A stretch of 63,691 nt of DNA from Acidobacteriota bacterium (GTDB taxonomy: Bacteria; Acidobacteriota; Vicinamibacteria; Vicinamibacterales; CAVVIG01): the NCBI GenBank assembly GCA_003222535.1, contig QHWJ01000342.1:1-63691 (forward strand), read 5' to 3'. The notes below the pieces were generated by a model. It did no database searches and was not told the origin of the DNA. It worked only from the letters and a program-made list of their open reading frames with translations. Of the stretch, positions 1-63,691 are shown piece after piece (positions within the stretch are counted from its first letter, which is position 1; the number at the start of each line of letters is the position of its first letter). Both the position numbers and the translations under genes were made by a program.

Positions 1-144
1 GTCCTTCAGCTCCACCGTGTGGCGGATCCGCCGGAGGCCGAGCCCCTGCACGACCGCCGCCTGATGGCGGTTGAACCCGACCGGGCTTCTCACGAGCGTC
101 ACCTTGACGGTGGCGCCCTTCGTATCCGTTCGCTGATTCGCCAT
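1..144 (-). CDS. rpmD: 50S ribosomal protein L30, C-terminus off the window
   Basis: Reading the minus strand from ATG at 144 gives [20 protein letters not shown] followed by [20 protein letters not shown], which is the L30 core (the conserved G-L-x-x-I/R-x-T stretch follows). The first 48 codons are present and the gene runs off the left edge. It lies 5 bp after rpsE, as in the usual spc order rplR-rpsE-rpmD. It is too short for standard ORF cut-offs but the match is clear. Confidence 0.9.
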
Positions 145-149
145 GATCG

Positions 150-668
150 TCACGCTCCCGGGCGCGCGAAGTCCGCGAGCTCTTTGCCGCGCAGCCGGGC
201 GATCACCACCGGATCCTTGAGCGAGTCGAGCCCCGCAACCGTGGCGCGCACGACGTTGTGCGGGTTCGCCGACCCGAGCGACTTGGTCAGGATGTTGGTG
301 ATGCCCGCCGCCTCGACGACCGCACGCACCGCGCCGCCCGCGATGATGCCTGTGCCGTCGGGCGCCGGCTTGAGCAGCACGCTGCCCGCGCCGAAGGTCC
401 CGACAACCCGGTGCGGAATCGTCGTGCCCTGCAGCGGCACGCGGATCAGGTTTTTCTTGGCCGCCTCGATGCCCTTCTTGATCGCCGACGGCACTTCCTT
501 CGCCTTCCCGATGCCGAAGCCGACCACTCCGTGGCCGTCGCCGACGACGACCAGCGCGCTGAAGCTCAGGTTCTTGCCCCCCTTGACGACCTTGGTGACG
601 CGGTTGATCGACACCACGTTGTCCTTGATGTCGAGCTGGCTCGGGTCGATACGCTCACGTGTTCTCAT
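150..668 (-). CDS. rpsE: 30S ribosomal protein S5
   Basis: 172 residues, full length. The N-terminal double-stranded-RNA-binding fold (about residues 15-80, with [19 protein letters not shown]) and the C-terminal half ([20 protein letters not shown]) are both intact. S5 sits at the mRNA entry side of the small subunit and affects decoding accuracy. It follows rplR by 33 bp in the spc section of the operon. Confidence 0.97.
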
Positions 669-701
669 GTGTGTTCCCGGGCCGAGCGAGCTCGGCCCCT
701 G

Positions 702-1076
702 TCAGAATTCCAGTCCCGCTTTGCGTGCAGCGTCCGCCACGGCGCGGATGCGCCCGTGGTACAGGAATCCGCTCCGGTCGAATACGACGCGCGTGATGCC
801 TCTTTCGATCGATCGCTCGGCGATCGCCTTGCCGATCGCTTCGGCGCCCTTGACGTTGCCGCCACGCGCCGCCTTCTCCAGCGCGCCCTTCAGCGAAGGC
901 TCGACGGTCGAGGCGGACACCAGCGTCTGGCCGTTCATGTCGTCGATCACCTGCGCGTAGATATGCGTCACGCTGCGGAACACGCTCAGGCGCGGCCGCT
1001 CTTTCGTCCCGGATATCCGCTTGCGCTGCCTCAGGTGGATCCGGACGCGGCGATCATCTTTCGTCTTGATCTTCAT
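702..1076 (-). CDS. rplR: 50S ribosomal protein L18
   Basis: 124 residues starting [20 protein letters not shown]; contains the 5S-rRNA-binding core [18 protein letters not shown] and ends [14 protein letters not shown]. Length is normal. It is separated from rplF by a 101-bp repeat-filled gap. Confidence 0.97.
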
Positions 1077-1082
1077 GACAGT

Positions 1083-1172
1083 CTCGGATATCTGGTCATC
1101 TGGTTATCTGGTCATTGGATTGAACGATTGAACATCGATGACCAGATGGCCACATAACCAATCGATGACCAG
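1083..1172. repeat. Two-armed short-repeat array between rplF and rplR
   Basis: One arm is built of TATCTGGTCATCTGGTTATC-like units and the other of their reverse complement (GATGACCAGAT, AACCAATCGATGACCAGATG). The arms can fold back on one another in DNA or RNA. The unit differs from those in neighbouring gaps, but the architecture (short tandem unit, turn, inverted tandem unit) is the same. Confidence 0.75.
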
Positions 1173-1177
1173 ATGCG

Positions 1178-1717
1178 CTATTTCGCCCCCGTCTTGCCGG
1201 CCTTCTTCTTGAGCACTTCACCCGTGTAGCGCACGCCCTTCTGCTTGTACGGATCGGGCTCCCGGAGCCGGCGGATGTTCGCCGCCACCTGCCCGACCAG
1301 CTGGCGATCCACGCCGGCCACGGTGATGTGCGTCTGCTTGTCGATCGTCAGGTCGATCCCGTTCGGGATGTCGAACACGACCGCGTGCGAGTAGCCGAGC
1401 GCGAAGATGGCCTGTTTGCCCTTGAGCTCCCCGCGGTACCCGACGCCGACGATGTCGAGCTCGCGCTTGAACCCGAGCGTGACGCCGGTCACAGCGTTGG
1501 CGATGAGGGTCCTCGCGAGGCCGTGGAACTTGCCGAAGCTCTTGTCCTCGGTCGCCGTTTTTGCCATGAGCTGGCCGTCGGCGAGCTCGAAGTTGATGCC
1601 GGGGGGATGCGCCTGCCGCAGCTTGCCCTTCGGGCCCTGGACCTCTACGGCGCCGTCGACGACCTTGACGGTGACGCCTTTCGGAATCGTGATGGGCTTT
1701 TTTCCGATTCGTGACAT
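1178..1717 (-). CDS. rplF: 50S ribosomal protein L6
   Basis: 179 residues from the ATG at 1717 ([15 protein letters not shown]). An upstream in-frame start at 1735 would add MDARVD, which is not part of the family. Two L6 repeats are visible and the conserved end [20 protein letters not shown] is complete. L6 binds 23S rRNA near the sarcin-ricin loop. Confidence 0.97.
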
Positions 1718-1728
1718 ATCTACTCTCG

Positions 1729-1793
1729 CGTCCAACGCTCAACGCTCAACGCTCACGTCTCAGTGCCCTGAGAGTTGAGGCTTGAGAGTTGAG
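1729..1793. repeat. Two-armed array with 7-bp units between rpsH and rplF
   Basis: Left arm has three AACGCTC units in tandem; right arm has GAGAGTTGAGG/TTGAGAGTTGAG units, giving an imperfect inverted pair. Same design as the other ribosomal-operon gaps but with a different unit. Confidence 0.6.
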
Positions 1794-1795
1794 TG

Positions 1796-2206
1796 CTACC
1801 AAATATTACAGAGGACTTCCCCACCGACACCTGCTTTGACGGCGGCGCGGCCGGTCATGACGCCGCGAGACGTCGTGAGGATGCTCGTGCCGAGCCCGGC
1901 CAGCACCTCCGGCACGTCCTGCTTGCCGAAATACACGCGGCGGCCCGGACGGCTGATGCGCTCAACACCGGTGATGAGGCGCTCGCCGTGCGGCCCGTAC
2001 TTCAGGAAGAGACGCAGCGTCCTGGTCGCCGCCGTGGTGGTCGCGACCGTCTCGTCCAGCAGCTTGAAGCCCTGGATGTAGCCCTCGTCCTGGAGGATGC
2101 GGGCGATGTCGGCCTTGATCCGCGACGAGGGCATGTCGACGCGCGTGTGCTTGGCGGTCACCGCGTTGCGGATCCGCGTGAGCATATCTGCAATGGGGTC
2201 AGTCAT
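1796..2206 (-). CDS. rpsH: 30S ribosomal protein S8
   Basis: 136 residues, starts MTDPIADMLTRIRNAV and ends with the S8 signature STSILTTSRGVMTGRAA-type sequence and GGEVLCNIW. S8 binds the central domain of 16S rRNA and in enterobacteria represses the spc operon; whether it does so here cannot be seen. The stop lies 78 bp upstream of rplF. Confidence 0.97.
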   Translation of the reverse strand: MTDPIADMLTRIRNAVTAKHTRVDMPSSRIKADIARILQDEGYIQGFKLLDETVATTTAATRTLRLFLKYGPHGERLITGVERISRPGRRVYFGKQDVPEVLAGLGTSILTTSRGVMTGRAAVKAGVGGEVLCNIW

Positions 2207-2225
2207 ACTCTCTCAACCTTGAACT

Positions 2226-2300
2226 TGGTAAGTTGGTCAATTGGTAAGTTGGTAAATGGAAATTCAACTCACCAATTCACCAATTCACCAACTCGCCAAT
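2226..2300. repeat. Two-armed 8-bp array between rpsN and rpsH
   Basis: Units of AAGTTGGT/CAATTGGT form the left arm and CACCAATT/CACCAACT units form the right arm, with a short AT-rich turn (about 2255-2268) between them. Confidence 0.75.
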
Positions 2301-2486
2301 TTACCAACTGCTCTTGGTCACCCCTGTGACGTCGCCGTCCAGCGCGAGCTTGCGGAAGCACAGGCGGCACAGCGCAAACTTCCGCATGTACGCGCGCGGA
2401 CGGCCGCACAGGTGGCAGCGGTTGCGCAGCCGGATCTTGAACTTGGGTGCCTTGTGTTCTTTCGCGATCTTCGCTGTCGTGGCCAT
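2301..2486 (-). CDS. rpsN: 30S ribosomal protein S14, zinc-binding short form
   Basis: 61 residues, the short (type Z) S14. Two CxxC pairs (CHLCGR and CRLCFR) are the expected zinc ligands. The conserved [20 protein letters not shown] stretch is intact. It lies 20 bp after rplE. Confidence 0.96.
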
Positions 2487-2506
2487 AAGCGCTTTGCCCT
2501 TCGCCC

Positions 2507-3049
2507 TTAGTTCTGCCGGAAGGGCATGCCGATGAATTGCAGGAGCTTTCGCCCTTCCTCATCCGTCCTCGCCGTCGTCACGACCGAGACGTTCATGCCG
2601 CGCGCCTTGTCGACCTTCATGTAGTCGATCTCGGGGAACAGCAGCTGGTCGCGCAGGCCGAGCGTGTAATTGCCGCGGCCGTCGAAGCCTCTGGGCGACA
2701 CGCCCTTGAAGTCGCGCACGCGAGGCAGCGCGATGCTCATCAGGCGGTCCAGGAACTCCCACATCCGCTCTCCCCGCAGGGTGACCATCGAAGCGATGGG
2801 CATACCCTTGCGGACCTTGAACGCCGCGATCGACTTCTTGGCGCGGCGTGTCACCGGCTTCTGCCCGGTGATGCGCGCCAGCTCGTCGGCGCCCGTGTCG
2901 ATGAGCTTCGCGTTCGCCGTCGCCTCGCCGAGGCCCATGTTCACCACGACCTTCTCGATCCGCGGGACGGCCATCACGTTCTTGTAGCCGAACTCCTTCT
3001 GGAGCGCCGGCACCACGTCCTTCTGGTACTTCTCTTTCAACCTGGTCAT
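2507..3049 (-). CDS. rplE: 50S ribosomal protein L5
   Basis: 180 residues from ATG at 3049 ([20 protein letters not shown]); a longer in-frame reading to 3139 only reads the rplX tail out of frame. L5 carries 5S rRNA into the large subunit. Conserved GITDQ-type region appears here as [20 protein letters not shown]. The start overlaps the rplX stop by 4 bp (ATGA), implying translational coupling. Confidence 0.97.
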
Positions 3050-3387
3050 TTGTCGACCACTCCCTCGCACTTGCGGCAGACGCGGACCTTGCGGCCGTCG
3101 CCGAGCATCTTGTGACCGACGCGCGTCCGCGCGCCGCACTCGGGACAGACCAGCTGAACGTTCGACACGTGCAGCGACGCCTCGCGTTCGACGATGCCCC
3201 CCTTGACGTTCTTACCGGGGTTCGGCTTCGTGTGGCGCTTGATCATGTTCACGCCTTCGACGATCAGGCGGATCGTGCCGTTCTTGCCGGGCAGCACCTT
3301 CAGCACGCGGCCCTTCCTGCCGCGGTCCTTGCCCGTGATGACCAGCACGTTGTCGTTCTTGCGGAGCGACGTCGCTAAACGGCTCAT
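3046..3387 (-). CDS. rplX: 50S ribosomal protein L24
   Basis: 113 residues. The KOW motif is at the N-terminus ([20 protein letters not shown]) and HTKPNPG-type contact residues follow. The C-terminal third has two CxxC pairs (CPECG and CRKCE), a zinc-ribbon extension found in many bacterial L24 proteins. L24 is an assembly initiator for the large subunit. Confidence 0.97.
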
Positions 3388-3395
3388 ATCTTCTT

Positions 3396-3430
3396 CCTGT
3401 AGGGCGAGCCTGAAAGAGTCGCCCTACAGG
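3396..3430. repeat. Perfect 12-bp inverted repeat between rplX and rplN
   Basis: CCTGTAGGGCGA at 3396-3407 is exactly matched by TCGCCCTACAGG at 3419-3430 around an 11-bp loop. The rplN stop codon lies in the second arm. There is no T-tract in the reading direction, so it looks like a palindromic insertion rather than a terminator. Confidence 0.8.
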
Positions 3431-3792
3431 ACCTCCGGAGCGAGCGAGATGATCTTCATGAACCGTCGCTCACGCAGCTCCCGGGCCACGGGCCCGAACA
3501 CGCGCGTGCCGATCGGCTCGTTGTTGTCGTTGATGAGGACGGCGGCGTTGCGGTCGAACCGGATGTAGCTGCCGTCGCGGCGGCGCTGTTCCTTGACCGT
3601 CCGCACGATCACCGCCTTGACGACCTGCCCCTTCTTGACGGTGCCTTCCGGCGTCGCTTCCTTGACCGACGCCGTGACGATGTCGCCGAGCCGCGCGTAA
3701 CGCCCGGTCGAGCCGCCGATCGGGTTGATGACGGCGATCTTGCGCGCGCCGGAATTGTCGGCGACGTCCAAGATCGATCGCATTTGAATCAT
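3424..3792 (-). CDS. rplN: 50S ribosomal protein L14
   Basis: 122 residues starting [20 protein letters not shown], the L14 hallmark, and ending [16 protein letters not shown]-like. Length is exactly that of the family. L14 bridges to 16S rRNA helix 14. Confidence 0.97.
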
Positions 3793-3896
3793 GAGTGCTT
3801 CTCCGCGGTCGGGCAGGCCGCCTGGGCCGGGCCGGGCGGGCAGGGTAAGTGCTCACCTACGAGACCCACCTGACCCATCTGACCCACGTGACCCAT

Positions 3897-4151
3897 CTAG
3901 GCTTCCGCCGACTTGCGCACGACGCGCATCAGCGCCCAGCGCTTGCGACGGCTCATGGGCCGCGTCTCGACGATCGCGACCAGGTCGCCGGCCTTCGCTT
4001 CGTTCTTCTCGTCGTGGACCATGAACTTCGAAGTGCGTCGCTCGGTCTTGCCGTACAGCCCGTGGCGCACCTGCCACTCCACGGCCACGACGATGCTCTT
4101 CTGCATCTTGTTGCTGACGACGACGCCGACCTTCTCAGCTTTCTCTGCCAT
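3897..4151 (-). CDS. rpsQ: 30S ribosomal protein S17
   Basis: 84 residues; MAEKAEKVGVVVSNKMQKSI is the oligonucleotide-binding beta-barrel start and ETRPMSRRKRWALMRVVRKS the conserved end. The 104-bp gap to rplN holds a one-sided array of GACCCATCT/GACCCACCT units at about 3860-3899. Confidence 0.96.
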   Translation of the reverse strand: MAEKAEKVGVVVSNKMQKSIVVAVEWQVRHGLYGKTERRTSKFMVHDEKNEAKAGDLVAIVETRPMSRRKRWALMRVVRKSAEA

Positions 4152-4157
4152 AGTTGT

Positions 4158-4235
4158 TCTCTGAAGTTGGCGAGTTGGTGAATTGGTGAATTGGTGAAAT
4201 CAAGTCACCAAGTCACCAAGTCACCATCTCGCCAC
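4158..4235. repeat. Two-armed GTTGGTGA/TCACCAAG array between rpmC and rpsQ
   Basis: Arm one has GTTGGCGA, GTTGGTGA, ATTGGTGA, ATTGGTGA; arm two has four TCACCAAG-type units and TCGCCACT. This is one of the cleanest examples of the array family. Confidence 0.8.
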
Positions 4236-4424
4236 TTACGCTCGTTTCTGTCGTAGCACGGTTTTCACCCGCGCGAGATCGCGGCGCACCGTGCGAACCT
4301 TGTCCGGCGCTTCGAGCTGCCCCATGGACTTCTGAATGCGCATCCGGAACAACTGGTCCGAGAGGTCGCGCTCCTTGACGCCGAGCTCGTCGGCGCCGAG
4401 GTCGCGCAGGTCGGCGGCCTTCAT
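4236..4424 (-). CDS. rpmC: 50S ribosomal protein L29
   Basis: 62 residues from ATG at 4424 ([20 protein letters not shown]), overlapping the rplP stop by 4 bp. The coiled two-helix L29 pattern ([20 protein letters not shown], then [14 protein letters not shown]) is complete. Longer in-frame reading upstream is rplP out of frame. Confidence 0.96.
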
Positions 4425-4846
4425 AGCATCTTCTCCTGGGCGAAGCGGGTCGCGAACTTGGTCAGGATCGGCAGCTTGGCGGCCGCGAGCCGCATCGCTT
4501 CGCGCGCGTCCTTCTCGGTGACCCCTTCCATCTCGAACAGCACGCGGCCGGGCCGGACGACGCACACCCACTGTTCGGGCGCGCCCTTGCCCTTGCCCAT
4601 TCGGGTTTCCTGCGGCTTCTTCGTGATCGGCTTGTCCGGGAACACGCGGACCCAGATCTTGCCACCGCGCGCGATGAAGCGGGTCATCGCCACGCGCGCC
4701 GCTTCAATCTGGCGATCCGTCAGCCAGCAGGGCTCGATCGCCTTCAACCCATAGTCGCCGAACGACACATCGGACCCCCGCCAGGCCTTGCCGGCCATGC
4801 GGCCGCGCTGCTGCTTCCGAAACTTCACCTTCTTGGGCATCAACAT
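4421..4846 (-). CDS. rplP: 50S ribosomal protein L16
   Basis: 141 residues starting [17 protein letters not shown], with [18 protein letters not shown] and the conserved [20 protein letters not shown]. This is the complete copy; a 13-residue copy of its N-terminus is repeated 188 bp upstream as part of a tandem duplication (see 4805-5185). Confidence 0.97.
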
Positions 4847-5185
4847 AACGGTGAATCCTACAGTTGGTGAGTTGGTGAGTTGGTGAGTTGGTGAATGAAA
4901 ATCACCAAAGTCACCAATTCACTAAGTCACCAATTTCATGCTCTCGCCTGCGGTCTCCGCGGCGCTCGTTCCCGGTACTCTTCCTCACGCCCGCGCTGCT
5001 GCTTGCGGAACTTCACCTTCTTGGGCATCAACATAACGGTGAATCCTACAGTTGGTGAGTTGGTGAGTGGGTGAGTTGGTGAATGAAAATCACCAAGTCA
5101 CCAATTCACCAAGTCACTAATTTCATGCTCTCGCCTGCGGTCTCCGCGGCGCTCGTTCCCGGTACTCTTCCTCACGCCCGCGCTG
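4805..5185. repeat. 187/188-bp tandem duplication spanning the rpsC end, gap and rplP start
   Basis: The segment holding the last rpsC codons, the two-armed TTGGTGAG array and the first rplP codons is present twice in tandem. The rplP ATG triplets at 4844-4846 and 5032-5034 are 188 bp apart; the rpsC stop triplets at 4936-4938 and 5123-5125 are 187 bp apart. Copies differ by a few bases (for example TTCCGAAAC versus TTGCGGAAC, and one A indel). The break is at CAGCGCGG, a string shared by rplP (Q-R-G codons) and rpsC (Q-R-G codons), so a microhomology-mediated duplication is likely. An assembly artefact is possible but the substitutions between copies argue against simple read duplication. 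Confidence 0.85.
4936..5034 (-). pseudogene. Chimeric mini-ORF: L16 N-terminus joined in frame to S3 C-terminus
   Basis: From ATG at 5034 the minus strand reads [13 protein letters not shown] (identical to the rplP start) and continues in frame as [19 protein letters not shown] and a TGA, which is exactly the S3 tail. The 32-residue product is very basic (Arg/Lys-rich). It keeps whatever initiation signal serves rplP, so it could be translated. Most simply it is a by-product of the tandem duplication. Confidence 0.75.
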
Positions 5186-5812
5186 CGGAACAAGGCGCTC
5201 GCCCTTGTAGAGCCACACCTTGATGCCGATCTGACCGTAGGTCGTGTTCGCCTCCGCGAAGCCGTAATCGATGTCCGCGCGCAGCGTCTGCAGCGGCAGC
5301 TGGCCGTGCAGATACCATTCGGACCGCGCGATCTCGGCGCCGTTCAAGCGGCCGGACACGCGCACCTTGATGCCGCGCGCGCCGAAGCGCAGCGCCGATT
5401 CGACCGCCTTGCGCATCGCGCGGCGGAACGCCACGCGCTTCTCGAGCTGCATCGCCACCGACTCGGAGATGAGCTGTGCGTCCAGCTCGGGCTTCTGGAT
5501 CTCCTGGATATTGATGAACACTTCGCGGCTGGTCTTCTTCTGGATCTCCTGCTTCAACTTGTCGACCTCCGTCCCCTTCCGGCCGATGATGATGCCCGGT
5601 CGAGAGGTGTAGATGTCGATCTTCAGCTTGTTCGCGGCGCGCTCCGTCTCGATCTTCGCGACGCCGGCGTGCGCGAACCGCTTCTTCAGGCTCGAGCGCA
5701 GCGCGAGGTCCTCGTGCAGGAGCTTCGCGTAGTCGCGATCCGAGTACCAGCGCGAGCGCCACGTCTTGTTGAACCCGAGACGGAATCCAATCGGGTGAAC
5801 CTTCTGCCCCAC
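5123..5812 (-). CDS. rpsC: 30S ribosomal protein S3
   Basis: 229 residues, starts [22 protein letters not shown] domain with [17 protein letters not shown], then the C-terminal S3 domain ([33 protein letters not shown]). S3 lies at the mRNA entry tunnel and has helicase-like activity in the ribosome. Starts 2 bp after rplV. Its last 16 codons are duplicated downstream. Confidence 0.97.
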
Positions 5813-5814
5813 GG

Positions 5815-6297
5815 TTACTCCTCCACGTTCCTGGTCTCCTCCGCATCACCGGTTCCGCGCTTCGCGGCCGGCGGGGTCGTCGCCGACTTCGCCGCCCGCG
5901 CCCGCCGCCTCGGCGCGGCCGCGCCGTCGGGGGCCGGCACCGCCACGATCTTTTCCGGCCGCTCCGACACGAGCACCGTGAGGTGCGCCGTCCGCTTCAG
6001 GACGCGGAACGCCCGGCCCATCGGCGCGGGCCGCACGCGCTTGGCCGACGGCCCCTGGTTGGCGTAGCAGGCGGAGACGAACAGCCGATCGACGTCACCG
6101 CTGAATCCTTCTTTGTTCGTCGCGTTCGCAATCGCCGAGCGGAGCACCTTGGAGATGTCCGCGGCAATCGCCTTGCGCGTGAACCTGAGCGTCGCGAGCG
6201 CACGGTTGACGTCCTTGCCGCGAATCAGCGCGAGGACGAGCCCCGCCTTCTGAGCCGACGTCCGCACGTACCGCGCGGTGGCCTGCGCCTGAATCAT
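5815..6297 (-). CDS. rplV: 50S ribosomal protein L22 with C-terminal extension
   Basis: 160 residues. The first ~115 are L22 ([20 protein letters not shown]; the exit-tunnel hairpin around [20 protein letters not shown]). About 40 extra Ala/Pro/Arg-rich residues follow ([20 protein letters not shown]), probably disordered. Lineage-specific tails on L22 are common; no function is claimed. Confidence 0.96.
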
Positions 6298-6312
6298 GAT
6301 GACATCTCCTGC

Positions 6313-6657
6313 TTAGCTCGCGGCGCCCCCCGGCTTCGCGCCCGTCGCGGCCGGAGCCGGCGCGCCCGGCGCGCCGACCGTCGCCGCCTTTTCCGCCACC
6401 TTGGTCGTGTGTCCCTTGAACAGCCGCGTGGGCGCGAACTCGCCCAGTTTGTGGCCGACCATGTTCTCCGTCACGTACACGGGAATGAACTTCCTCCCGT
6501 TGTGGACCGCGAGCGTGTGTCCCACCATCTCCGGCACCACCGTCGATCGGCGCGACCAGGTCTTGATGATCTTCTTCTCGGCCAACCGATTCATCACCTC
6601 GACCTTCTCGAGGAGGTGGGTGTCGACGAAAGGGCCTTTTTTCAACGAGCGTCCCAT
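6313..6657 (-). CDS. rpsS: 30S ribosomal protein S19 with C-terminal extension
   Basis: 114 residues: standard S19 to about residue 90 ([40 protein letters not shown]), then an Ala/Pro/Gly tail ([18 protein letters not shown]). S19 contacts the A-site finger region on the small-subunit head. Confidence 0.96.
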
Positions 6658-6670
6658 ATCAGTGTCTCTC

Positions 6671-6741
6671 GCAGTTGGTGACTTGGTGGGTGGGTGACCT
6701 GGTGATTGAATTCACCAACTCACCAATTCACCAACCCGCCA
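6671..6741. repeat. Two-armed 8-bp array between rplB and rpsS
   Basis: Arm one: AGTTGGTG, ACTTGGTG, GGTGGGTG, ACCTGGTG; arm two: TCACCAAC, TCACCAAT, TCACCAAC, CCGCCAAT. Turn around 6703-6710. Confidence 0.8.
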
Positions 6742-6742
6742 A

Positions 6743-7567
6743 TTATTTCTGCCGCCGCTGCACGATGAACTTGTCGGTGGACTTGCTGTTCCGCGTCTTG
6801 TAGCCCTTGGTCGGGAGGCCCCACGGCGTCACCGGATGACGGCCGCCCGACGTCTTGCCTTCGCCGCCGCCCAGCGGGTGGTCGACCGGGTTCATGGCCA
6901 CACCGCGTACGTGGGGCCGCTGGCCGAGCCAGCGGCTGCGCCCCGCTTTGCCGATCGACACGTTCTCGTGATCGATATTGCCGACCTGACCGATCGTCGC
7001 GAAACACTCCATGTTGATTTTGCGGATCTCGCCCGACGGCATCTTGACCGACGCGTACTCGCCTTCTTTGGCGACCAGCTGCACCGACGATCCGGCGCTG
7101 CGCGCGATCTGCCCGCCCCGGCCCGGCCGCAGCTCCACGTTGTGAAGGAGCGTGCCGAGCGGGATGTTCTTGAGCGGCAGCGCGTTGCCCGGCAGGATGT
7201 CGACGTTCTGCCCGGCGACGATCGTGTCGCCCACCTTCAGGCCGACCGGCTGCAGGACGTAGCGCTTCTCGCCGTCGGCGTAGGTCAGCAGCGCGATCCG
7301 CGCCGACCGGTTCGGGTCGTACTCGATCGTCGCCACCGTCGCCGGAATGTCGAGCTTGTCGCGCTTGAAGTCGATGATGCGGTACATCCGCTTGTGGCCG
7401 CCGCCGCGCCACCACGACGTGAGGTGCCCCTGGTTGTTGCGGCCGCCCGTGCTGTGCATCGGCTCGACGAGCGGCTTGTGCGGCTCCCGCGTGGTGATGT
7501 CGTCGAAGGTCTGCACGGTCTGAAACCGCGTGCCGGGCGACGTCGGGTTCAATTTGCGAAACGGCAT
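6743..7567 (-). CDS. rplB: 50S ribosomal protein L2
   Basis: 274 residues from ATG at 7567 ([20 protein letters not shown]). The in-frame extension to 7627 is translated repeat array and is rejected. The peptidyl-transferase-associated C-terminal segment is intact ([20 protein letters not shown], carrying the conserved histidine), followed by [15 protein letters not shown]. Confidence 0.98.
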
Positions 7568-7577
7568 AGGTGAATCT

Positions 7578-7650
7578 CGAAGTTGGCGGGTTGGCGACTT
7601 GGTGACTTGGTGAATGTAATTCGCCAAGCCACCAACTCACCAATTCACCA
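7578..7650. repeat. Two-armed 8-bp array between rplW and rplB
   Basis: AGTTGGCGGGTTGGCGACTT and TTGGTGAC units on the left, TCGCCAAG/CCACCAAC/TCACCAAT/TCACCAAC on the right. Confidence 0.8.
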
Positions 7651-7651
7651 A

Positions 7652-7942
7652 CTACGCCCCCTCCAAAAACTCTGGAATCTTCGCGCCTTCGCGGAGCTTC
7701 ACATAGGCTTTCTTCCAGTCCGATCGGCGGCCCGCGAAACGCCCCTGCCGCTTGATCTTGCCGTGCGAGATGGTCGTCCGGACGCTCTCGACCTTCGCCC
7801 CGAGCAGCTGCTCCACGGCGTGCTTGACCTGAATCTTGTTCGCGCCGCGCGCCACCTCGAACACAATCGTCCGGCCGTCTTCGCGCAGGATCGACGTCTT
7901 CTCCGTGATGAGCGGCCGGCGGATCACGTCAGTCAGTTTCAT
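7652..7942 (-). CDS. rplW: 50S ribosomal protein L23
   Basis: 96 residues from ATG at 7942 (MKLTDVIRRPLITEKTSILR). L23 is the exit-site docking protein for trigger factor and SRP. Conserved KTVRTTISHGKIKRQGRFAG-like region is present (SVRTTISHGKIKRQGRF). Confidence 0.96.
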   Translation of the reverse strand: MKLTDVIRRPLITEKTSILREDGRTIVFEVARGANKIQVKHAVEQLLGAKVESVRTTISHGKIKRQGRFAGRRSDWKKAYVKLREGAKIPEFLEGA

Positions 7943-7953
7943 ATCGTTCGCCC

Positions 7954-8010
7954 GGCTGAAAGCCTCGCGCTCCATCTGACGGCCGCGCTCCGGAGCGCGA
8001 GCCTTTCAGG
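7954..8010. repeat. Long inverted repeat between rplD and rplW
   Basis: GGCTGAAAGCCTCGCGCTCC at 7954-7973 is mirrored by GGAGCGCGAGCCTTTCAG at 7992-8009 (one displaced base). An 18-bp GC-rich loop separates them. Replaces the octamer array in this gap and resembles the CGGCTGAAGCC palindromes elsewhere in the window. Confidence 0.8.
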
Positions 8011-8018
8011 AAACGAGC

Positions 8019-8639
8019 CTAGGCCAGCGCCTCCTGCAGCTTTTCGAGCGCGCCCCGCGTCGTCACGACGCTGCGCGCGTCGATCACGTCGCGGGCGGTG
8101 AGCGCGGTGCTCGCCACGAGCGACACGCCGGGAATGTTGCGGACCGACCGCGACAGCATCTCGTCCGCGGCGACGTCGACGAGGACCGCCTTGCCGGTGA
8201 CGCCGAGCCGCTCGAGCAGCTCCGCCGCCGCCTTCGTCTTCGCCTCGCCCGCCGTCAGCGCGTCGACGACGATCACCTCGCCGTCCTTCATCTTCTGCGT
8301 GAGCGCGGCGCGCAGCGCGCCGCGCTCCACCTTCCTCGACAGCTTGAAGTCGTAGCTGCGCGGCTCGGGACCGAACACCGTGCCGCCGTGGCGCCAGAGC
8401 GGGTTGCGGACGGATCCGACCCGCGCGCGGCCGGTGCCCTTCTGCTTCCACGGCTTCTTGCCGCTGCCGCTGACGTTGGCGCGGTTCTTCGTCGCGTGCG
8501 TGCCCCGGCGCCCGGCCGCGTTGGCATGCACGACGGACTCCCACATGAGATCCGTGTTCACCCGCCCACCGAAGACCTCGTCGCGCACGTCGATCGCGCC
8601 GACCTTCTTGTTCTCGCTGTTCACGACAGTGAGTTGCAT
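8019..8639 (-). CDS. rplD: 50S ribosomal protein L4
   Basis: 206 residues. The exit-tunnel loop shows the typical GTHATKNRANVSGSGKKPWK and GTGRARVGSVRNPLWRHGGT. In many bacteria L4 also represses the S10 operon by binding its leader; no evidence either way here. Confidence 0.97.
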   Translation of the reverse strand: MQLTVVNSENKKVGAIDVRDEVFGGRVNTDLMWESVVHANAAGRRGTHATKNRANVSGSGKKPWKQKGTGRARVGSVRNPLWRHGGTVFGPEPRSYDFKLSRKVERGALRAALTQKMKDGEVIVVDALTAGEAKTKAAAELLERLGVTGKAVLVDVAADEMLSRSVRNIPGVSLVASTALTARDVIDARSVVTTRGALEKLQEALA

Positions 8640-8649
8640 TTTGGTGTCT

Positions 8650-8748
8650 CTCGCACTTGGCGACTTGGCGACTTGGCGACTTGGTGACTTGGTGACTTGG
8701 TGACTTGGTGATTTAATTCACCAACTCACCAACTCACCAACTCACCAA
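8650..8748. repeat. Largest two-armed octamer array of the operon, between rplC and rplD
   Basis: About seven tandem ACTTGGCG/ACTTGGTG units (8655-8712), a short AT turn and four tandem TCACCAAC units (8719-8750). Unequal arm copy number shows that the arms change by slippage. Confidence 0.85.
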
Positions 8749-9429
8749 CTACTTCTTCCCCTTCTTCGGTTTCTCGACCTGCGCCACCTTGAGCTTCTTG
8801 AGCGTGACCGCCTTGCGGACGATCACGTAGCCGCTCGGCGCCCCGGGGATCCCGCCTTCGAGGATCAAGAGGTGGTTCTCCGGATCGACGCGCAGCACCT
8901 TGAGGTTGTGAATCGTCACGCGGCCGCCGCCCATCCGGCCCGCGGCGCGCATGCCCTTGACGACGCGCGACGGAAATGACGACGCGCCGATCGATCCGGG
9001 CGCGCGATGAAACATCGAGCCGTGGGTCGCCGCGCCGCCGGCAAAGTGATGCCGCTTGATGACGCCCTGAAAACCCTTGCCGCGGCTGGTGCCGACGACG
9101 TCCACGCGCTCGCCGTTGTTGAAGATCGAGCAGAGCACCTGATCCCCTGCCTGCGGCTGATCGCCGCCGGACACGAGCTTCACCTCGCGGCGCACGCGCG
9201 TCGCCGGCACGTTCGCCTTCTTGAAATGCCCCGTGGTCGGCTTGTTCGCCTTCAGCGGCGCCTCCTCGACCAGGCCGAGCTGCACCGCCTCGTAGCCGTC
9301 GTTTTGCGCGGTCTTCGACTGGACGACGACGCACGGGCCCGCCTTGATGACCGTGGCCGGATGCACGGTCCCGTCCGCATCGAAGATCTGAGTCATGCCG
9401 ACTTTGCGGCCGATGATTCCAGTGACCAT
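8749..9429 (-). CDS. rplC: 50S ribosomal protein L3
   Basis: 226 residues, starts [20 protein letters not shown]. The central extension reaching the peptidyl-transferase centre has the usual [20 protein letters not shown] and [20 protein letters not shown]. The upstream gap (9430-9506) has weaker CTTGGTCC/TCGTCCCGGGTCC repeats. Confidence 0.97.
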
Positions 9430-9506
9430 CTGTTTGTCCTTGGTCCTTGGTGCTTAGGCCTTGGTCCGTCCTTCGTCCCGGGTCCGAGGTCCCGTTCCGC
9501 TGGCCA

Positions 9507-9845
9507 TTACTTGTGTTCTTTCCCGAACGCCTTGATCTCCACGTCCACGCCGGCCGGCAGATCGAGCTTCATCAGGGCGTCGACGGTCTGGGGCGTCGGC
9601 TCGAAGATGTCGATCAGCCGTTTGTGCGTCCGGATCTCGAACTGTTCGCGCGATTTCTTGTCGACATGCGGCGAGCGCAGCACGGTCCATTTGTTCTTCG
9701 ACGTCGGCAGCGGAATCGGCCCCGCCAGCCGCGCCCCGGTGCGCTTGGCCGTGTCGACGATTTCGGTCGTCGACTGATCGAGCACACGGTAATCGTATGC
9801 TTTCAGGCGGATTCGAATCTTGTCGCTGAATGAGGCTGTGGTCAT
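9507..9845 (-). CDS. rpsJ: 30S ribosomal protein S10
   Basis: 112 residues; core [20 protein letters not shown] and [21 protein letters not shown]10 is also NusE, the partner of NusB in antitermination. The start overlaps the fusA stop by one base (TAATG), so no tuf gene lies between fusA and rpsJ. Confidence 0.97.
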
Positions 9846-11953
9846 TATTTCCCCTGCATCCTCGCCACAACTTCTTCACTGACGTCCCGTGGCGCCGGTT
9901 CGTAGCGGTCGAAATGCATCGAGTAGGTCGCGCGCCCCTGCGTCCGCGAGCGCAGATCGGTCGCGTAGCCGAACATCTCCGAGAGCGGCACGCGCGCCTG
10001 GATGATCTGCGTGCCGCCGCGGTCTTCCTGCGACTGGATCTGGCCGCGCCGGCTGGACAGGTTGCCCATGACGTCGCCCATGTAGTCCTTCGGTACGACG
10101 ACCTCGACACGCATCACCGGTTCGAGCAGCACGGGCTTGGCCTTCTTCGCCGCGTCCTGGAACGCCATCGAGCCGGCGATCTTGAACGCCATTTCCGACG
10201 AGTCGACGTCATGGTACGAGCCGTCGTACAGCTCGATCCTGACATCGTCAATCGGGTAGCCGGCGAGGACGCCGCGCGTCAGCGCTTCCCTGATGCCTTC
10301 CTCGATCGGCTTGATGAATTCCCTGGGGATCGACCCGCCGGCGGTCTCGTTTTCGAAGACGTAGCCGGTACCCGGCTCGCCGGGATACAGATGGATCTTC
10401 GCGTGGCCGTACTGCCCGCGGCCGCCGGTCTGCTTCACGTACCGGCCGTCGCCGTCCGCGGCCTTCGTGAGCGTCTCCTTGTAGGCGACCTGCGGCTTGC
10501 CGACCGTCGCCTCGACGTTGAACTCGCGCTTCAGGCGGTCGACGATGATCTCGAGGTGCAGCTCGCCCATGCCGTGGATGATGACCTGACCGGTCTGCCG
10601 ATCGGTCTCGACGCGGAAGGTCGGATCCTCGGCCATCAGCTTCTGCAGGCCGAGCCCGAGCTTCTCCTGATCGACCTTGGTCCTGGGCTCGATCGCGAGC
10701 GAGATCACCGGCTTGGGGAAGTCCATCGACTCGAGGACGATCGCGCTGTTCTCGTCGCAGAGCGTGTCGCCCGTGGACACGCTCTTCATGCCGACGGCCG
10801 CGGCGATGTCGCCGGCGTACACTTCTTTGATGTCCTCGCGCTTGTTCGCGTGCATCTTCAGGAGGCGGCCGATGCGCTCGGTGCGCTGCTTGGTCGCGTT
10901 GTAGACGCTGCCGCCGGACTTCAGGACGCCCGAGTACACGCGGAAGAACGTGAGCTGGCCGACGAACGGGTCGGTCATGATCTTGAACGCGAGCGCGGCG
11001 AACGGCGCGTTGTCGGACGCCGGGCGCTCGATGAACGTCTCTTCCTTCGTGTTCGCATCGAGGCCGATGATGGCCGGGACGTCCAGCGGCGACGGCAGGA
11101 AGTCGACGACCGCGTCGAGCAGCGGCTGCACGCCCTTGTTCTTGAAGGCCGAGCCGCAGATGACCGGCACGAACGCCGCCTCGCCCTTGCCCCGTACGGA
11201 GCTGTTGACGCGCTTGCGGAGCGCCGCCTTGATCTCGTCTTCGCCGATCTCTTCGCCTTTGAGGTACTTCTCGAGGATCTTGTCGTCGGCTTCGCTGACT
11301 TTCTCGATCAGCTGCTCGCGGTAGTGCTTCGCGTCGTCCATCATGTCGGCCGGAATCGCGCCGACGACGTAGTCGGCGCCCATCGTTTCGTCGTTGTACG
11401 TGATCGACTTCATCCTGATGAGGTCGACCACGCCGACGAACCTGTCCTCGGAGCCGATGGGAAGCTGAATCGCGACCGGGTTGGCCTCGAGCTTGGTGAT
11501 GATCTGATCGAAGGTGCGCTTGAAGTCCGCCCCGATGCGATCCATCTTGTTGACGAAGCACATGCGCGGCACGCGGTATTTGTCGGCCTGCCGCCAGACG
11601 GTTTCCGACTGCGGCTCGACGCCTGCGACCGCGTCGAACACGGCGACCGCGCCGTCGAGGACGCGCAGCGACCGCTCGACTTCGGCCGTGAAGTCCACGT
11701 GGCCCGGCGTGTCGATGATGTTGATACGGGTGTCGCGCCAGAAGCAGGTGGTGGCGGCGGACGTGATGGTGATGCCGCGTTCCTGCTCCTGCTCCATCCA
11801 GTCCATGACGGCAGTGCCTTCGTGCACTTCGCCGATTTTGTACGTAATCCCGGTGTAGTACAGGATCCGTTCCGTCGTGGTCGTCTTCCCGGCATCGATG
11901 TGCGCCATGATGCCGATATTCCGCGTCTTTGCTAACGGTGTCTGCCTGGGCAT
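9845..11953 (-). CDS. fusA: Translation elongation factor G
   Basis: 702 residues, full length. G1 P-loop [16 protein letters not shown]3 [13 protein letters not shown]4 NKMDRIGA; domain IV has [13 protein letters not shown] and domain [20 protein letters not shown]. Drives translocation by GTP hydrolysis. The sequence between rpsG and fusA is a repeat array; downstream it is coupled to rpsJ. Confidence 0.98.
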
Positions 11954-11964
11954 TGCTTTGACTC

Positions 11965-12037
11965 AAACTTGGTGACTTGGTGAATTGGCGACTGGGTGAC
12001 TTCAAATCACCAACTCACCAATTCACCCACTCACCAA
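11965..12037. repeat. Two-armed 8-bp array between rpsG stop and fusA start
   Basis: ACTTGGTG, ACTTGGTG, AATTGGCG, ACTGGGTG on the left; TCACCAAC, TCACCAAT, TCACCCAC, TCACCAAT on the right, with an AAAT turn. Confidence 0.8.
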
Positions 12038-12511
12038 TTACCATCGATAATGTGCGAAGGCTTTGTTCGCCTCCGCCATCCGGTGCGTGTCCTCGCGTTT
12101 CTTCACCGCGCCACCTCGAAGATTGGCGGCGTCGAGCAGCTCGTTGGCCAGCTTCTCCTGCATCGTCTTCCCGTCGCCCCGCGACGTCGCATAGCCGACG
12201 ATCCAGCGGATGCTGAGCGAGAGGCGTCTGTTGGGATTCACTTCGACGGGGACCTGATAGTTGGAGCCGCCGACGCGGCGCGACTTCACTTCGAGGCTCG
12301 GCTTGACGTTGTCGATCGCCTTTTTGAAGACCTTGAGCGGATCGTCGCTCGTCTTCTCCTTGATGATGTCGAAGCTCTTGTAGAGGATGCGCTCCGCGGT
12401 GCTCCGCTTGCCGTCGCTCATGACGCAGTTGATGAACTTGCTCACGAGGGCGCTCTGGTAGAGCGGGTCCGCTTCGATTTCGCGCTTCTGGACGACTCGT
12501 CTACGCGGCAT
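12038..12511 (-). CDS. rpsG: 30S ribosomal protein S7
   Basis: 157 residues from ATG at 12511 ([20 protein letters not shown]). Upstream in-frame reading gives RIADCG-type residues, which are translated intergenic repeat, so it is not part of the gene. Conserved [20 protein letters not shown] and [19 protein letters not shown] are intact. Confidence 0.97.
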
Positions 12512-12524
12512 ATCACTGGATCCT

Positions 12525-12627
12525 TGTATCTCGGATTGAGGATTTCGGAATGCGGATTGCACCCGCATTCCGAGCGAATCCGCCTTCCGATTGACTCCGC
12601 AATCCGCAATCCGCAATCCGCAATTCG
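12525..12627. repeat. Two-armed CGGATTG/CAATCCG array between rpsL and rpsG
   Basis: Left arm ATCTCGGATTGAGGATTTCGGAATGCGGATTG, right arm with three tandem GCAATCC units plus GCATTCCGAGCG. The same CGGATTGCGGATTG unit recurs at 32.9, 33.5 and 39.6 kb, so this unit is mobile or copied between gaps. Confidence 0.8.
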
Positions 12628-13005
12628 TCAGGCCTTCTTCGGGCGCTTCGCTCCGTACTTCGAGCGCCCTTGCATGCGCCCGGCCACGCCGACGGCGTCA
12701 AGCGTGCCGCGGACGACGTGGTAGCGAACGCCGGGCAGATCCTTGACGCGGCCGCCGCGAATGAGCACCAGCGAGTGCTCCTGGAGGTTGTGGCCCACGC
12801 CGGGAATGTAGGTCGTCACCTCGATGCCGTTGGTCAGCCGCACGCGCGCAACCTTTCGCAGCGCTGAATTCGGCTTCTTCGGCGTCTGGGTGAAGACGCG
12901 CACGCAGACGCCGCGTTTCTGCGGGCTGTTCTGCAGCGCCGGGCTCTTGGTCTTGCTGACGATCTTCTTGCGCCCGTCGCGCACGAGCTGACTGATGGTC
13001 GGCAT
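12628..13005 (-). CDS. rpsL: 30S ribosomal protein S12
   Basis: 125 residues from ATG at 13005 ([20 protein letters not shown]). Streptomycin-relevant loops are wild-type in form ([20 protein letters not shown] and [20 protein letters not shown]). First gene of the merged operon in this window. Confidence 0.98.
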
Positions 13006-13015
13006 ATCTGATCTC

Positions 13016-13088
13016 GTCATCGGGTCATCTGGTTATCTGGTCAATGAAGAAATCCAATGACCAAATAACCAGATAACGAGATGACCAC
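13016..13088. repeat. Two-armed array in the rpsL leader
   Basis: CATCTGGTTATCTGGTCAAT on the left and CCAATGACCAAATAACCAGA on the right. Same unit as the array at 1083-1172, at the other end of the operon. It would be transcribed in the leader of the operon. Confidence 0.75.
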
Positions 13089-13121
13089 ATGTTGGCCGCG
13101 CCGGCGCGGCGAAACTGTCGC

Positions 13122-13156
13122 TTCAGGCCTAGAAGCCTCGCGGCTTGGCGCCTGAA
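13122..13156. promoter_or_regulatory. Nested hairpin in the rpsL operon leader
   Basis: TTCAGGC (13122-13128) pairs with GCCTGAA (13150-13156) and AAGCC (13133-13137) with GGCTT (13142-13146) around a TCGC loop. It sits in the transcribed leader between the predicted promoter and rpsL. It may be a leader RNA element or another palindromic insertion. Confidence 0.4.
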
Positions 13157-13285
13157 AACCCTATGACCCAAAGTTCGAATTGGTCGCGACGGACGGTCTC
13201 CCCCGGCGGGAAAACGCAGGCCGGGGACGCTATTTCCAAGCGGCTGAAGCTAGATAGGGTGTCCTAGCCCCGACAGAACCTGACG

Positions 13286-13315
13286 AATATAGCACGGGGT
13301 TTCGGAACCGTGCAA
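13286..13315 (-). promoter_or_regulatory. Predicted sigma-70 promoter of the ribosomal operon
   Basis: On the minus strand TTGCAC (13310-13315) and TATATT (13286-13291) are separated by exactly 18 bp. Transcription would start near 13279, giving a ~270-nt leader before rpsL. The rest of the 13006-13328 gap has no coding signal. Confidence 0.6.
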
Positions 13316-13328
13316 CCGGCTGAGCCGC

Positions 13329-14483
13329 TTATGGCCGGGACGGAGCGGCTGCGGCTGGGATGGGAGCGGCCTGGTGGGGGTTCAAACCGGCCCGCTTCAT
13401 CACGACCTCGATCCCCGCCTTGTCGATCGCCTTGCCGTAGGCCTCCTCTGGCATGACCAGCTTCCGGGTGACCAGGTCCATCAGCGCGTCGTTGAGCGTG
13501 ACCATGCCCACGTTCTTCCCCACCTGCATCATCGACTGGACCTGGAACGTCTTGCTTTCGCGAATCAGGTTGCTGATCGCCGAGGTCACGATCAGCACCT
13601 CGAGCGCCGCCACGCGGCCGCCGCCGATCTTCTTGCACAGCGTCTGCGAGATGACCCCCTTCAGCGACTCCGACAACATCACGCGGATTTGCGCCTGCCG
13701 GTCGGCCGGAAACTGATCGATGACGCGGTCCACCGTCGACGCCGCCGTCGAGGTATGCAGCGTGCCGAACACGAGGTGACCGGTTTCCGCCGTCTCGATC
13801 GCGATCGCCACGGTTTCCAGATCGCGCATCTCGCCGACGAGCACGATGTCCGGGTCCTCGCGCAGCGCCGCGCGCAGCGCCCCCTTGAACGAACCGGTGT
13901 GCGTGTGCACCTCGCGCTGATTGATCACGCACTGCTTGTTCTCGTGGACGAACTCGATCGGGTCCTCGATCGTGATGATGTGATCGTGGCGCGTCTGGTT
14001 GATGTGATCGACCATCGCGCAGAGCGTCGTCGACTTGCCGGAACCGGTCGGCCCCGTGACGAGGACGAGCCCCTTGCTCAGCCGGCACAGATTGAGGATC
14101 GCCGCCGAGAGCCCGAGCTGCTCCGCGGTGAGAATCTTGCTGGGAATCACGCGGAACACGCCTCCGCGCCCTTTGCGGTCCATGAACAGGTTCGCGCGGA
14201 ACCGCGCCAGCCCGGGAATCTCGTAGGCGAAGTCGGTGTCGTGCGTCTCCGCGAACTCGTGGCGATTCTTGTCAGGCGTAATCGGATCCAGCAGGCGGAC
14301 GATGTGGTCCGCGTTGAGGATCGGCGCGGCCGGATCGAGCGGCTGCATCTTGCCGTCCTTGCGGACCATCGGCGGGATACCCACCGACAGATGCAGGTCG
14401 GACGCGCCCGCCTGGACCATCATGCGAAACAGCCCATCGACGTGATTCGCGGGCCGGGCGGCTTCCGCGGGTTCAAGTGTCAT
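13329..14483 (-). CDS. pilT: Type IV pilus retraction ATPase PilT
   Basis: 384 residues from ATG at 14483 (MTLEPAEAARPANHVDGLFR). Hexameric secretion-type ATPase: N-terminal PAS-like domain starting ASDLHLSVGIPPMVRKDGK, Walker A GPTGSGKSTT, Asp box ITIEDPIEFVHE, Walker B DIVLVGEMRDLET, His box GTLHTSTAASTVDRVIDQFP. AIRNLIRE-like retraction motif appears as SAISNLIRESKTFQ, which separates PilT from PilB. It powers pilus depolymerisation. Its start overlaps the upstream gene by 4 bp. An Ala/Pro tail ends the protein. Confidence 0.95.
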   Translation of the reverse strand: MTLEPAEAARPANHVDGLFRMMVQAGASDLHLSVGIPPMVRKDGKMQPLDPAAPILNADHIVRLLDPITPDKNRHEFAETHDTDFAYEIPGLARFRANLFMDRKGRGGVFRVIPSKILTAEQLGLSAAILNLCRLSKGLVLVTGPTGSGKSTTLCAMVDHINQTRHDHIITIEDPIEFVHENKQCVINQREVHTHTGSFKGALRAALREDPDIVLVGEMRDLETVAIAIETAETGHLVFGTLHTSTAASTVDRVIDQFPADRQAQIRVMLSESLKGVISQTLCKKIGGGRVAALEVLIVTSAISNLIRESKTFQVQSMMQVGKNVGMVTLNDALMDLVTRKLVMPEEAYGKAIDKAGIEVVMKRAGLNPHQAAPIPAAAAPSRP

Positions 14484-14962
14484 GCTTCGCTCGTTTCCCG
14501 GAGCTCGACGATGTGTGCGGTGTTCACGATGACCGTGGCGTCCTCCGTCTCGACGTACCGGAACGTCTCCTGTCCGCGCGCGTAGTCGCTGAGGCGATCG
14601 CGTCCGCTCGGGCGGTACACGCGGACCCGACCGTCGACCGTGCGTCCGTTCGACAAGACCATGTGAACCTCGCGCTCGGTCGCGACGCTGTAGCCCGGGT
14701 CGAGCTGGGCCTCGATCGTATCGGCCCTCAGCGTCACGAGGACGACCTGCGACCGGTTGTACATCACCGTGTAAGGAATGATCTCGGCGGCCAGCTCGAA
14801 CGGAAAAAACCCGCCCTCGGCGTTGAGCAGGTCGGCGACCCGCTCGGGTCCGACATGGGACGCTCGCGAACCGGCCAGGAAAAAACATCCCCGGATGGTC
14901 GCACCGGTAGTGAGCGTCAAAGCCGCTTCCACGCGCCGTTTCTCGATTCGGAACTCGGACAC
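14480..14962 (-). CDS. Conserved hypothetical protein coupled to pilT
   Basis: 160 residues from a GTG at 14962. No signal peptide or membrane segment. Beta-rich pattern: an N-terminal half (ALTLTTGATIRGCFFLAGSR) and a C-terminal repeat of the same flavour (MVLSNGRTVDGRVRVYRPSG, ending VNTAHIVELRE). The two halves look like two small barrel-like units, as in proteins that carry a surface-expressed or PilZ-like domain, but no RxxxR/DxSxxG signature is present, so PilZ is not claimed. The 4-bp overlap with pilT points to a role in pilus function. Confidence 0.7.
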   Translation of the reverse strand: MSEFRIEKRRVEAALTLTTGATIRGCFFLAGSRASHVGPERVADLLNAEGGFFPFELAAEIIPYTVMYNRSQVVLVTLRADTIEAQLDPGYSVATEREVHMVLSNGRTVDGRVRVYRPSGRDRLSDYARGQETFRYVETEDATVIVNTAHIVELRETSEA

Positions 14963-15047
14963 GTCAGGGGGGCCTATCGGCCCGAGGGGCGCAAAACTTT
15001 CACATCAGCCGATATGTCTCGATATATATTCAGTTTCGGGAGACCCC

Positions 15048-15983
15048 ATGGGATTCACGCCAACCGATACGATCTGGTTCAACGGGCAGCTCGTCCCCTG
15101 GGCAGATGCCCAAGTGCACGTGCTGGCGCACGGCCTTCATTACGGGACGGGAGTCTTCGAGGGAATGCGCTGCTACCCGACCGTTGACGGCCCGGCCGTT
15201 TTCCGACTCGACGTGCATCTCGAGCGCTTCTATGCCTCTGCGGCGATCTACGACCTGGAGATCCCGTACACGCAAGACAGGCTGACTGCGGCCACGCATG
15301 AGCTGATTCGGGCCAACCGCCTGGAGTCGGCGTATCTGCGGCCCATCGCGTTCTTCGACGCTGCGACGCTGAGCGTCTGGACCAGGGAGTGTCCGGTGAC
15401 GGTGGCGATTGCGGGCTTTCCCACCGGCGCCTATCACGCCGGCGGGCCCGACCACGGCGTCCGCGTGACCATCTCGCCCGTTCGCAAGTTCGACAACAGC
15501 GCCATCCCGGCCTGGGCCAAGGCCTGCGGCCAGTACATCAACTCGGCGCGCGCGGTGAACGAAGCGCAGCGCCGGGGGTTCGATGAAGCCATCCTGCTCA
15601 ATTCCCAGGGCCTGGTCGCCGAAGGCTCCGGCGAAAACCTGTTCGTCGTGAAGGGGGGCGCGATCGTCACGAACGACAAGGACGCCGGCATCTTGATGGG
15701 CGTCACGCGCGCGTCGATTCTCGAGATCGCCCGCGACCTGGACCTCCCCACCCGCGTGGCGCCGATCTCGATCGAAGACATGCTGGGCGCCGACGAGCTG
15801 TTCTTCTCCGGCACCGCCGTCGAAGTGACGCCGATCCGCGAAGTCGATGGCCGTGCAATCGGCGACGGTAAGCCCGGCCCGATCACGCGTCGTCTTCAGC
15901 AGACGTTCAATGAAGTGGTCCGCGGACAGCGTGCGGAATACCGTAAATGGCTGTCCTTCGTCAGGCAGCCGGTTACTTCTTAG
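15048..15983 (+). CDS. ilvE: Branched-chain amino acid aminotransferase (class IV PLP enzyme)
   Basis: 311 residues from ATG at 15048 (MGFTPTDTIWFNGQLVPWAD). Conserved HVLAHGLHYGTGVFEGMRCY and the PLP-lysine region AIPAWAKACGQYINSARAVN, then GFDEAILLNSQGLVAEGSGE and the C-terminal LFFSGTAVEVTPIREVDGR, which is typical of IlvE rather than PabC or D-amino-acid transaminase. Interconverts Leu/Ile/Val and their 2-oxoacids. The larger in-frame reading upstream has no family match. Confidence 0.93.
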   Translation: MGFTPTDTIWFNGQLVPWADAQVHVLAHGLHYGTGVFEGMRCYPTVDGPAVFRLDVHLERFYASAAIYDLEIPYTQDRLTAATHELIRANRLESAYLRPIAFFDAATLSVWTRECPVTVAIAGFPTGAYHAGGPDHGVRVTISPVRKFDNSAIPAWAKACGQYINSARAVNEAQRRGFDEAILLNSQGLVAEGSGENLFVVKGGAIVTNDKDAGILMGVTRASILEIARDLDLPTRVAPISIEDMLGADELFFSGTAVEVTPIREVDGRAIGDGKPGPITRRLQQTFNEVVRGQRAEYRKWLSFVRQPVTS

Positions 15984-15999
15984 AATCAAGGAGTGAAGT

Positions 16000-16926
16000 A
16001 TGCGCCGTCTATGGTTCACGATTCCGGTGCTCGCGCTGTCCACCGCCACTCTGTTCGCGCAGGCGCCCGCCGCCAGGGCCGCCGCGAGGCCGGCCGCCGC
16101 CAGGCAGTCTGCGACCGCGGCGAAGCAACCGCTGGTCGAGTTCGAGATGATGACGTGGCCCGAAGTGAAGGCCGCGATGGCCGCCGGCAGGACAACGGCG
16201 CTCGTCTACACGGGCGGCACCGAGCAGCGCGGCCCGCAGAACGTCAACGGCGGCCACACGCTGATGGGACGCGAGATCGTCAGGACGATTGCGCTCCGTC
16301 TGGGCAACGCGATCGCGATGCCCGTGCTGCCGTACACGCCGAACAACGCGAGCGCCGATCTGCCGGGCACGATCGGCCTCACACCCGAGATCCTCGGCGT
16401 CGTGCTCGAGCGGGTCGTCGAGCAGTCGATGACGACCGGCTTCAAGAACGTCGTCATCATGGGCGATCACGGCGGCGGGCAGCCGGCGACCTACACCGAA
16501 GTCGCGAAGAAAATGGACGCCAGGTACGCGCCGGAAGGCAAGCACGTCTACTTCTGCGACCAGGTCTACGCGAAGGCGCAAGGCGACTTCGACAAATGGC
16601 TGATCGAGCACGGCTATCCGAGCAGCTCGCACGCCGGGATCCCCGACACTTCGACGATGCTCTATCTCGGAGGGGACAAGGGGTGGGTGCGCAAGGAGCT
16701 GATCGCGACCGCGGAGGGCGATCCGGTTCCGCCACCTGGAGCGCGCGGCCGCGGCCGCGGGGCCGATCCGAACGCGCCGCCGCGCAAGAACAACGGCATC
16801 ACCGGCGACGCGCGCAAGTCCACCGCTGCGCTCGGCAAGATGGCGTTCGACATCAAGATCGACTATGCCGTGAAGCAGATCCAGGGTTTCCTCGGCACCG
16901 CGGCGAAGAACACCGCACAGCAGTAA
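16000..16926 (+). CDS. Exported creatininase-family amidohydrolase-like protein
   Basis: 308 residues with a Shine-Dalgarno AAGGAG at 15988-15993. Signal peptide at residues 1-24 (ends TLFAQAPA). Creatininase-family motifs: [20 protein letters not shown] (family consensus G-x-x-E-Q-H-G-P; the H is R here), PGTIGLTPE, and the GDHGGGQ loop in place of GHGGN. Metal-binding E and one H are kept, the first H is lost, so activity may be altered. A Gly/Arg-rich insertion ([16 protein letters not shown], near residue 250) is unusual. Substrate unknown. Confidence 0.75.
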
Positions 16927-16943
16927 CCGTCGAAGGCAGGCCT

Positions 16944-17110
16944 CGACAGGTCGAGTAGGTCGCGTAGGCCGGGTGGGCCTACCGGACCTACCCGACCTAC
17001 TAGACCTACCCGACCCACCCGACCTACCCGACCTACCAGACCTACCAGACCTACCTGACCTACTAGACCTACCAGACCTACCTGACCTACTAGAGACCCA
17101 CCAGACCCGG
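16944..17110. repeat. Array of ~9-bp GACCTACC units
   Basis: About fifteen degenerate direct repeats of GACCTACC/AGACCTACC, preceded by a short opposite-strand arm (GTAGGTCGCGTAGGCCGGGT). Fills the gap before the histidine kinase gene. Unequal arms; no spacer regularity and no cas genes, so not CRISPR. Confidence 0.8.
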
Positions 17111-17136
17111 CGGGAATCCGAGTAAGCTGATAGTCG

Positions 17137-18909
17137 ATGGACACGCCGGTCTCCGCCGCGCCGGCCAACCGAGGCGTCGGGCCGTCAGTCGTCGGCCAGC
17201 TGCTGCGCGATCGCAGCCTTCGGCTGGCGTCGGGGCTCGCCATCGCCGTCGCCATTCCCGTGGCGGTGCTGTTCTACTTTCAGTTCCGTTCGATCACGGA
17301 TCTCGGACGCTCGTCCGCCGTCGTCCTGCGGCAATTGAGCCAGGAGACCGCGGACGGCGTCGCGCAAAGCCTGCAGGACGTCTTGAAGACGCCGTACATC
17401 AACGTCCTGCTCCGCGTCTCGCAGGCGCAGACCGAGCCGCTCGACCTGCCGCTCATCGCGCCGACGATCGAGCAGGGGTTGGCGGCCCAGCCGTTCGTCA
17501 GCCGCTATTACGTGTGGTCGGACGAGACGAAGGATCATCGAGACGAGGTGCTGGCCTACGATCGCGAGCATCACGCCTTCACCGCGGATGTGCCCGAAGC
17601 CGCGATGATCGTCGCGCGCTTCCGCGAGCTCGCGCCGCAAAAGCACGCCATCGCCGTGTTCGAGACCCTGATCGACGGCCGCCGCACGTACTTTCAGGCG
17701 CAGTTGCGATTCAGGTTTCCGGCGCGCGACCGGCTGACCAGTTTCGTCGCCCTGCGCGTCGACGCCGAGCAGCTGCGCCGGGAATTCCTCCCCGCGTTCA
17801 TCATCGGGCGGCTGAAGACGGTCGAGGGGCCGACCGGTTTTCCGCCGCTCGCCGTGACGGTCATCGACAGCGGCGGCCGCGTGCTCTTTCCCGCCGGCGG
17901 ACCGGCGCCCAGGCAGCACGTTGACGAGCGAACGTTCCCGCTCGTCTTCTTCGAGCCGGAGCTCCAACGCTTCATCGCGCCCGAGGATCACAAGCTGGAA
18001 ACGTGGCGGCTGCTGACGGGCTACGGCGATCAGACGATTCCACAAATCATCGCGGCGCGGGCCCGCCCGCAGCGCGCCATGATGGCGATGCTGGCCGGTA
18101 TCATGGCGCTTGGCGTCTTTTTCGTCGTGCGCGCCGCGGCGCGCGAAGTCCGGCTCGCGGAGCTGCGATCGAATTTTGTCTCGAGCGTCTCGCACGACCT
18201 CAAGACGCCGCTGGCGCTCATCCAGCTGTTCGCCGAGACCCTCGAGCTCGGACGGCTGAAGAACACCGAGCGCGCGCACGAGTATTACCGCATCATCAAC
18301 AGCGAGGCGCGCAAGCTCACCGGGCTCATCAACAACCTGCTCGACTTCTCGAAGATCGAGGCGGGGCTGCGGAGCTACAAACGCGACCCGGTCGATCTGA
18401 CCGCGCTGACGCGCCGCGTGCTCGAGTCGCTCGACAGCCAGTTCCGCCACAATCAGTTCACGGTGACGTCACGGCTCGACGGCGACGTGCCGGTGCTCAT
18501 CGACGAGGAGGCCGCCGTGCAGGCGCTCGAGAACCTGATCTCGAATGCGATGAAGTACTCGCCCGAGCACCGCGACATCGTCGTCGAGGTCGTTCGCGCC
18601 GACCTTCACGGTGTCGTGCGCGTCACCGACCGGGGCATCGGCATTCCGGCACGGCTGCAGCGCAAGATCTTCAACAAGTTCTTCCGGATTCAGACCGACG
18701 CCGGCTCGGGCCCGCAGGGCACCGGCCTGGGGCTCGCGATAGTGGACCACGTGATGCGCGGACAGGGCGGGTTCGTGCGCGTCGACAGCGAACCGGGACG
18801 CGGCAGCACCTTCTCGCTCTACTTCCCGCTCTGCGCAGGAGAGACCCACGGTGACCAAACGCATTCTGGTGATCGAGGACGAGCCCCAGATGTTGCTCGG
18901 TCTGCGTGA
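17137..18909 (+). CDS. Membrane sensor histidine kinase
   Basis: 590 residues. TM1 at about 30-49 ([20 protein letters not shown]), an extracytoplasmic sensing domain of roughly 250 residues, TM2 at about 315-335 ([17 protein letters not shown]). Kinase core: H-box [16 protein letters not shown]-box [12 protein letters not shown]1 DRGIGIP, G2 GTGLGLAI. No HAMP domain is obvious between TM2 and the H-box. The 3' end overlaps the response regulator by 59 bp, so the two are translated together. Signal unknown. Confidence 0.9.
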
Positions 18910-19534
18910 CAATCTCGAGCTCGAGGGCTACGAGGTGGTCACGGCGTCGGACGGCGAGGACGGCCTCGCCAAGGCCATTTCGGCCTCGCCGGATCTGGTG
19001 ATTCTCGACATCACGCTGCCGCGCAAGAACGGCTTCGAGGTGTGCCGCGAGCTGCGCGCGCGCGCCAACCCGACGCCCGTCGTCATGCTCACGGCACGGT
19101 CGCAGGAAACCGAGAAAGTGCTCGGCCTCGAGCTGGGTGCCGACGACTACGTCACGAAGCCGTTCAGCATCACCGAGCTCCTGGCCCGCGTGCGCGCCGT
19201 GCTCCGGCGCGCCGGCGGACGGCCGTCGGGCCTCGAGACGTGCCGCATCGGCGACATCGAAGTCGACTTCAGGACCCATCAGGCGCACCGCGCCGGTCAG
19301 CGGATCGATTTCACGGCGCGCGAATTCGACCTCCTCCGTTATCTGGTGGGGCACACCGGGCAGGTGGTCACGCGCGAGCAGATCCTCAATCAGGTCTGGG
19401 GATATGAGGAATCGCCGACCACGCGGACGATCGACAACTTCGTCGCGAAGTTACGGCAGAAGATCGAGCGCGCGCCGCACGAGCCCGAGCACATCCTCAC
19501 CGTCCACGGCGCCGGCTATAAATTCGTCGGGTAA
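18851..19534 (+). CDS. OmpR-family response regulator
   Basis: 227 residues from GTG at 18851. Receiver domain with acidic pocket VIEDEP, phosphoacceptor LVILDITLP, switch MLTARS and K in YVTKPF. C-terminal winged helix (FTAREFDLLRYLVGHTGQVV; TRTIDNFVAKLRQKIE; VHGAGYKFVG). Cognate partner of the preceding kinase by overlap. Confidence 0.93.
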   Translation: MTKRILVIEDEPQMLLGLRDNLELEGYEVVTASDGEDGLAKAISASPDLVILDITLPRKNGFEVCRELRARANPTPVVMLTARSQETEKVLGLELGADDYVTKPFSITELLARVRAVLRRAGGRPSGLETCRIGDIEVDFRTHQAHRAGQRIDFTAREFDLLRYLVGHTGQVVTREQILNQVWGYEESPTTRTIDNFVAKLRQKIERAPHEPEHILTVHGAGYKFVG

Positions 19535-19589
19535 ACCAGGGAGCGCGCGGCAATGGGCCGTGCCGCGTCGGAGCTCGGCGGCACGTCGT

Positions 19590-19607
19590 GTCCGCCTCCG
19601 GGCGGAC
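19590..19607. repeat. GTCCGCC-TCCG-GGCGGAC palindrome
   Basis: Perfect 7-bp arms around TCCG, in the gap between the convergent response regulator and the next minus-strand gene. Resembles the GTCCGGCTTCAGCCGGAC palindromes elsewhere in the window. Confidence 0.6.
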
Positions 19608-19635
19608 CGGCGTCGGGTTCCCTTGAGGCCGGACT

Positions 19636-20109
19636 CTACGGTTCCAGCTTGCTGAGATCGAAGGACGCGTTTTCGATGCGAAGGGCCTTGAGCTTCGTCC
19701 CTTCGGGAACGCGGAATGGGAAGGTGCAGGAGAATTCGGGCACCGATCCGACGTCGACGAACGTGGCGGCGGTGTTGTACGCCTTGTCGGTCGTGTCGGT
19801 GATCGACGGCCGCTTCATCGGCGCCGGTCTGTAGGCCTGCGACACCTTGAACGCAACCGAGACGAGCGCGAACTGCTCACCCGGCCGCGTCACCGCGGTG
19901 ACGGTGTTCGAACCGGGGGGACAATCCCGTAGCGACGCGGTCGCCGCGCGCTCGACCTTCGTGACCGTGATGTCGAGTCCCGGAATCGAGGACGACTGGC
20001 CGGCGGCTGCGGCGGAGGCCGCAGTCACTGCGAGCGCAAAAAGGGGCCGTACCCCTTTTTCACGAAGACCGCTCAGAAAAAGGAGTACGGCCCCTTTTTG
20101 CGCGTGCAT
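19636..20109 (-). CDS. Small exported protein of unknown function
   Basis: 157 residues if begun at the ATG at 20109, which overlaps the upstream stop by one base. The first ~20 codons are, however, made by a long palindrome (20038-20100), so the functional start may be the GTG reading [19 protein letters not shown], a good signal peptide. The mature part (about 125 residues) is beta-rich: LDITVTKVERAATASLRDCP, FALVSVAFKVSQAYRPAP, and a FRVPEGTKLKALRIENASFD end, which looks like a DUF4352-type or telomeric-repeat-factor-like secreted immunoglobulin-fold domain. Function unknown. Confidence 0.65.
   Translation of the reverse strand: MHAQKGAVLLFLSGLREKGVRPLFALAVTAASAAAAGQSSSIPGLDITVTKVERAATASLRDCPPGSNTVTAVTRPGEQFALVSVAFKVSQAYRPAPMKRPSITDTTDKAYNTAATFVDVGSVPEFSCTFPFRVPEGTKLKALRIENASFDLSKLEP
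20038..20100. repeat. 63-bp palindromic element with A5/T5 ends
   Basis: AAAAAGGGGCCGTACCCCTT (20038 on) and its near-perfect inverse ending GTACGGCCCCTTTTT at 20099 form arms of about 24 bp around a 14-bp loop. It has T-tracts at both ends like a two-way terminator, but it lies inside the start of an ORF, so an inserted REP-like element is more likely. Confidence 0.8.
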
Positions 20110-20921
20110 TAGAGCGGCTGATCGGGCCGCGACAGCGTGCGCCACATGTGAGCGCTCGGGCTGTTGTCGAAGCCGAGCCCTTCCTTCGGCTGCTTGAAAT
20201 GGCGGCCGATGATGTCTTCGAACGGGTCGATGGAGACCTTGGCGTTCGGATCGAACGCGTAGAGATCGTTCACCGTCACGAGCCGCGGCTCCATGTACCA
20301 CTTGTGGTTCTTGAGCATCTTGTACGTGTCCGCGATGTACTGGGGCGGCTGATAGTCGTGGCCGAAGATCCGGTAGTACTGATCCGGATACTCGTAGCCG
20401 GCGTCGTCGTCCGCATAGAAGCGCAGCGTCTGGTGATAGCGGATCGCGAAGGCGCTCTTCTCCGGAATGTAGGGCTCGAACAATTGCGCGCCCCACCAGC
20501 CGTGATCCGGCTTGATGAGCGAGAGCACGCAGTCGTGGAGCAGACACGCCAGGATGATCTCCTCGGACATGCCGGTCTTCATCGCGCGCGTCGCGCTCTG
20601 AAGCACGTGATTCGCCGGCGCGAAGCGGAGCCTGAAGAAGTCGTGCAGCGTCGGCTTGTCGGGCATCTTCTCGAGGATCTTCACGTTGCCGCGGCTGGAG
20701 GTGAAGACCGAGCCCGCGCCGCGGCGGAACGGCCGCGTTTCGATCTGGGCCTCGATCTCGGCGACCGTCGGGAATTTTTCGGGCTGCTGGGCGGCGACGC
20801 CGGCGTCCAGCTTCTCTTCCATGTAATGCTCGAGCGCGTCTGCCTTCGCCTCATGATCCATGAGGTTGACGGCCGCCACGCCGCCGAGACTGGCAATGAA
20901 GGCTCTTCGATCGATCTCCAT
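20109..20921 (-). CDS. Tat-exported HD-domain protein, possibly a PhnZ/MIOX-like oxygenase
   Basis: 270 residues from ATG at 20921. Twin-arginine-like leader MEIDRRAFIASLGGVAAVNL. HD-type metal motifs: H in PANHVLQSATRAMKTG, the HD pair in EIILACLLHDCVLS, H in KPDHGWWGAQLFEPYIPE, H in AIRYHQTLRFYADD. That order and the DHG-x-x-GA segment resemble HD-domain di-iron oxygenases (PhnZ, inositol oxygenase) more than phosphohydrolases; this is inference. Export of such an enzyme is unusual. Coupled by TAATG to the next gene. Confidence 0.6.
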   Translation of the reverse strand: MEIDRRAFIASLGGVAAVNLMDHEAKADALEHYMEEKLDAGVAAQQPEKFPTVAEIEAQIETRPFRRGAGSVFTSSRGNVKILEKMPDKPTLHDFFRLRFAPANHVLQSATRAMKTGMSEEIILACLLHDCVLSLIKPDHGWWGAQLFEPYIPEKSAFAIRYHQTLRFYADDDAGYEYPDQYYRIFGHDYQPPQYIADTYKMLKNHKWYMEPRLVTVNDLYAFDPNAKVSIDPFEDIIGRHFKQPKEGLGFDNSPSAHMWRTLSRPDQPL

Positions 20922-21214
20922 GCTGACCTCCTGTAGGGACAGCGAAAGGCTACGCCCTTCCCCCCGCGGTTTCAACGGAAAAAGCGGGCCTGGGACTCTG
21001 AAATGCCCAGTCCTTCCCCCGAATTGCTGCATTGCATGCTCGACGTCTCGTGCTCAAGACACTGTCCGGGGGCCGCCGTCACGGCGACGCCATCGCCCGG
21101 GCATCGAAGACGCCACCGAGGCCGCGTCGCCACACTCATCGGCGTGGCGCGCCGCGGCTGTCGATCCGACCCGCGCGCTGAAGTCGGAGTAATCGCCGGT
21201 CCCCAGTCCCCCCT
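20922..21214. other. Intergenic gap with no supported gene
   Basis: Open frames here have no family resemblance and composition is that of the surrounding DNA. The part nearest 20922 should hold the promoter of the HD-domain gene, but no convincing -35/-10 pair was seen. Confidence 0.4.
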
Positions 21215-21263
21215 TTGGTCGTTGGTCGTTGGTCGTTGGTCGTTGGTCCTTGGTCGTTAGTCC
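21215..21263. repeat. Left TTGGTCG array next to the four-helix-bundle gene
   Basis: Five or six tandem GTTGGTC/CTTGGTC units that end at the stop codon of the gene at 21264. Near-inverse of the array at 21691-21744. Confidence 0.8.
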
Positions 21264-21644
21264 CTACCCGCGATCGCGGCGATCCGCTTTGACCAGCTCT
21301 CGGATCCACTTCGTCAGCCTCTTTCCGATCACGACGTATCGATCACAAAGACTTGCGCTCTCTTCAGCCGTGATGTGACGTCGACCGCGGGCCACTTGGA
21401 GGTGGGTTCCCATCTCATTACAGGAGCCCCGCGCCACCCGTTGGTAGTGGGCGCAGTGACGATCCGTTCCCTGGCCGAACCCTTCGCTGATAAGGGCTGG
21501 AATTCGCGCCGAACAATCGGCCAACTGGTTCCGCAGCTCGGGGTCCCGTCGAACGCTTGGGCGCTCCAGAATCGCAGAAACCGCATCTGCCGCTTCGAGC
21601 GCTTGTTGATAAACCTGCAAATCTTCGAGCGATTTGATGATCAT
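21264..21644 (-). CDS. Four-helix-bundle protein (S23 / 23S-rRNA intervening-sequence family)
   Basis: 126 residues. Family pattern is clear: IKSLEDLQVYQQALEAADAV at the start, PELRNQLADCSARIPALISE, GFGQGT followed by YQRVARGSCNEMGTHLQVAR, and a final helix RYVVIGKRLTKWIREL. Members of this family are known from intervening sequences in 23S rRNA genes and as stand-alone small genes; molecular function is unknown. Here it stands between two inverted arrays of 7-bp repeats, the left one ending at the stop codon, as if it were the loop cargo of an array. Confidence 0.88.
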   Translation of the reverse strand: MIIKSLEDLQVYQQALEAADAVSAILERPSVRRDPELRNQLADCSARIPALISEGFGQGTDRHCAHYQRVARGSCNEMGTHLQVARGRRHITAEESASLCDRYVVIGKRLTKWIRELVKADRRDRG

Positions 21645-21690
21645 TCTGGGACGGATCGCATACTCCGTACCCGACGAATGAGCAGCAAGC

Positions 21691-21744
21691 CGACTAACGA
21701 CTAACGACTAACGACTAACGACTAACGACTAACGACTAATAACC
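21691..21744. repeat. Right CGACTAA array next to the four-helix-bundle gene
   Basis: Seven tandem ACGACTA units. Its reverse complement is GTTAGTC, one base from the left unit GTTGGTC, so the two arrays make an inverted pair around the gene. Confidence 0.85.
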
Positions 21745-21749
21745 AATGA

Positions 21750-22154
21750 CTATTTGTTCTCCACGACGACGAGCTCGATCGTCTTGTCGGTGTCGTTGAC
21801 GTCCTTGTGCATCTCGCCTGGCGGCATTGGCGCTTGCCAGTACGCCTTGCCTGCCTCGTAGCGCGTCACCGTCTTGTGGCCGTCTGGCGACACGGTCGTC
21901 AGGTCGCCGCCAACGATGCCGATCACCGTGCGGAAGCGATCGTGTCTGTGCAGCGTCGATTCGCTGTGCGGGGGGATGACGCTCTTCCACGATACCGCGC
22001 GAGCGTTCTCGAACTGCGGCACGCGCGTCATGTCGGCCTTCTGCGCAACGTTCCGGCTGAAGCCGGACACTACCGCAGTGGCGACGGGCCGGCTAAAGCC
22101 GGACATTACCGAGATCATGACAACCCCGCACGCCCGAGCGACGCCTCGTCTCAT
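21750..22154 (-). CDS. Exported cupin-domain protein with palindromes in its leader region
   Basis: 134 residues. N-terminal ~40 residues include MSGFSRPVATAVVSGFSR, which is two translated copies of a REP-like palindrome. The rest is a small cupin barrel: WKSVIPPHSESTLHRHDRFR (metal-binding H-x-H), TVIGIVGGDL, AYWQAPMPPGEMHKDVND (second histidine) and the end TIELVVVENK. The signal peptide has been extended or remade by the repeat; an earlier start codon inside could also be used. Confidence 0.75.
   Translation of the reverse strand: MRRGVARACGVVMISVMSGFSRPVATAVVSGFSRNVAQKADMTRVPQFENARAVSWKSVIPPHSESTLHRHDRFRTVIGIVGGDLTTVSPDGHKTVTRYEAGKAYWQAPMPPGEMHKDVNDTDKTIELVVVENK
22052..22102. repeat. 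Two REP-like palindromes inside the cupin gene
   Basis: TCCGGCTGAAGCCGGA at 22052-22067 and CCGGCTAAAGCCGG at 22089-22102. Both are in the frame that reads SGFSR on the minus strand. Confidence 0.85.
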
Positions 22155-22221
22155 CGCCTCCTCCTGCCCCTCGCGCTGCCTGCCCTAACTTCCCGTCCTA
22201 CCGTTCTCGCCATAACTCCGC

Positions 22222-22416
22222 CTACTGGCCCACCCGCTCCTCGAGGCCGAGCAGGCGCGCGGCGTTGCCACAGCGGACCAGCAGCATGCCGGAAAAAGTC
22301 GGGACGGCTCTGCTGACTTCGGACGGCTGCACGAAGATCGACGAGCCCACGATCGTGCCGACGACCATGGCGGTCGCCTGCGTCGGGCCGATGGTCCGCG
22401 CGAGTGTAGACGGCAT
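22222..22416 (-). pseudogene. N-terminal remnant of an APC-type amino-acid permease
   Basis: From ATG at 22416: STLARTIGPTQATAMVVGTI then VGSSIFVQPSEVSRAVP and SGMLLV, the first transmembrane helix and unwound G-T-I-V-G-S-S segment of amino-acid/polyamine permeases. Homology stops after LLV, where RCGNAARLLGLEERVGQ and a stop follow. Only about 50 of the expected ~450 residues remain. Confidence 0.7.
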
Positions 22417-22442
22417 AAAGCCCGGCTGAAGCGGCACGACGT

Positions 22443-22465
22443 AGCGCGAAGGCTTTAGCCGAGCG
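22443..22465. repeat. AGCGCGAAGGCTTTAGCCGAGCG palindromic element (family 2)
   Basis: Contains GGCTTTAGCC with conserved flanks. Near-identical copies at 60351-60373 and 62359-62381. Confidence 0.75.
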
Positions 22466-22472
22466 GATGCTA

Positions 22473-24029
22473 TCACCGAACTGGCGGCGGCTGGCCCGTC
22501 GTCTGCTGATAGATCGACTGGATGGTTGCGAAGGTGTCGGCCTCCGCAGCGGTCTTGTCCGTTCGATACCGCTTGACCCGCGCGAAGCGGAGCGCGAACC
22601 CGCCGGGATAGTGCGGGCTCGCCTGGATATCGTTGAACGCGATCTCGGCGACGACCTCGGGACGCATGTAGACGGTGCGCTCGTCGCGGCCGATCTCGAT
22701 CTCGAGAAACGTCTTCGTCTGCCAGGCGAGCATCTCGTCGGTCAGCCCCTTGAACGTCTTGCCGAGCATGACGAAGCCGCCCCGCTCGACGTCCCGCGCG
22801 CCGAGATGCAGGTTGCTGAGTGTGCCGCGACGCCGTCCGCTGCCCCACTCCGCCGCCAGGATCACGAGATCGAGCGTCCGCGCCTGCTTCACCTTCAGCC
22901 ACGCCTGGCCCCTCCGCCCCGCCGCATACACCCCGTCGACGGACTTCGCCATCACGCCTTCGTGGCCCGTGGCCAGCGCCCGCGCGGCGAACGAGGCGGC
23001 CGCGTCGGCGCTCGACGTCAGCAACCGGGGCACCAGATTCGCGGCCGTGACGTGCGCCCCGAGGAGCGACACACGGCGCGTGAGCGGCTCGTCCACGAGC
23101 GGCTCGCCATCGAGAAACAACGCATCGAAGAACATCGGCGTGATCGGCAGATCCTTCTTCAGGCTCTCGACGTCGAGCTTGCGGCCGAAGCGCCGCATCG
23201 TGATCTGAAACGGGTGTGGGCTGCCGTCCGGCCGCAACGCGATCGCTTCGCCGTCGAGCACAATCTCGCGCGCCGGCATCGCGCGCACAACCGTCACGAC
23301 TTCGGGCACGGCGATCGTGACGTCGCGCAGGTTCCGCGAGTAGACCTTCACCTCGTCGCCGACCTTGTGGACCTGAATGCGCGCGCCGTCGAGCTTGTAT
23401 TCGAACGAGGCCTCGCCCAGCGTGGCGAGCGCCTCGCCGACGCCGGCCGCCGAATCGGCCAGCATCGGCTGCACTGGTTGAAATGGGCGGAGGATGAACT
23501 GGGAAAGCGCTCGGTCGCCGTCGACGATCGCGGTCCGCGCGACCGGCGCGAGATCGCCGGCGAGCATCGCCGCGCGTCGGATCCGCGCCGCCGCGATGCC
23601 GGACGCGCGCGCCACGGCGTCCATCAGGACGCCCTCGAGCGCCCCCTGCCGCAGCTCGCCAAAAAGCAGGCGGATCAGAAAGTCCTGCTCGTCGGGCGTG
23701 GCGCGTCCGAGCAGCTGGCGAAGCAGCTGCGACCGCGACGCAACGGATCCGGCGCCCGACGCCTCCGCGATCCGGTCGAAGGCCGCGTCCACGTCACCGA
23801 GCTCGAGCGACGGCGCGTCCGCCGGCGGCACGTCCCGCATCGCAGACAGCAGGGCGCCACCAATGCCCATCCGGCCCTGACGCGCTTCGCCGCTCAGAAA
23901 CGCGATGACCATCGCGATGTCCCCGGACTGCGCACGTTTGAGGAGCTCCGCCAGGTGAGCGATCTTCTCCAGGCGGCCGGCCGTGTCCGACACGGCGCGC
24001 GACACCGCGACGATGTCGGCGAGACGCAC
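22473..24029 (-). CDS. ATP-dependent DNA ligase (LigB-like)
   Basis: 518 residues from GTG at 24029 (reading VRLADIVAVSRAVSDTAGR). Adenylated lysine in FEYKLDGARIQVHK (KxDG), then SRNLRDVT, EIVLDGEAIA, FFDALFLDGE, EGVMAKSVDGVY and WLKVKQARTLDLVILA: all six nucleotidyltransferase motifs in order, preceded by the N-terminal DNA-binding domain and followed by the OB domain. Size fits actinobacterial-type LigB (about 510). An in-frame extension to 24251 is possible, but it includes HVVSGVSRTD, a translated REP palindrome, so the shorter start is preferred. Probably a repair or accessory ligase next to NAD-dependent LigA elsewhere. Confidence 0.88.
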   Translation of the reverse strand: MRLADIVAVSRAVSDTAGRLEKIAHLAELLKRAQSGDIAMVIAFLSGEARQGRMGIGGALLSAMRDVPPADAPSLELGDVDAAFDRIAEASGAGSVASRSQLLRQLLGRATPDEQDFLIRLLFGELRQGALEGVLMDAVARASGIAAARIRRAAMLAGDLAPVARTAIVDGDRALSQFILRPFQPVQPMLADSAAGVGEALATLGEASFEYKLDGARIQVHKVGDEVKVYSRNLRDVTIAVPEVVTVVRAMPAREIVLDGEAIALRPDGSPHPFQITMRRFGRKLDVESLKKDLPITPMFFDALFLDGEPLVDEPLTRRVSLLGAHVTAANLVPRLLTSSADAAASFAARALATGHEGVMAKSVDGVYAAGRRGQAWLKVKQARTLDLVILAAEWGSGRRRGTLSNLHLGARDVERGGFVMLGKTFKGLTDEMLAWQTKTFLEIEIGRDERTVYMRPEVVAEIAFNDIQASPHYPGGFALRFARVKRYRTDKTAAEADTFATIQSIYQQTTGQPPPVR

Positions 24030-24071
24030 AGCCGATCGTAACAAATCTCGATTGCGAGCCTGTTGTATGTC

Positions 24072-24091
24072 TGTCCGGCTGACGCCGGACA
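24072..24091. repeat. TGTCCGGC-TGAC-GCCGGACA palindrome upstream of the ligase start
   Basis: Perfect 8-bp arms. Lies between the two possible ligase starts and encodes VSGVSR if the long start is used. Confidence 0.85.
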
Positions 24092-24260
24092 CGACATGCT
24101 CGAGCGCAGCGACATCAATCATCGAGCGCGGCGACATCGAGAATCGGGACCGACCGGCCATCGCGGCAAAGCTGAGTGCTGATTCGCCGTCAGAGCGTCG
24201 CGCAGGGGCACTCTGAGGCACCGGCGACATGCGCCCGGCGCGAGACGACATGCGTTCGGG

Positions 24261-25025
24261 CTAGTCCCTGGTCCTCAGCTTCCGGAACAGCATGGCGACC
24301 GGATCGTACAGCTGGTCGATGACACGCTCCTTCAACGGAATGATCGCGTTGTCGGTGATCGTGATGCTCTCCGGGCAGACCTTGGTGCAGCACTTGGTGA
24401 TGTTGCAATACCCGACGCCGTGGGCGCGCTTCAAATCAGGAATGCGGTTTTCCGTGTCCAGCGGGTGCATCTCCAGTGCCGCCGCATAGACGAGATGGCG
24501 CGGTCCGATGAACGCATCGAACATCTGATGGTCGCGGAGCACGTGGCAGACGTCCTGGCACAGGAAGCACTCGATGCACTTCCGGAACTCCTGCACGCGT
24601 TCCACATCGCCTTGCGCGATGCGCCACGTGCCATCCGGCGCATCCGGAGGCCTCGGCTTGAAACGCTTGATGCGTTTCTTCGCCTCGAAGTTCCACGAGA
24701 CGTCGGTGACGAGGTCCCTGATCAAAGGAAAGGCGTGCATCGGCCCGACCGTCACGGGCACCGACAGGTCGAGCTGGTTGAGTCGCGTCATGCACATCAG
24801 ACGCGGGTTCCCGTTCACTTCGGCCGAACAGGACCCGCATTTCCCGGCTTTACAGTTCCAGCGAACCGCGAGATCGTTCGCCTGCTCCGCCTGAATCTGA
24901 TGCACGGCGTCGAGGACCACCATTCCTTCCGAAACCTTCGTCGGATAGTCCTGGAACGTCCCGCCCTGCGCGTCGCCCCTCCAGATTCTGAACGTCGCCC
25001 TCTCCGCAGCCATCAGCCCTCGCAT
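24261..25025 (-). CDS. sdhB: Succinate dehydrogenase iron-sulfur subunit
   Basis: 254 residues from ATG at 25025. [2Fe-2S] domain with CKAGKCGSCSAEVNG and a fourth Cys 8 residues on (RLMC); then CIECFLCQDVCHVLR and CCTKVCPESITITDN for the [4Fe-4S] and [3Fe-4S] clusters. The sequence layout and partner genes match the Sdh1 class of Actinobacteria. Transfers electrons from the flavoprotein to quinone. It is last in the operon, after a repeat-filled gap. Confidence 0.92.
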   Translation of the reverse strand: MRGLMAAERATFRIWRGDAQGGTFQDYPTKVSEGMVVLDAVHQIQAEQANDLAVRWNCKAGKCGSCSAEVNGNPRLMCMTRLNQLDLSVPVTVGPMHAFPLIRDLVTDVSWNFEAKKRIKRFKPRPPDAPDGTWRIAQGDVERVQEFRKCIECFLCQDVCHVLRDHQMFDAFIGPRHLVYAAALEMHPLDTENRIPDLKRAHGVGYCNITKCCTKVCPESITITDNAIIPLKERVIDQLYDPVAMLFRKLRTRD

Positions 25026-25027
25026 TG

Positions 25028-25157
25028 CTAATCTGGTAATTGGATAATCTGGTAATCGGGTAATTGGATTGGAATTGGATTGGAATTGGATTGGGGAATT
25101 GACGCTCAATCACCAATTCAATTACCCGATTACCAGATTACTCGATTACCAGATTCA
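25028..25157. repeat. Two-armed GGTAATTGGAT/TACCAGATTA array between sdhA and sdhB
   Basis: Left: TCTGGTAATTGGATAATCTG and three TTGGATTGGAA units; right: CAATTACCCGATTACCAGAT repeated with ACTCGATTACCAGAT. Interrupts an otherwise tight operon by 133 bp. Confidence 0.8.
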
Positions 25158-25158
25158 T

Positions 25159-26973
25159 TTATTTCATCTCTTCGATGATGTTCTTCAGCTCTTGAGGCAT
25201 CCCGGGAATCGGCGCGCGGACGATTTCCATCCGGCCATCCGGCGCTTTGCGGACGACGAAATTCAGCGTGCCGAACGCGGTGTCCTTGTCGGGATAGTCC
25301 TCGCGAAAGTGGCCTCCGCGGCTTTCGCGACGCTCGATCGCCGACCTGGTGATGGCTTCCGAGACCGTCAACAGGCTGTGCAGATCCAGAGCGGCGTGCC
25401 AGCCGGAGTTGTACTCCCGATGCCCGCCGACGCCGACGCGGCGCTCGCGCGTACGCAACGCATCCAGGCCGTCGAGCGCCCGCTGCATCTCCGGCTCTGT
25501 TCTCACGATCCCGACCAGATCATGCATCATGTCCTGCAAGGCGTACTGCACCTGATACGCATTCTCGCCGCCCGTGCCGCGATCGAAGGGCTCGATCGCC
25601 CGCCGGGCGGCCTCCTCCAGCTGTTGCGCGTCGATCGTACCGCTCTTCCCGCTCTTTGCGAACTTCGCCGCGAACTCGCCGGCACGCTTTCCGAAGACGA
25701 GGATGTCCGAGAGCGAGTTACCGCCGAGGCGATTCGCCCCGTTGATGCCGGCCGCGCACTCGCCCGCGGCGAACAGGCCGGGCACCGTCGACATCTGCGT
25801 GTCGCCGTCGACCCTCACCCCGCCCATGATGTAGTGGGTTGTCGGACCGATCTCCATGGGCTCCTGGGTGATGTCGAGGTCGGCAAGCTGCTTGAACTGG
25901 TGGTACATGCTGGGCAGCTTTTTCTTGATGTGCTCGGTCCCGTTCGGGATCCGCGCCTTGATCCAGGAGATGTCGAGGAACACGCCGCCGTGCGGACTGC
26001 CCCGGCCGGCTTTGATCTCCCGCACGATGCAGCGGCTCACGTGGTCGCGTGTCAGCAGCTCCGGCGGCCGCCTGGCGGACTTGTCGCCCTGGGTGTAGCG
26101 CCAGCCCTCTTCCTCGTTGTCCGCGGTTTGCGCTCGATAATTCTCGGGGATCTCCTCGAACATGAACCGGCGGCCCTCGCTGTTCCTGAGGACGCCGCCC
26201 TCGCCGCGCACCGCTTCGGTGACGAGAATGCCTCGGACGCTCGGCGGCCAGATCATGCCGGTTGGATGGAATTGGACGAACTCCATGTCCACCAGCTCCG
26301 CGCCCGCGTCATAGGCGAGCGTGTGGCCGTCGCCCGTGTATTCCCAGCTGTTGCTCGTGATCTTGTAGGCGCGGCCCACGCCGCCGGTCGCGAGAACCAC
26401 CGCTTTGGACTTGAACAGCTTGAACCGTCCGCGCTCGCGCTCGTAGCCGAACGCGCCGACCACGCGGCCGTGGTCCTTGAGCAGCGTGATGATCGTGCAC
26501 TCCATGTGCACGTCGATCCCCTGGTGGATGCCGTGATCCTGCAGCGTGCGGATCATCTCGAGTCCGGTGCGGTCGCCGACGTGGGCCAGCCGCGGATACC
26601 GGTGGCCGCCGAAATTCCGCTGAAGGATCCGGCCGTCGCTGGTCCGATCGAACACCGCGCCCCACGCTTCGAGCTCGCGGACACGGTCGGGTGCTTCCTT
26701 CGCGTGCAGCTCCGCCATGCGCCAGTTGTTCACATACTGGCCGCCGCGCATCGTGTCGGCGAAATGGACCTTCCAGTTGTCCCGGTCGTCGACGTTCGCC
26801 AGCGCGGCCGCAATGCCTCCCTCGGCCATCACCGTGTGGGCTTTTCCGAGCAGCGACTTGCAGACGAGGCCGACGGAGACGCCGGCAGCCGACGCCTCGA
26901 TGGCCGCCCGCAACCCCGCGCCGCCTGCGCCGATGACGAGCACGTCGTGTTCGTGGGTCTGGTAGTCGGGCAT
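25159..26973 (-). CDS. sdhA: Succinate dehydrogenase flavoprotein subunit
   Basis: 604 residues from ATG at 26973 (MPDYQTHEHDVLVIGAGGAG). FAD dinucleotide fold GAGGAGLRAA, covalent-FAD His region AHTVMAEGGIAAALAN, active-site HPTGMIWPP and TEAVRGEGGVLRN, and the second FAD segment RLGGNSLSDILVFGKRAG. Oxidises succinate (or reduces fumarate). Overlaps the membrane-anchor gene by one base. Confidence 0.95.
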   Translation of the reverse strand: MPDYQTHEHDVLVIGAGGAGLRAAIEASAAGVSVGLVCKSLLGKAHTVMAEGGIAAALANVDDRDNWKVHFADTMRGGQYVNNWRMAELHAKEAPDRVRELEAWGAVFDRTSDGRILQRNFGGHRYPRLAHVGDRTGLEMIRTLQDHGIHQGIDVHMECTIITLLKDHGRVVGAFGYERERGRFKLFKSKAVVLATGGVGRAYKITSNSWEYTGDGHTLAYDAGAELVDMEFVQFHPTGMIWPPSVRGILVTEAVRGEGGVLRNSEGRRFMFEEIPENYRAQTADNEEEGWRYTQGDKSARRPPELLTRDHVSRCIVREIKAGRGSPHGGVFLDISWIKARIPNGTEHIKKKLPSMYHQFKQLADLDITQEPMEIGPTTHYIMGGVRVDGDTQMSTVPGLFAAGECAAGINGANRLGGNSLSDILVFGKRAGEFAAKFAKSGKSGTIDAQQLEEAARRAIEPFDRGTGGENAYQVQYALQDMMHDLVGIVRTEPEMQRALDGLDALRTRERRVGVGGHREYNSGWHAALDLHSLLTVSEAITRSAIERRESRGGHFREDYPDKDTAFGTLNFVVRKAPDGRMEIVRAPIPGMPQELKNIIEEMK

Positions 26974-27782
26974 CAGAAGATCCTGAGGTCCGACCACACG
27001 CCCATCGAGCAGAGCCGGACGTACAGATCGCTGAAGCCCACGGTGAACAGGCTGGTCCAGGCCCACACCATGTGGCGGCGGTTGAGGCACGTCACGCAGG
27101 AATACGCACGAAGACCGAGCGGCGCGCGTGAAAGCTGATCGACGCAGCCGCCGGCGATGTGACGCATCGAGTGGCACCCAAAGAGGTATCCACTGAGCAG
27201 GACCGTGTTGAGGGCCAGGACGAGCGTGCCGATACCGACCCCGAACGACACCGCTCCCGTCGTCGGATCCGCGAACCACACCGCTTTCCACACATCGAAG
27301 AGCAGGATCAGCAGGACCCCGGTCGAGATGAAGAGCATGTACCGATGAATGTTCTGCAGGATCAGCGGAAACGAATTCTCGCCCCAGTAGCTCGAGCGCG
27401 GCTCGCCGACGGTGCAGGACGGCGGATCGGCCCAGAACGCCTTGTAGTAGGCGCCGCGGTAGTAGTAACAGGTCAGCCGGAAGAACGCCGGGATCGGGAG
27501 AATGATCAGCGCCGGAGAGAACGGCAGCCACGCGGGCCACACGGCCGGTTTGGGTCCAAACCAACTGTGCGCTGAAGGCCCGAAAACCTCGGGTGAATAA
27601 AACGGCGAGACGTAGGGTCCGTAGAGGTAGTGATCACCCTGGAACGCCGCCCAGGTCGCGTAGACGAGGAACGTCGAGAGTCCGAGGAACACGACCAGCG
27701 GCTGGATCCACCAGGCGTCGCGGCGTCCGGTCTCGCCAAACCGAGGGTGAGCCAATCGGACCGGTACAGTGGATATGGACAT
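26973..27782 (-). CDS. sdhC: Succinate dehydrogenase membrane anchor, Sdh1 type
   Basis: 269 residues from ATG at 27782. About five hydrophobic helices (for example LVVFLGLSTFLVYATWAAF, PALIILPIPAFFRLTCYYY, RYMLFISTGVLLILLFDVWK, FGVGIGTLVLALNTVLLSGY). Conserved CYYYRGAYYKAFWADPPSC and histidines in NIHRYM and CHSMRHIAGG. A single 5-helix anchor of this size with sdhA and sdhB fits the Sdh1 arrangement (Rv0249c-like), not the two-subunit SdhC/SdhD type. The longer in-frame ORF upstream reads the regulator gene backwards and is rejected. Confidence 0.8.
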   Translation of the reverse strand: MSISTVPVRLAHPRFGETGRRDAWWIQPLVVFLGLSTFLVYATWAAFQGDHYLYGPYVSPFYSPEVFGPSAHSWFGPKPAVWPAWLPFSPALIILPIPAFFRLTCYYYRGAYYKAFWADPPSCTVGEPRSSYWGENSFPLILQNIHRYMLFISTGVLLILLFDVWKAVWFADPTTGAVSFGVGIGTLVLALNTVLLSGYLFGCHSMRHIAGGCVDQLSRAPLGLRAYSCVTCLNRRHMVWAWTSLFTVGFSDLYVRLCSMGVWSDLRIF

Positions 27783-27827
27783 GCGGCATGGCCCTTGAAT
27801 TAAGAGTCCCGTTGTAAAGGCAGATTT

Positions 27828-27857
27828 ACCATATCCGGCGGCCGCCCAGGATTTCAA
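27828..27857 (-). promoter_or_regulatory. Possible promoter of the sdh operon
   Basis: Minus-strand TTGAAA (27852-27857) and TATGGT (27828-27833) with an 18-bp spacer, ending ~46 bp before the sdhC ATG. It lies in the 78-bp space shared with the divergent regulator, so that regulator could act here. Confidence 0.35.
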
Positions 27858-27860
27858 GTA

Positions 27861-28721
27861 ATGATTTTTCGGTTCGGCGCGTTTGAGTTCGACGACCGCG
27901 CCGGGATCCTGAAGCGGAGAGACCGACTGGTGGCGCTCGAGCCGCAGCCGGCGCGTGCGCTGGCGCTGCTCCTGTCTCGCGCGGGCGAAGTCGTCACCCG
28001 TGAAGAGTTGCGAGCGCACCTGTGGGGCGACGATACCCACGTCGATTTCGATCGCGGCCTGGCGTACTGCATCGGCCAGCTCCGCGCATCCCTGTGGGAC
28101 GCCGCCGAGAGCCCGCGCTTCATCCAGACCCTGCCGCGACGCGGATTCCGGTTCATCGCGCCTGTTCAAACGGTCGACCCGAGCAGCCCGCCGGCGCCGG
28201 CTCGCCGCTTCGGAAAAAGAAACGCCGTTGCAGCCGCACTGGCTGTCGCCGTTGTCCTCGGCGGCATTGGCACCTGGCTCATGACGCGCAGACCGCGGGC
28301 GTCGCGCCCGATCGTCGCCGTCGCCGTATTCGAGAACGTGACGGGCAATGCGACCTTCGACCGCACGGTCGCGGGATTGTCGGACGTGATCGTCGAGCGG
28401 CTGACTGCGCTGGGGCCGGAGCGATTGGGCGTGAACGGCAACGCCGGCATCCTGCGACGGCCCCCGGACGCGCGCGACGGCAAAGCGGTCGCCCGGGAGA
28501 CGGGGGCATCGTTCCTCGTGTCGGGCCAGCTCGAGACGAGGGACGGCCGGCTGTCGCTGGTCATGCAGCTCATCAGGCTCGACGACGGGACCCATGTCTG
28601 GGTGCAGCGAATCGAGCGCCCGGCCGGCGACCCGCTCGATACCCTCGATAAGGACGTGGCGCTCGAGGTCGAGGCTGCAGTCCGCAGGCTCGTCCTCAAA
28701 GAAGCCGCGCCGGCTTCCTGA
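27861..28721 (+). CDS. ToxR/CadC-like membrane-anchored winged-helix regulator
   Basis: 286 residues. N-terminal OmpR-type DNA-binding domain without receiver (MIFRFGAFEFDDRAGILKRR; REELRAHLWGDDTHVDFDRG; LPRRGFRFIAPVQ). One membrane helix at about 120-140 (NAVAAALAVAVVLGGIGTWL). The periplasmic C-terminus has the TolB-like/FlgO-like sequence VAVAVFENVTGNATFDRTVA and GASFLVSGQLETRDGRL, common in Acidobacteriota regulators. Divergent from sdhCAB with 78 bp between starts, so a link to respiration control is plausible but unproven. Confidence 0.82.
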   Translation: MIFRFGAFEFDDRAGILKRRDRLVALEPQPARALALLLSRAGEVVTREELRAHLWGDDTHVDFDRGLAYCIGQLRASLWDAAESPRFIQTLPRRGFRFIAPVQTVDPSSPPAPARRFGKRNAVAAALAVAVVLGGIGTWLMTRRPRASRPIVAVAVFENVTGNATFDRTVAGLSDVIVERLTALGPERLGVNGNAGILRRPPDARDGKAVARETGASFLVSGQLETRDGRLSLVMQLIRLDDGTHVWVQRIERPAGDPLDTLDKDVALEVEAAVRRLVLKEAAPAS

Positions 28722-28820
28722 TATCCTGACGTTCGCGTCCAACACGCACGCGCGTCACGACTTATCGCCTGACGCGTTCCTCGTGGAGATTTCCCCGCCG
28801 CGCGGGCGTATTGCTTTCTC

Positions 28821-29726
28821 ATGACATATAGCCGGCGACACTTCGTCCGCATCGTTCCGACACTTGGCGCCTTTGCCCTTCCTGCGTTCTTCGGGCGTCC
28901 AACAGACGTAGGGCGCCAAACCTCGAGACCCTTTCAGGGTGGCCGATCCTCGAGAGCAGCCGACGCGTTCGGACAGTCGCCGCCAGCCCCGGATCCCGTC
29001 TGGCCGCCTCCGGAACCGGCGCGGGGCACGCCCGCGGACGATTCGTTTCCATCGCAGCATCCGTCGCTCGCCAGGGAAATCGTCGGCGTTTCGCATGGAA
29101 ACCTCGCGCGCGTGCGCGAGCTCGTGCAGCAGCACCCGTCGTTGGCCAAGGCGTCGTGGGACTGGGGCTACGGCGACTGGGAGACCGCGCTCGGCGCGGC
29201 GTCTCACACCGGTCGCCGCGAGATCGCGGAGCTGCTCCTCGAAAACGGCGCGCCGGCCACGCTCTGCTCCGCCACGATGCTCGGCCAGCTCGACGTGGTG
29301 AAGGCGTTCCTCGCCGCGATGCCCGGCGGGCAGCGCATCCGCGGTCCGCACAGCCTCTCCCTGATGGTGCACGCGAAGGCCGGAGGTCCTCTGGCGGCGT
29401 CGGTCGTCAGGTATCTCGAGTCGCTCGGCGACGCCGACCTGCCGATGCGCGACGAGCCGATCGCGGCCGAAGATCGCGCGCAGGTGGAAGGACGCTACCG
29501 CTTCGGCGATCGCCCGCGCGACAGCTTCGTGATCGACACGCAGCAGGGCGCGCTGGGCATCATGCGCCCGTGGGCGACGCGGCGGAATCTGCTGCACCTG
29601 GGCAGCCTCCAGTTCCATCCCGCCGGGGCGTCTGCGGTCCGGATCCGCTTCGAGCGCGAGGGCACGATGGTCGTCGCGCTCACGCTGTCGGACCCGGACC
29701 TCATCGTCCGCGCGCGGAAGATGTAG
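28821..29726 (+). CDS. Exported ankyrin-repeat-like protein
   Basis: 301 residues. Tat-like leader YSRRHFVRIVPTLGAFALPAF, a Pro-rich linker, then three ankyrin-like units (NLARVRELVQQHPSLAKASW; DWETALGAASHTGRREIAEL-LLENGAP; GQLDVVKAFLAAMPGGQRI). The last ~95 residues form a beta-rich domain (RYRFGDRPRDSFVIDTQQGA, LLHLGSLQFHPAGASAVRI, RARKM) of unknown role. Similar leaders plus ankyrin proteins are common in this phylum. Confidence 0.75.
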   Translation: MTYSRRHFVRIVPTLGAFALPAFFGRPTDVGRQTSRPFQGGRSSRAADAFGQSPPAPDPVWPPPEPARGTPADDSFPSQHPSLAREIVGVSHGNLARVRELVQQHPSLAKASWDWGYGDWETALGAASHTGRREIAELLLENGAPATLCSATMLGQLDVVKAFLAAMPGGQRIRGPHSLSLMVHAKAGGPLAASVVRYLESLGDADLPMRDEPIAAEDRAQVEGRYRFGDRPRDSFVIDTQQGALGIMRPWATRRNLLHLGSLQFHPAGASAVRIRFEREGTMVVALTLSDPDLIVRARKM

Positions 29727-29829
29727 GACCGGTTTCAAGCCCCTCGGCGGGGGCGGGAGTTTGCTCCGGCCCGGGCCGACCAACGTCGGTCCCTAACGAC
29801 CATCTGGTTCAAAGGGGGTTCTGGACCCT

Positions 29830-29932
29830 CGTCAATTGCTCAATCCGTTGTCAAATTCAATTATCCGATTACGCGAGTCCCGATTATCCAATTACCCGAT
29901 TATTCAATTCATCCAATTATCCAGTTCGCGAC
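29830..29932. repeat. Array of ATTACCCGATTA-like units
   Basis: Degenerate tandem AATTATCCGATTACG/AATTACCCGATTATT units in the 440-bp gap after the ankyrin gene. Same unit as the sdhA-sdhB gap. The remaining gap (29940-30113) should hold the promoter for the RNA-binding protein; TTGACA at 29971-29976 is the best -35 but no matching -10 is evident. Confidence 0.7.
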
Positions 29933-30113
29933 GGCTCCTCTGTGATACACTGCGTGTGTCGGTGGAAGTCTTGACAGTGCTGTGCTGCCTTTCGAGCGTA
30001 ACGAGTCTTTCCAGCTCGCTCCTCCTGAAATACCGCTTAGCGACGAGACGAAATCGACCCACGGGTCCGATTGGACCGTAGGGACGCGCGCCGAATAGTC
30101 GGCGCGCCGATGG

Positions 30114-30156
30114 TCGCATTTCGCGACAGAGCGGATCGTCGCATTTCGCGACAGAG
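30114..30156. repeat. 18-bp direct repeat in the RRM gene leader
   Basis: TCGCATTTCGCGACAGAG at 30114-30131 and again at 30139-30156, 25 bp apart. The second copy ends in the GAGG of the ribosome-binding site. Could be a binding site for regulation, including self-binding by the RNA-binding protein. Confidence 0.75.
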
Positions 30157-30166
30157 GAGTCAGTTG

Positions 30167-30496
30167 ATGGGTCGTAGACTTTACGTTGGCAACCTTCCGT
30201 ACGAAACCGGGGAAACCGATCTTCAGAACCTGTTCGCCCGCGCGGGCACGGTCGAAACGGTGAAGGTCATGCGCGACATGGCCACCGGCCGGGCGCGCGG
30301 CTTCGCGTTCGTGGAAATGAGCACGGACGAAGAAGCGCAGAAGGCGATCAACGAGCTGAACGAGTTCCAGTTGGGCGGCCGCGGTCTGACCGTGAACGAG
30401 GCGCGTCCGAAACCGGAGCGTTCGGGCGGATTCGGCGGCGGCGGCGGCGGCTACGGCGGCGGCGACTCCCGCCGCAGGTCCGAGCCTCGCTGGTAG
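30167..30496 (+). CDS. Glycine-rich RRM RNA-binding protein
   Basis: 109 residues from ATG at 30167 with GAGGAG 7 bp ahead. One RNA-recognition motif: RNP2 RLYVGNLPYE, RNP1 RGFAFVEM, then the tail GGFGGGGGGYGGGDSRRRSE. This is the bacterial/cyanobacterial Rbp type, usually linked to cold response or mRNA localisation. It ends at a clear terminator. Confidence 0.93.
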   Translation: MGRRLYVGNLPYETGETDLQNLFARAGTVETVKVMRDMATGRARGFAFVEMSTDEEAQKAINELNEFQLGGRGLTVNEARPKPERSGGFGGGGGGYGGGDSRRRSEPRW

Positions 30497-30503
30497 TGAT
30501 TGG

Positions 30504-30539
30504 GGCCCGTCAGCGTCGTTGCTGATGGGCCATTTTTTT
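30504..30539 (+). terminator. Rho-independent terminator of the RRM gene
   Basis: GGCCCGTCAGC (30504-30514) pairs with GCTGATGGGCC (30521-30531, one G-T) around GTCGTT, followed by seven T at 30533-30539. The cleanest terminator in the window. Confidence 0.92.
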
Positions 30540-30589
30540 CGGCTCTTGCGCAGGACGTCCCGCCCCGGCTGTCGTTCCCCGAGCCTCAC

Positions 30590-30708
30590 CTCGAAGATCA
30601 CGAAACTCACGAAAAAGACGACGTCTAGACTCTAACCGCAGAGAAGCTGAGCGCGTGCGGTTTACGCTCTTGTCTCTGCGAACTCTGCGTCCTCTGCGGT
30701 TAAACGTG
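30590..30708. repeat. CACGAAA and CTCTGCG arrays before the spermidine-synthase-like gene
   Basis: GATCACGAAACTCACGAAAA (30597 on), then ACCGCAGAG ... CTCTGCGAACTCTGCGTCCT and CTCTGCGGTTAA, so an inverted pair of CGCAGAG/CTCTGCG units spans 30633-30702. No gene is seen in 30540-30748. Confidence 0.65.
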
Positions 30709-30748
30709 GCAACGAGTGCAGCGTGATCGCAGCAATAATCTGAGTTCG

Positions 30749-32932
30749 ATGGCCCTGTTCGTCTCGTCGTTTCTCGTCCTCTTCCTCGAAACCGCGCTGA
30801 TTCGTTGGATGCCGGCGTACGTCCGGCTTCTCGCGTACTTCTCCAATTTCATCCTGCTCGCAAGCTTTCTCGGCATCGGCGTCGGGTGTCTGGTGGCGGG
30901 GCGGCGGCGGAACCTGCTGGTCTGGTTTCCGCTCGTCCAGCTCGCCGTGATCCTCGCCGTCGACCTGTTGCGGCTGGAAGTGGCGCTGCCGAGCACGTCG
31001 ACGATTTATTTCTCGAGCGGCACGGCGGAAGCCGTCGTCCCGGTCGAAAGCACGCTGCTGCTGCCGCTGCTCTTCACCTCCGTCGCCGCGTTGTTCGTGA
31101 CCGTGGCGCAGCGCATGGGCCGCGAGCTCTCGGGCAAGCCTCCACTGCGGGCTTACGTGATCAACCTGCTGGGCAGCCTCACGGGCGTCGCCGCGTTCGC
31201 GCTGGTCTCGTGGCTGCAGCTTCCGCCGCTCGTGTGGTTCGGTGTCGCGTCAGCCGCGGCGCTGCCGTTCATCGTGCAGGGCCGGCGGCTCGTCGCCGCC
31301 GCCAACATCGTGCTGCTCGCCTGCGCCCTGGCGATCGTGCATCGCATGGAGGCCGGCAGCCTGTGGTCGCCGTACTATCGCATCACGATATTTCAGGACC
31401 GATCGGACACCGTGGTGGAAGTGAACCACATCTTCCACCAGTCGATGGCGCCCGTCGCGACGAAGGAATATTTCTATCAGTGGCCGTACACCGTCTTCGG
31501 CGATTCGTTCGACGAGGTGTTGATCCTCGGCGCGGGGACCGGCACCGACGTCGCGGCGGCGCTCGGGCATGGGGCGAAGCACGTGACCGCCGTCGACATC
31601 GACCCTGTGATTCTCCGGCTGGGGGCGGAACGGCATCCCGATCGGCCGTACAGCGATCCGCGCGTCACGGTAATCTGCGACGATGCCCGGCATTTTCTGA
31701 GGACATCCACGAACAAGTACGACCTCGTGGTGTTTGCCCTGATCGACTCGCTGACCGTGCAATCGAGCTTCTCCGGCGTGCGGCTCGAGAGCTACATGTT
31801 CACGAAGGAATCGTTTCAGGCCGTGCGCGATCACCTCTCGCCGCGGGGTGCGATGGTGCTCTACAACTATTTCCGCGAGAAGTGGCTGGTCGATCGGCTC
31901 GCCAACACCGCCGCCGACGCATTCGGACGGGAGCCACTCGGCCACGTTCACCGGGATCGGGCGTACCTCGCCGTCATGCTGGAGGGACCGCGTCTCGCCG
32001 AGCTTGCCGCGGCGCCGCCGCTGCCGCCCGACGTCCTCGCGTACGGGCAGTCGCAGGCGCCGAGCCCCGCCGACCGGCTCTCGCGCGACCCGAGCGTCGC
32101 GCCGGCGACCGACGACTGGCCGTTTCTCTACATGCGATCGCGACAACTGCCGCGCCACTACGTCGCGGCGCTCGCCCTGGTCCTCACGGTGTCGGCGCTG
32201 GCCGTCTGGCTGGCGCGCGGTGATCGGGGTCAGACCCGTCGTGGGCCGCCGACGCCGTGGTCGTGGCATTTCTTTTTGCTCGGCGCCGGCTTCATGCTCC
32301 TCGAGACCAAGTCGATCGTGCAGTTCGCGCTGCTGTGGGGATCCACCTGGTCGTCCGCGTCGCTGGCCATCGCGTCGGTGCTCGTGATGGCGCTCGCGAG
32401 CGCGCTCGTGGCTGGGAGCGTGTCCGAGAAATGTGAACACGCTCCTGGCAGGCCGGCTCCGCCGGCGCAAAACGGCCCGAATTCGCAAGTCGTTCCGGGC
32501 GAAGCGCGGCTGCCAGGAGCCCGTGAGCCCGTACTCGGACGGGCTCCTGGCCGCGTGGCGATTCGGGGACGTGTGCCTGTCGCCGCGGCGCTCCTGGCGC
32601 TCGTCGCGCTCAATTACCTGGTCCCGGTCGGACGGGTGACGTTCGAGAGCCGTGCGGCCGAGTCGCTCTTCTACGGCCTGCTGGTCTTCAGCCCGGTCTT
32701 CTGCGCCGGCCTGCTCTTCAGCGACAGCTTCAGACGGTCGTCCTCGACGGCGGCCGACTTCGGCGCGAACCTGCTGGGCGCGATGGTCGGCGGGGTGGGA
32801 GAGTATCTGTCGCTGCTCGCGGGATACCGGTCGCTGCTGTTTCTGGTCGCGGCGTGTTACATGCTCGCGATCGCGAGCCGTCGTATCGCGAGCCGTCGTA
32901 TTGCGGATTGCGGATTGCGGATTGCGGATTGA
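30749..32932 (+). CDS. Multi-pass membrane protein with spermidine-synthase-like domain
   Basis: 727 residues from ATG at 30749 (a GTG at 30716 is also possible). Five or six helices at the start (MALFVSSFLVLFLETALIRW, then LLAYFSNFILLASFLGIGVG), a soluble spermidine-synthase/methyltransferase-like domain at about 265-400 (VLILGAGTGTDVAAALGHGA, VTAVDIDP, VICDDARHFLR, YDLVVFALIDS), and more helices at the end. Conserved FLLGAGFMLLETKSIVQFAL appears before the last helices. Two low-complexity stretches, GDRGQTRRGPPTP (containing GGGTCAGACCC) and CEHAPGRPAPPAQNGPNSQV on, look like translated insertions. The last residues [19 protein letters not shown] are translated repeats. Substrate unknown. 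Confidence 0.8.
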   Translation: MALFVSSFLVLFLETALIRWMPAYVRLLAYFSNFILLASFLGIGVGCLVAGRRRNLLVWFPLVQLAVILAVDLLRLEVALPSTSTIYFSSGTAEAVVPVESTLLLPLLFTSVAALFVTVAQRMGRELSGKPPLRAYVINLLGSLTGVAAFALVSWLQLPPLVWFGVASAAALPFIVQGRRLVAAANIVLLACALAIVHRMEAGSLWSPYYRITIFQDRSDTVVEVNHIFHQSMAPVATKEYFYQWPYTVFGDSFDEVLILGAGTGTDVAAALGHGAKHVTAVDIDPVILRLGAERHPDRPYSDPRVTVICDDARHFLRTSTNKYDLVVFALIDSLTVQSSFSGVRLESYMFTKESFQAVRDHLSPRGAMVLYNYFREKWLVDRLANTAADAFGREPLGHVHRDRAYLAVMLEGPRLAELAAAPPLPPDVLAYGQSQAPSPADRLSRDPSVAPATDDWPFLYMRSRQLPRHYVAALALVLTVSALAVWLARGDRGQTRRGPPTPWSWHFFLLGAGFMLLETKSIVQFALLWGSTWSSASLAIASVLVMALASALVAGSVSEKCEHAPGRPAPPAQNGPNSQVVPGEARLPGAREPVLGRAPGRVAIRGRVPVAAALLALVALNYLVPVGRVTFESRAAESLFYGLLVFSPVFCAGLLFSDSFRRSSSTAADFGANLLGAMVGGVGEYLSLLAGYRSLLFLVAACYMLAIASRRIASRRIADCGLRIAD

Positions 32933-32945
32933 TTGCGGATTGCTC
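32875..32945. repeat. Repeat array overlapping the 3' end of the membrane-protein gene
   Basis: Two GAGCCGTCGTATCGC units then four or five GCGGATT GCGGATT units that supply the stop codon. Reads in frame as [19 protein letters not shown]. Confidence 0.85.
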
Positions 32946-33002
32946 TTCCGCTTTTTTCTTCGGCGACCCGTCATTCAAGATCACGCTGATTGAAGACGTA
33001 CC

Positions 33003-33245
33003 GCGACCACGAAAACACGAAAACACGAAACAAAGAAAAGCACGAAAGGGAGGTCGAATCACAAGACCTTTCGCCTCATGCCTTCGGCCAGAAGAGCAAC
33101 GTTAAAATTCATCAACAGGCCAGCACGCATCCGCACCACGCGCATGTAGTTCAAGATCTGCGCGTGATGCACTGGCTCGAGATGTTCGATCGACTTACCC
33201 GTCTTTCGGGTTTCGTGTTTTCGCGTTTTCGTGACTTTCGTGGCC
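33003..33245. repeat. Inverted CACGAAAA / TTTTCGTG arrays around a gene remnant
   Basis: Left arm CACGAAAACACGAAAACACG at about 33008-33050, right arm TTCGTGTTTTCGCGTTTTCG at about 33208-33240. A decayed minus-strand gene (33059-33193) lies in the loop. The unit recurs at 30.6, 37.7, 54.7 and 63.7 kb. The rest of the 32933-33436 gap has no supported gene. Confidence 0.8.
33059..33193 (-). pseudogene. C-terminal remnant of a GxxExxY-family protein
   Basis: The minus strand reads SIEHLEPVHHAQILNYMRVV, then RMRAGLLMNFNVALLAEGMR and RKVL with a stop. This is the conserved end of GxxExxY proteins (family pattern V-E-x-L-x-P-V-H-x-A-Q-x-L-x-Y-L ... G-L-L-I-N-F-N). The N-terminal two thirds, including the GxxExxY motif, are replaced by the repeat arm. 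Confidence 0.75.
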
Positions 33246-33436
33246 GCATTTGGCGCAGTAAGAGCTCCGACATGCCGTCCGGTCCTTGAGTTCGGTTGCA
33301 ATCTAAGGATCTGTCTTAAGCAGACCGAGCGCCATAGACCGATCGCACGAAAACTCGCCTGTTTCGTGGCTGAGGCGATTGAAAGCACGCAGATTTGCCA
33401 GCGCGCGATTGATCAAAAAGCGCATAATCTGCCTTC

Positions 33437-34177
33437 ATGAGAATCCGAGGCCAACAGGTACTGTGGGCGGCCGGCTTCGTCGCCGCGGCCGGTCTTGCTC
33501 AATCGACAATCCAATCCGCAATCCACCAATCCACAATCCAATCCGCAATCCGCAATCCGCAATCCGCAATGTCACCGTCGCCCTGGCGCTCGCTTTTCGA
33601 CGGCGCCTCGTTGAAGGAGTGGCGCGGCTACAAGGTCGATGCGGTGCCTGCGGGCTGGAAGATCGATCACGGGACGCTCGCCAAGGACGCGCGCGTGGAC
33701 GACATCGTGTCGAAGGACGAGTTCGGCGATTTCGAGCTCGAGATCGACTGGAAGATCGGCGAGGCCGGCAACAGCGGGATTTTCTACCGCGGCACCGAGG
33801 AGTACGACCACATCTACTGGAGCGCGCCGGAGTACCAGCTGCTCGACGACATCAAGGGCGCCGACAACAAGACGCGGCTCACCTGCGCCGGCGCGGTGTA
33901 CGCGCTGTATCCATCCCCGCCCGGCCATCTGAAGCCCGTCGGCGGCTGGAACGCCGCGCGCATCGTCGCCCGCGGCGCCCACGTCGAGCACTGGTTGAAT
34001 GGCGTGAAACTGGCCGAGTACGAGCTGTGGAGCCCTGACTGGGAAGCGAAGGTGAAGGCGAGCAAGTTCGGCGAGTGGCCGAACTACGGGCGCGCCAGGC
34101 GCGGGCACATCGCGATGCAGGGCGACCACGAGGGCAGCCTCGCCTTCCGCCACATCCGCATCCGCCCGCTGTCCTGA
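33437..34177 (+). CDS. Exported DUF1080 (3-keto-disaccharide hydrolase type) protein
   Basis: 246 residues. Signal peptide RGQQVLWAAGFVAAAGLAQ, then a 25-residue stretch [20 protein letters not shown] that is the translated CAATCCGCAATCC repeat array, then the DUF1080 jelly-roll: WRSLFDGASLKEWRGYKVD, FGDFELEIDWKIGEAGNSGI, APEYQLLDD, GGWNAARIVARGAHVEHWLN and GHIAMQGDHEGSLAFRHIRI. Domain itself appears intact. Related proteins cleave or process oxidised glycosides. The repeat sits exactly between leader and mature domain. Confidence 0.88.
   Translation: MRIRGQQVLWAAGFVAAAGLAQSTIQSAIHQSTIQSAIRNPQSAMSPSPWRSLFDGASLKEWRGYKVDAVPAGWKIDHGTLAKDARVDDIVSKDEFGDFELEIDWKIGEAGNSGIFYRGTEEYDHIYWSAPEYQLLDDIKGADNKTRLTCAGAVYALYPSPPGHLKPVGGWNAARIVARGAHVEHWLNGVKLAEYELWSPDWEAKVKASKFGEWPNYGRARRGHIAMQGDHEGSLAFRHIRIRPLS
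33499..33571. repeat. CAATCCGCAATCC array inside the DUF1080 coding sequence
   Basis: About nine AATCCGC/AATCCAC units in frame. Length is a multiple of three over the array, so the reading frame of the enzyme is kept. Confidence 0.88.
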
Positions 34178-34204
34178 AGGCGGTCGCCTGGAAAGGCACG
34201 AGGC

Positions 34205-34420
34205 GTAGTCCTTGACGGTTCCAGGTTCAGCGTTCAGGGTTCAGGGTTCGTTCTGGTTCCGAGTGCCAGGTTCGCGGTTCGTGGTTCAACGTTCAGGGTT
34301 CCGCACCGGCGCACGCAGAACGCGAAACTGCAGAACCTCGAACCTCGAACACTGAACCTTTAACCTCGAACGCTGAACCTCGAACGAGAACGAACCTTGA
34401 ACCGTGAACCGTGAACCCTG
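34205..34420. repeat. Two-armed GGTTCAGCGTTCAGG / GAACCTCGAACC array
   Basis: Left arm of GGTTCAGG/GTTCAGGG units (34217-34300), right arm of GAACCTCGAACACTGAACCT units (34323-34418). The right part lies inside the TonB receptor gene and encodes its last ~45 residues. Confidence 0.85.
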
Positions 34421-37400
34421 CGTCCCGTTCGGGTTGTTGAAATGGGGCGTGTTGGTGACGTTGAAGATGTCGGCGCGGAACTCACCTTTCACCCTGCCGA
34501 ACGAGAACAGCTTCGCGAGCGTGGCGTCGAGGTTCACGTACTTCGGACCGTCGAGCACGCCGTTTCTCGCGGCGTTCCCGAACGTATTGGCGGCGGGCGA
34601 CGAGAACACCGACGTGTCGAACCAGAGATTACCGGACCCGATGCCGCCGAGCACAGCCGGCGTGCCGGTGACATCCGGCCGCTGCGTGTTGCCGGGTGCG
34701 TTGAGTGTAGCGGCGCTCGCCGTGATGTTGATGGGCGAACCGGACTGCGCCGAGAAGATGCCGCTCACCTGCCAGCCACCGAGCACCTGGCTGAGCGGGC
34801 CGTCGCGCAGCCACCGGCGATCCGGTCCCACGGGCAGCTGGTAAAGAAAGCTCTCGACCAGACTGTGCAGCCGATCCTGATCCGTGCGCGCCCAGCTCCG
34901 CTCGAAATCGGCCGGCGTGGCGATGACGGTGTTGCTGTCGCCGTTCACATAGCTCCACCCGCGCCCGAGCGTGTAAGAAGTCGTCACCAGCACGCCGCCG
35001 TAGAACCGGCGATCCAGCTTCGCCTGGAGCGAGTTGTATACCGTCTTCGTCCCGGTCCAGGTGTCGACATCGGCCGATTTGCCGAACGGAATGAAGAGCG
35101 GCCGGCCGTTGTTGCCCGGAAGGCCGACGACGGTCGCGGCGTTCTCGTTGTAGCGCGTCTGCACGTCGTGGCCCCGGTTCCCCACGTACGCCACGTCGAG
35201 CGAGAACCGGCCGGGCAGCTCGCGCTGGAACGCGATGTTGAAGGAGTGCAGCGACCCTTCGTGCATATCCGGCCGCACGTGGAAGTAGCTCGCGTTGCGC
35301 AGGACCGCCGGGCTCGCGTCGATGATCCCGTTCGAGGGAACCTGCACGAAGACCGGATCGGGGAACCCGTTCTTCATCGAGCCGCCAGCCGCAAAGTTGT
35401 TCGGGCTGTTGAACACGTTGTTCTGCTTCACCGGGTAGTTGTAGACGTAGGAGTTGTCCGGGAACGGCAGCGTGCTGACGCCGTAGCCGCCGCGCAACAC
35501 GGTCTTCTCGTTCAACCGATAGGAGGCTCCCGCGCGCGGACCGAGGTTCTTCCAGTACTTCTGCACGCCGACGCTCCCGCCCACGTTCCCGTAGCCGGCG
35601 ACCTGCAGCGTGTTGGTGGCCGGATCGAAGTTCGAGAGCCCGCCCTGATCGGCCAGGCCGATGAAGGGCGTGTAGTACTCGTGGCGAAGCCCGAGGTCGA
35701 TCGTCAACTTCGGCGTCACTGCCCATTTGTCCTGCACGTATGTGAAGAACGCCCAGAACCGGACGCCGGGATCGGTCACCTTGAGATCGCGCTGGACGAG
35801 CGAGGGCACGTCGAGCAGGAACGAGGCGAACGCATTGGCAAAGCCGGCCGTGGCCGCCGCATCGGCCGGGATCGAGGTCTGCGGCGCCCTGAACTGGAAC
35901 TGCCCGCGCGGGCCGCCGTTGTCCTGCGTCTGCAGGAGGAAGTCGCGCGTGTGCCGGAAGTCCTCGCCGAACTTGATCGTGTGGTTCCCGTGCACCTTCG
36001 TGAAGACGGTCGCGAACTGGACCGTCCGCTCGGAGCGATCCCAGGGCAGGCTCCCGGAGAAGCCGACCAGCGGACTGCTCAGGCTCAGGTTGGTACCGAA
36101 GTCGATCGACGTCATCCCGCTCGTCCAGTCGTCGATGTTGGCGCCGCGGATCCCGACCTCCTCCGCCGTCTTCAATCCGTTGCCCCCGGAGAGCGCCTCG
36201 TTATGGAAATAGTTCATGCCGCCGCGCGCTTCCATCACCAGCGTGTTGCTCCACGTCCGCGTGTAGTTGACACCAGTGCTGTAAGTGGTGTCGGTGCCGG
36301 TTCCGGAGAAGCCATTCCCGGACGGGCTGCCTTGCTTCGAGCCGCCAAAGGCGCCGAACTCCGCCGGGTCCGTGAGCTTGGGGCGAAGGAAGCTCAGGCG
36401 CGCCGAAATCTGATCCACCTGACTGAGCTGCCAGTTGAACTTCGTGTCGAACGAGTCGGTGGTTTTCACCCTCGCGTAATCGACCTGGTAGTTCGGCTGC
36501 CCGGGCGCTGCCGCGACGTTCGGCGCGGGCACGTTGGCGAGGATCGCTTTCGCGATCGGGCTGATCCGATCGGTGGGGATGATGTTGTTCGCAAACGGCG
36601 TGCGTCCCGTGCCGTCGGGGTTGCCCGTCGCCGGATCGTAGATCGCGGTCGGCGAGGCGCTGAAGTCGCCGAGGCGGTACGCCGACGGCGGAATGATGGC
36701 GCGCGTCGTGCGGCCGGCGTTGTCGCGGATGTGCTGGTAGTCGCCGAAGAAGAACAGCTTGTTGCGCTGGATCGGCCCTCCGATCGTGAACCCGCTCTGC
36801 AGGTAGTCGCCGGGCGGCTGGGTGTGCGTGAAGTAGCCCGGCGCGTTCGTCTTCTCGTTGTTGCCGAACGCGAAGACGCTCCCCTTCAGTGTGTTCGTGC
36901 CGGACTTGAGCGTGACGTTGCTGATCGCGCCGCCCGCGCGCCCGAACTCCGCGTCGTACGCGCTGGTGCTGATGTTCACCGTCTCGATCGCCTCGGCCGA
37001 CGGAATCAGCGTCGTCAGCAGCCCGGTCCGGTGGTTGTCGTCGATCCCTTCGATCTGGACGTTGTTGGCGAGGCGGGACTGGCCGTTGACGTTGGCCGAG
37101 AGGCTGTCCTGGGCGTTGAAGAAATCGGAGTGCGGCCGCTGGATTCTCAGCGCGCCGGGCACCGTGATCACCATGCCCTGGAAGTTGCGGTTGAAGCCGA
37201 GCGGCACTTCCGCCAGATGGATGCTCTCGATGATGCGGCTCGTGTCGGCCCGGTCGGTCTGCAGCAGCGGGCTCTCGCCGACGACGGTGATCGACTCCTC
37301 GAGGGCGCCCACTTCCAGCTTGAGGTCGACGCGCACGGTCGCGTTGACCGGCACGTCGACGCCGTCGCGCACGACGCGCCGGAAGCCGCTCAGCTCGCCG

Positions 37401-37657
37401 GAGACGCGGTATGTGCCGTCCTTCAGGTTCGAGAAGACGTAGTTGCCCGATTCGTTGGTGATCGCCGAATACGAAATGTTCGTGTTCACCTCGGTGATCG
37501 TGACGGTGACGCCCGGCAGCGCCAGCCCCGACGAATCGACGATGTTGCCGAGCAGCGCGCCTTTCACGGCCTGCGCGTCGACGACGTGCGCGCACGTCAG
37601 GACGAGCGCAGCCGCCGATACGCTCCTGACGAGCGTGCGGCCCAGGAGACGGTCCAT
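34286..37657 (-). CDS. TonB-dependent receptor, Oar-like, with carboxypeptidase-regulatory domain
   Basis: 1123 residues; ATG at 37657 with AAGGAGG ahead (37664-37670). Signal peptide RSVSAAALVLTCAHVVDAQA; Ig-like CarboxypepD_reg domain at about 33-110 (GNIVDSSGLALPGVTVTITE; SNLKDGTYRVSGELSGFRR); plug at about 115-260 (RIIESIHLAEVPLGFNRNFQ); then a long beta-barrel with aromatic-rich strands. Acidobacterial members of this class take up large substrates, possibly oligosaccharides or peptides. The C-terminus is abnormal: after NTPHFNNPNGTQGSRFTVQG the sequence is translated repeat array, and the usual final strand ending in Phe is not seen. It may still fold if the last true strand is internal; otherwise it is a recent loss. 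Confidence 0.85.
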   Translation of the reverse strand: MDRLLGRTLVRSVSAAALVLTCAHVVDAQAVKGALLGNIVDSSGLALPGVTVTITEVNTNISYSAITNESGNYVFSNLKDGTYRVSGELSGFRRVVRDGVDVPVNATVRVDLKLEVGALEESITVVGESPLLQTDRADTSRIIESIHLAEVPLGFNRNFQGMVITVPGALRIQRPHSDFFNAQDSLSANVNGQSRLANNVQIEGIDDNHRTGLLTTLIPSAEAIETVNISTSAYDAEFGRAGGAISNVTLKSGTNTLKGSVFAFGNNEKTNAPGYFTHTQPPGDYLQSGFTIGGPIQRNKLFFFGDYQHIRDNAGRTTRAIIPPSAYRLGDFSASPTAIYDPATGNPDGTGRTPFANNIIPTDRISPIAKAILANVPAPNVAAAPGQPNYQVDYARVKTTDSFDTKFNWQLSQVDQISARLSFLRPKLTDPAEFGAFGGSKQGSPSGNGFSGTGTDTTYSTGVNYTRTWSNTLVMEARGGMNYFHNEALSGGNGLKTAEEVGIRGANIDDWTSGMTSIDFGTNLSLSSPLVGFSGSLPWDRSERTVQFATVFTKVHGNHTIKFGEDFRHTRDFLLQTQDNGGPRGQFQFRAPQTSIPADAAATAGFANAFASFLLDVPSLVQRDLKVTDPGVRFWAFFTYVQDKWAVTPKLTIDLGLRHEYYTPFIGLADQGGLSNFDPATNTLQVAGYGNVGGSVGVQKYWKNLGPRAGASYRLNEKTVLRGGYGVSTLPFPDNSYVYNYPVKQNNVFNSPNNFAAGGSMKNGFPDPVFVQVPSNGIIDASPAVLRNASYFHVRPDMHEGSLHSFNIAFQRELPGRFSLDVAYVGNRGHDVQTRYNENAATVVGLPGNNGRPLFIPFGKSADVDTWTGTKTVYNSLQAKLDRRFYGGVLVTTSYTLGRGWSYVNGDSNTVIATPADFERSWARTDQDRLHSLVESFLYQLPVGPDRRWLRDGPLSQVLGGWQVSGIFSAQSGSPINITASAATLNAPGNTQRPDVTGTPAVLGGIGSGNLWFDTSVFSSPAANTFGNAARNGVLDGPKYVNLDATLAKLFSFGRVKGEFRADIFNVTNTPHFNNPNGTQGSRFTVQGSFSFEVQRSRLKVQCSRFEVLQFRVLRAPVRNPER

Positions 37658-37717
37658 GTCGCATCCTCCTTACAGACAACCAACAAGCAACGAGCGATCA
37701 CCGTGTGAACGCCGAAC

Positions 37718-37796
37718 GTGGACACCACGAAAGTCACGAAAAAGATTTGGTTTCGTTTTCGTGTTTTTCGCGTTTTTCGTGCTTTCGTGGCTCACG
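37718..37796. repeat. Inverted CACGAAAG / CTTTCGTG array
   Basis: CACCACGAAAGTCACGAAAA on the left, TTTCGTTTTCGTGTTTTTCG and GTGCTTTCGTGGCTCACG on the right. Occupies most of the gap between the TonB receptor start and the DUF1080 remnant. Confidence 0.8.
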
Positions 37797-37807
37797 TCGA
37801 ACGATTC

Positions 37808-37909
37808 TTACTGTCTGGTCCCACCCGACGGCGGCAGTTCCCGAATTCGGATATTGCGGAAGGCCACCTCGTCGCCGTGGTCCTGCAGCAGGATGTGGCC
37901 AACAGGACC
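37808..37909 (-). pseudogene. C-terminal remnant of a second DUF1080 gene
   Basis: Minus strand reads GPVGHILLQDHGDEVAFRNI then RIRELPPSGGTRQ and stop, matching the end of DUF1080 domains (G-x-I-x-L-Q-D-H-G-x-x-V-x-F-R-N-I-R-I). Upstream coding sequence is gone. The intact DUF1080 gene is 4 kb away. Confidence 0.72.
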
Positions 37910-38011
37910 AAAGACACGACGTCTCATTTTCCGCTCTCCTTCGCGACGGATCCGGCGATGACAGGGTGTATCATCTGGGTGTTCCCCGGTCAAGACAATT
38001 GGAGCCAAGAA

Positions 38012-39571
38012 ATGTCTAAGATTTCGCGACGCAGCTTCGTGACGAGAGTCGCGGCGACCGGCGCCGGCTTGACCATCCTGCCGCGTCACGTTCTTGGACG
38101 GGGTGTCACGGCGCCCAGCGACACGCTGAACATCGCCGCCGTCGGCGTCGGCGGGCAGGGGCGCGCCAACCTCGTGAGCCTGGCGACCGAGAACATCGTC
38201 GCGCTGTGCGATGTCGACTGGGACTACGCGGACAGAGGGTTCGCGTCGCTCGACTGGGACATTGCGAACCAGCAGGAGCGGCTCGATCGCCCGCCGAAAC
38301 AGCCGCGCGTCGACGCGCAGGGGCGCCCCGAAGCGCCGCTCGCCGCGACCGATCGGCAGCGCCTGGCGCTTCAGATTGCCCGCTCGAAGCGGCTGAAGGA
38401 CGAGCACCTGCCGCGCGCCGCCCGGTATCAGGACTACCGCCAGATGCTCGATCGTCAGAAGGACATCGACGCCGTCGTCATCGCGACGCCGGACCATATG
38501 CACGCGCCGATCGCCCTTGCGGCGATGGATCTGGGCAAACACGTCTACGTGCAGAAGCCGCTGACGTGGTCGATCGCGGAGGCGCGGCAGCTCGCGCGCA
38601 AGGCGAAGAGCACGCACGTCGCGACGCAGATGGGGAACCAGGGTCACTCGTGGGACGACGCGCGGACCGCCGTGGAGTACGTGTGGGCGGGCGCGATCGG
38701 CGACGTCCGCGAGGTCCACGTGTGGACGAACCGCCCGCTGGGATACTGGCCGCAGGGCATCCCGCGCCCGGAGGCGCGCATCGCGCCCGCGAACGGATTC
38801 CGCTGGAACGGACCGGGCATCGAGTCGCGGCTCGCCAGTGCGATGGCCGGACACTATCCGAAGCCGGACGGGCTCGCGTGGGATCTGTTTGTCGGCCCCG
38901 CGCCGTACGTCGAGTATCACCCGGTCTATCACCCGTTCAACTGGCGCGGCTGGGTGGACTGGGGCTGCGGCGCGATCGGCGACATGGGCGCGCACTTGAT
39001 GGACCACTCGATGTGGGCGCTCGACCTCGGATACCCGACGACGATCGAGACCGTCGCCACGCCGTTCAACGGCGTCTGCTTTCCGCACGCGACGATGACG
39101 ATGTACGAGTTCCCCGCGCGTGGCGGGAAGCCGCCGGTCAAGCTGACGTGGTACGACGGCGGGCTGCTGCCGCCGAGGCCGATCGAGCTCGGCGAGGACC
39201 AGGTGCTGAGCCCGATGGGCGGCGCACTGCTGGTCGGCAGCAAGGGCAAGCTGATGCACGACACGTATGGCAGGAATCCGCGCCTGCTGCCGCAGTCGTT
39301 GCACGAGTCGTTCGGCAAGCCGAAGGGGAGGCTGCCGCGGATTCCGAACGAGAGCCACGAGATGAACTGGGCGGACGCAGCCAAAGGCAAGACGGAGGCG
39401 TCATGCCCGTTCGAGTACGCCGCGAGACTGACCGAGGTGATGCTGCTCGGCGTCGTGGCGCTGAAGGCGGGACGGAAGATCGAGTACGACGCGAAGAACA
39501 TGCGCGTGACGAACGTCGCCGCGGCGAATCAGTATCTGGAGCGCGAGCCGAGGGCGGGGTGGTCGTTCTAG
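38012..39571 (+). CDS. Tat-exported Gfo/Idh/MocA-type oxidoreductase
   Basis: 519 residues from ATG at 38012. Tat leader SKISRRSFVTRVAATGAGLT; Rossmann fold LNIAAVGVGGQGRANL; KDIDAVVIATPDHMHAPIAL and the catalytic EKP-like KHVYVQKPLTWS (Gln in place of Glu); C-terminal half includes WRGWVDWGCGAIGDMGAHLM-D. An insertion of about 60 residues after the first strand set (QERLDRPPKQPRVDAQGRPE) is characteristic of the exported subgroup. Probably NAD(P)-dependent sugar or glycoside 3-dehydrogenation, pairing logically with DUF1080 enzymes. An in-frame reading back to 37718 is repeat and remnant. Confidence 0.88.
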   Translation: MSKISRRSFVTRVAATGAGLTILPRHVLGRGVTAPSDTLNIAAVGVGGQGRANLVSLATENIVALCDVDWDYADRGFASLDWDIANQQERLDRPPKQPRVDAQGRPEAPLAATDRQRLALQIARSKRLKDEHLPRAARYQDYRQMLDRQKDIDAVVIATPDHMHAPIALAAMDLGKHVYVQKPLTWSIAEARQLARKAKSTHVATQMGNQGHSWDDARTAVEYVWAGAIGDVREVHVWTNRPLGYWPQGIPRPEARIAPANGFRWNGPGIESRLASAMAGHYPKPDGLAWDLFVGPAPYVEYHPVYHPFNWRGWVDWGCGAIGDMGAHLMDHSMWALDLGYPTTIETVATPFNGVCFPHATMTMYEFPARGGKPPVKLTWYDGGLLPPRPIELGEDQVLSPMGGALLVGSKGKLMHDTYGRNPRLLPQSLHESFGKPKGRLPRIPNESHEMNWADAAKGKTEASCPFEYAARLTEVMLLGVVALKAGRKIEYDAKNMRVTNVAAANQYLEREPRAGWSF

Positions 39572-39648
39572 ATATTGCGGATTGCGGATTGCGGATTGCG
39601 GATTGATTGAAGATTTGGTGACTTCGTGAGTTGGTGAGTTGGTGATTG
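39572..39648. repeat. GCGGATT and GTTGGTGA array
   Basis: Four tandem GCGGATT units then TTGGTGACTTCGTGAGTTGG and GTTGGTGA units. Combines two units seen separately elsewhere. Confidence 0.8.
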
Positions 39649-39678
39649 ACAGCGACGCCGGCTGACGAAGGAGAGCAC

Positions 39679-39885
39679 GTGGCGGGACAGGGATCCGCCG
39701 GGAACGTCATCGCCGCGCTATGCAGCTTCTTCATACCGGGACTTGGCCAGCTGCTGCAGGGCCGGCTTCTCAAAGCCATCATCATGTTCCTCCTGGCCGG
39801 GGCCCTCTGGTTTTTCCTGCTGGGTTGGATCATTCACCTCTGGTCGATCCTCGACGCCGCCCTGTGGAAGCCAAAGGCCGCCTGA
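39679..39885 (+). CDS. Small two-helix membrane protein
   Basis: 68 residues from GTG at 39679, with GAAGGAGAG 4 bp ahead. Hydrophobic helices SAGNVIAALCSFFIPGLGQL and IIMFLLAGALWFFLLGWIIH with the sequence IPGLGQLLQGRLLKA between them, as in TM2/DUF5683-like small proteins. Conserved W-x-I-x-D-A end. Role unknown. Confidence 0.75.
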   Translation: MAGQGSAGNVIAALCSFFIPGLGQLLQGRLLKAIIMFLLAGALWFFLLGWIIHLWSILDAALWKPKAA

Positions 39886-40234
39886 GCAAGCCGGCGACTC
39901 TTCGCTGTCACGCCGTCGTCGCACTCACGGGTTTGGCCAAAACGGCTCACGGAGGCACAACAGTGCGGTCGGAGCGCACGCTGCAGACACCAAGTCAAAT
40001 CACTTTGTCTGTTGCGATGCGTTCGAATCCAGCCGGCCTGCTCTGCTCTGAGACGTGATTGCCGGCAAGCGTCACGATCTGCGTCACGACATCGGCATCG
40101 GTTGCTCGGAGATCGTATCCGTCACAATCTAGCTGGCAAGTTCTCGAAGAGCGTTTCGGTGTTTGCGATGCCATTTGCGCGTAAACCCGTCATGAGGAGT
40201 AGAGGATTCCTGAGAATTTAGGCAGACATTGAAG
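39886..40234. other. Gap with no supported gene
   Basis: Short frames only. Composition is more AT-rich and irregular than the flanking genes, consistent with old decayed sequence. Confidence 0.4.
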
Positions 40235-40393
40235 ATGAGCGTCCTGGACATCGCAGGGAAGAAAGCGAAATACGATGCGCTAATTGAGGCCAGAAAATCG
40301 TGTCGTGCCTGCGTTGATCTCGTTAATCCCTCCTACATCCCCGCCCGCCGCGCCACGAGAGTCGACCCGATGATTGCGCTGAGAGTTGAATGA
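40235..40393 (+). pseudogene. N-terminal remnant resembling a uracil-DNA glycosylase-family protein
   Basis: 52 codons: SVLDIAGKKAKYDALIEARK then SCRACVDLVNPS, followed by unrelated residues and a stop. The K-Y-x-A-L-x-x-A-R-x-x-C-x-A-C-x-x-L-x-N-P pattern is that of a UDG-superfamily subfamily (usually ~230 residues). The catalytic parts are absent. Confidence 0.5.
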
Positions 40394-40481
40394 CAGCACT
40401 CAGTACAAGTTAGACCGCTGAACGAACGAGCGATGTCCCTCTCCGCTTGATCTTCAGGATCAGGGTCAGGGGTTGCATCTC

Positions 40482-41039
40482 ATGAGCGAGGCAGTTCTCG
40501 TAGAGGATCTGGCCGTTCGGTACGCCGACTTCCACCGAGGACACCGTTCAGGACATTTCGCTGGCATCGAGGCTTATCACCAGACCCGCGAACAGTGCAT
40601 GGCGATGCTGTTCGAAATCGTAGCGAATCACCATGGTGTCTCGACGGGCCAGGTTCGAGACGCATTGGTTTATCGGCGGACGAGCGTCGACCTGTTCGTC
40701 CTTGCCGTCTTCGTAGTGTTCTACATCGCTGTGGCCAACGCCATCGTACGGTCGATGTTTCACAGTGTCCCTTCCGATGGGCCGTGGCTTCGTTCCTTGG
40801 CCACTGCGGTCACGGCGTGTGGAGTCGGAGCCGGTGGCGTCGTGCTGTTCGGCTTGTACTCTGCCACCTATGAGATGATTCGAATCGGCAACACACACAT
40901 GAGCTACCGGGGTGGGCGAAGTCCTTGGAATCAGCACCAGAGCGAGTTGCTGGTTGGGGGCGTCATTCTGTTTGCTCTGGTTGCCGCGTACAGGCATGCG
41001 CGCGACCGAGCTGAGAGTCGTGAATCTCAAACGATTTGA
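40482..41039 (+). CDS. Hypothetical membrane protein
   Basis: 185 residues from ATG at 40482. An N-terminal soluble part (~65 residues, EDLAVRYADFHRGHRSGHFA, FEIVANHHGVSTGQVRDALV) and three helices (SVDLFVLAVFVVFYIAVANA; VTACGVGAGGVVLFGLYSAT; LLVGGVILFALVAAYRHARD). No family recognised. Codon use is less GC-biased than the operons around it, which supports an accessory origin. Confidence 0.6.
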   Translation: MSEAVLVEDLAVRYADFHRGHRSGHFAGIEAYHQTREQCMAMLFEIVANHHGVSTGQVRDALVYRRTSVDLFVLAVFVVFYIAVANAIVRSMFHSVPSDGPWLRSLATAVTACGVGAGGVVLFGLYSATYEMIRIGNTHMSYRGGRSPWNQHQSELLVGGVILFALVAAYRHARDRAESRESQTI

Positions 41040-41141
41040 AGATTCGCTTACTGAGCAGTACCGGAACACTGCGTTGAGTCTTCCCTTGGAGGGTTTAAGG
41101 ATCGGGCGGGTTACCGCGTAATGCATTCGAAGGGTCGCTGT

Positions 41142-41440
41142 ATGGTTCCTCAGCCTGTCGAAGTCAAGGCGCTCAAGAACTTCAGAATTTGGCTCCGGTA
41201 CGATGACGGAACCGAAGGCTCCAGCACGTCGCGGGGTTCATCGACTTCTACCAGGTCGACCAATCGGTGTGATTGCCCTGGCTCCGAGGTTTGCATCGAA
41301 ATTTCCCCGACAATGTCCATCCGCCCGGCAACGCCCCAGCGCGTTTCAGGGTCGAAGGATTCCGGATCGATGACGCTATACTGGCCTCGAGGTCTTTGCG
41401 TGGGATCCAGCGAAAGCAGCGGCCAATCTCAAGATTCACC
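41142..41440 (+). pseudogene. Decayed DUF2442-type gene
   Basis: MVPQPVEVKALKNFRIWLRY followed by DDGTEG is the DUF2442 start. The frame is then lost: LQHVAGFIDFYQVDQSV and LPWLRGLHRNF continue in the other frames, and an end like LYWPRGLCVGSS is back in the first. At least two frameshifts. Confidence 0.6.
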
Positions 41441-41466
41441 ACATTGACTTTCGAGAAGCCGCCACC

Positions 41467-41676
41467 GTGTTCAATGACCCGCTCTCGATCGCGTTCCCAG
41501 ATGCCGATCACTCGACATCAGAGCGGCGGTTCTTGATCATCGGCGTGTCGGCGTATGGACACGTGTTGGTCGTGTCGTACACAGAGCAGGCGGAAACCGT
41601 GCGAATCATCAGCGGCCGCCGTGCGACACGGCGCGAGAGAAGGTTCTATGAAGAAGATTCACAACGCTCTAGATGA
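41467..41676 (+). CDS. brnT: BrnT-type toxin, start uncertain
   Basis: The codons from 41374 read LEVFAWDPAKAAANLKIHHI then DFREAATVFNDPLSIAFPDA, the normal BrnT beginning, but the only canonical start in frame after the upstream TGA is the GTG at 41467, 31 codons in. The rest is typical: HSTSERRFLIIGVSAYGHVL, RIISGRRATRRERRFYEE. BrnT is a RNase-like toxin held by BrnA. Either a non-canonical start near 41380 is used or the toxin has lost its N-terminus. Overlaps brnA by 29 bp. Confidence 0.75.
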   Translation: MFNDPLSIAFPDADHSTSERRFLIIGVSAYGHVLVVSYTEQAETVRIISGRRATRRERRFYEEDSQRSR

Positions 41677-41959
41677 CGACATGCGGCCCGAGTACGACTT
41701 TGCTTCAATGAAAGGCGGGGTTCGGGGCAAGTATGCCAAACGCACTCGCGAAGGGACCAACATCGTGCTGCTCGCCCCGGAGGTCGTCGAAGCGTTTCCA
41801 ACCGAAGACTCGGTCAACGAAGCGCTCCGGGGCGTGCTGAGCACTACGCGCGCCGTCCGGCGTGGAGGCGGGCTGCCTAACAAGGCGCTGCGGCCGACGA
41901 GCCGCCTGCGAAGCGCTTCGGAAAAGGCGAAAAAGCGATCTCGCGCGGCTCGCGGCTGA
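41648..41959 (+). CDS. brnA: BrnA-type antitoxin with attC-derived tail
   Basis: 103 residues from ATG at 41648: MKKIHNALDDDMRPEYDFAS, GGVRGKYAKRTREGTNIVLL, FPTEDSVNEALRGVL is the BrnA ribbon-helix-helix antitoxin. After about residue 75 the sequence (NKALRPTSRLRSASEKAKKR on) is the translated attC site, so the natural C-terminus was replaced or extended when the cassette formed. Confidence 0.8.
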   Translation: MKKIHNALDDDMRPEYDFASMKGGVRGKYAKRTREGTNIVLLAPEVVEAFPTEDSVNEALRGVLSTTRAVRRGGGLPNKALRPTSRLRSASEKAKKRSRAARG

Positions 41960-41975
41960 GCGCCGATCGTTGGGC
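41875..41975 (+). other. Integron attC-like recombination site
   Basis: GCCTAAC at 41875-41881 fits R'' (RYYYAAC) and GTTGGGC at 41969-41975 fits R' (GTTRRRY). The inner arms AAGGCGCTGCGGCCGACGAG and CTCGCGGCTGAGCGCCGATC pair as an imperfect palindrome with unpaired bases, as attC folds on one strand. Length 101 bp is in the normal 57-141 range. No integrase gene is in the window. Confidence 0.7.
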
Positions 41976-42024
41976 CGGACTGGAAACGAACCACCAAGTT
42001 ACGGATCAAGGAACGCATGCAGGT

Positions 42025-42237
42025 ATGGCCGAAATAAAAGTGTTTTTCGATCGAGAGGGCGAGACGCTCACCGTCTGGTTCACGGAACGAACACGTGAAT
42101 ACGTTTGCGAGGAGACCGGGGAGGAAGTCGTCCTCATGAAGGATGCGTCTGGCCACGTCATCGGCTTTGAGAAGCTAAACTTCTCGATTGCGAAGTCTGA
42201 TTCCTTGCGGGTGGCTTTGGAAACGGCGCAAGCCTGA
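42025..42237 (+). CDS. DUF2283 family protein
   Basis: 70 residues: AEIKVFFDREGETLTVWFTE, then EETGEEVVLMKDASGHVIGF and EKLNFS, the DUF2283 pattern (a small protein often beside toxin-antitoxin genes). It lies between the attC at 41875-41975 and a half site at 42244, as a cassette would. Confidence 0.8.
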   Translation: MAEIKVFFDREGETLTVWFTERTREYVCEETGEEVVLMKDASGHVIGFEKLNFSIAKSDSLRVALETAQA

Positions 42238-42243
42238 CGGGCC

Positions 42244-42266
42244 GCCCAACACGCGACGTCAACGAG
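42244..42266 (+). other. Possible truncated attC (R'' side only)
   Basis: GCCCAACACGCGACGTCAAC matches R'' (RYYYAAC) and the start of an L'' arm, but no R' partner is found downstream, where the cytochrome gene ends at 42267. May mark the end of the cassette remnant. Confidence 0.35.
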
Positions 42267-44078
42267 CTACTGTCGATGGCAGGCACTGCACGCCCGGCCG
42301 ACCATCAAGCGCACCGCCGTCCCCCGGCCTGCCGGGAACTGGCCGGTCTCGCTTTTGTGACACTCCTTACAGGCGTACCGTCCGTGAAAACCGACGAAGA
42401 AGTCCTCCATCCCGCGGTGGGTATAGGTAGACATCGCGAACGTCGCGGTGTCGTGGCACGTCTGGCACTCCGCGTCAACCTGGCCCAGATGCGGATCCTT
42501 GTGACAGGCCTGACACCGGTTGTCGACGGGATGGAGCCGCATCGCGGTACCCGTTCCCGACGGGAACGCCCGCGTCTCGGTGAGATGACACTTCGCGCAT
42601 TCGGTCGACTGATGTTTCCCCGTCAGCGGGAACTGACTCCGCTCGTGTGAAAACCGGCCGGCCGCGAATTTGACGCCGTCGATCGCGTGGCAGCGTTCGC
42701 ACGCCAGGCCGACCTGGCCCAGGTGCACGTCGGCGTGGCACGAGGCGCATTCCATCAGAGGCGCTTTTGCAGGCACCGCCGCGCCAGGCGCCGTCGACGG
42801 CGAAGCGATCGCGGCAATGACCGCGCCCGACGCGCCCGTTCGGAACGGCTGCGGCATTTTTCCCGGAACGTGACACTTTTCACAGGCCACGTGTTCGTGC
42901 TGCCCGCCGAAGAAGTCGGGTGCGCGCGGATGCTTGAAGTCCTTGGCGCCGAAGGTCGTGGTCTTGTGGCACGACTCACAGACCCGACCGAACTCGCCTT
43001 TGTGCGGATCCTTGTCGCCATGACACGCGACGCACTCGCGCCGGGCGCCGCCGTAGTCCACCACTTTCCGTCCCAGCGGCACCTCGGGCGCGGAAATACC
43101 GGTGTGGCACTTGCGGCAGGCGACGCCTTCGTGCTTGCCGTCGAGCGCGAACGCCGTACGGCTGGCATGGTCGAACGCCGCTCCCTGAAACCCGGTCTCG
43201 GTGTGGCACACGCGGCAGTCTTCCTTCAGGCTGTCGCGATGCACGTTCACGTGGCAGGCTGAACACTGATTGAACCGCACCGGTTTGGTCATCGCCGCCG
43301 ACTGGTGACACTTCGCGCAGGTCACCTCGGCGTGCGCGCCGACCAGGGGGAAGTTCGTTTTCGAGTGGTCGACGCTGCGGGTGCCCCATTTCTCGGTCGT
43401 GTGACACGACGTGCAGGTCGCCGGGAATTTCTTGCCGTGCGGACTCTCGTGGCACGCCGAGCAGGTGCCGAACTCCATGCCACGAAAGGCGCTGGTCTTG
43501 TGACATTTCTCGCACTTCACTTCGCGATGCGCGCCGGTCAACTGGAAGCGAGCGCCCGTATGGTCGAACTGGCTGCGCGACTCCTTGAACGGAATTTTCG
43601 TCGAGTGACAGCGCGTGCAGTCGGTTCCGAGCGCGCCCTTGTGCACATCGGTATGGCACGAGCTGCACACGGGGCGCGCCTCGACAAACGATCGGGTCTT
43701 GTGGCAGGCCGCGCAGTTCGCCGCCGGCTTCGCATGCTGGCCGTCGAGCGCGAATCCGGTTTCTCCCGCATGATCGAAGGTCCGCGTGTCCATGTGACGC
43801 AGCTCGGCGTCGACGCCCGCGTGCTCGACGTGGCAGGACACGCACTCTTTCGCGGTCCGATGGACGCCCGTTCGCCTCGCGATGCGATCCGCGATCGGCT
43901 TGTGACAGCTCAGGCAACGCGCCGCCGCCACTCGCCGTCCGGCTTCGTGGCACCGCTGACAGTTCGCGCCGCCTTCGAGCGCACCATGGGCCCTGGCGAG
44001 CGGGCCTGGCGACAGGAGCTTACCGAGCTGGCCCGCACGAGCAGCAGACACGATACCGATCGTGATCGAAGCCACCAT
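42267..44078 (-). CDS. Exported 23-heme cytochrome c
   Basis: 603 residues from ATG at 44078. Signal peptide ALMVASITIGIVSAARAGQL-like (start MVASITIG). I count 23 CxxCH motifs (CQRCH, CLSCH, CVSCH, CAACH, CSSCH, CTRCH, CEKCH, CSACH, CTSCH, CAKCH, CSACH, CRVCH, CRKCH, CVACH, CESCH, CEKCH, CASCH, CERCH, CAKCH, CQACH, CQTCH, CKECH, CSACH). Repeating blocks of the form F-x-H-x-x-x-x-F-x-L-x-G-x-H-x-x-V-x-C-x-x-C-H (for example FDHASRTAFALDGKHEGVAC) are seen, so it grew by module duplication. Likely a periplasmic or outer-membrane electron carrier. No outer-membrane anchor motif (no lipobox) is visible. Confidence 0.93.
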   Translation of the reverse strand: MVASITIGIVSAARAGQLGKLLSPGPLARAHGALEGGANCQRCHEAGRRVAAARCLSCHKPIADRIARRTGVHRTAKECVSCHVEHAGVDAELRHMDTRTFDHAGETGFALDGQHAKPAANCAACHKTRSFVEARPVCSSCHTDVHKGALGTDCTRCHSTKIPFKESRSQFDHTGARFQLTGAHREVKCEKCHKTSAFRGMEFGTCSACHESPHGKKFPATCTSCHTTEKWGTRSVDHSKTNFPLVGAHAEVTCAKCHQSAAMTKPVRFNQCSACHVNVHRDSLKEDCRVCHTETGFQGAAFDHASRTAFALDGKHEGVACRKCHTGISAPEVPLGRKVVDYGGARRECVACHGDKDPHKGEFGRVCESCHKTTTFGAKDFKHPRAPDFFGGQHEHVACEKCHVPGKMPQPFRTGASGAVIAAIASPSTAPGAAVPAKAPLMECASCHADVHLGQVGLACERCHAIDGVKFAAGRFSHERSQFPLTGKHQSTECAKCHLTETRAFPSGTGTAMRLHPVDNRCQACHKDPHLGQVDAECQTCHDTATFAMSTYTHRGMEDFFVGFHGRYACKECHKSETGQFPAGRGTAVRLMVGRACSACHRQ

Positions 44079-44133
44079 CAGCGCCCGGACGGAAATCGTC
44101 CTCCACGCAGCCGAGGTTCGAACGCCGACGTCA

Positions 44134-44332
44134 GCAGTCCGTGGTGGGAGTCCGCCGCTGCACCGAGGGCGGCGATGCGCCCGGATGGCAAGGCGCGACG
44201 ACCGAGAATATCGGGAATATTTGAGAGAGGAGCAACGCAGCCAGACCCGGGGTCCCCAACGCGGCAGCCGCGTTGGGGTGGAGGAGGGATGCAGCGCCGG
44301 CCGAATGCAGGCGGACTCCCACCACGGGCTGC
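44134..44332. mobile_element. MITE-like element with 23-bp inverted ends
   Basis: GCAGTCCGTGGTGGGAGTCC and GCC (44134-44156) match the reverse complement of 44310-44332 with one mismatch. The 153 bp between contain a second perfect palindrome, CCCCAACGCGGC-A-GCCGCGTTGGGG (44254-44278). No ORF. The right end abuts the stop codon of the b-type cytochrome. No target-site duplication can be fixed with certainty. Confidence 0.6.
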
Positions 44333-45094
44333 TAGTCCATGAACGGCACATATCCCATGTACATGGTAACGGCAACGTGCATGAGAACGATGACGAACAT
44401 GATGTAGACGAGCGGCATGTGGAAGACATGCCACAGGTCGAACAGCGTCTTGGTCTAACGAAGGAGCACCGTGCGGCGGCGCCACCCGGCGCTCGAACGC
44501 CTCGATGTCCGCCAGCAGCTTCTCGGGTAGCGCGGCGGCAGACAGTTCCCGGCTGAGCTGAAGCGCCCGCTCGTCCAGCTCGGCTTGCGTCAGCTCGTGA
44601 CCGCGGATGCTCCGCGGGATTCGTACGAAGAGATACCGGCCCACGAAGCCGGACAGCACGACGACGACCATCGACCAGTACGCGGCGGACACGATGCCGT
44701 TGAACTTGAACGCGGTGTGGAACGTGACGAGCACGGGCCCGAAGATGCCGCAGAACACATGGACCTCGAGCCAGGTCTTGAGGCTGCCGGCGTCGCGGAA
44801 CCGGCGCACTTTCTTGCGCACCGAATAGGCGATAGGGACCAGCATCAGCACGAAGCCGCCGACACCGAACAGATGCCCCACGCGTCCGGCGGGGCGCAGC
44901 ACCTGGTGCGCGCTCGTATACCCGCGCACGGCGGCGGGGGTCGTGTAGTAGGTCCAGCCGTCCAGCCCGACGAGGACGAAGGCCGCGAATATCACGACCG
45001 CGATGGCGCACAGGACCAGCACGTTGCCGAGTGCTTTCACCGGCATCAAGGAGGCAGCCACTGCTGGCGGCTGGTGAGACGGAGTCGCGCTCAT
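44332..45094 (-). pseudogene. b-type membrane cytochrome, frameshifted near its end
   Basis: From ATG at 45094: helices VLVLCAIAVVIFAAFVLVGL, GHLFGVGGFVLMLVPIAYSV, LEVHVFCGIFGPVLVTFHTA (histidines for heme b), SAAYWSMVVVVLSGFVGRYL. The frame opens on to ...EAFERRVAPPHGAPSL; the next expected helix, TLFDLWHVFHMPLVYIMFVI then VLMHVAVTMYMGYVPFMD and TAG at 44332, is in another frame. One indel near 44450-44465 separates them. Either a recent mutation or a sequencing error; everything else is conserved. It would pass electrons from the flavoprotein (45153-46559) towards the c-type cytochromes. Confidence 0.8.
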
Positions 45095-45152
45095 CGTTTG
45101 CCGGGCTCGCGGCCCGTGGTGAAGGTCCCACGGGCTGCGAGCATCGAGGAAA

Positions 45153-46559
45153 TCAGGCGTCGATCGTGCAGTCGCTCTTGATTTTGGTCACGCACGCCAG
45201 CACGAAGCCGTCCTGGCGGTCCTGCTCGTCGAGCATCTGTGACGCGCATTGTACGTCGCCGCTCAGCACCTGTGTGCGGCACGTCCCGCACACGCCCGCG
45301 CGGCACAACGACGGAATGGCGACCCCGCAGGCCTCCGCAGCCTCGAGCATCGTCTGATTGGCCTCGACCGTCGTCGCCGACCCGCTGCGTTCGAAACGTA
45401 AACCGTGGGCCACGGCCTCCTGGGCTGGTGACGCTTCCACGGGCGGCGGTCCCCCGGCACTGGCCGCAACCGCAGCTTGGAAGATCTCGAAGCTGATCTG
45501 CGGTTTCGGAACGCCCATCTTCGCCAGCAGCGCTGTCGTTGCGTCGAGCATCGGCGGCGGTCCGCAGAGCAGACAGACGGCGTGGACGATGTCGGGCGCT
45601 CCCGTGGTGAGAAGCTCCTCGTTGATCCGGCCAGGGAAGAACTCGGGGCCGGCGGGGCCGTCGCTGATCGCGACGAATGCCCGGAACTGGCGGTGGCGGC
45701 GAGCGAGCATCTGAATCTCGTCGCAGAACGCGACGTCCTCGACGGTTCGCACCGCGTAGAAGAGCGTGACGGGACGGGTCGGCTCCGCGTCGATCGCGTG
45801 GCGCAGCATGGACATCAGCGGCGTGATGCCGACGCCACCGGCGATGAGGACGATCGGCCGATCCTCGCCGGCCGGGTAGAAAAATGCGCCGCCGGGAGGT
45901 CGGACCGACAAGGTCGCGCCTGGTCGAACCGTGGCATGCAGCGCGCCCGAGACGAGACCGATCCGTTTCACCGTGATCTCGAGATGGCCTTGCGCACCTG
46001 GTGGCGAGCTGATCGAGTAGCACCTTACGTGTTCCTTGCCGTCGGCACGAACGCGGATGGTGAGAAACTGTCCCGCCTTGAACTCGAATCCTTCCGGTCG
46101 AGCCATCCGGAACGTCCGGACGTCCGGTGTTTCGTCGAAGACCGCCAGGACGGGCGTTTTCACGAATTCATGCGTCCGGCGGGCCGGCTCAACCGGCTTG
46201 CGCGCCATTTGTGCCATCCCGCCGGGCCGCGGCGCGGCGGCGGAAGCCGGAGCAGCAGCGGGCTTCGGAGTCTTCGCGGCCGGGGCTGGCAGGAGTTGCT
46301 CGCAGGCGGCAAACCACCCGACGTGCACGACGAATCCGATGACGAGCCCCAGCAGAGACGATATGAGCCACGGTGACCCGGCGAACAGAACCGAAACGAA
46401 TGTGACGAAACTGTAAGCGGCTGCCGGACTGCGATGCGCACGCAGAACGACCAGGGCGAGATGAATCGTCGTGACAAACGCGAGAATGGGCGGCGCCGCC
46501 GAGTAAACGAAAAATATGGGGAGCATTTTCGCTGATCTCAGAACGTCGGACAGCCGCAC
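45153..46559 (-). CDS. Membrane-anchored flavin reductase with 2Fe-2S ferredoxin domain
   Basis: 468 residues from GTG at 46559 (an ATG at 46526 is also possible). Three helices at the start (FFVYSAAPPILAFVTTIHLA; LISSLLGLVIGFVVHVGWFA), an Ala/Pro linker, then FAD domain (VRCYSISSPPG, RxYS motif), NAD domain (IVLIAGGVGITPLMSML; CLLCGPPPML) and a plant-type ferredoxin end CGVAIPSLCRAGVCGTCRTQ with a fourth Cys in SQMLDEQD-x-...-LACV. Would take electrons from NAD(P)H into the b-type cytochrome encoded next to it. Divergent from the NHL/cytochrome operon. Confidence 0.9.
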   Translation of the reverse strand: MRLSDVLRSAKMLPIFFVYSAAPPILAFVTTIHLALVVLRAHRSPAAAYSFVTFVSVLFAGSPWLISSLLGLVIGFVVHVGWFAACEQLLPAPAAKTPKPAAAPASAAAPRPGGMAQMARKPVEPARRTHEFVKTPVLAVFDETPDVRTFRMARPEGFEFKAGQFLTIRVRADGKEHVRCYSISSPPGAQGHLEITVKRIGLVSGALHATVRPGATLSVRPPGGAFFYPAGEDRPIVLIAGGVGITPLMSMLRHAIDAEPTRPVTLFYAVRTVEDVAFCDEIQMLARRHRQFRAFVAISDGPAGPEFFPGRINEELLTTGAPDIVHAVCLLCGPPPMLDATTALLAKMGVPKPQISFEIFQAAVAASAGGPPPVEASPAQEAVAHGLRFERSGSATTVEANQTMLEAAEACGVAIPSLCRAGVCGTCRTQVLSGDVQCASQMLDEQDRQDGFVLACVTKIKSDCTIDA

Positions 46560-46703
46560 GATTCTGTGGCGGCCTGTCGACGATCACACTTCGGAACGCA
46601 GTGCAAGGGCAATACCGCGACACTGTCGACGTTTCGGAACCGAAGATGTCGTGCGACGACGATTTCTGTAATCGGGCGCCGCCGATTCGTGACGACTCCG
46701 GCG

Positions 46704-46759
46704 GGAGACCGGGGACGCGTAGTCCTTGGAAAACGGCGGGTTACGCGAATCCCGTCTCC
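46704..46759 (+). promoter_or_regulatory. Leader hairpin upstream of the electron-transfer operon
   Basis: GGAGAC/GTCTCC, GGG/CCC and CGCGTA/TACGCG pair in nested order across 46704-46759, with GTCCTTGGAAAACGGCGGG in the loop. It lies within the 243-bp divergent region, ~45 bp before the NHL gene ATG. Two copies of GTCGACG...TTCGGAAC at about 46577-46600 and 46624-46640 are further possible sites. Confidence 0.4.
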
Positions 46760-46802
46760 GCTGAGCTTGGCTGCGGCCCCGTTGTTGCGGAACCCGGCCG
46801 CC

Positions 46803-47918
46803 ATGACCGTCACGCGAACGTGCTCGAAGACGCTGCTCCGGATCATGGCGACGATGGCGTGCGTCCTTGTCGGTGCCCAGGCCGGGATGCTGGCTACATC
46901 GAAGAAGAAGGCCGTAAAAGGAAAGAGCACCGAGGCGGCGCCCCAACTCGCCTGGCCGCTCGCGCCGGAAGAAGCGAGGATCCGTTACGTCACTACCTAT
47001 CGTGGTGTCGACGATTTCAAGCCTGCGAAGAAGCCGTCGAGATTCCTGAAGGCGCTGCTCGGCGCGGAAGATCCAGGCAGTCAGCCGTCCGACTGGATGA
47101 TGAAGCCGTACGGGGTCGCCGTCTCTCCTGAGGGCCGGTTGTACGTCGCTGACACGGCTGCACGCCGCGTGTTCTCCTTCGACGTGGACGCGAAGACCGT
47201 GAGCTTCGTCGGTGAGAGCGGCGCCGTCCGCCTCACCAAGCCCATTGGCGTTGCGGTCGACGATCGAGGCACGGTCTTCGTTGCGGACGGCACGCTGAAG
47301 CGGGTGTTCGGGTATGGGCCGGCTGGAAACCTTCTGATTGCGATCGGCCACGACGGTGAACTGGCGAGCCCGTCGGGCCTCGCGGTCGACCGCGTGAACA
47401 GACGCGTGTACGTCGCCGATGCGACCAAGCATCAGGTGTTGAGCTATTCGACTGAGGATGGCGCGCTGCGCCGGACGATCGGGCGACGCGGATCGGAGCC
47501 CGGCGAGTTCAACTTTCCGACGAACTTGACCGTCGACGCCCGCGGACAGCTCTACGTGGCGGACACGCTGAATTTTCGCATCCAGATCTTCAACGCGGAC
47601 GGCGAATTCGTGAAGACGTTCGGCACCCAGGGTGATACGCCCGGCAGCTTCAACCGGCCGAAGGGCGTTGCCGTCGACAGCGAAGGACACATCTACGTCA
47701 TGGACGCGTCCTACAACAACTTTCAGATTTTCGACGGGGACGGGAAACTGCTTCTGTTCGTCGGCGCGGGCGGACGCAACCCAGGAGAGTTCTTTCTGCC
47801 GGCCGGCCTCTACATCGACGAGCGCGACCGCCTCTATATCGCGGACCAGGGCAATTCCCGGGTTCAAGTCTTTCAATATCTGCGGGCGGGCGCCGTCCGG
47901 GCCGCGGAACAGGAGTGA
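46803..47918 (+). CDS. Exported NHL-repeat beta-propeller protein (first copy)
   Basis: 371 residues from ATG at 46803; signal peptide RIMATMACVLVGAQAGMLA. Six NHL blades, for example MKPYGVAVSPEGRLYVADTA, TKPIGVAVDDRGTVFVADGT, FNFPTNLTVDARGQLYVADT, FNRPKGVAVDSEGHIYVMDA, FFLPAGLYIDERDRLYIADQ. First gene of the plus-strand operon, 8 bp before the tetraheme cytochrome. NHL proteins recur in porin-cytochrome and cytochrome-filament gene clusters. Confidence 0.92.
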   Translation: MTVTRTCSKTLLRIMATMACVLVGAQAGMLATSKKKAVKGKSTEAAPQLAWPLAPEEARIRYVTTYRGVDDFKPAKKPSRFLKALLGAEDPGSQPSDWMMKPYGVAVSPEGRLYVADTAARRVFSFDVDAKTVSFVGESGAVRLTKPIGVAVDDRGTVFVADGTLKRVFGYGPAGNLLIAIGHDGELASPSGLAVDRVNRRVYVADATKHQVLSYSTEDGALRRTIGRRGSEPGEFNFPTNLTVDARGQLYVADTLNFRIQIFNADGEFVKTFGTQGDTPGSFNRPKGVAVDSEGHIYVMDASYNNFQIFDGDGKLLLFVGAGGRNPGEFFLPAGLYIDERDRLYIADQGNSRVQVFQYLRAGAVRAAEQE

Positions 47919-47926
47919 CCGATCAC

Positions 47927-48697
47927 ATGAAGAAGACCTTTTTGTTTGCCGCGGCAATCGTTCTGGCCGCGGCCTCGACCAGTAATGCGCAGTTCACGGC
48001 AACAATCGCCGGAGGGCCGCACGATCTCAGCAACGGTTCGGCGGTGCGCAACAGCGACGCCGCGATCAACGGGCAGACCTGCGTCTTCTGTCACGTGCCG
48101 CACGGCGGATCCCCGAGCCTGCCGCTGTGGAACAGGGCCAATCCGACGGGTGCGGCGTATCAGGTGTACGCCAGCTCGTCGATGACCGGGGTCGCCACCG
48201 GGGCCGGGATCGCCTCGGGCATCTCCGGTGCGTGCATGAGCTGCCACGACGGCACGATTGCCGTGGATGTCGTCACGAACGTGAATGGGTTGCCCTTCGG
48301 AACGGGAACCACGGGCGGCACCGTCGCCTTCACGGCCGGACCGAACAGGAAAGGGACCTACTCGAACGGCACCGGCGGCTCGGCCAACCTCATGAGCGGA
48401 GGCTCGCCCTTTATCGGATCGGATCTCCGGAACGATCACCCGGTTGCAATTGTCTACCAGACCGTCCAAACGGCGGATCCGGGCCACTACCTGCCGGTGA
48501 CGCAGGTCGGCGCGAAAATCTATATCAACGGCGCCGCCGGGCAGCTTCCGCTCTATGGCACCTCCACCGCCAACGCGACCGTGGAGTGCTCCAGCTGTCA
48601 CGACTCGCACAACAACTCCCTCAACGGAACCAGTGGTGGCTTTCTTCGCATGGCGAACACGGGAAGCCAGATGTGCAAGACCTGCCACAACAAATAG
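47927..48697 (+). CDS. OmcE-like exported tetraheme cytochrome c
   Basis: 256 residues. Signal peptide MKKTFLFAAAIVLAAASTSN-A, cleavage near residue 21. Four CxxCH: CVFCH 52-56, CMSCH 103-107, CSSCH 221-225, CKTCH 250-254. Extra histidines at 32, 59, 171, 187 and 228 are enough for bis-His ligation of all four hemes. The layout H-D/N-L-S ... C-x-x-C-H-x-P-H, PLWNRANP, SCHDGTIAVD, LRNDHPVAIVY, VECSSCHDSHNN, FLR, and a final CxxCH at the C-terminus matches my recollection of the OmcE-type extracellular tetraheme cytochromes that polymerise into filaments. Neighbouring NHL, PpiC and barrel genes fit that context. Polymerisation is inference. Confidence 0.82.
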   Translation: MKKTFLFAAAIVLAAASTSNAQFTATIAGGPHDLSNGSAVRNSDAAINGQTCVFCHVPHGGSPSLPLWNRANPTGAAYQVYASSSMTGVATGAGIASGISGACMSCHDGTIAVDVVTNVNGLPFGTGTTGGTVAFTAGPNRKGTYSNGTGGSANLMSGGSPFIGSDLRNDHPVAIVYQTVQTADPGHYLPVTQVGAKIYINGAAGQLPLYGTSTANATVECSSCHDSHNNSLNGTSGGFLRMANTGSQMCKTCHNK

Positions 48698-48707
48698 CCC
48701 GCTGAAA

Positions 48708-49727
48708 ATGAAAATACTCAGCCTCCTCCTTGCATCGCTAGCCGTGTGTCTGGCCGCATCGGCGGCCGAACAGGCCGTGCCGCCGCCCGGACGGGCCATG
48801 CCGTCGCATGCGGTCGCCGGGCCGGTCCGCCCACCCGCCCACGAAGTCGTCCGTGTCAACGGCGTGCCGCTCATGAGCGGCCGGCTCGACGCGGCCGTCA
48901 ACTCACTGATCCCGGCGGAGTCGTTCCACCGCAACGTGAGCGCCGAGAAGATGGAGACATTGCGGCAGCGGGCACTCCAGACGCTCGTCGACGACGAGCT
49001 GAAGTACCAGGACGGCGTGCGCCGAATGGTCAAGGCGTCTGGCGCGGAAGTCGAGACCGCGCTGGCGCAGGCCGCGAAGAGGTACGGCGGGCGGCGCACC
49101 TTCGAAGACGCGCTCGGTCAGGCCGGTGCCTCGATGGCCGACACACGCCGGGAGATCCGGCGGACGATCACGATTCAGAAAGTCTCCGCCCGCACGGTCG
49201 GCACCAGATGCGAAGTGAGCCGGGACGAAGCCGCGCGCTTTTTCAGGGCGAACCCGGACCGGTTCGTCGAACCCGAACAGCTCCACATCTACGCGATCAC
49301 GGTGGGCGTGGATCCGAGCAGTACCGCACAACAGTGGTCCGACGCCAGGTCTCGAGCCGCGACAGCGCGGGCCGAGCTCGGGGCCGGCGCTTCCTTCGAG
49401 GACATGGCACTGAAGTATTCAACCGACCCGAGCAGAACCACAGGCGGCGATATGGGACTGGTCCATCGAGGCAGTCTCAGCGACACGTTCGAGCAGGTCG
49501 CGAGAGATCTGCCGCTCGGACGACCCAGCGACGTCATCGAGACGTTGTACGGGTACCACATCGTTCGCGTATCCGAGGTCCGTCCCCCGCAGAAGAAAAC
49601 GTTCGGCGAAGTGGCGACGGGCCTCCGCAAGGACCTGACAGCAAAGCGCTGCACGGACCTGAACGATGCGTGGGTGTCCGGACTCCGTGCCCGGGCGACC
49701 GTCGTCTTCCCGGAGCCGGGGCGATGA
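48708..49727 (+). CDS. Exported PpiC/SurA-type peptidyl-prolyl isomerase
   Basis: 339 residues from ATG at 48708. Signal peptide KILSLLLASLAVCLAASAA; SurA-like N-terminal helices (VVRVNGVPLMSGRLDAAVNS; LQTLVDDELKYQDG); one parvulin domain at about 215-310 (LHIYAITVGVD, ASFEDMALKYSTDPSRTTGG, DMGLVHRGSLSDTFEQVARD, LYGYHIVRVSEVRPP). Probably folds or escorts the barrel or the cytochromes of this operon. Overlaps the barrel gene by 4 bp. Confidence 0.92.
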   Translation: MKILSLLLASLAVCLAASAAEQAVPPPGRAMPSHAVAGPVRPPAHEVVRVNGVPLMSGRLDAAVNSLIPAESFHRNVSAEKMETLRQRALQTLVDDELKYQDGVRRMVKASGAEVETALAQAAKRYGGRRTFEDALGQAGASMADTRREIRRTITIQKVSARTVGTRCEVSRDEAARFFRANPDRFVEPEQLHIYAITVGVDPSSTAQQWSDARSRAATARAELGAGASFEDMALKYSTDPSRTTGGDMGLVHRGSLSDTFEQVARDLPLGRPSDVIETLYGYHIVRVSEVRPPQKKTFGEVATGLRKDLTAKRCTDLNDAWVSGLRARATVVFPEPGR

Positions 49728-51544
49728 GGCGCGCCGCCTGCCTGCTCGTCCTCTCCCTCGCGCAGCTCGCAGTCGTCGCCAGCGCTCAGACGACGATTGA
49801 CGGTTCGGCTGCGTGGACCGTGGACAGGAACGCGAGCAGCTCCAACGGTCAGTCGAATACCAACAGCTCGTTCTGGCAGAACTATGCCCTCGGTTATGCG
49901 TCGTCGTTGTGGGACCCACGGATCGTGAAGTACAAGACCGAGGGCTTGTTTCGCACCAACAGCCTGACATCGGCCGGCACGGGCCAGGACGTGCAGCAGG
50001 GACGCCAGGGGGATTTCGGCTACAAGCTGGGCGCGGCCCTGTTCCCGGCGAGCGCATTCCCGTTTTCCGTTCAGGCGACCCGCGACATCAGCGGCTCGTC
50101 AGGTGACCTGGGCCCCTCGAACCCGATCCGCAGCGGCATGATTGTCCCGTCCGGCGCGCCGCCGGTCGACTTCGAGTCCCGCAACAAGAGCCTGACCCTC
50201 GGGTGGCAGCTCGGTCTCGGAGACCTGCCCCGTGTCGAGCTCGGGTACCATCAGGGCAACTCCGTCGTGAACGGCGGATCGTACCGGACCCAACAGGACG
50301 ACGAAGATCTCTCCGCGGCGGTGTTCAAGGATACGGCGAGCACCCGGCAGTCTTTCCGCTTTCAGCGGACATCGTTCGAGAACCAGCTCGCGCAGACGTT
50401 CATACAGCGGCTGAACAACCTCGACTACGACCTCGGTGTCACGTTGACCGAACACACCAATCTCACGGCCCATGGCGGCCGCCGCACCACGTTTTCCCAG
50501 TCCGACTTCGAGTCGACTGTCGTCGACCCGGCCACAGGAGCGTACACACTCCCCCAGTCGCAGGGTGGAGCGCGCGCCGAGTACGTGACCGGCGGTTACA
50601 GCTACGAGCCAACCTCGCGAGTGTCACTCCGGCTCAACGGGACTTTCGATCGGCAGATTGCGCAGTACGGATCGACGAGCGCCAGGCTCGCGACGATGAC
50701 CAGTCATGTGGAAGTGATTCGTGGCCTGACCGTCACCGGGAGCGGAACCACCGGCGTTCGCGGACAGATGCTGGGGAACGTTCCCGTCACCGTGTCGACC
50801 CGAAGCGGCGTCGCGGGTGTCGCCTACCAGACCGGCCCGCGCTGGCTGAACGCTAATGTGGGCGCCACGCGTGGCATGGGGTCGAACGTCACTCCTGAAG
50901 GGCGGAAAGGCACCAGCGAGTCCTGGTCCAGAGAGCTGAGCCTCTCGTCGACGCTTGGATGGCTCGGCCTTGGAACCGGCTACGAACGCGTCAGGAACCG
51001 CGACGGGATTCTCGACTACGGGAACTACGACAGTGAACGCCTGCGAGCCTCGGCGCAGGCACAGGCCCGAGGCGCGTCTCTTTCCACCACGGCCGAGCAG
51101 TTGCGCATCGAGCGGGGTCAGCAGCTCACGCTGGCCCACAACGTGCAGCGGACCTTTTCGGGATCGGCGTCGTTCCGCTTGTGGCGGCAGAGTCTGGCGA
51201 CCGCCACCACCGGCGGCTTCGTCAACGATTACGCGAACGCATTCGGGATCGGCCGCGACCAGACGCTGTTCTGGGGCGTAGGTGGTCAGACGGGTTTTCG
51301 GCTGCTGCGCGCCTCAGCGTGGATTCGCAGCGAAGAGGTCAGGACGGCCAGGACGGGTTACTACCAGCAGGGGCTGAGCAGCTTCGCCCGACTGGAGTAT
51401 CGCCTGCGAACCCTCAACGTCGCGGCTGAGTACCGCCGCAACTTCAGCCTTCTGCAATACGCTCAGGCGTTCAACCCCGACAGTTTCCGCGGACGCCAAT
51501 TCCGCCTCAGCATCATTCGGCAGTTCGGTTTCAGAGTACGATGA
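49724..51544 (+). CDS. Outer-membrane beta-barrel protein (candidate cytochrome conduit or secretion pore)
   Basis: 606 residues, signal peptide LLVLSLAQLAVVASAQTTID. The rest is a run of amphipathic strands with alternating hydrophobic residues and turns (for example SFWQNYALGYASSLWDP, SLTLGWQLGLGDLPRVELGY, YVTGGYSYEPTSRVSLRLNG, TLFWGVGGQTGFRLLRASAW) and it ends with an aromatic-basic strand RLSIIRQFGFRVR. No plug or lipobox. Size and position suit an MtrB/OmbB-like porin or a filament exporter, but sequence alone does not tell which. Confidence 0.78.
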   Translation: MRRAACLLVLSLAQLAVVASAQTTIDGSAAWTVDRNASSSNGQSNTNSSFWQNYALGYASSLWDPRIVKYKTEGLFRTNSLTSAGTGQDVQQGRQGDFGYKLGAALFPASAFPFSVQATRDISGSSGDLGPSNPIRSGMIVPSGAPPVDFESRNKSLTLGWQLGLGDLPRVELGYHQGNSVVNGGSYRTQQDDEDLSAAVFKDTASTRQSFRFQRTSFENQLAQTFIQRLNNLDYDLGVTLTEHTNLTAHGGRRTTFSQSDFESTVVDPATGAYTLPQSQGGARAEYVTGGYSYEPTSRVSLRLNGTFDRQIAQYGSTSARLATMTSHVEVIRGLTVTGSGTTGVRGQMLGNVPVTVSTRSGVAGVAYQTGPRWLNANVGATRGMGSNVTPEGRKGTSESWSRELSLSSTLGWLGLGTGYERVRNRDGILDYGNYDSERLRASAQAQARGASLSTTAEQLRIERGQQLTLAHNVQRTFSGSASFRLWRQSLATATTGGFVNDYANAFGIGRDQTLFWGVGGQTGFRLLRASAWIRSEEVRTARTGYYQQGLSSFARLEYRLRTLNVAAEYRRNFSLLQYAQAFNPDSFRGRQFRLSIIRQFGFRVR

Positions 51545-51548
51545 TGGG

Positions 51549-52589
51549 ATGCGTCGCTCTCACGTTCCGGTCCTCGTCGCCACATCCATCTTGCTGGCTG
51601 TGGACGTTCCGTCCGTCCCTTCGACCGAAACCTTAGAAGCACAGGCGCCGAGTCGCCAGGCCCCGTCTTCGAGCAGCCGTCCAGCCTGGCCGGCGCCGCC
51701 GGCCCCTGCGCGCATCCGATTCCTCAGGACGCTGGAGCCGTCGGCGGTTCGCGGGCGCCCGTCGATGTTGTCCAGGCTCCTGGGCGTGCTCACCGGCGCT
51801 CAGGTCGAGCCGAAGATGTCGCAGCCATACGGCATCGCCGTCGGTCCGGATCACCGGATCTACGTGGCCGATACGTTCGGCGGAACCATCCACGTCTACA
51901 ACCTCGAAAAACCCGACTACTCGTCGATCAAAGTCGACGGCAGTTCGCTCATCGGAATCGGATTCACGGCGAACCGGATGTTCGTCACCGATTCGGCCTC
52001 AGGCCGGCTGTTGTGCCTCGACGCCAGAGGACGCACACAGTGGACTCTCGGGCCGAAGAACGGATTCGAGCGGCCCACCGGAATCGCCACCTCGAAGGAG
52101 CGGCTGTACGTCGTCGACACGATGAAACACCGCGTGGTGATGGTGAGCGTGACCGGCGCGATCGTCGGGAGCTTCGGCACGCGGGGCAGTGAGCCGGGGG
52201 AGTTCAACTTTCCGACCAATATCGCGCGGAGCCCCGACGGGCGCCTGTTCGTCACCGATTCGATGAATTTCCGCGTGCAGGTTTTTAGTGAAGATGGCCG
52301 CCTCCTGAGCACCTTTGGCCGGCTCGGCGACGGCTCGGGAGACTTCGACAAACCCAAAGGCATCGCCGTGGACAGCGCCGGCCACATCTACGTCGTCGAG
52401 GGAATCAACGACGTGGTGCAGATCTTCGACGACGAGGGCAAGCTGCTGCTGGCGTTCGGCGGATCGGGCTTCGGCGAGGGACAGTTCTGGCTGCCGTCCG
52501 GCATCGCCATCGCGAACGACGTCGTGTACGTCGCCGACTCGGCGAACCGTCGCGTCCAGATGTTCGAGTACCTGAAGGAGAGCCGTTGA
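51549..52589 (+). CDS. Exported NHL-repeat beta-propeller protein (second copy)
   Basis: 346 residues, 4 bp after the barrel gene. Signal peptide VPVLVATSILLAVDVPSVPS-like, then NHL blades: MSQPYGIAVGPDHRIYVADT, FERPTGIATSKERLYVVDTM, FNFPTNIARSPDGRLFVTDS, FDKPKGIAVDSAGHIYVVEG, FWLPSGIAIANDVVYVADSA. Clearly paralogous to the protein at 46803-47918 (shared GSEPGEFNFPTN block). Two diverged propellers in one operon suggest two partners. Confidence 0.92.
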   Translation: MRRSHVPVLVATSILLAVDVPSVPSTETLEAQAPSRQAPSSSSRPAWPAPPAPARIRFLRTLEPSAVRGRPSMLSRLLGVLTGAQVEPKMSQPYGIAVGPDHRIYVADTFGGTIHVYNLEKPDYSSIKVDGSSLIGIGFTANRMFVTDSASGRLLCLDARGRTQWTLGPKNGFERPTGIATSKERLYVVDTMKHRVVMVSVTGAIVGSFGTRGSEPGEFNFPTNIARSPDGRLFVTDSMNFRVQVFSEDGRLLSTFGRLGDGSGDFDKPKGIAVDSAGHIYVVEGINDVVQIFDDEGKLLLAFGGSGFGEGQFWLPSGIAIANDVVYVADSANRRVQMFEYLKESR

Positions 52590-54373
52590 AAGGACGCCGG
52601 CTCGCGCTGCTCCTTGCAGCGGTGGTGCTGGCGACTCGTTCCGCGCCGGGCCAGGTCATGGTCACATCGCCGACCAACAAGCACAACCTGTCGCGCAGCG
52701 GTCCGGGACCGGTCAAGTCCACGGCGATGACCGAGATTTGCATCTTCTGCCACACGCCGCACAACGCGAATCCGGCCGCTCCTCTGTGGAATCAGACCTT
52801 GTCCGGCGTCACTTATACGCCGTACACGAGCACGACGATGGTCGCCACGGCTGGGGTTCCGTCGGGTTCCTCGAAGCTGTGTCTGAGCTGCCATGACGGC
52901 ACGGTGGCGATCGGCAGCACGATGAGCGGCCGCCAGATCCCGATGCAGGGGCTGACGGGTGGAAAGCTGACCGGACCATCGTCACTGGGCTTGAATCTGA
53001 GCGACGATCACCCGATTGCATTCGTGCCGGTCACCGGTTCGCAGATCGTCAATCCAGCCCTGGGGAGTGCGGTCAAGCTCGATAAGAACGGACAAATCCA
53101 GTGCCGGACGTGCCACGACCCCCACCAGATGGACATCGACCCGACGGCGAAGAAGTTTCTGGCAGCCAGCAATTCAGCGTCTGCCTTGTGTGTCACGTGT
53201 CACCGTCAACAGTACTGGGCGGCGAACCCGAGCACCCACATGACGTCGACCAAGGCGTACACGCTCACGCAGGGGGCGCACACGGGGTACGCCACCGTCG
53301 CGACCAACGGATGCGAAAGCTGCCACAAACCGCACACCGCTCCGGAGGCGGCGCGCGGGCTGAAGGCCCCGGAGGAGCTGACCTGCGGAGGGACCGGATC
53401 GCAGTGCCACGGCACAACAGCCGTCGGTCGGGACATCCAGTCGGAGTTCCTGAAGGCTTACGCACATCCAACTTACAGCGTCACGCCGTCGGTGCACGAC
53501 GCGTCGGAATCGCCGACGAATTCGTCGCACATGCTCCCCGAAATATCGGCGGCGACGCCCCGGCACGCCGAGTGCGCGGATTGCCACAATCCCCACTCGA
53601 GTTACGCCGCGACCTCTGTCGCCCCGAAAGGTTCCGGCAAGGTGTCGGGTGTGGCGGGCGTCAACAGGAATAATGTGGCGGTCTTTCCGAGCGGTACGCC
53701 GCCCTCGGTGAACGAGTACGAGATCTGCTTCAAGTGTCACGCCGATTCGGCGAACATGCCGCAGGGCGGCGGAGCGCCCTACCCGCCGTATGCCAGTCGT
53801 CAGGCGCCGCAGTGGAACAAACGGCTGCAATTCGACTCGACGGCCGTCTCGTACCATCCGATCGAGGCAACGGCCAGGGCCACGTCGGCGCCCAGCCTCA
53901 AGACGCCCTGGACATTGACCAGCATCGTCGCCTGCACGGACTGCCACGACAACGACACCGGTCCCAACGCACCGACGCCGGGAACCGGTCCATCAGGGCC
54001 GCACGGCTCGAGCTTCAAGCATTTGCTCGTCGCGCGCTACGACATGGACAACCAGAACACAGCCGAGAGCGCGGACACCTACGCTCTCTGCTACAAGTGC
54101 CACGATCGGAGCATTATCCTGGGCATTGCGTCCTTCAAGGAGCACCTCCGGCACATTCTGCTCGACAATGCGTCCTGCTCGATCTGCCACGACCCGCACG
54201 GCATCAGCAGTGCGCAGGGCACGACGACGAACAACGCCCACCTGATCAATTTCGACAGGCGGTTCGTCACGCCGAGCAGCAACGGTGCGCTCCGGTGGGA
54301 GCAAACGAGCCCCGACAAGGGTCGCTGTTACCTGTCTTGTCACGGCCATAGCCACAATCCATCGTCTTATTGA
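52586..54373 (+). CDS. Exported multiheme cytochrome c (10 canonical, up to 12 hemes)
   Basis: 595 residues from TTG at 52586 overlapping the NHL stop (TTGA). Signal peptide RLALLLAAVVLATRSAPGQV. Ten CxxCH: CIFCH, CLSCH, CRTCH, CVTCH, CESCH, CADCH, CFKCH, CTDCH, CYKCH, CSICH; and two stretched motifs, CGGTGSQCH (CX6CH) and CYLSCH (CX3CH). The first 150 residues (HNLSRSG, CIFCHTPHNANPAAPLWNQT, SCHDGTVAIG, LSDDHPIAFV) are homologous to the tetraheme protein upstream, so this is a longer member of the same family. Candidate partner or alternative filament subunit. Confidence 0.9.
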   Translation: MKGRRLALLLAAVVLATRSAPGQVMVTSPTNKHNLSRSGPGPVKSTAMTEICIFCHTPHNANPAAPLWNQTLSGVTYTPYTSTTMVATAGVPSGSSKLCLSCHDGTVAIGSTMSGRQIPMQGLTGGKLTGPSSLGLNLSDDHPIAFVPVTGSQIVNPALGSAVKLDKNGQIQCRTCHDPHQMDIDPTAKKFLAASNSASALCVTCHRQQYWAANPSTHMTSTKAYTLTQGAHTGYATVATNGCESCHKPHTAPEAARGLKAPEELTCGGTGSQCHGTTAVGRDIQSEFLKAYAHPTYSVTPSVHDASESPTNSSHMLPEISAATPRHAECADCHNPHSSYAATSVAPKGSGKVSGVAGVNRNNVAVFPSGTPPSVNEYEICFKCHADSANMPQGGGAPYPPYASRQAPQWNKRLQFDSTAVSYHPIEATARATSAPSLKTPWTLTSIVACTDCHDNDTGPNAPTPGTGPSGPHGSSFKHLLVARYDMDNQNTAESADTYALCYKCHDRSIILGIASFKEHLRHILLDNASCSICHDPHGISSAQGTTTNNAHLINFDRRFVTPSSNGALRWEQTSPDKGRCYLSCHGHSHNPSSY

Positions 54374-54459
54374 CGGCCGGCGCTGGGGACTGCCCGCCTA
54401 AGCGCCTGAGGCGCTTCGGACGGGCCCGCCGTAGCTCGATACAGTTGCAACGAGCGGCG

Positions 54460-54545
54460 GCGGGGGGACTTGGGGACTCGGGGACTGGGGACTTGGGGAC
54501 TGGGGACTCGGGATTGGCGACTGGGGACTGGGGACTGAAAGACTG
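54460..54545. repeat. GGGGACTT/GGGGACTC array
   Basis: About ten GGGGACT units in tandem with no clear inverse arm. Starts the 349-bp gap after the cytochrome operon, which has no supported gene. Confidence 0.75.
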
Positions 54546-54552
54546 AGGTAGT

Positions 54553-54570
54553 GTCCGGCTTCAGCCGGAC
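54553..54570. repeat. GTCCGGCTTCAGCCGGAC palindrome
   Basis: Perfect 18-bp palindrome of the main REP-like family. Same sequence at 60273-60290; near copies at 56272-56289 and 58031-58048. Confidence 0.9.
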
Positions 54571-54594
54571 CCTCGTCGCGCACGCCCGCCCGGC

Positions 54595-54715
54595 AAATTC
54601 GTGGGTCTCGCGGGTTTCGTCGTCACAAGGAATCTCTGCGGGCTTTGCGGGTTCTGCGTTGATCGTCTTCTTCGTGGGTTTCGTGTCTTTCGTGAGTTTC
54701 GTGCTTTTCGTGGCT
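54595..54715. repeat. CTCGCGGGTTTCG / TTTCGTGGGTTTCG array
   Basis: One-sided run of TGCGGG and TTTCGTG units (CTGCGGGCTTTGCGGGTTCT, TTCGTGGGTTTCGTGTCTTT, CGTGAGTTTCGTGCTTTTCG). Confidence 0.75.
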
Positions 54716-54722
54716 TTATCAG

Positions 54723-55607
54723 CTAACCGTAGAATTCCCGCTTGATGCGATCGTTCGGAACGCCGAGCGTCTTCAGGTCGGCGAGCACCGCCTCGAGAAA
54801 GCGCGGCTGCGGCTCGGTTCCGGCTTCCTTCGCGGCGGCGATGTCGAACTTTGAAATCCCGGGGCCGCAGACGTAGACGTAACACCCGGTCGGCTGCGGA
54901 ATCACTTCGCGCAGGAGCGGCAGGCCGATCCGCCCCTTTCGCACGGTCGGTCCGTACACGGCCGGATTCTCTTCGCGCGTCAGGCTGTGCACGACGGTGA
55001 GCCGATCGGGATGCGCGGCCGCCAGCCGCGCCAGTTCGTCGCGGAAGATCGTATCCACCCACATCTTGTTCGAGTAGACGAACGTGTGCCGCAGCGCCGG
55101 ATGGTGCGCCAGCGCGAACTTGAGTATCGAGAAATTCGGCACGCTCCCCGATCCGGCGCAGACGTGCACGATGTGATCGGTCTTCGAGCTGATATCGGCC
55201 GGCAGCGTGTACGGCCCCGTGAATCCGGTCACGACGAGCCGCATGCCGCGGGTCGTCCGCTTGGTGAGCAGCGGCGACAGCAGCGGAGGAAACTTCGTCG
55301 CGCCGGACACGTAACGCTCTTCCTTTACGGTGATGGCCAGATGCCGCTCGTGCGGCGCCGAGCACATCGAGTAGGCGCGCGGCGGCTCCTTCTTTCCTTT
55401 CAGGTCCTCCAGGAACGACGTGAATCGATGCAGCGCCTCGAACTGATGGGGATCCACGGTCAGGAAGTGTCCGGCGCTGTATTCGAGCCGATCGTTGCCC
55501 GTGAAGAACACGAGGGTCGTCGTGTCGGGTGCCTCGACGACGACGTCGGCCACCATGACCTCCAGCTCCTTGATGCGACGCCGCGAGGTCGTTTCGGGCT
55601 CGCTCAT
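54723..55607 (-). CDS. Ferredoxin-NADP-reductase-like flavoprotein
   Basis: 294 residues from ATG at 55607. FAD domain with PPRAYSMCSAPHERHLAITV (RxYS), NAD(P) domain HIVHVCAGSGSVPNFSILKF and CYVYVCGPGISKFD. No ferredoxin domain. Overlaps the transporter gene by 4 bp, so it belongs to the sugar cluster by transcription although it could supply electrons elsewhere. Natural partner unknown. Confidence 0.85.
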   Translation of the reverse strand: MSEPETTSRRRIKELEVMVADVVVEAPDTTTLVFFTGNDRLEYSAGHFLTVDPHQFEALHRFTSFLEDLKGKKEPPRAYSMCSAPHERHLAITVKEERYVSGATKFPPLLSPLLTKRTTRGMRLVVTGFTGPYTLPADISSKTDHIVHVCAGSGSVPNFSILKFALAHHPALRHTFVYSNKMWVDTIFRDELARLAAAHPDRLTVVHSLTREENPAVYGPTVRKGRIGLPLLREVIPQPTGCYVYVCGPGISKFDIAAAKEAGTEPQPRFLEAVLADLKTLGVPNDRIKREFYG

Positions 55608-56848
55608 GACACCCGTTCGACGGCCGATTCGCGATCGGCCTCGGACGACCGGAAAAAGAGCGCGAAGAGCGCGAGGACGAGCAAGGCACCGGCGGCGGGG
55701 ACGAGCCAGATCCCGCGCCAGTCGTGCCCGCCGGTTCCGAGGCGGAACGCGTCGACGACGCGGCCTGACGCCCAGGAACCGATGAACATCCCGACGCCGA
55801 GCGTCACGAAGGCGATGAACCCCTGCGCCGCGGCGCGCAGATCGGGTGGCGCCTTTGTATCGACATAGATCTGGCCGGTGACGAAGAAGAAGTCGTAGCA
55901 GATCCCGTGCAGGAGGATGCCGGCGTAGAGCATCCACACCATATCGGCGTTGTTCCCGTACGCGAAGAGCGCGTAGCGCGTCGTCCAGGCGGCCATGCCG
56001 GCCAGCAGCATGTACTTCACGCCGAGGCGGCGGAAGAACCACGGCATGACGAGCATGAAGAAAATCTCGGACATCTGGCCGAGCGTCATCTTCCCCGCCG
56101 CGTTGGTCACGCTCAGCTCGTTCAGGAACGGGTTCGCGAACGCGTAGTAGAACTGCAGCGGGATGCAGACCAGGAACGAACCGAGCACGAACACCGCGAA
56201 CGAGCGTTCGCCGAGCAGCTTCAGCGCGTCGAGGCCGAGGATGCTGACAACCGTGGGCTTGCGTTCGTGGCGTCCGGCTCCAGCCGGACCCCTGCGTTCG
56301 AGCGGCGGCGTGTGCGGCAGGGCCAGACAGAACACGCCGAGCAGGAGCGATGCGCCGCCGGCAATCCGCAGCGGCATGGCGGTCGCTTCGAGCCCGAGCG
56401 TGCCGATCGCGAGCCCCGCGACAATCCAGCCGATCGTCCCGAGCACGCGGATGGGCGGAAACTCACGGCCGGGGTCGTCCATCTGCCGGAACGACAATGA
56501 GTTGCTCAACGCGAGCGTCGGCATGTAACACAGAGTATAAGCGAGGATCACGCCATAGAAGGCGCCGAACGTCGTTTGCATGGACGCGAAAAAGAGCACG
56601 ACGCCGCCGAGCACGTGCAGCAACGAGAGGATTCGCTCCGTCGCCAGGAATCGATCGGCGACCATGCCCAGGAAGAACGGCGAGATCATCGCGGCGAGCG
56701 CCGTCGAGCCGGCCGCCAGCCCGATCTGCTCGCCGGAAAAATGCAGCGTCTCGCCCAGCCACGTCCCCATCGTCACGTACCACGCGCCCCAGACGAAGTA
56801 CTGCAGGAACATCAGGGCGGACAGTTTCAGGCGGACGGTGGAAGTCAT
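55604..56848 (-). CDS. MFS transporter, nucleoside:H+ symporter-like
   Basis: 414 residues from ATG at 56848. Twelve helices; starts LSALMFLQYFVWGAWYVTMG and has FFLGMVADRFLATERILSLL, typical of the NupG/XapB-like group. The central cytoplasmic loop includes ERRGPAGAGRHER, which is a translated REP palindrome (56272-56289). Overlaps the next gene by 4 bp. Likely imports a sugar or nucleoside-like substrate for the coupled enzymes. Confidence 0.88.
   Translation of the reverse strand: MTSTVRLKLSALMFLQYFVWGAWYVTMGTWLGETLHFSGEQIGLAAGSTALAAMISPFFLGMVADRFLATERILSLLHVLGGVVLFFASMQTTFGAFYGVILAYTLCYMPTLALSNSLSFRQMDDPGREFPPIRVLGTIGWIVAGLAIGTLGLEATAMPLRIAGGASLLLGVFCLALPHTPPLERRGPAGAGRHERKPTVVSILGLDALKLLGERSFAVFVLGSFLVCIPLQFYYAFANPFLNELSVTNAAGKMTLGQMSEIFFMLVMPWFFRRLGVKYMLLAGMAAWTTRYALFAYGNNADMVWMLYAGILLHGICYDFFFVTGQIYVDTKAPPDLRAAAQGFIAFVTLGVGMFIGSWASGRVVDAFRLGTGGHDWRGIWLVPAAGALLVLALFALFFRSSEADRESAVERVS
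56272..56289. repeat. GTCCGGCTCCAGCCGGAC palindrome inside the MFS gene
   Basis: Lies in the codons for the loop between helices 6 and 7. Adds loop residues only and keeps the frame. Confidence 0.85.
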
Positions 56849-57810
56849 GTCCACCACGCATCTACAGGCGGCTCGGTCAGAATGACCCGCGAGAGCAGAT
56901 CGACCGCGGCGCGCAGGCCTTCGTCCACCGAGGCGAGGGCGTCCTCGTGCTCGATGCTCATGACGTAGTTGTAACCGGCGAGACGCAGCGCGCTGACGAT
57001 GCGCTTCCATTCGAGCTCGTCGTGCCCCCAGCCGACGGTGCGGAACAACCACGACCGCTCCGCCATGCGGCGGTACGTCTTGGTGTCGATGACGCCGTTG
57101 ACGGCGACGTTCTGCCGATCGAGCGCGACGTCCTTCGCGTGCACGTGAAAGATCGAGTCGCCGAGCGCGCGGATCGCCGCAGGCACGTCGACGCCCTGCC
57201 AGAAGAGGTGGCTCGGATCGAAGTTGACGCCGAGGCCGGGCCCCACCGCCTCGCGCAGCTTCAGCGCGCTCTCCACGTTGTACACGACGAAGCCGGGATG
57301 CGCTTCGAGCGCGACTTTCACGCCATGATCCGCCGCGAAGCGCGACGCGCCGCACCAGTACGGGATCGCCTTCTTCTCCCATTGCCACTCGAGGATCTCG
57401 AGAAACTCCGGCGGCCACGGCGTGGTCACCCAGTTCGGGTGCGTCGCGGTCTCGGAAGCACCAGGACATCCCGAGAACGTGACGACGACCGGGACGTCCA
57501 TCTGCTCCGCGAGACGCACGGTCTTGCGGAAGATGTCGTCGGCCGCCTTCGCCACCGCGTGATCGGGATGCAGCGGGTTGTTGTGGCACGACAGCGCGCT
57601 GATCGTGAGCCCGGCGTCCGCGAGCATCTTGCGGTACTCGAGCGTGCACGGCTTGTTGTCGACCAGCGCGTCGACGTCGAGATGATCGTTGCCGGGCCAG
57701 CCCCCGGTGCCGATTTCAATCGCGTGCACCTTCTCGAGCGATCGCACTTTCGCGATCATGTCCTTGACGTTCAGCGAGCCGTAGACGGGCGTGAATAGAC
57801 CGAGCTTCAT
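56845..57810 (-). CDS. Sugar phosphate isomerase/epimerase-like TIM barrel
   Basis: 321 residues from ATG at 57810 (KLGLFTPVYGSLNVKDMIAK). Xylose-isomerase-like TIM barrel with metal ligands in VALEAHPGFVVYNVESA, LGVNFDPSHLFWQGVD and FHVHAKDVALD. The ALSCHNNPLHPD loop is typical of hexulose/inosose-processing members. Probably acts on the imported sugar after oxidation. Confidence 0.88.
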   Translation of the reverse strand: MKLGLFTPVYGSLNVKDMIAKVRSLEKVHAIEIGTGGWPGNDHLDVDALVDNKPCTLEYRKMLADAGLTISALSCHNNPLHPDHAVAKAADDIFRKTVRLAEQMDVPVVVTFSGCPGASETATHPNWVTTPWPPEFLEILEWQWEKKAIPYWCGASRFAADHGVKVALEAHPGFVVYNVESALKLREAVGPGLGVNFDPSHLFWQGVDVPAAIRALGDSIFHVHAKDVALDRQNVAVNGVIDTKTYRRMAERSWLFRTVGWGHDELEWKRIVSALRLAGYNYVMSIEHEDALASVDEGLRAAVDLLSRVILTEPPVDAWWT

Positions 57811-57826
57811 TGGCCTCCCCGATGAG

Positions 57827-57844
57827 GTCCGCCTGAAGGCGGAC
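57827..57844. repeat. GTCCGCCTGAAGGCGGAC palindrome
   Basis: Perfect palindrome with GA-AG centre directly upstream of the isomerase start. The gap 57811-58018 has only this, an inverted GCAGAAAACC/GTTCTGCG array (about 57902-57975), and the palindrome at 58031. Confidence 0.88.
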
Positions 57845-58018
57845 ACCACGTACAATCAAGCCGATGCGGTCTGCCTGAAGCGTGTGAAGAAATCACGTAC
57901 AACGCAGAAAACCGCGGAACCCGCAGAGAAAATACTCAGGGTCTTCCTGCGCGTTCTGCGAGTTCTGCGTTCAACGTCGTATGTCTTCACAGGCTCTAGA
58001 GGCGGACACCACGTACGA

Positions 58019-59224
58019 TCAGGCAGTGGCGTCCGGCTTTAGCCGGACCTTCGTCAACACGGCTTCGCCGACCTTCGTCCACACGGCGCCGCGCCGGTGG
58101 CTCTCCAGAATCGCGTCGACGACGCAGGCAGCATGATACCCGTCTTCGAACGTGGCGAACGCAGGCGGGCGGTGGTCTGACATCCGCCTGCCTTCGGCGA
58201 TGAACGTATAGATGTCGCGGATCACATTGCAGAACGCGTCGGCCCATCCTTCCTGATGGCCGCCCGGCAGGTGGGCATAGGCGCGCGCCGCCGGCGCGAG
58301 GAGCGACGGATCCTTCGCGAGCGTGCCGTTCGCCGCATTGCGCCGGCCGATCCACAGCTCGTTCTGCCGCTCCTGAAGCCAGCGGACGGACGCCTGGCGG
58401 CCGTTCACCTCGAACCACAGGCCGTTCTTGTGGCCCGCGCACACCTGTCCGACCGAAACGGATCCTTTCGCGCCGCCCTCGAACCGGAGAAGGATGCTCG
58501 CCAGGTCCTCGCTGTGGATCGAGACCGCCTGCCGCCGGTCGCGTCCCCCTCGCGCGAACGCCTCGATCGACTCCGCGGGCTTGAGCCGCGTGCCGATCAC
58601 GGTCGTCAGATCCGACAGCACCTCGACGATGCGGCGCCCCGTGACGTGCTGCACCAGATCGCACCAGTGCGATCCGATGTCGCCGACCGCGGAGCTCTCG
58701 CCGCCCTTGTCCGGCTCGAGGCGCCACGAGAAATCGGTCTCCTCGAGCAGCCAGTCCTGCAGGTACGCGCCGTGGACGAAGTGGACGTCGCCGAGCTCGC
58801 CGCCGGCGATCATTTCGCGCGCCTGCTGCACGAGCGGGTTGCCGCGGTAGTTGAAGGTCACCGCGTGCACGACGCCGGCGTCGCTCGCCGCGTCGAGCAG
58901 TCGGCGCGCATCGCCCGCCGTCATCGCCAGCGGCTTGTCGGAGACGACGTGCTTGCGCCGCGCGAGCGCCGCGAGGATCACGGGCACGTGCAGGTAATTC
59001 GGCGTCGTGTTGTGCACGACGTGGACGTCGGGGTCGGCGACGAGCGCCTCGTAGCTCCCGTAGGCCTTCGCCACGCCGAGCGCGTCGGCCTTCTTCCGGG
59101 CGGACGCCTCGCTGCTCGCGGCAATCGCGACGACCTCGACAAAGCCGAGGCGGCGGACCGCGTCGATGTGATGGGCGCCGACGAAGCCCGGGCCCACGAG
59201 GCCCATGCCGATACGGGTGGTCAC
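58019..59224 (-). CDS. Gfo/Idh/MocA-type oxidoreductase
   Basis: 401 residues from GTG at 59224. Rossmann start RIGMGLVGPGFVGAHHIDAV; HVVHNTTPNYLHVPVILAAL; catalytic KHVVSDKPLAMTAGDA (DKP); AVGDIGSHWCDLVQHVTGRR. No export signal, so cytoplasmic, unlike the one at 38012. The final residues TKVRLKPDATA come from the REP palindrome at 58031-58048, so its natural end has been changed. Likely dehydrogenates a sugar or cyclitol in the pathway. Confidence 0.9.
   Translation of the reverse strand: MTTRIGMGLVGPGFVGAHHIDAVRRLGFVEVVAIAASSEASARKKADALGVAKAYGSYEALVADPDVHVVHNTTPNYLHVPVILAALARRKHVVSDKPLAMTAGDARRLLDAASDAGVVHAVTFNYRGNPLVQQAREMIAGGELGDVHFVHGAYLQDWLLEETDFSWRLEPDKGGESSAVGDIGSHWCDLVQHVTGRRIVEVLSDLTTVIGTRLKPAESIEAFARGGRDRRQAVSIHSEDLASILLRFEGGAKGSVSVGQVCAGHKNGLWFEVNGRQASVRWLQERQNELWIGRRNAANGTLAKDPSLLAPAARAYAHLPGGHQEGWADAFCNVIRDIYTFIAEGRRMSDHRPPAFATFEDGYHAACVVDAILESHRRGAVWTKVGEAVLTKVRLKPDATA
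58031..58048. repeat. GTCCGGCTTTAGCCGGAC palindrome at the 3' end of the dehydrogenase
   Basis: Encodes VRLKPD on the minus strand and lies 12 bp before the stop. Confidence 0.88.
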
Positions 59225-59384
59225 GAATCAGTCCTTGGTGCTAGGTACATGGTCCTTCGGCCGTCCAAAGTCCATGGTCCTTCGTCCCGCGCACCACGGA
59301 CCCTCGGACCAAGGACTTCGGACCAAGGACTTCGGACCAAGGACTGAGGACGGACCAAGAACCAAGAACGAAGGACCGAGGACC
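59225..59384. repeat. Two-armed TGGTCCTTCG / CGGACCAAGGACTT array
   Basis: TCCTTGGTGCTAGGTACATG and CATGGTCCTTCGTCC on the left; three tandem ACTTCGGACCAAGG units and further GGACCAAGAACC on the right. Fills the whole gap. Confidence 0.85.
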
Positions 59385-60338
59385 TCACGCGAGCGCGCGC
59401 TTCTCGAACTCGAAGCACTTCTTGACCTCCTCGACCGGCGTGCCGGCCCCACGGTATTCATATTCGATGTAGGCCGGGATCGGCCAGCGTTCTTTTTTGA
59501 GGAGTTGCAGGACCTCGCGGATGGGGGTGTCGCCTTCACCCCACGGCATGTTGTCGCCCTGATGCTTTTTGCGATCCTTCACGTGGAGGTTCGTGATGTC
59601 GGCGTGATGTGACGTGATGTACGCGACCGGGTCGAAATCGGCGGAAACGAAGTGTCCGATGTCCAGATTGACCTTGAGGTACTTCGACAGCTTCATCGCG
59701 GCGGCGAAGCTGTCCGGCGTCGCGAACTCGTTGGGATCGGTGACGTTGGAATGGCCGTGCATTCCGATGTTCATTTTGTGCGCGTCGGCGATTGGCGCGA
59801 TCCGCCTGGCGACCTCGAGCGTGGTGGAGGTCGTCATGACGCGGGCGCCGAGCGCCTTCGCGATCTCGAACCCACGGTCGATCTCGGCGTCGGTGAAGCT
59901 GGTGTTCATGTTGTGGCAGAAGGCGTAGACCGTGATGCCGGCGGCGTCGAACTTTTTCCTGACGGCCCGGAAATGATCGATCGGCGTCTGGAGACGCCAC
60001 GTGCGAAGGTCCTCGCGGGCCTTCACCGCCTCGGGCGACGGCGGGCCGCCACGCTGGCCGCGGCCGGCGGAGAACTGCGGCTCGATTTGCGGCGAGAACA
60101 GCTCGCACTCGGTGAGCCCGGCCTCGGTCATCGCCTTGATCACGACGTCGACGGAGTCGGCCGCGCCGGCCGGCCGCGGCAGATCGCGAAAGCTGTAGGT
60201 CTGCACGCCGAGGTGAACGCCGTTGATCGTGGAGCTGGCCGCGCCCTCTGCCGTCGCGCCCTCTCCAGTAGTGTCCGGCTTCAGCCGGACCAATCCCGCG
60301 GCCAGCGCGAGCTTTCCAAATTCACGTCGTGTGATCAT
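59385..60338 (-). CDS. Tat-exported sugar isomerase/epimerase-like TIM barrel
   Basis: 317 residues. Tat leader ITRREFGKLALAAGL interrupted by VRLKPDTTGEG, a translated REP palindrome (60273-60290). TIM-barrel metal ligands: FCHNMNTSFTDAEID, MNIGMHGHSNVTD, KVNLDIGHFVSADFD, ITNLHVKDRKKHQGD, AYIEYEYRGAG. Typical exported xylose-isomerase-like protein of this phylum. The palindrome sits between hydrophobic core and cleavage region; export may be affected. Confidence 0.87.
   Translation of the reverse strand: MITRREFGKLALAAGLVRLKPDTTGEGATAEGAASSTINGVHLGVQTYSFRDLPRPAGAADSVDVVIKAMTEAGLTECELFSPQIEPQFSAGRGQRGGPPSPEAVKAREDLRTWRLQTPIDHFRAVRKKFDAAGITVYAFCHNMNTSFTDAEIDRGFEIAKALGARVMTTSTTLEVARRIAPIADAHKMNIGMHGHSNVTDPNEFATPDSFAAAMKLSKYLKVNLDIGHFVSADFDPVAYITSHHADITNLHVKDRKKHQGDNMPWGEGDTPIREVLQLLKKERWPIPAYIEYEYRGAGTPVEEVKKCFEFEKRALA
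60273..60290. repeat. GTCCGGCTTCAGCCGGAC palindrome inside a Tat leader
   Basis: Identical to the copy at 54553. In frame, reads VRLKPDTT. Confidence 0.9.
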
Positions 60339-60350
60339 ATTGTCCTCTCT

Positions 60351-60373
60351 CGCTCGGCTGAAGCCTTCGCGCT
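60351..60373. repeat. Family-2 palindromic element
   Basis: CGCTCGGCTGAAGCCTTCGC followed by GCT, the reverse complement of the copy at 62359-62381. Confidence 0.8.
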
Positions 60374-60469
60374 CCGACGTCCGGCTAAGTACTCGATTTC
60401 ACACTTACGGCGACGTGTTTCGTGACGGCGCTCGGTGCCCCATTTCAGAAATACGACGACATACTTGGC

Positions 60470-60695
60470 CACAGAGAACACAAAGACACAGAGAAGAACA
60501 CGCTTCGGTAGCGCGCTCGACGCGGCGCCGCCGAGCGGCGGGCGAGGCGTGCCAACCGCAAACGAACGACCACTGGACTGTGGCTCGGTCGTTCGTTTGC
60601 GGTCGGCGCGCCTCACGGCGCGGCCTGCGGTGCAGGCCGCCCGCGTCGAGCGCCTCTGTGTCTCCGTGTCTCCGTGTCTCCGTGGCTTGTCCAAA
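60470..60695. repeat. Large nested hairpin flanked by CACAGAG / CTCTGTG arrays
   Basis: Outermost: GCCACAGAGAACACAAAGAC versus CTCCGTGTCTCCGTGTCTCC and CGTGGC. Next: CGCTCGACGCGG (about 60509) versus CGCGTCGAGCG (about 60645). Then GGCGTGCC/GGCGCGCC and the perfect 17-bp ACCGCAAACGAACGACC (60555-60571) versus its inverse (60587-60603), loop 15 bp. No ORF is credible inside. The whole 60339-60725 gap is repeat material. Confidence 0.8.
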
Positions 60696-60725
60696 TCAAT
60701 ACACTACGAAATTCTGCACTAAGGG

Positions 60726-62390
60726 TTATTGATACAGCGCAAACGAATACAGCGTGTCGCCGGCCGCCACCAGGACGTGCTGCCGCCCGTCGACCATGTA
60801 CGTTTCCGGCGCGTTCGACACCTGACCGATCTGCGTGTGCCACAGCGGCCTGCCGCCGGCCGGATCGAACGCGACGAAGTTGCCCGAGACGTCGCCGCCG
60901 AAGAGCAGCTTTCCGGCCGTCGTCAGCAATCCCGGCGCGCCGCGAGAGCCGCCCGCCGTCCTGAATTTGTGGCGCCACACCGTCTTGCCGGTCTTGTAGT
61001 CGATCGCCGAAATGTAGGTGCCCATCGAGCCGACGCCGATTTCGTCCTTGCCGCCGAGCCCCATCGCGCCGCGCGGATCCGTTTCGCTCAGGTAATACAT
61101 CGCGTAGGTCTCCGACGTCGGCACGTAGAGGAGCCCGGTGTCGGGACTGTAGGCGGGCGGCGGCCAGTTGGTGGCCCCTCCATTGGCCGCGGACACGAGC
61201 GCGCCGGCGATGTGGTGATCCTTGGCGGGCAGCGTGAAGTAATAGCCGTTGCGGCTGGCGGTGAGCACCATCGTGCGCGGGCCGCTGCCGCCGAACATGC
61301 CATCGACCAGCACCGGCGTCTGCGCGGAGTCCCAGTCGTGCGTGTCGTGCGGCGACGTCTGGTAGTACCACTCCATCTTGCCGGTGTCGACGTTCACCGC
61401 CACGATCGCGCACGTGAACAGATTGTCCATCCCCTCGCCACGCGGCTTCGACGTGTACGCCGGCGTCGGATTGCCCGTGCCGAAGATGTACAGCTTCGTG
61501 TCGGGATCGTAGACGCCCGGCAGCCACGGATGACCGCCGCCATGCCGCGCCGCGTCGAGGCTTTTCCACGTGTCCAGCCCGGGATCGCCCGGATTCATCG
61601 GCACGGTGTAGAACCGCCACTGCCGGTCGCCGGTTTCGGGATCGTACGAGGTGAGATATCCCGGTGAATCGAGATCGTTGCCGGTGCCGACGAGGATGTG
61701 GTTGCCGATCGCCATCGGCGCGGACGTCAGGAAATACTGCTGCGCGAAGCTCGCCGCTTCCTTGTGCCAGCGCTCCCTGCCCGTCCGCGCATCGAGCGAG
61801 ACGAAGTAATCGTCCGGCGTGACGAAGTACAGATAGTTGCCCCACATCGCCGCGCCGCGGTTGCCGATGTGCGTGCCGCCCTTCGTCTTCCAGAAGTAGT
61901 GCCACAACTCGTGACCGTCGTTGGCGTCGAGCGCCCACACGTTGTCGGGCGCGGTGACGTACAGCACGTTGTTCACCATCAGCACGGCGCCCTTCACCGC
62001 CGCGCCGCCGACCGCGATGTCGCCCGTGCCTTCGCCGCCCACGATCGTTTTCGCGGCGGGACCCGAGCCGGTTCCGCCGGTGATTTTCGCGACCCACGCG
62101 AGCGTCAGGTTTTTCACGTTCGACTGATCGATCTGCGTGAGCGCGCTGTAGCGGCGGCCGGTGTAGTCGCCGGAGTACGACGTCCACTGATCGGCGAGCG
62201 GCTTGAGCAGCGCCGCCGGATCGAGACCCTGCGCACCCACGACAGTGAACGCGAAGCCCGCAAAGAACGCCAGGAACGCAAAGAGAGAAATTGCTTTTGC
62301 ACGCTTTGCGGCCTTTGCGTTTGATGTCGTTGGGGTAGTAAACGCTGTCGTCGTGCGTAGCGCGAAGGCTTCAGCCGAGCGGTTTCTCAT
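60726..62390 (-). CDS. PQQ-dependent dehydrogenase (quinoprotein alcohol/sugar dehydrogenase type)
   Basis: 554 residues. Eight-bladed propeller repeats (NVWALDANDGHELWHYFWKT, YFVSLDARTGRERWHKEAAS, LTSYDPETGDRQWRFYT, AIDYKTGKTVWRHKFRTAGG, VAFDPAGGRPLWHTQIGQ) with QTSPHDTHDWDSAQTPVLVD. No heme domain, so it relies on the cytochrome c encoded just upstream. The first 50 residues are odd: AEAFALRTT comes from the palindrome at 62359 and NAKAAKRAKAISLFAFLAFF from a CGCAAAG repeat; together they still make a plausible signal peptide (AFLAFFAGFAFTVVGAQG). ATGA overlap with the cytochrome gene. Confidence 0.9.
   Translation of the reverse strand: MRNRSAEAFALRTTTAFTTPTTSNAKAAKRAKAISLFAFLAFFAGFAFTVVGAQGLDPAALLKPLADQWTSYSGDYTGRRYSALTQIDQSNVKNLTLAWVAKITGGTGSGPAAKTIVGGEGTGDIAVGGAAVKGAVLMVNNVLYVTAPDNVWALDANDGHELWHYFWKTKGGTHIGNRGAAMWGNYLYFVTPDDYFVSLDARTGRERWHKEAASFAQQYFLTSAPMAIGNHILVGTGNDLDSPGYLTSYDPETGDRQWRFYTVPMNPGDPGLDTWKSLDAARHGGGHPWLPGVYDPDTKLYIFGTGNPTPAYTSKPRGEGMDNLFTCAIVAVNVDTGKMEWYYQTSPHDTHDWDSAQTPVLVDGMFGGSGPRTMVLTASRNGYYFTLPAKDHHIAGALVSAANGGATNWPPPAYSPDTGLLYVPTSETYAMYYLSETDPRGAMGLGGKDEIGVGSMGTYISAIDYKTGKTVWRHKFRTAGGSRGAPGLLTTAGKLLFGGDVSGNFVAFDPAGGRPLWHTQIGQVSNAPETYMVDGRQHVLVAAGDTLYSFALYQ
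62359..62381. repeat. Family-2 palindromic element at the PQQ-dehydrogenase start
   Basis: AGCGCGAAGGCTTCAGCCGAGCG, within codons 4-14. Confidence 0.85.
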
Positions 62391-63304
62391 TTCAGTGTCA
62401 CCAGAAACGCCGTCACGTTGTGAATGTCGGCGTCCGCGTAGGTCCGCAGAAGATCCCGGTGCGGCTCCAGCGGATCGTGGACCTCCACCTTCGGCGTGTC
62501 GCCGGAGGTGCGGAGCGAGCGGCGCGTGCCGTCGGCCGTGGTGAGCGAGACCGCGAAATCGTCGAGCCGATCGAGCGTGCCGTCGATCTTCTCACCCGAC
62601 GGCAGCGTCACGGTGACGGTCACCGGCTTGAGCGTCACCGGCGGCGGACCGCCGCGGCCGCCGCCGCTTCCAGGCATCAGCCACGTCTGCTGCAGCATCC
62701 GCTCATCGGGGATCTTCGTCGAGATGCCACCGAGATCGCCCGTCGTCGAATGACAGGCCGCGCACTTCGCGTCGAAGAACGCCGCGCCCGCCTTCGCATC
62801 GCCGACGATGATGCTGGCCGGCTTCAGCCGCGACTCGTCGTACCCCGCGGCTTTGAACGTGTGGATGAAGGCGGCAACGTCGCTCGTCTGCTCACGGCTG
62901 AACGCGAACTTCGGCATGCCGCGATCCGGGCGGCCGTTCTGGACGACCGGTGCGATCAGCTCGCCGCGCTGATCGTCGAGCACGATCGACGAGCGCAGGA
63001 GGCTCGGCCCGCTGTCGCCGCCGCGCGTGTCGGCGCCGTGGCAGAACTGGCAGTTCACGCCGTAGAGCGCCCTGCCGCGCTCGATCGCCGCCGGATCGCC
63101 GGGCGGCCGTTCCGGATACGCCGTGCGGGGCGTGATTGCGGCGCCGCGGCCGCCGCGCCCGCCGCCCTGTGTCGGCGGCTGCGCCTCGATCGTCACGGCT
63201 GCGACGACGAACAACGCAGAAACCGCCGAACTCGCAGAAAAAAGCCTGGCTCTGCGAGTTCTGCGAGTTCTGCGTTGATCGTCGTGGACAGGGGGGACGG
63301 CCAT
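62387..63304 (-). CDS. Exported diheme cytochrome c
   Basis: 305 residues. Two CxxCH: GVNCQFCHGADTRGGDSGPS and DAKCAACHSTTGDLGG; GMPKFAFSREQTSDVAAFIH carries the Met/axial region of the first domain. A beta-rich insert follows (VTVTVTLPSGEKIDGTLDRL) and the C-terminus VEVHDPLEPHRDLLRTYADA closes the second domain. Electron acceptor for the coupled PQQ enzyme. The leader RRTRRTRRARLFSASSAVSA-LFVVAA is derived from a GTTCTGCGAGTTCTGCG repeat yet reads as a signal peptide. Confidence 0.9.
   Translation of the reverse strand: MAVPPVHDDQRRTRRTRRARLFSASSAVSALFVVAAVTIEAQPPTQGGGRGGRGAAITPRTAYPERPPGDPAAIERGRALYGVNCQFCHGADTRGGDSGPSLLRSSIVLDDQRGELIAPVVQNGRPDRGMPKFAFSREQTSDVAAFIHTFKAAGYDESRLKPASIIVGDAKAGAAFFDAKCAACHSTTGDLGGISTKIPDERMLQQTWLMPGSGGGRGGPPPVTLKPVTVTVTLPSGEKIDGTLDRLDDFAVSLTTADGTRRSLRTSGDTPKVEVHDPLEPHRDLLRTYADADIHNVTAFLVTLK
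63207..63282. repeat. Inverted AACGCAGAAACC / AGTTCTGCGAGTTCTGCG array inside the cytochrome leader
   Basis: Left AACGCAGAAACCGCCGAACT and CGCAGAAAA, right CTGCGAGTTCTGCGAGTTCT and GCGTTG. Same unit at about 57902-57975. Confidence 0.85.
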
Positions 63305-63314
63305 CCGTGAAACC

Positions 63315-63655
63315 TTACTCTAAAACAGCAGCTCCAGGGATGGCGAACGCAACGTACGCTCCGCCCGATTCCGCCGGGCCATTCGGTCGCGATCTCCCAC
63401 CGCCGGCCGCCACGACGACGAACTGACGTCCGCCGGCCTCGTAGATCGACGGCGTCGCGCTCCCAGAGAATGGCAGCGTCGCTTGCCACAGCAGCTCGCC
63501 GGTCGCCTTGTCGAATGTTCAGTGAGAAGCTGCCTGGCGAACGGCGCGGGCTTCCTGGGGATCGGTTGAGTGGCCGCGGCGCGCTCGCCGTCCACGGTGC
63601 TCTCGGGGAACCTGTCGTTCTGGATCGGAAACAGAGGTGTGCCGGTTACGCGTGA
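63315..63655 (-). pseudogene. Quinoprotein glucose-dehydrogenase-like gene with a large internal deletion
   Basis: Minus strand first reads RVTGTPLFPIQNDRFPESTV, then [19 protein letters not shown], then after a break reads [40 protein letters not shown] and [17 protein letters not shown] with TAA at 63315. These are, in order, a middle block and the C-terminus of membrane-type PQQ dehydrogenases, joined out of frame with roughly 150-250 residues missing. The 5' end runs into a CACGAAAA repeat at 63661-63691. Confidence 0.75.
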
Positions 63656-63691
63656 ATGCGACCACGAAAACACGAAAGTACGAAGAAGAAC

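Follow-up and report, generated by a model that had tools for sequence, protein, structure and literature searches.

A Uet-like core gene cluster with an OmcE-family tetraheme cytochrome in an acidobacterium

Whether a compact group of cytochrome, propeller and isomerase genes in an acidobacterial genome encodes an extracellular cytochrome filament of the OmcE kind, and what the companion genes would do for such a filament, is the question raised by positions 46803-54373 of contig QHWJ01000342.1 (assembly GCA_003222535.1), the whole 63,691 nucleotides of which are referred to here as the window. A first-pass annotation, made from the sequence alone, had tentatively assigned the DNA to an acidobacterium, which contigs shared with named Acidobacteriota records support at the level of the phylum, and the locus to a possible cytochrome filament outside the classical electroactive genera. 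The closest published counterpart is Uet ("undecaheme electron transfer"), described as comprising a tetraheme cytochrome, a PpiC isomerase, a barrel, NHL proteins and an undecaheme cytochrome (PMC10734462), and its gene names are used here for the similar genes of the window.

Six tightly packed genes occupy the + strand of 46803-54373: an NHL beta-propeller protein upstream of the uetA-like gene (46803..47918; Pfam NHL, 3.7e-40), an OmcE-family tetraheme cytochrome c, UetA-like and a putative filament subunit (47927..48697; ATG start), a UetB-like PpiC-type prolyl isomerase with a SurA-like N-terminal part (48708..49727; Rotamase_3, 1.6e-17; SurA_N_3, 6.4e-8), a predicted UetC-like outer-membrane beta-barrel (49724..51544; no Pfam match), a second NHL beta-propeller protein directly 5' of the uetJ-like gene (51549..52589; Pfam NHL, 1.3e-28) and a UetJ-like 12-heme cytochrome c (52586..54373; TTG start). 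The successive junctions are 8 bp, 10 bp, a 4-bp overlap, 4 bp and a 4-bp overlap; the operon drawn in the first pass, with its 4 bp overlaps and 4-10 bp spacings, is thus present in full, the barrel as a candidate. At the first junction, the 8 bp apply to the ATG start, and an alternative GTG at 47915 would give a 4-bp overlap with the NHL gene. Both cytochromes fall into the doubled-CxxCH cytochromes of Pfam, and scans for promoters and terminators returned no more sites than in shuffled sequences. Contamination of the metagenome-assembled genome is unlikely, given that positions 150-13000 of the contig resemble, by eye, a ribosomal-protein operon and that relatives of a neighboring 23-heme gene occur elsewhere in the order.

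The tetraheme protein belongs, by sequence and predicted fold, to the OmcE family. A phmmer search of the PDB matched residues 20-256 to OmcE (7tfs; E 1.1e-30), and a profile matched OmcE at 1.7e-63 and 9yuq at 3.1e-51, the latter with full-length homology; these two entries are the only strong sequence matches in the PDB. According to its title, 7tfs was solved as a filament, and 9yuq is a "Putative multiheme cytochrome c" of 218 aa with 16 copies in one entry. The structural comparison with OmcE that the first pass had suggested was made with a single-chain prediction (pLDDT 74.3, pTM 0.69), for which 7tfs was the sole Foldseek match at E<=0.001 (E 1.1e-8, probability 1.00, TM 0.54/0.67) and which superimposes on 7tfs over 188/202 residues (Z 13.8, rmsd 3.0); 9yuq was absent from the rows of this fold search. 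The kinship with OmcE that had been supposed is accordingly well founded, and that with OmcS is not, the same profile reaching OmcS (6ef8) at E 0.0017 with a best stretch of 17 residues and four haems standing against six. Neither the tetraheme protein nor the barrel reached the cut-off of any NCBIfam family, and the N-terminus of the former is, by eye, signal-peptide-like.

As had been counted, the protein carries four CxxCH motifs and five further histidines, of which H32, H59, H171 and H228 are conserved and H187 is not. The four conserved residues are invariant in 25/25 rows of alignment A1; among 97 aligned relatives (A2, from which 6/102 listed tetraheme rows were left out), the four CxxCH, H171 and H228 never vary, whereas H32 is retained in 93/97 and H59 likewise in 93/97. 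When the residues of the tetraheme protein and the long cytochrome were shuffled (2000 draws each), at most 1 and 2 CxxCH motifs arose, compared with 4 and 10 observed. UetA-type chains stop within 3 residues of haem 4 in 89/92 rows of A2, a count that sets aside five split forms, and in 25/25 rows of A1. In the OmcE filament, one haem is liganded by a histidine of the next subunit, with a rise of 34 A (PMC12954529). Eight histidines can also serve four haems within one chain, which counts against a filament here, and published UetA is described as an extracellular tetraheme cytochrome in a paper in which a term search found no mention of OmcE (PMC10734462). We nevertheless regard it as rather doubtful that the protein is a non-polymerising member of the family, acting as a monomeric surface or periplasmic carrier with a Uet porin-cytochrome complex, when its nearest PDB relatives are a filament and a 16-copy entry and its predicted fold matches OmcE over 188/202 residues.

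The long cytochrome, described in the first pass as a 10/12-heme protein, contains 12 haem motifs, 10 of the CxxCH form plus one CX6CH and one CX3CH, the twelfth being the C-terminal CX3CH. It divides into a 4-heme, OmcE-like head, ending at about 53206, and an 8-heme tail at about 53210-54370. The head and the neighboring tetraheme protein are homologous (33% over 206 columns, E 2e-30 in a single comparison), in agreement with the shared N-terminal block that had been noticed, and the head matches 7tfs by sequence at E 6.4e-21; no PDB entry matched the tail by itself at E<=10 (phmmer). The sixth motif is CX6CH here and plain CxxCH in most relatives. All 32 rows of alignment A3 (19/50 long rows were left out) share its Cys-Cys-His and, in the C-terminal CX3CH, the second Cys and the His; the first Cys of the latter motif is kept in at least 90% of rows. 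When the set was widened to 86 tail-bearing proteins, only 58 had a CX3CH close to the C-terminus.

In sequence trees, the UetJ heads group in a single clade that excludes the filament-type proteins. Together with five split forms (37 rows), they were separated from UetA and OmcE (70 rows) as one branch with support of 98/98, which was present in 96% of 200 trees of a bootstrap that had not settled. The split forms were already among the UetJ heads in a quick tree, where group support was only 80-82. These trees took 78/97 A2 rows, those with exactly four CxxCH, and a further five rows of the quick tree, with long branches or odd composition, were dropped from the careful one. Among the split cases in the set of 86 tail-bearing proteins, L036 is a 972-residue frame and doubtful.

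The filament-type chains end just past haem 4, exactly where the UetJ tail starts. We tentatively propose that UetJ, as a paralogue of the filament subunit, may anchor nanowires of the OmcE type, its tail lying in or on the barrel and leading the haem chain from the filament into the cell. The polarity of head and tail fixes one end of a filament and not which, and UetJ could instead be the outer tip or an extracellular terminal reductase; we consider this placement unlikely, as the barrel family lies within 4 kb on the same strand for 56/86 tail-bearing proteins, a matter of neighborhood, not of contact, and a 'tail-only' class that also includes 13-heme proteins of 760-1070 residues is among the 86. 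In line with the proposal, the tail is also met apart from the head, either in a gene of its own or by itself. Several observations count against the anchor or leave it less secure. The UetJ head retains its ligands and is compatible with an internal filament position, and Holophagaceae-type loci have the tail and lack the head. The predicted model of UetJ is weak (pLDDT 64.8, pTM 0.63, with residues 19-33, 50-116 and 123-145, most of the head, below 50) and has no Foldseek match at E<=0.001; its superposition on MtrA 6r2q (Z 8.6, 217/265 residues, rmsd 3.9) is barely above the 7 to 8 typical of the tool for models with no clear match, and its head reaches only Z 3.1 against 7tfs.

The barrel candidate has no Pfam family at E<=1. 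Among 70 members of its family, collected with an iterative HMM, the C-terminal residue is Phe in 34 and Trp in 3; in the protein of the window it is Arg. UetC is called a barrel porin in the published description of Uet (PMC10734462).

Recurrence was assessed around the best 80 of 521 relatives, picked for tetraheme likeness and not yielding unbiased frequencies: a UetA-type gene was present at 74 loci, an NHL gene adjoined the tetraheme gene at 57/80, the tetraheme gene was accompanied by PpiC at 26, a UetJ-type gene at 37 and the barrel family at 51, and NHL adjoined the UetJ-type gene in 41/43 loci that scored one. Contigs often end inside the cluster, genes were typed by automatic rules (which scored no barrel in L101, for example), and three pairs of the 80 overlap (L033/L128, L040/L074 and L044/L078). 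The same order of NHL, tetraheme, PpiC, barrel, NHL and UetJ-type genes was found in L033/L128 (one contig), L049, L051, L068 and L094. Across the loci examined, tetraheme relatives occur in at least 16 named bacterial phyla, which, with the published Uet match, makes the novelty claimed in the first pass too strong. Within the order of the host, this operon type is rare (9/162 genomes, own included), which counts against the proposal. The Geobacter neighbors named in the first pass were NHL proteins, prolyl isomerases and outer-membrane barrels; at 13 loci of the Geomobilimonas luticola order, NHL adjoins the tetraheme gene in 13/13, PpiC occurs in 0/13 in the stretch examined, and the barrel family of the window was scored in 3/13, one weakly (E 5e-4), so that this description is half right.

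With modest confidence, we favor reading the locus as a Uet-type extracellular electron transfer cluster lacking trihemes, with a UetA filament anchored via UetJ and the barrel. PpiC would help to export the tetraheme protein, which would polymerise into a filament of the OmcE type. An outer-membrane passage may be formed by the barrel together with the 8-heme UetJ tail, and the OmcE-like head of UetJ would take the first filament place and join filament and barrel electrically. The NHL propellers could serve as assembly or tethering factors. Two cautions come from the literature on such wires: no homologue of OmcS is known to make wires, and true wires outside a genus may escape HMMs (PMC12977616); and the physiological role of OmcE filaments is disputed, one paper holding that neither current nor Fe(III) oxide reduction requires OmcE (PMC13194489).

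Three genes diverge from the operon on the - strand: an NAD/FAD-binding 2Fe-2S reductase with N-terminal hydrophobic segments by hydropathy (45153..46559; NAD_binding_1, 4e-19; Fer2, 2.4e-17; FAD_binding_6, 1.2e-11), a 23-heme cytochrome c (42267..44078; 603 aa, 23 CxxCH, 49 His; Pfam Cytochrome_C7, 1.6e-26), a candidate periplasm-crossing wire, and between them a membrane-protein gene, possibly a b-type cytochrome, that is interrupted in the assembly (44335..45094). The interruption emerged from a tblastn search with the 293-aa relative from L194, which matched in two pieces lying in different frames, along with an in-frame stop; the only Pfam hint in that relative is DUF4405 at 0.0058, below the cut-off. 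The divergent reductase layout is the same in L194, and the same-family genome G443 repeats the arrangement of all nine genes, NHL included; there, as in G476, the 23-heme gene also adjoins uet-type genes. Relatives of the 23-heme protein occur in 16/162 genomes of the order, own included; it has no solved relatives at E<=0.001 and, among the frames compared, no kinship to the 21-heme genes that precede other acidobacterial clusters, L106 matching strongly and L093 weakly in that comparison. A search for an MtrA-type conduit elsewhere in the genome returned five matches, all of them weak and short of the TIGR03508 cut-off. Where intact, the reductase, membrane protein and 23-heme cytochrome may join the filament to the inner membrane, and the interruption of the membrane-protein gene counts against the favored reading.

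As to the direction of flow, an inward circuit, in which electrons drawn from a solid donor such as Fe(II) or Mn(II) pass to oxygen, has a chance only somewhat short of even. Electron uptake or iron oxidation by way of Uet has been proposed for Tenderiales, Gallionella and the Leptothrix group (PMC10734462, PMC12575090), and the genome contains two haem-copper oxidase genes. Export to minerals or humics is slightly favored because no RuBisCO large chain was found in the genome (95.5% complete), so that electroautotrophy by the RuBisCO route is not expected, and the adjoining reductase, with its NAD- and FAD-binding domains, suits export at least as well.

Membrane anchoring and the electron entry and exit points of cytochrome wires were listed as open problems in a 2025 review (PMC12307469). 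The link between OmcE and Uet, together with the OmcE-like head of UetJ, puts a specific protein to the anchoring question and widens the range of bacteria, acidobacteria included, in which to seek wire-based electron transfer. If the proposal is true, Uet clusters would be nanowire export-and-anchor machines and UetJ a concrete candidate for the wire-to-membrane joint in 13 named phyla among the loci examined. The Uet kind of cluster is already named and widespread; less ordinary is the OmcE-like head on the 8-heme tail. A non-exhaustive search of partly available literature found no paper joining Uet to OmcE and no earlier proposal of UetJ as a base; PMC12575090 has both names, OmcE, in the available text, in the reference list only.

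Compared with known systems, the tetraheme protein shares with the OmcE nanowire of Geobacter sulfurreducens (7tfs) its family, eight haem ligands, predicted fold and a chain end after haem 4. At 11/13 loci of the Geomobilimonas order, which do not include the G. sulfurreducens locus itself, 8- to 10-heme genes lie upstream and there is no UetJ or PpiC, whereas UetJ is present at the other two (L163 and L164). OmcS has six haems, compared with four here, and is only weakly similar in sequence; a prolyl isomerase, channel proteins and a propeller are likewise part of its companion osc cluster. GSU2500-2493 have been linked to OmcS maturation and secretion (PMC12977616). An operon of SEEP-SRB1 encodes a six-bladed propeller, 16-heme and 26-heme cytochromes and a PPIase (PMC5539420) and is thus alike in propeller, PPIase and large cytochromes, but the heme counts differ and its available description names no OmcE-type tetraheme protein. 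Karst metagenome-assembled genomes yielded seven clusters centered on undecaheme or >20-heme cytochromes, with 21/36 cluster-bearing genomes from Gammaproteobacteria or Acidobacteriota and OmcS/OmcE wires outside the study (PMC13264449); the likeness is of the undecaheme and >20-heme porin-cytochrome type, and the available text gives no phylum split of the undecaheme clusters. OmcE, OmcS and OmcZ were sought and not found in Arctic peat metagenomes in 2013, according to the available portion of that study (PMC3669403). Closest is Uet (uetA-J) of Ca. Tenderia electrophaga, Gallionella and the Leptothrix group, with the same content by published description, not by comparison with Tenderia sequences. 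Uet has the UetDEG trihemes, whereas no triheme gene lies in 46803-54373, and the present locus has the divergent 23-heme cytochrome and the NAD/FAD/2Fe-2S reductase beside the operon; an order with trihemes and otherwise the same occurs in L083 and L087. Apart from the missing triheme genes, the operon has the genes of the published Uet clusters of Tenderiales and Gallionella in the same order, and this lack makes the locus a 'Uet-like core' with a predicted barrel rather than a full Uet cluster.

The operon (46803–54373, forward strand) lies on contig 60 (63.7 kb) of an assembly of 8.06 Mb in 450 contigs, 95.5% complete with 1.4% contamination. Its six genes, encoding in order an NHL protein, a tetraheme cytochrome c (47927–48697), a PpiC protein, a candidate beta-barrel, a second NHL protein and a long cytochrome, were confirmed, all run in the same direction and are separated by gaps or overlaps of 4 to 10 bp, bearing out the operon proposed in the first-pass annotation. 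With the tetraheme protein as the query, the operon locus was the only match in its own genome.

That annotation had also guessed kinship with filament-forming OmcE and OmcS, and both the PDB sequence matches and the predicted fold place the tetraheme protein in the OmcE family. The only significant matches among PDB sequences were OmcE (7tfs; E = 1.1e-30, residues 20–256) and the putative multiheme cytochrome c 9yuq (E = 1.1e-23), and a profile of a 25-row alignment returned 7tfs at 1.7e-63 and 9yuq at 3.1e-51, followed by a next-best match at 6e-5; kinship with OmcS was not upheld, the E-value of the same profile being just 0.0017. An AlphaFold2 prediction from a 97-row alignment (mean pLDDT 74.3, pTM 0.69) superposed on 7tfs with a Z-score of 13.8 and rmsd of 3.0 (188/202 residues), and 7tfs was its sole structural match at E ≤ 0.001. 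The four CxxCH motifs, H171 and H228 are invariant in 97 of 97 tetraheme relatives, and H32 and H59 are each present in 93; the remaining histidine earlier counted as spare, H187, is unconserved. In OmcE, the second histidine of one interfacial haem is reportedly supplied by the next subunit (PMC12954529); the eight histidines of the tetraheme protein are also enough for four haems inside a single chain.

The long cytochrome contains 12 haem motifs and resembles UetJ of the published Uet (undecaheme electron transfer) clusters; in its sequence an OmcE-like four-heme head precedes an eight-heme tail. Of 58 relatives with head and tail fused, 46 carry 11 CxxCH motifs, seven carry 10, two carry 9, two carry 13 and one carries 14. 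Residues 6–207 align with 9yuq and 6–160 with OmcE, and the N-terminal block said to be common to this protein and its tetraheme neighbour is indeed shared, at 33% identity. In a careful phylogeny, 37 UetJ heads and split forms (head and tail as separate genes) comprised one branch apart from 70 UetA/OmcE proteins (support 98/98; found in 96% of 200 bootstrap trees, the bootstrap not having settled), which argues that the UetJ head, judged from this tree, is no recent copy of the neighbouring tetraheme gene. Three arrangements of the tail occur in the 86 proteins that bear it (74 loci): fused to a head, encoded directly 3' of a separate head gene, or headless. The UetJ tail begins at the exact site near haem 4 where UetA-type chains end (no more than three residues from this haem in 89 of 92 rows taken from the 97-row alignment, and in 25 of 25 of the smaller one). 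If haem 4 is interfacial, the tail would stand in for the following subunit, and UetJ would therefore have to sit at one fixed filament end. Confidence in the structure predicted for UetJ is low (pLDDT 64.8); its best structural match was MtrA of the Mtr complex, with a Z-score of 8.6 that hardly exceeds what models lacking a clear match typically give, and Foldseek with this model yielded no significant structural match. A likeness to MtrA would suit a trans-membrane tail. The OmcE-headed UetJ is a candidate filament anchor, which, together with the OmcE-Uet link, is worth taking further; neither was found in the literature surveyed, a survey with key papers outside its scope.

Divergent from the operon are genes for a NAD/FAD/2Fe-2S reductase whose N-terminal part contains hydrophobic segments, for a membrane protein and for a 603-residue cytochrome with 23 haems. 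An identical nine-gene divergent layout, with the membrane protein (293 residues) in a single frame, is present in G443, a genome of the same family (locus L194), and in G476 (locus L198) the 23-heme gene is convergent to NHL and UetJ-type genes; these surroundings suggest a path leading from the inner membrane across the periplasm. Compared with its L194 relative, the membrane-protein gene of the window (44335–45094, reverse strand) is split into two frames with a stop, through decay or assembly error, and the case for use of the path by this cell is therefore weaker. The stretch between this gene and the 23-heme gene (about 44090–44330) has, by eye, the look of an intergenic repeat in several frames. 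Elsewhere, a DUF6079 region, a cytochrome b561 domain and a stretch of 20 haems, the last homologous to the window's 23-heme protein, are fused in one open frame (L106:381–4130). In seven Geothrix-like loci (L039, L041, L042, L043, L045, L047 and L072) the tetraheme cluster is adjoined by a cytochrome with 42 to 43 CxxCH motifs (about 1010–1050 residues), with the UetJ tail domain present in 13-heme proteins near several of them.

Because the genome encodes two haem-copper oxidases, with no RuBisCO large chain found (at 95.5% completeness) and no match over the cut-off to an MtrA-type protein, it is more probable that the organism respires and uses the system for export or non-autotrophic uptake than that it is an electroautotroph. 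The contig also carries a second NAD-binding reductase frame (54723–56042, reverse strand; Pfam NAD_binding_1, 5e-10), convergent with the uetJ-like gene, and a further redox pair, a PQQ-type dehydrogenase gene adjoining a class I cytochrome c gene (60726–63304, reverse strand; Pfam).

The tetraheme rows of the 97-row alignment span 16 named phyla, and the distribution of the cluster is patchy: tetraheme matches at E ≤ 1e-10 occur in 36 of 297 sampled Acidobacteriota genomes, the profile was matched in 9 of 162 genomes of the window's order (in G471 solely in a UetJ-sized frame), and UetJ is present in 4 of 27 genomes of its family, once as a fragment. A groundwater acidobacterium (G005; loci L033–L035 and L128) has nine matches to the window's tetraheme protein at E ≤ 1e-10, several of them in separate tetraheme genes. 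The novelty initially seen in the lineage was put too strongly, and that claim alone is of modest interest, since the system is a variant of published Uet and the tetraheme family is widespread.

Gene order was compared by profiles across 80 named loci (the best 80 of 521 tetraheme relatives), 20 Acidobacteriota loci and 13 from the order of Geomobilimonas, a set within which three locus pairs overlap, L033 and L128 being one pair with shared sequence. The recurring order is NHL, tetraheme, PpiC, barrel, (trihemes), NHL and 11-CxxCH cytochrome, with members often absent; among those best 80, all five gene types scored in 13 loci and all except PpiC in 34. The whole order including trihemes is found in L083 and L087, and without them in the window, L128, L049 and L051. 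As published, Uet clusters encode UetA, an extracellular tetraheme cytochrome, UetB, a peptidylprolyl isomerase, UetC, a beta-barrel porin, the trihemes UetDEG, the NHL proteins UetHI and the undecaheme UetJ (PMC10734462); Tel_16515–16545 of Ca. Tenderia electrophaga (trihemes, TPR protein, undecaheme) is consistent with this content (PMC5371394), and karst MAGs were reported earlier to contain undecaheme porin-cytochrome clusters and also porin-cytochrome clusters in Acidobacteriota (PMC13264449). The operon has the same content and order as Uet, minus the triheme genes, and, because that order is present in the window without them, it is a Uet-like core, a variant of the published system.
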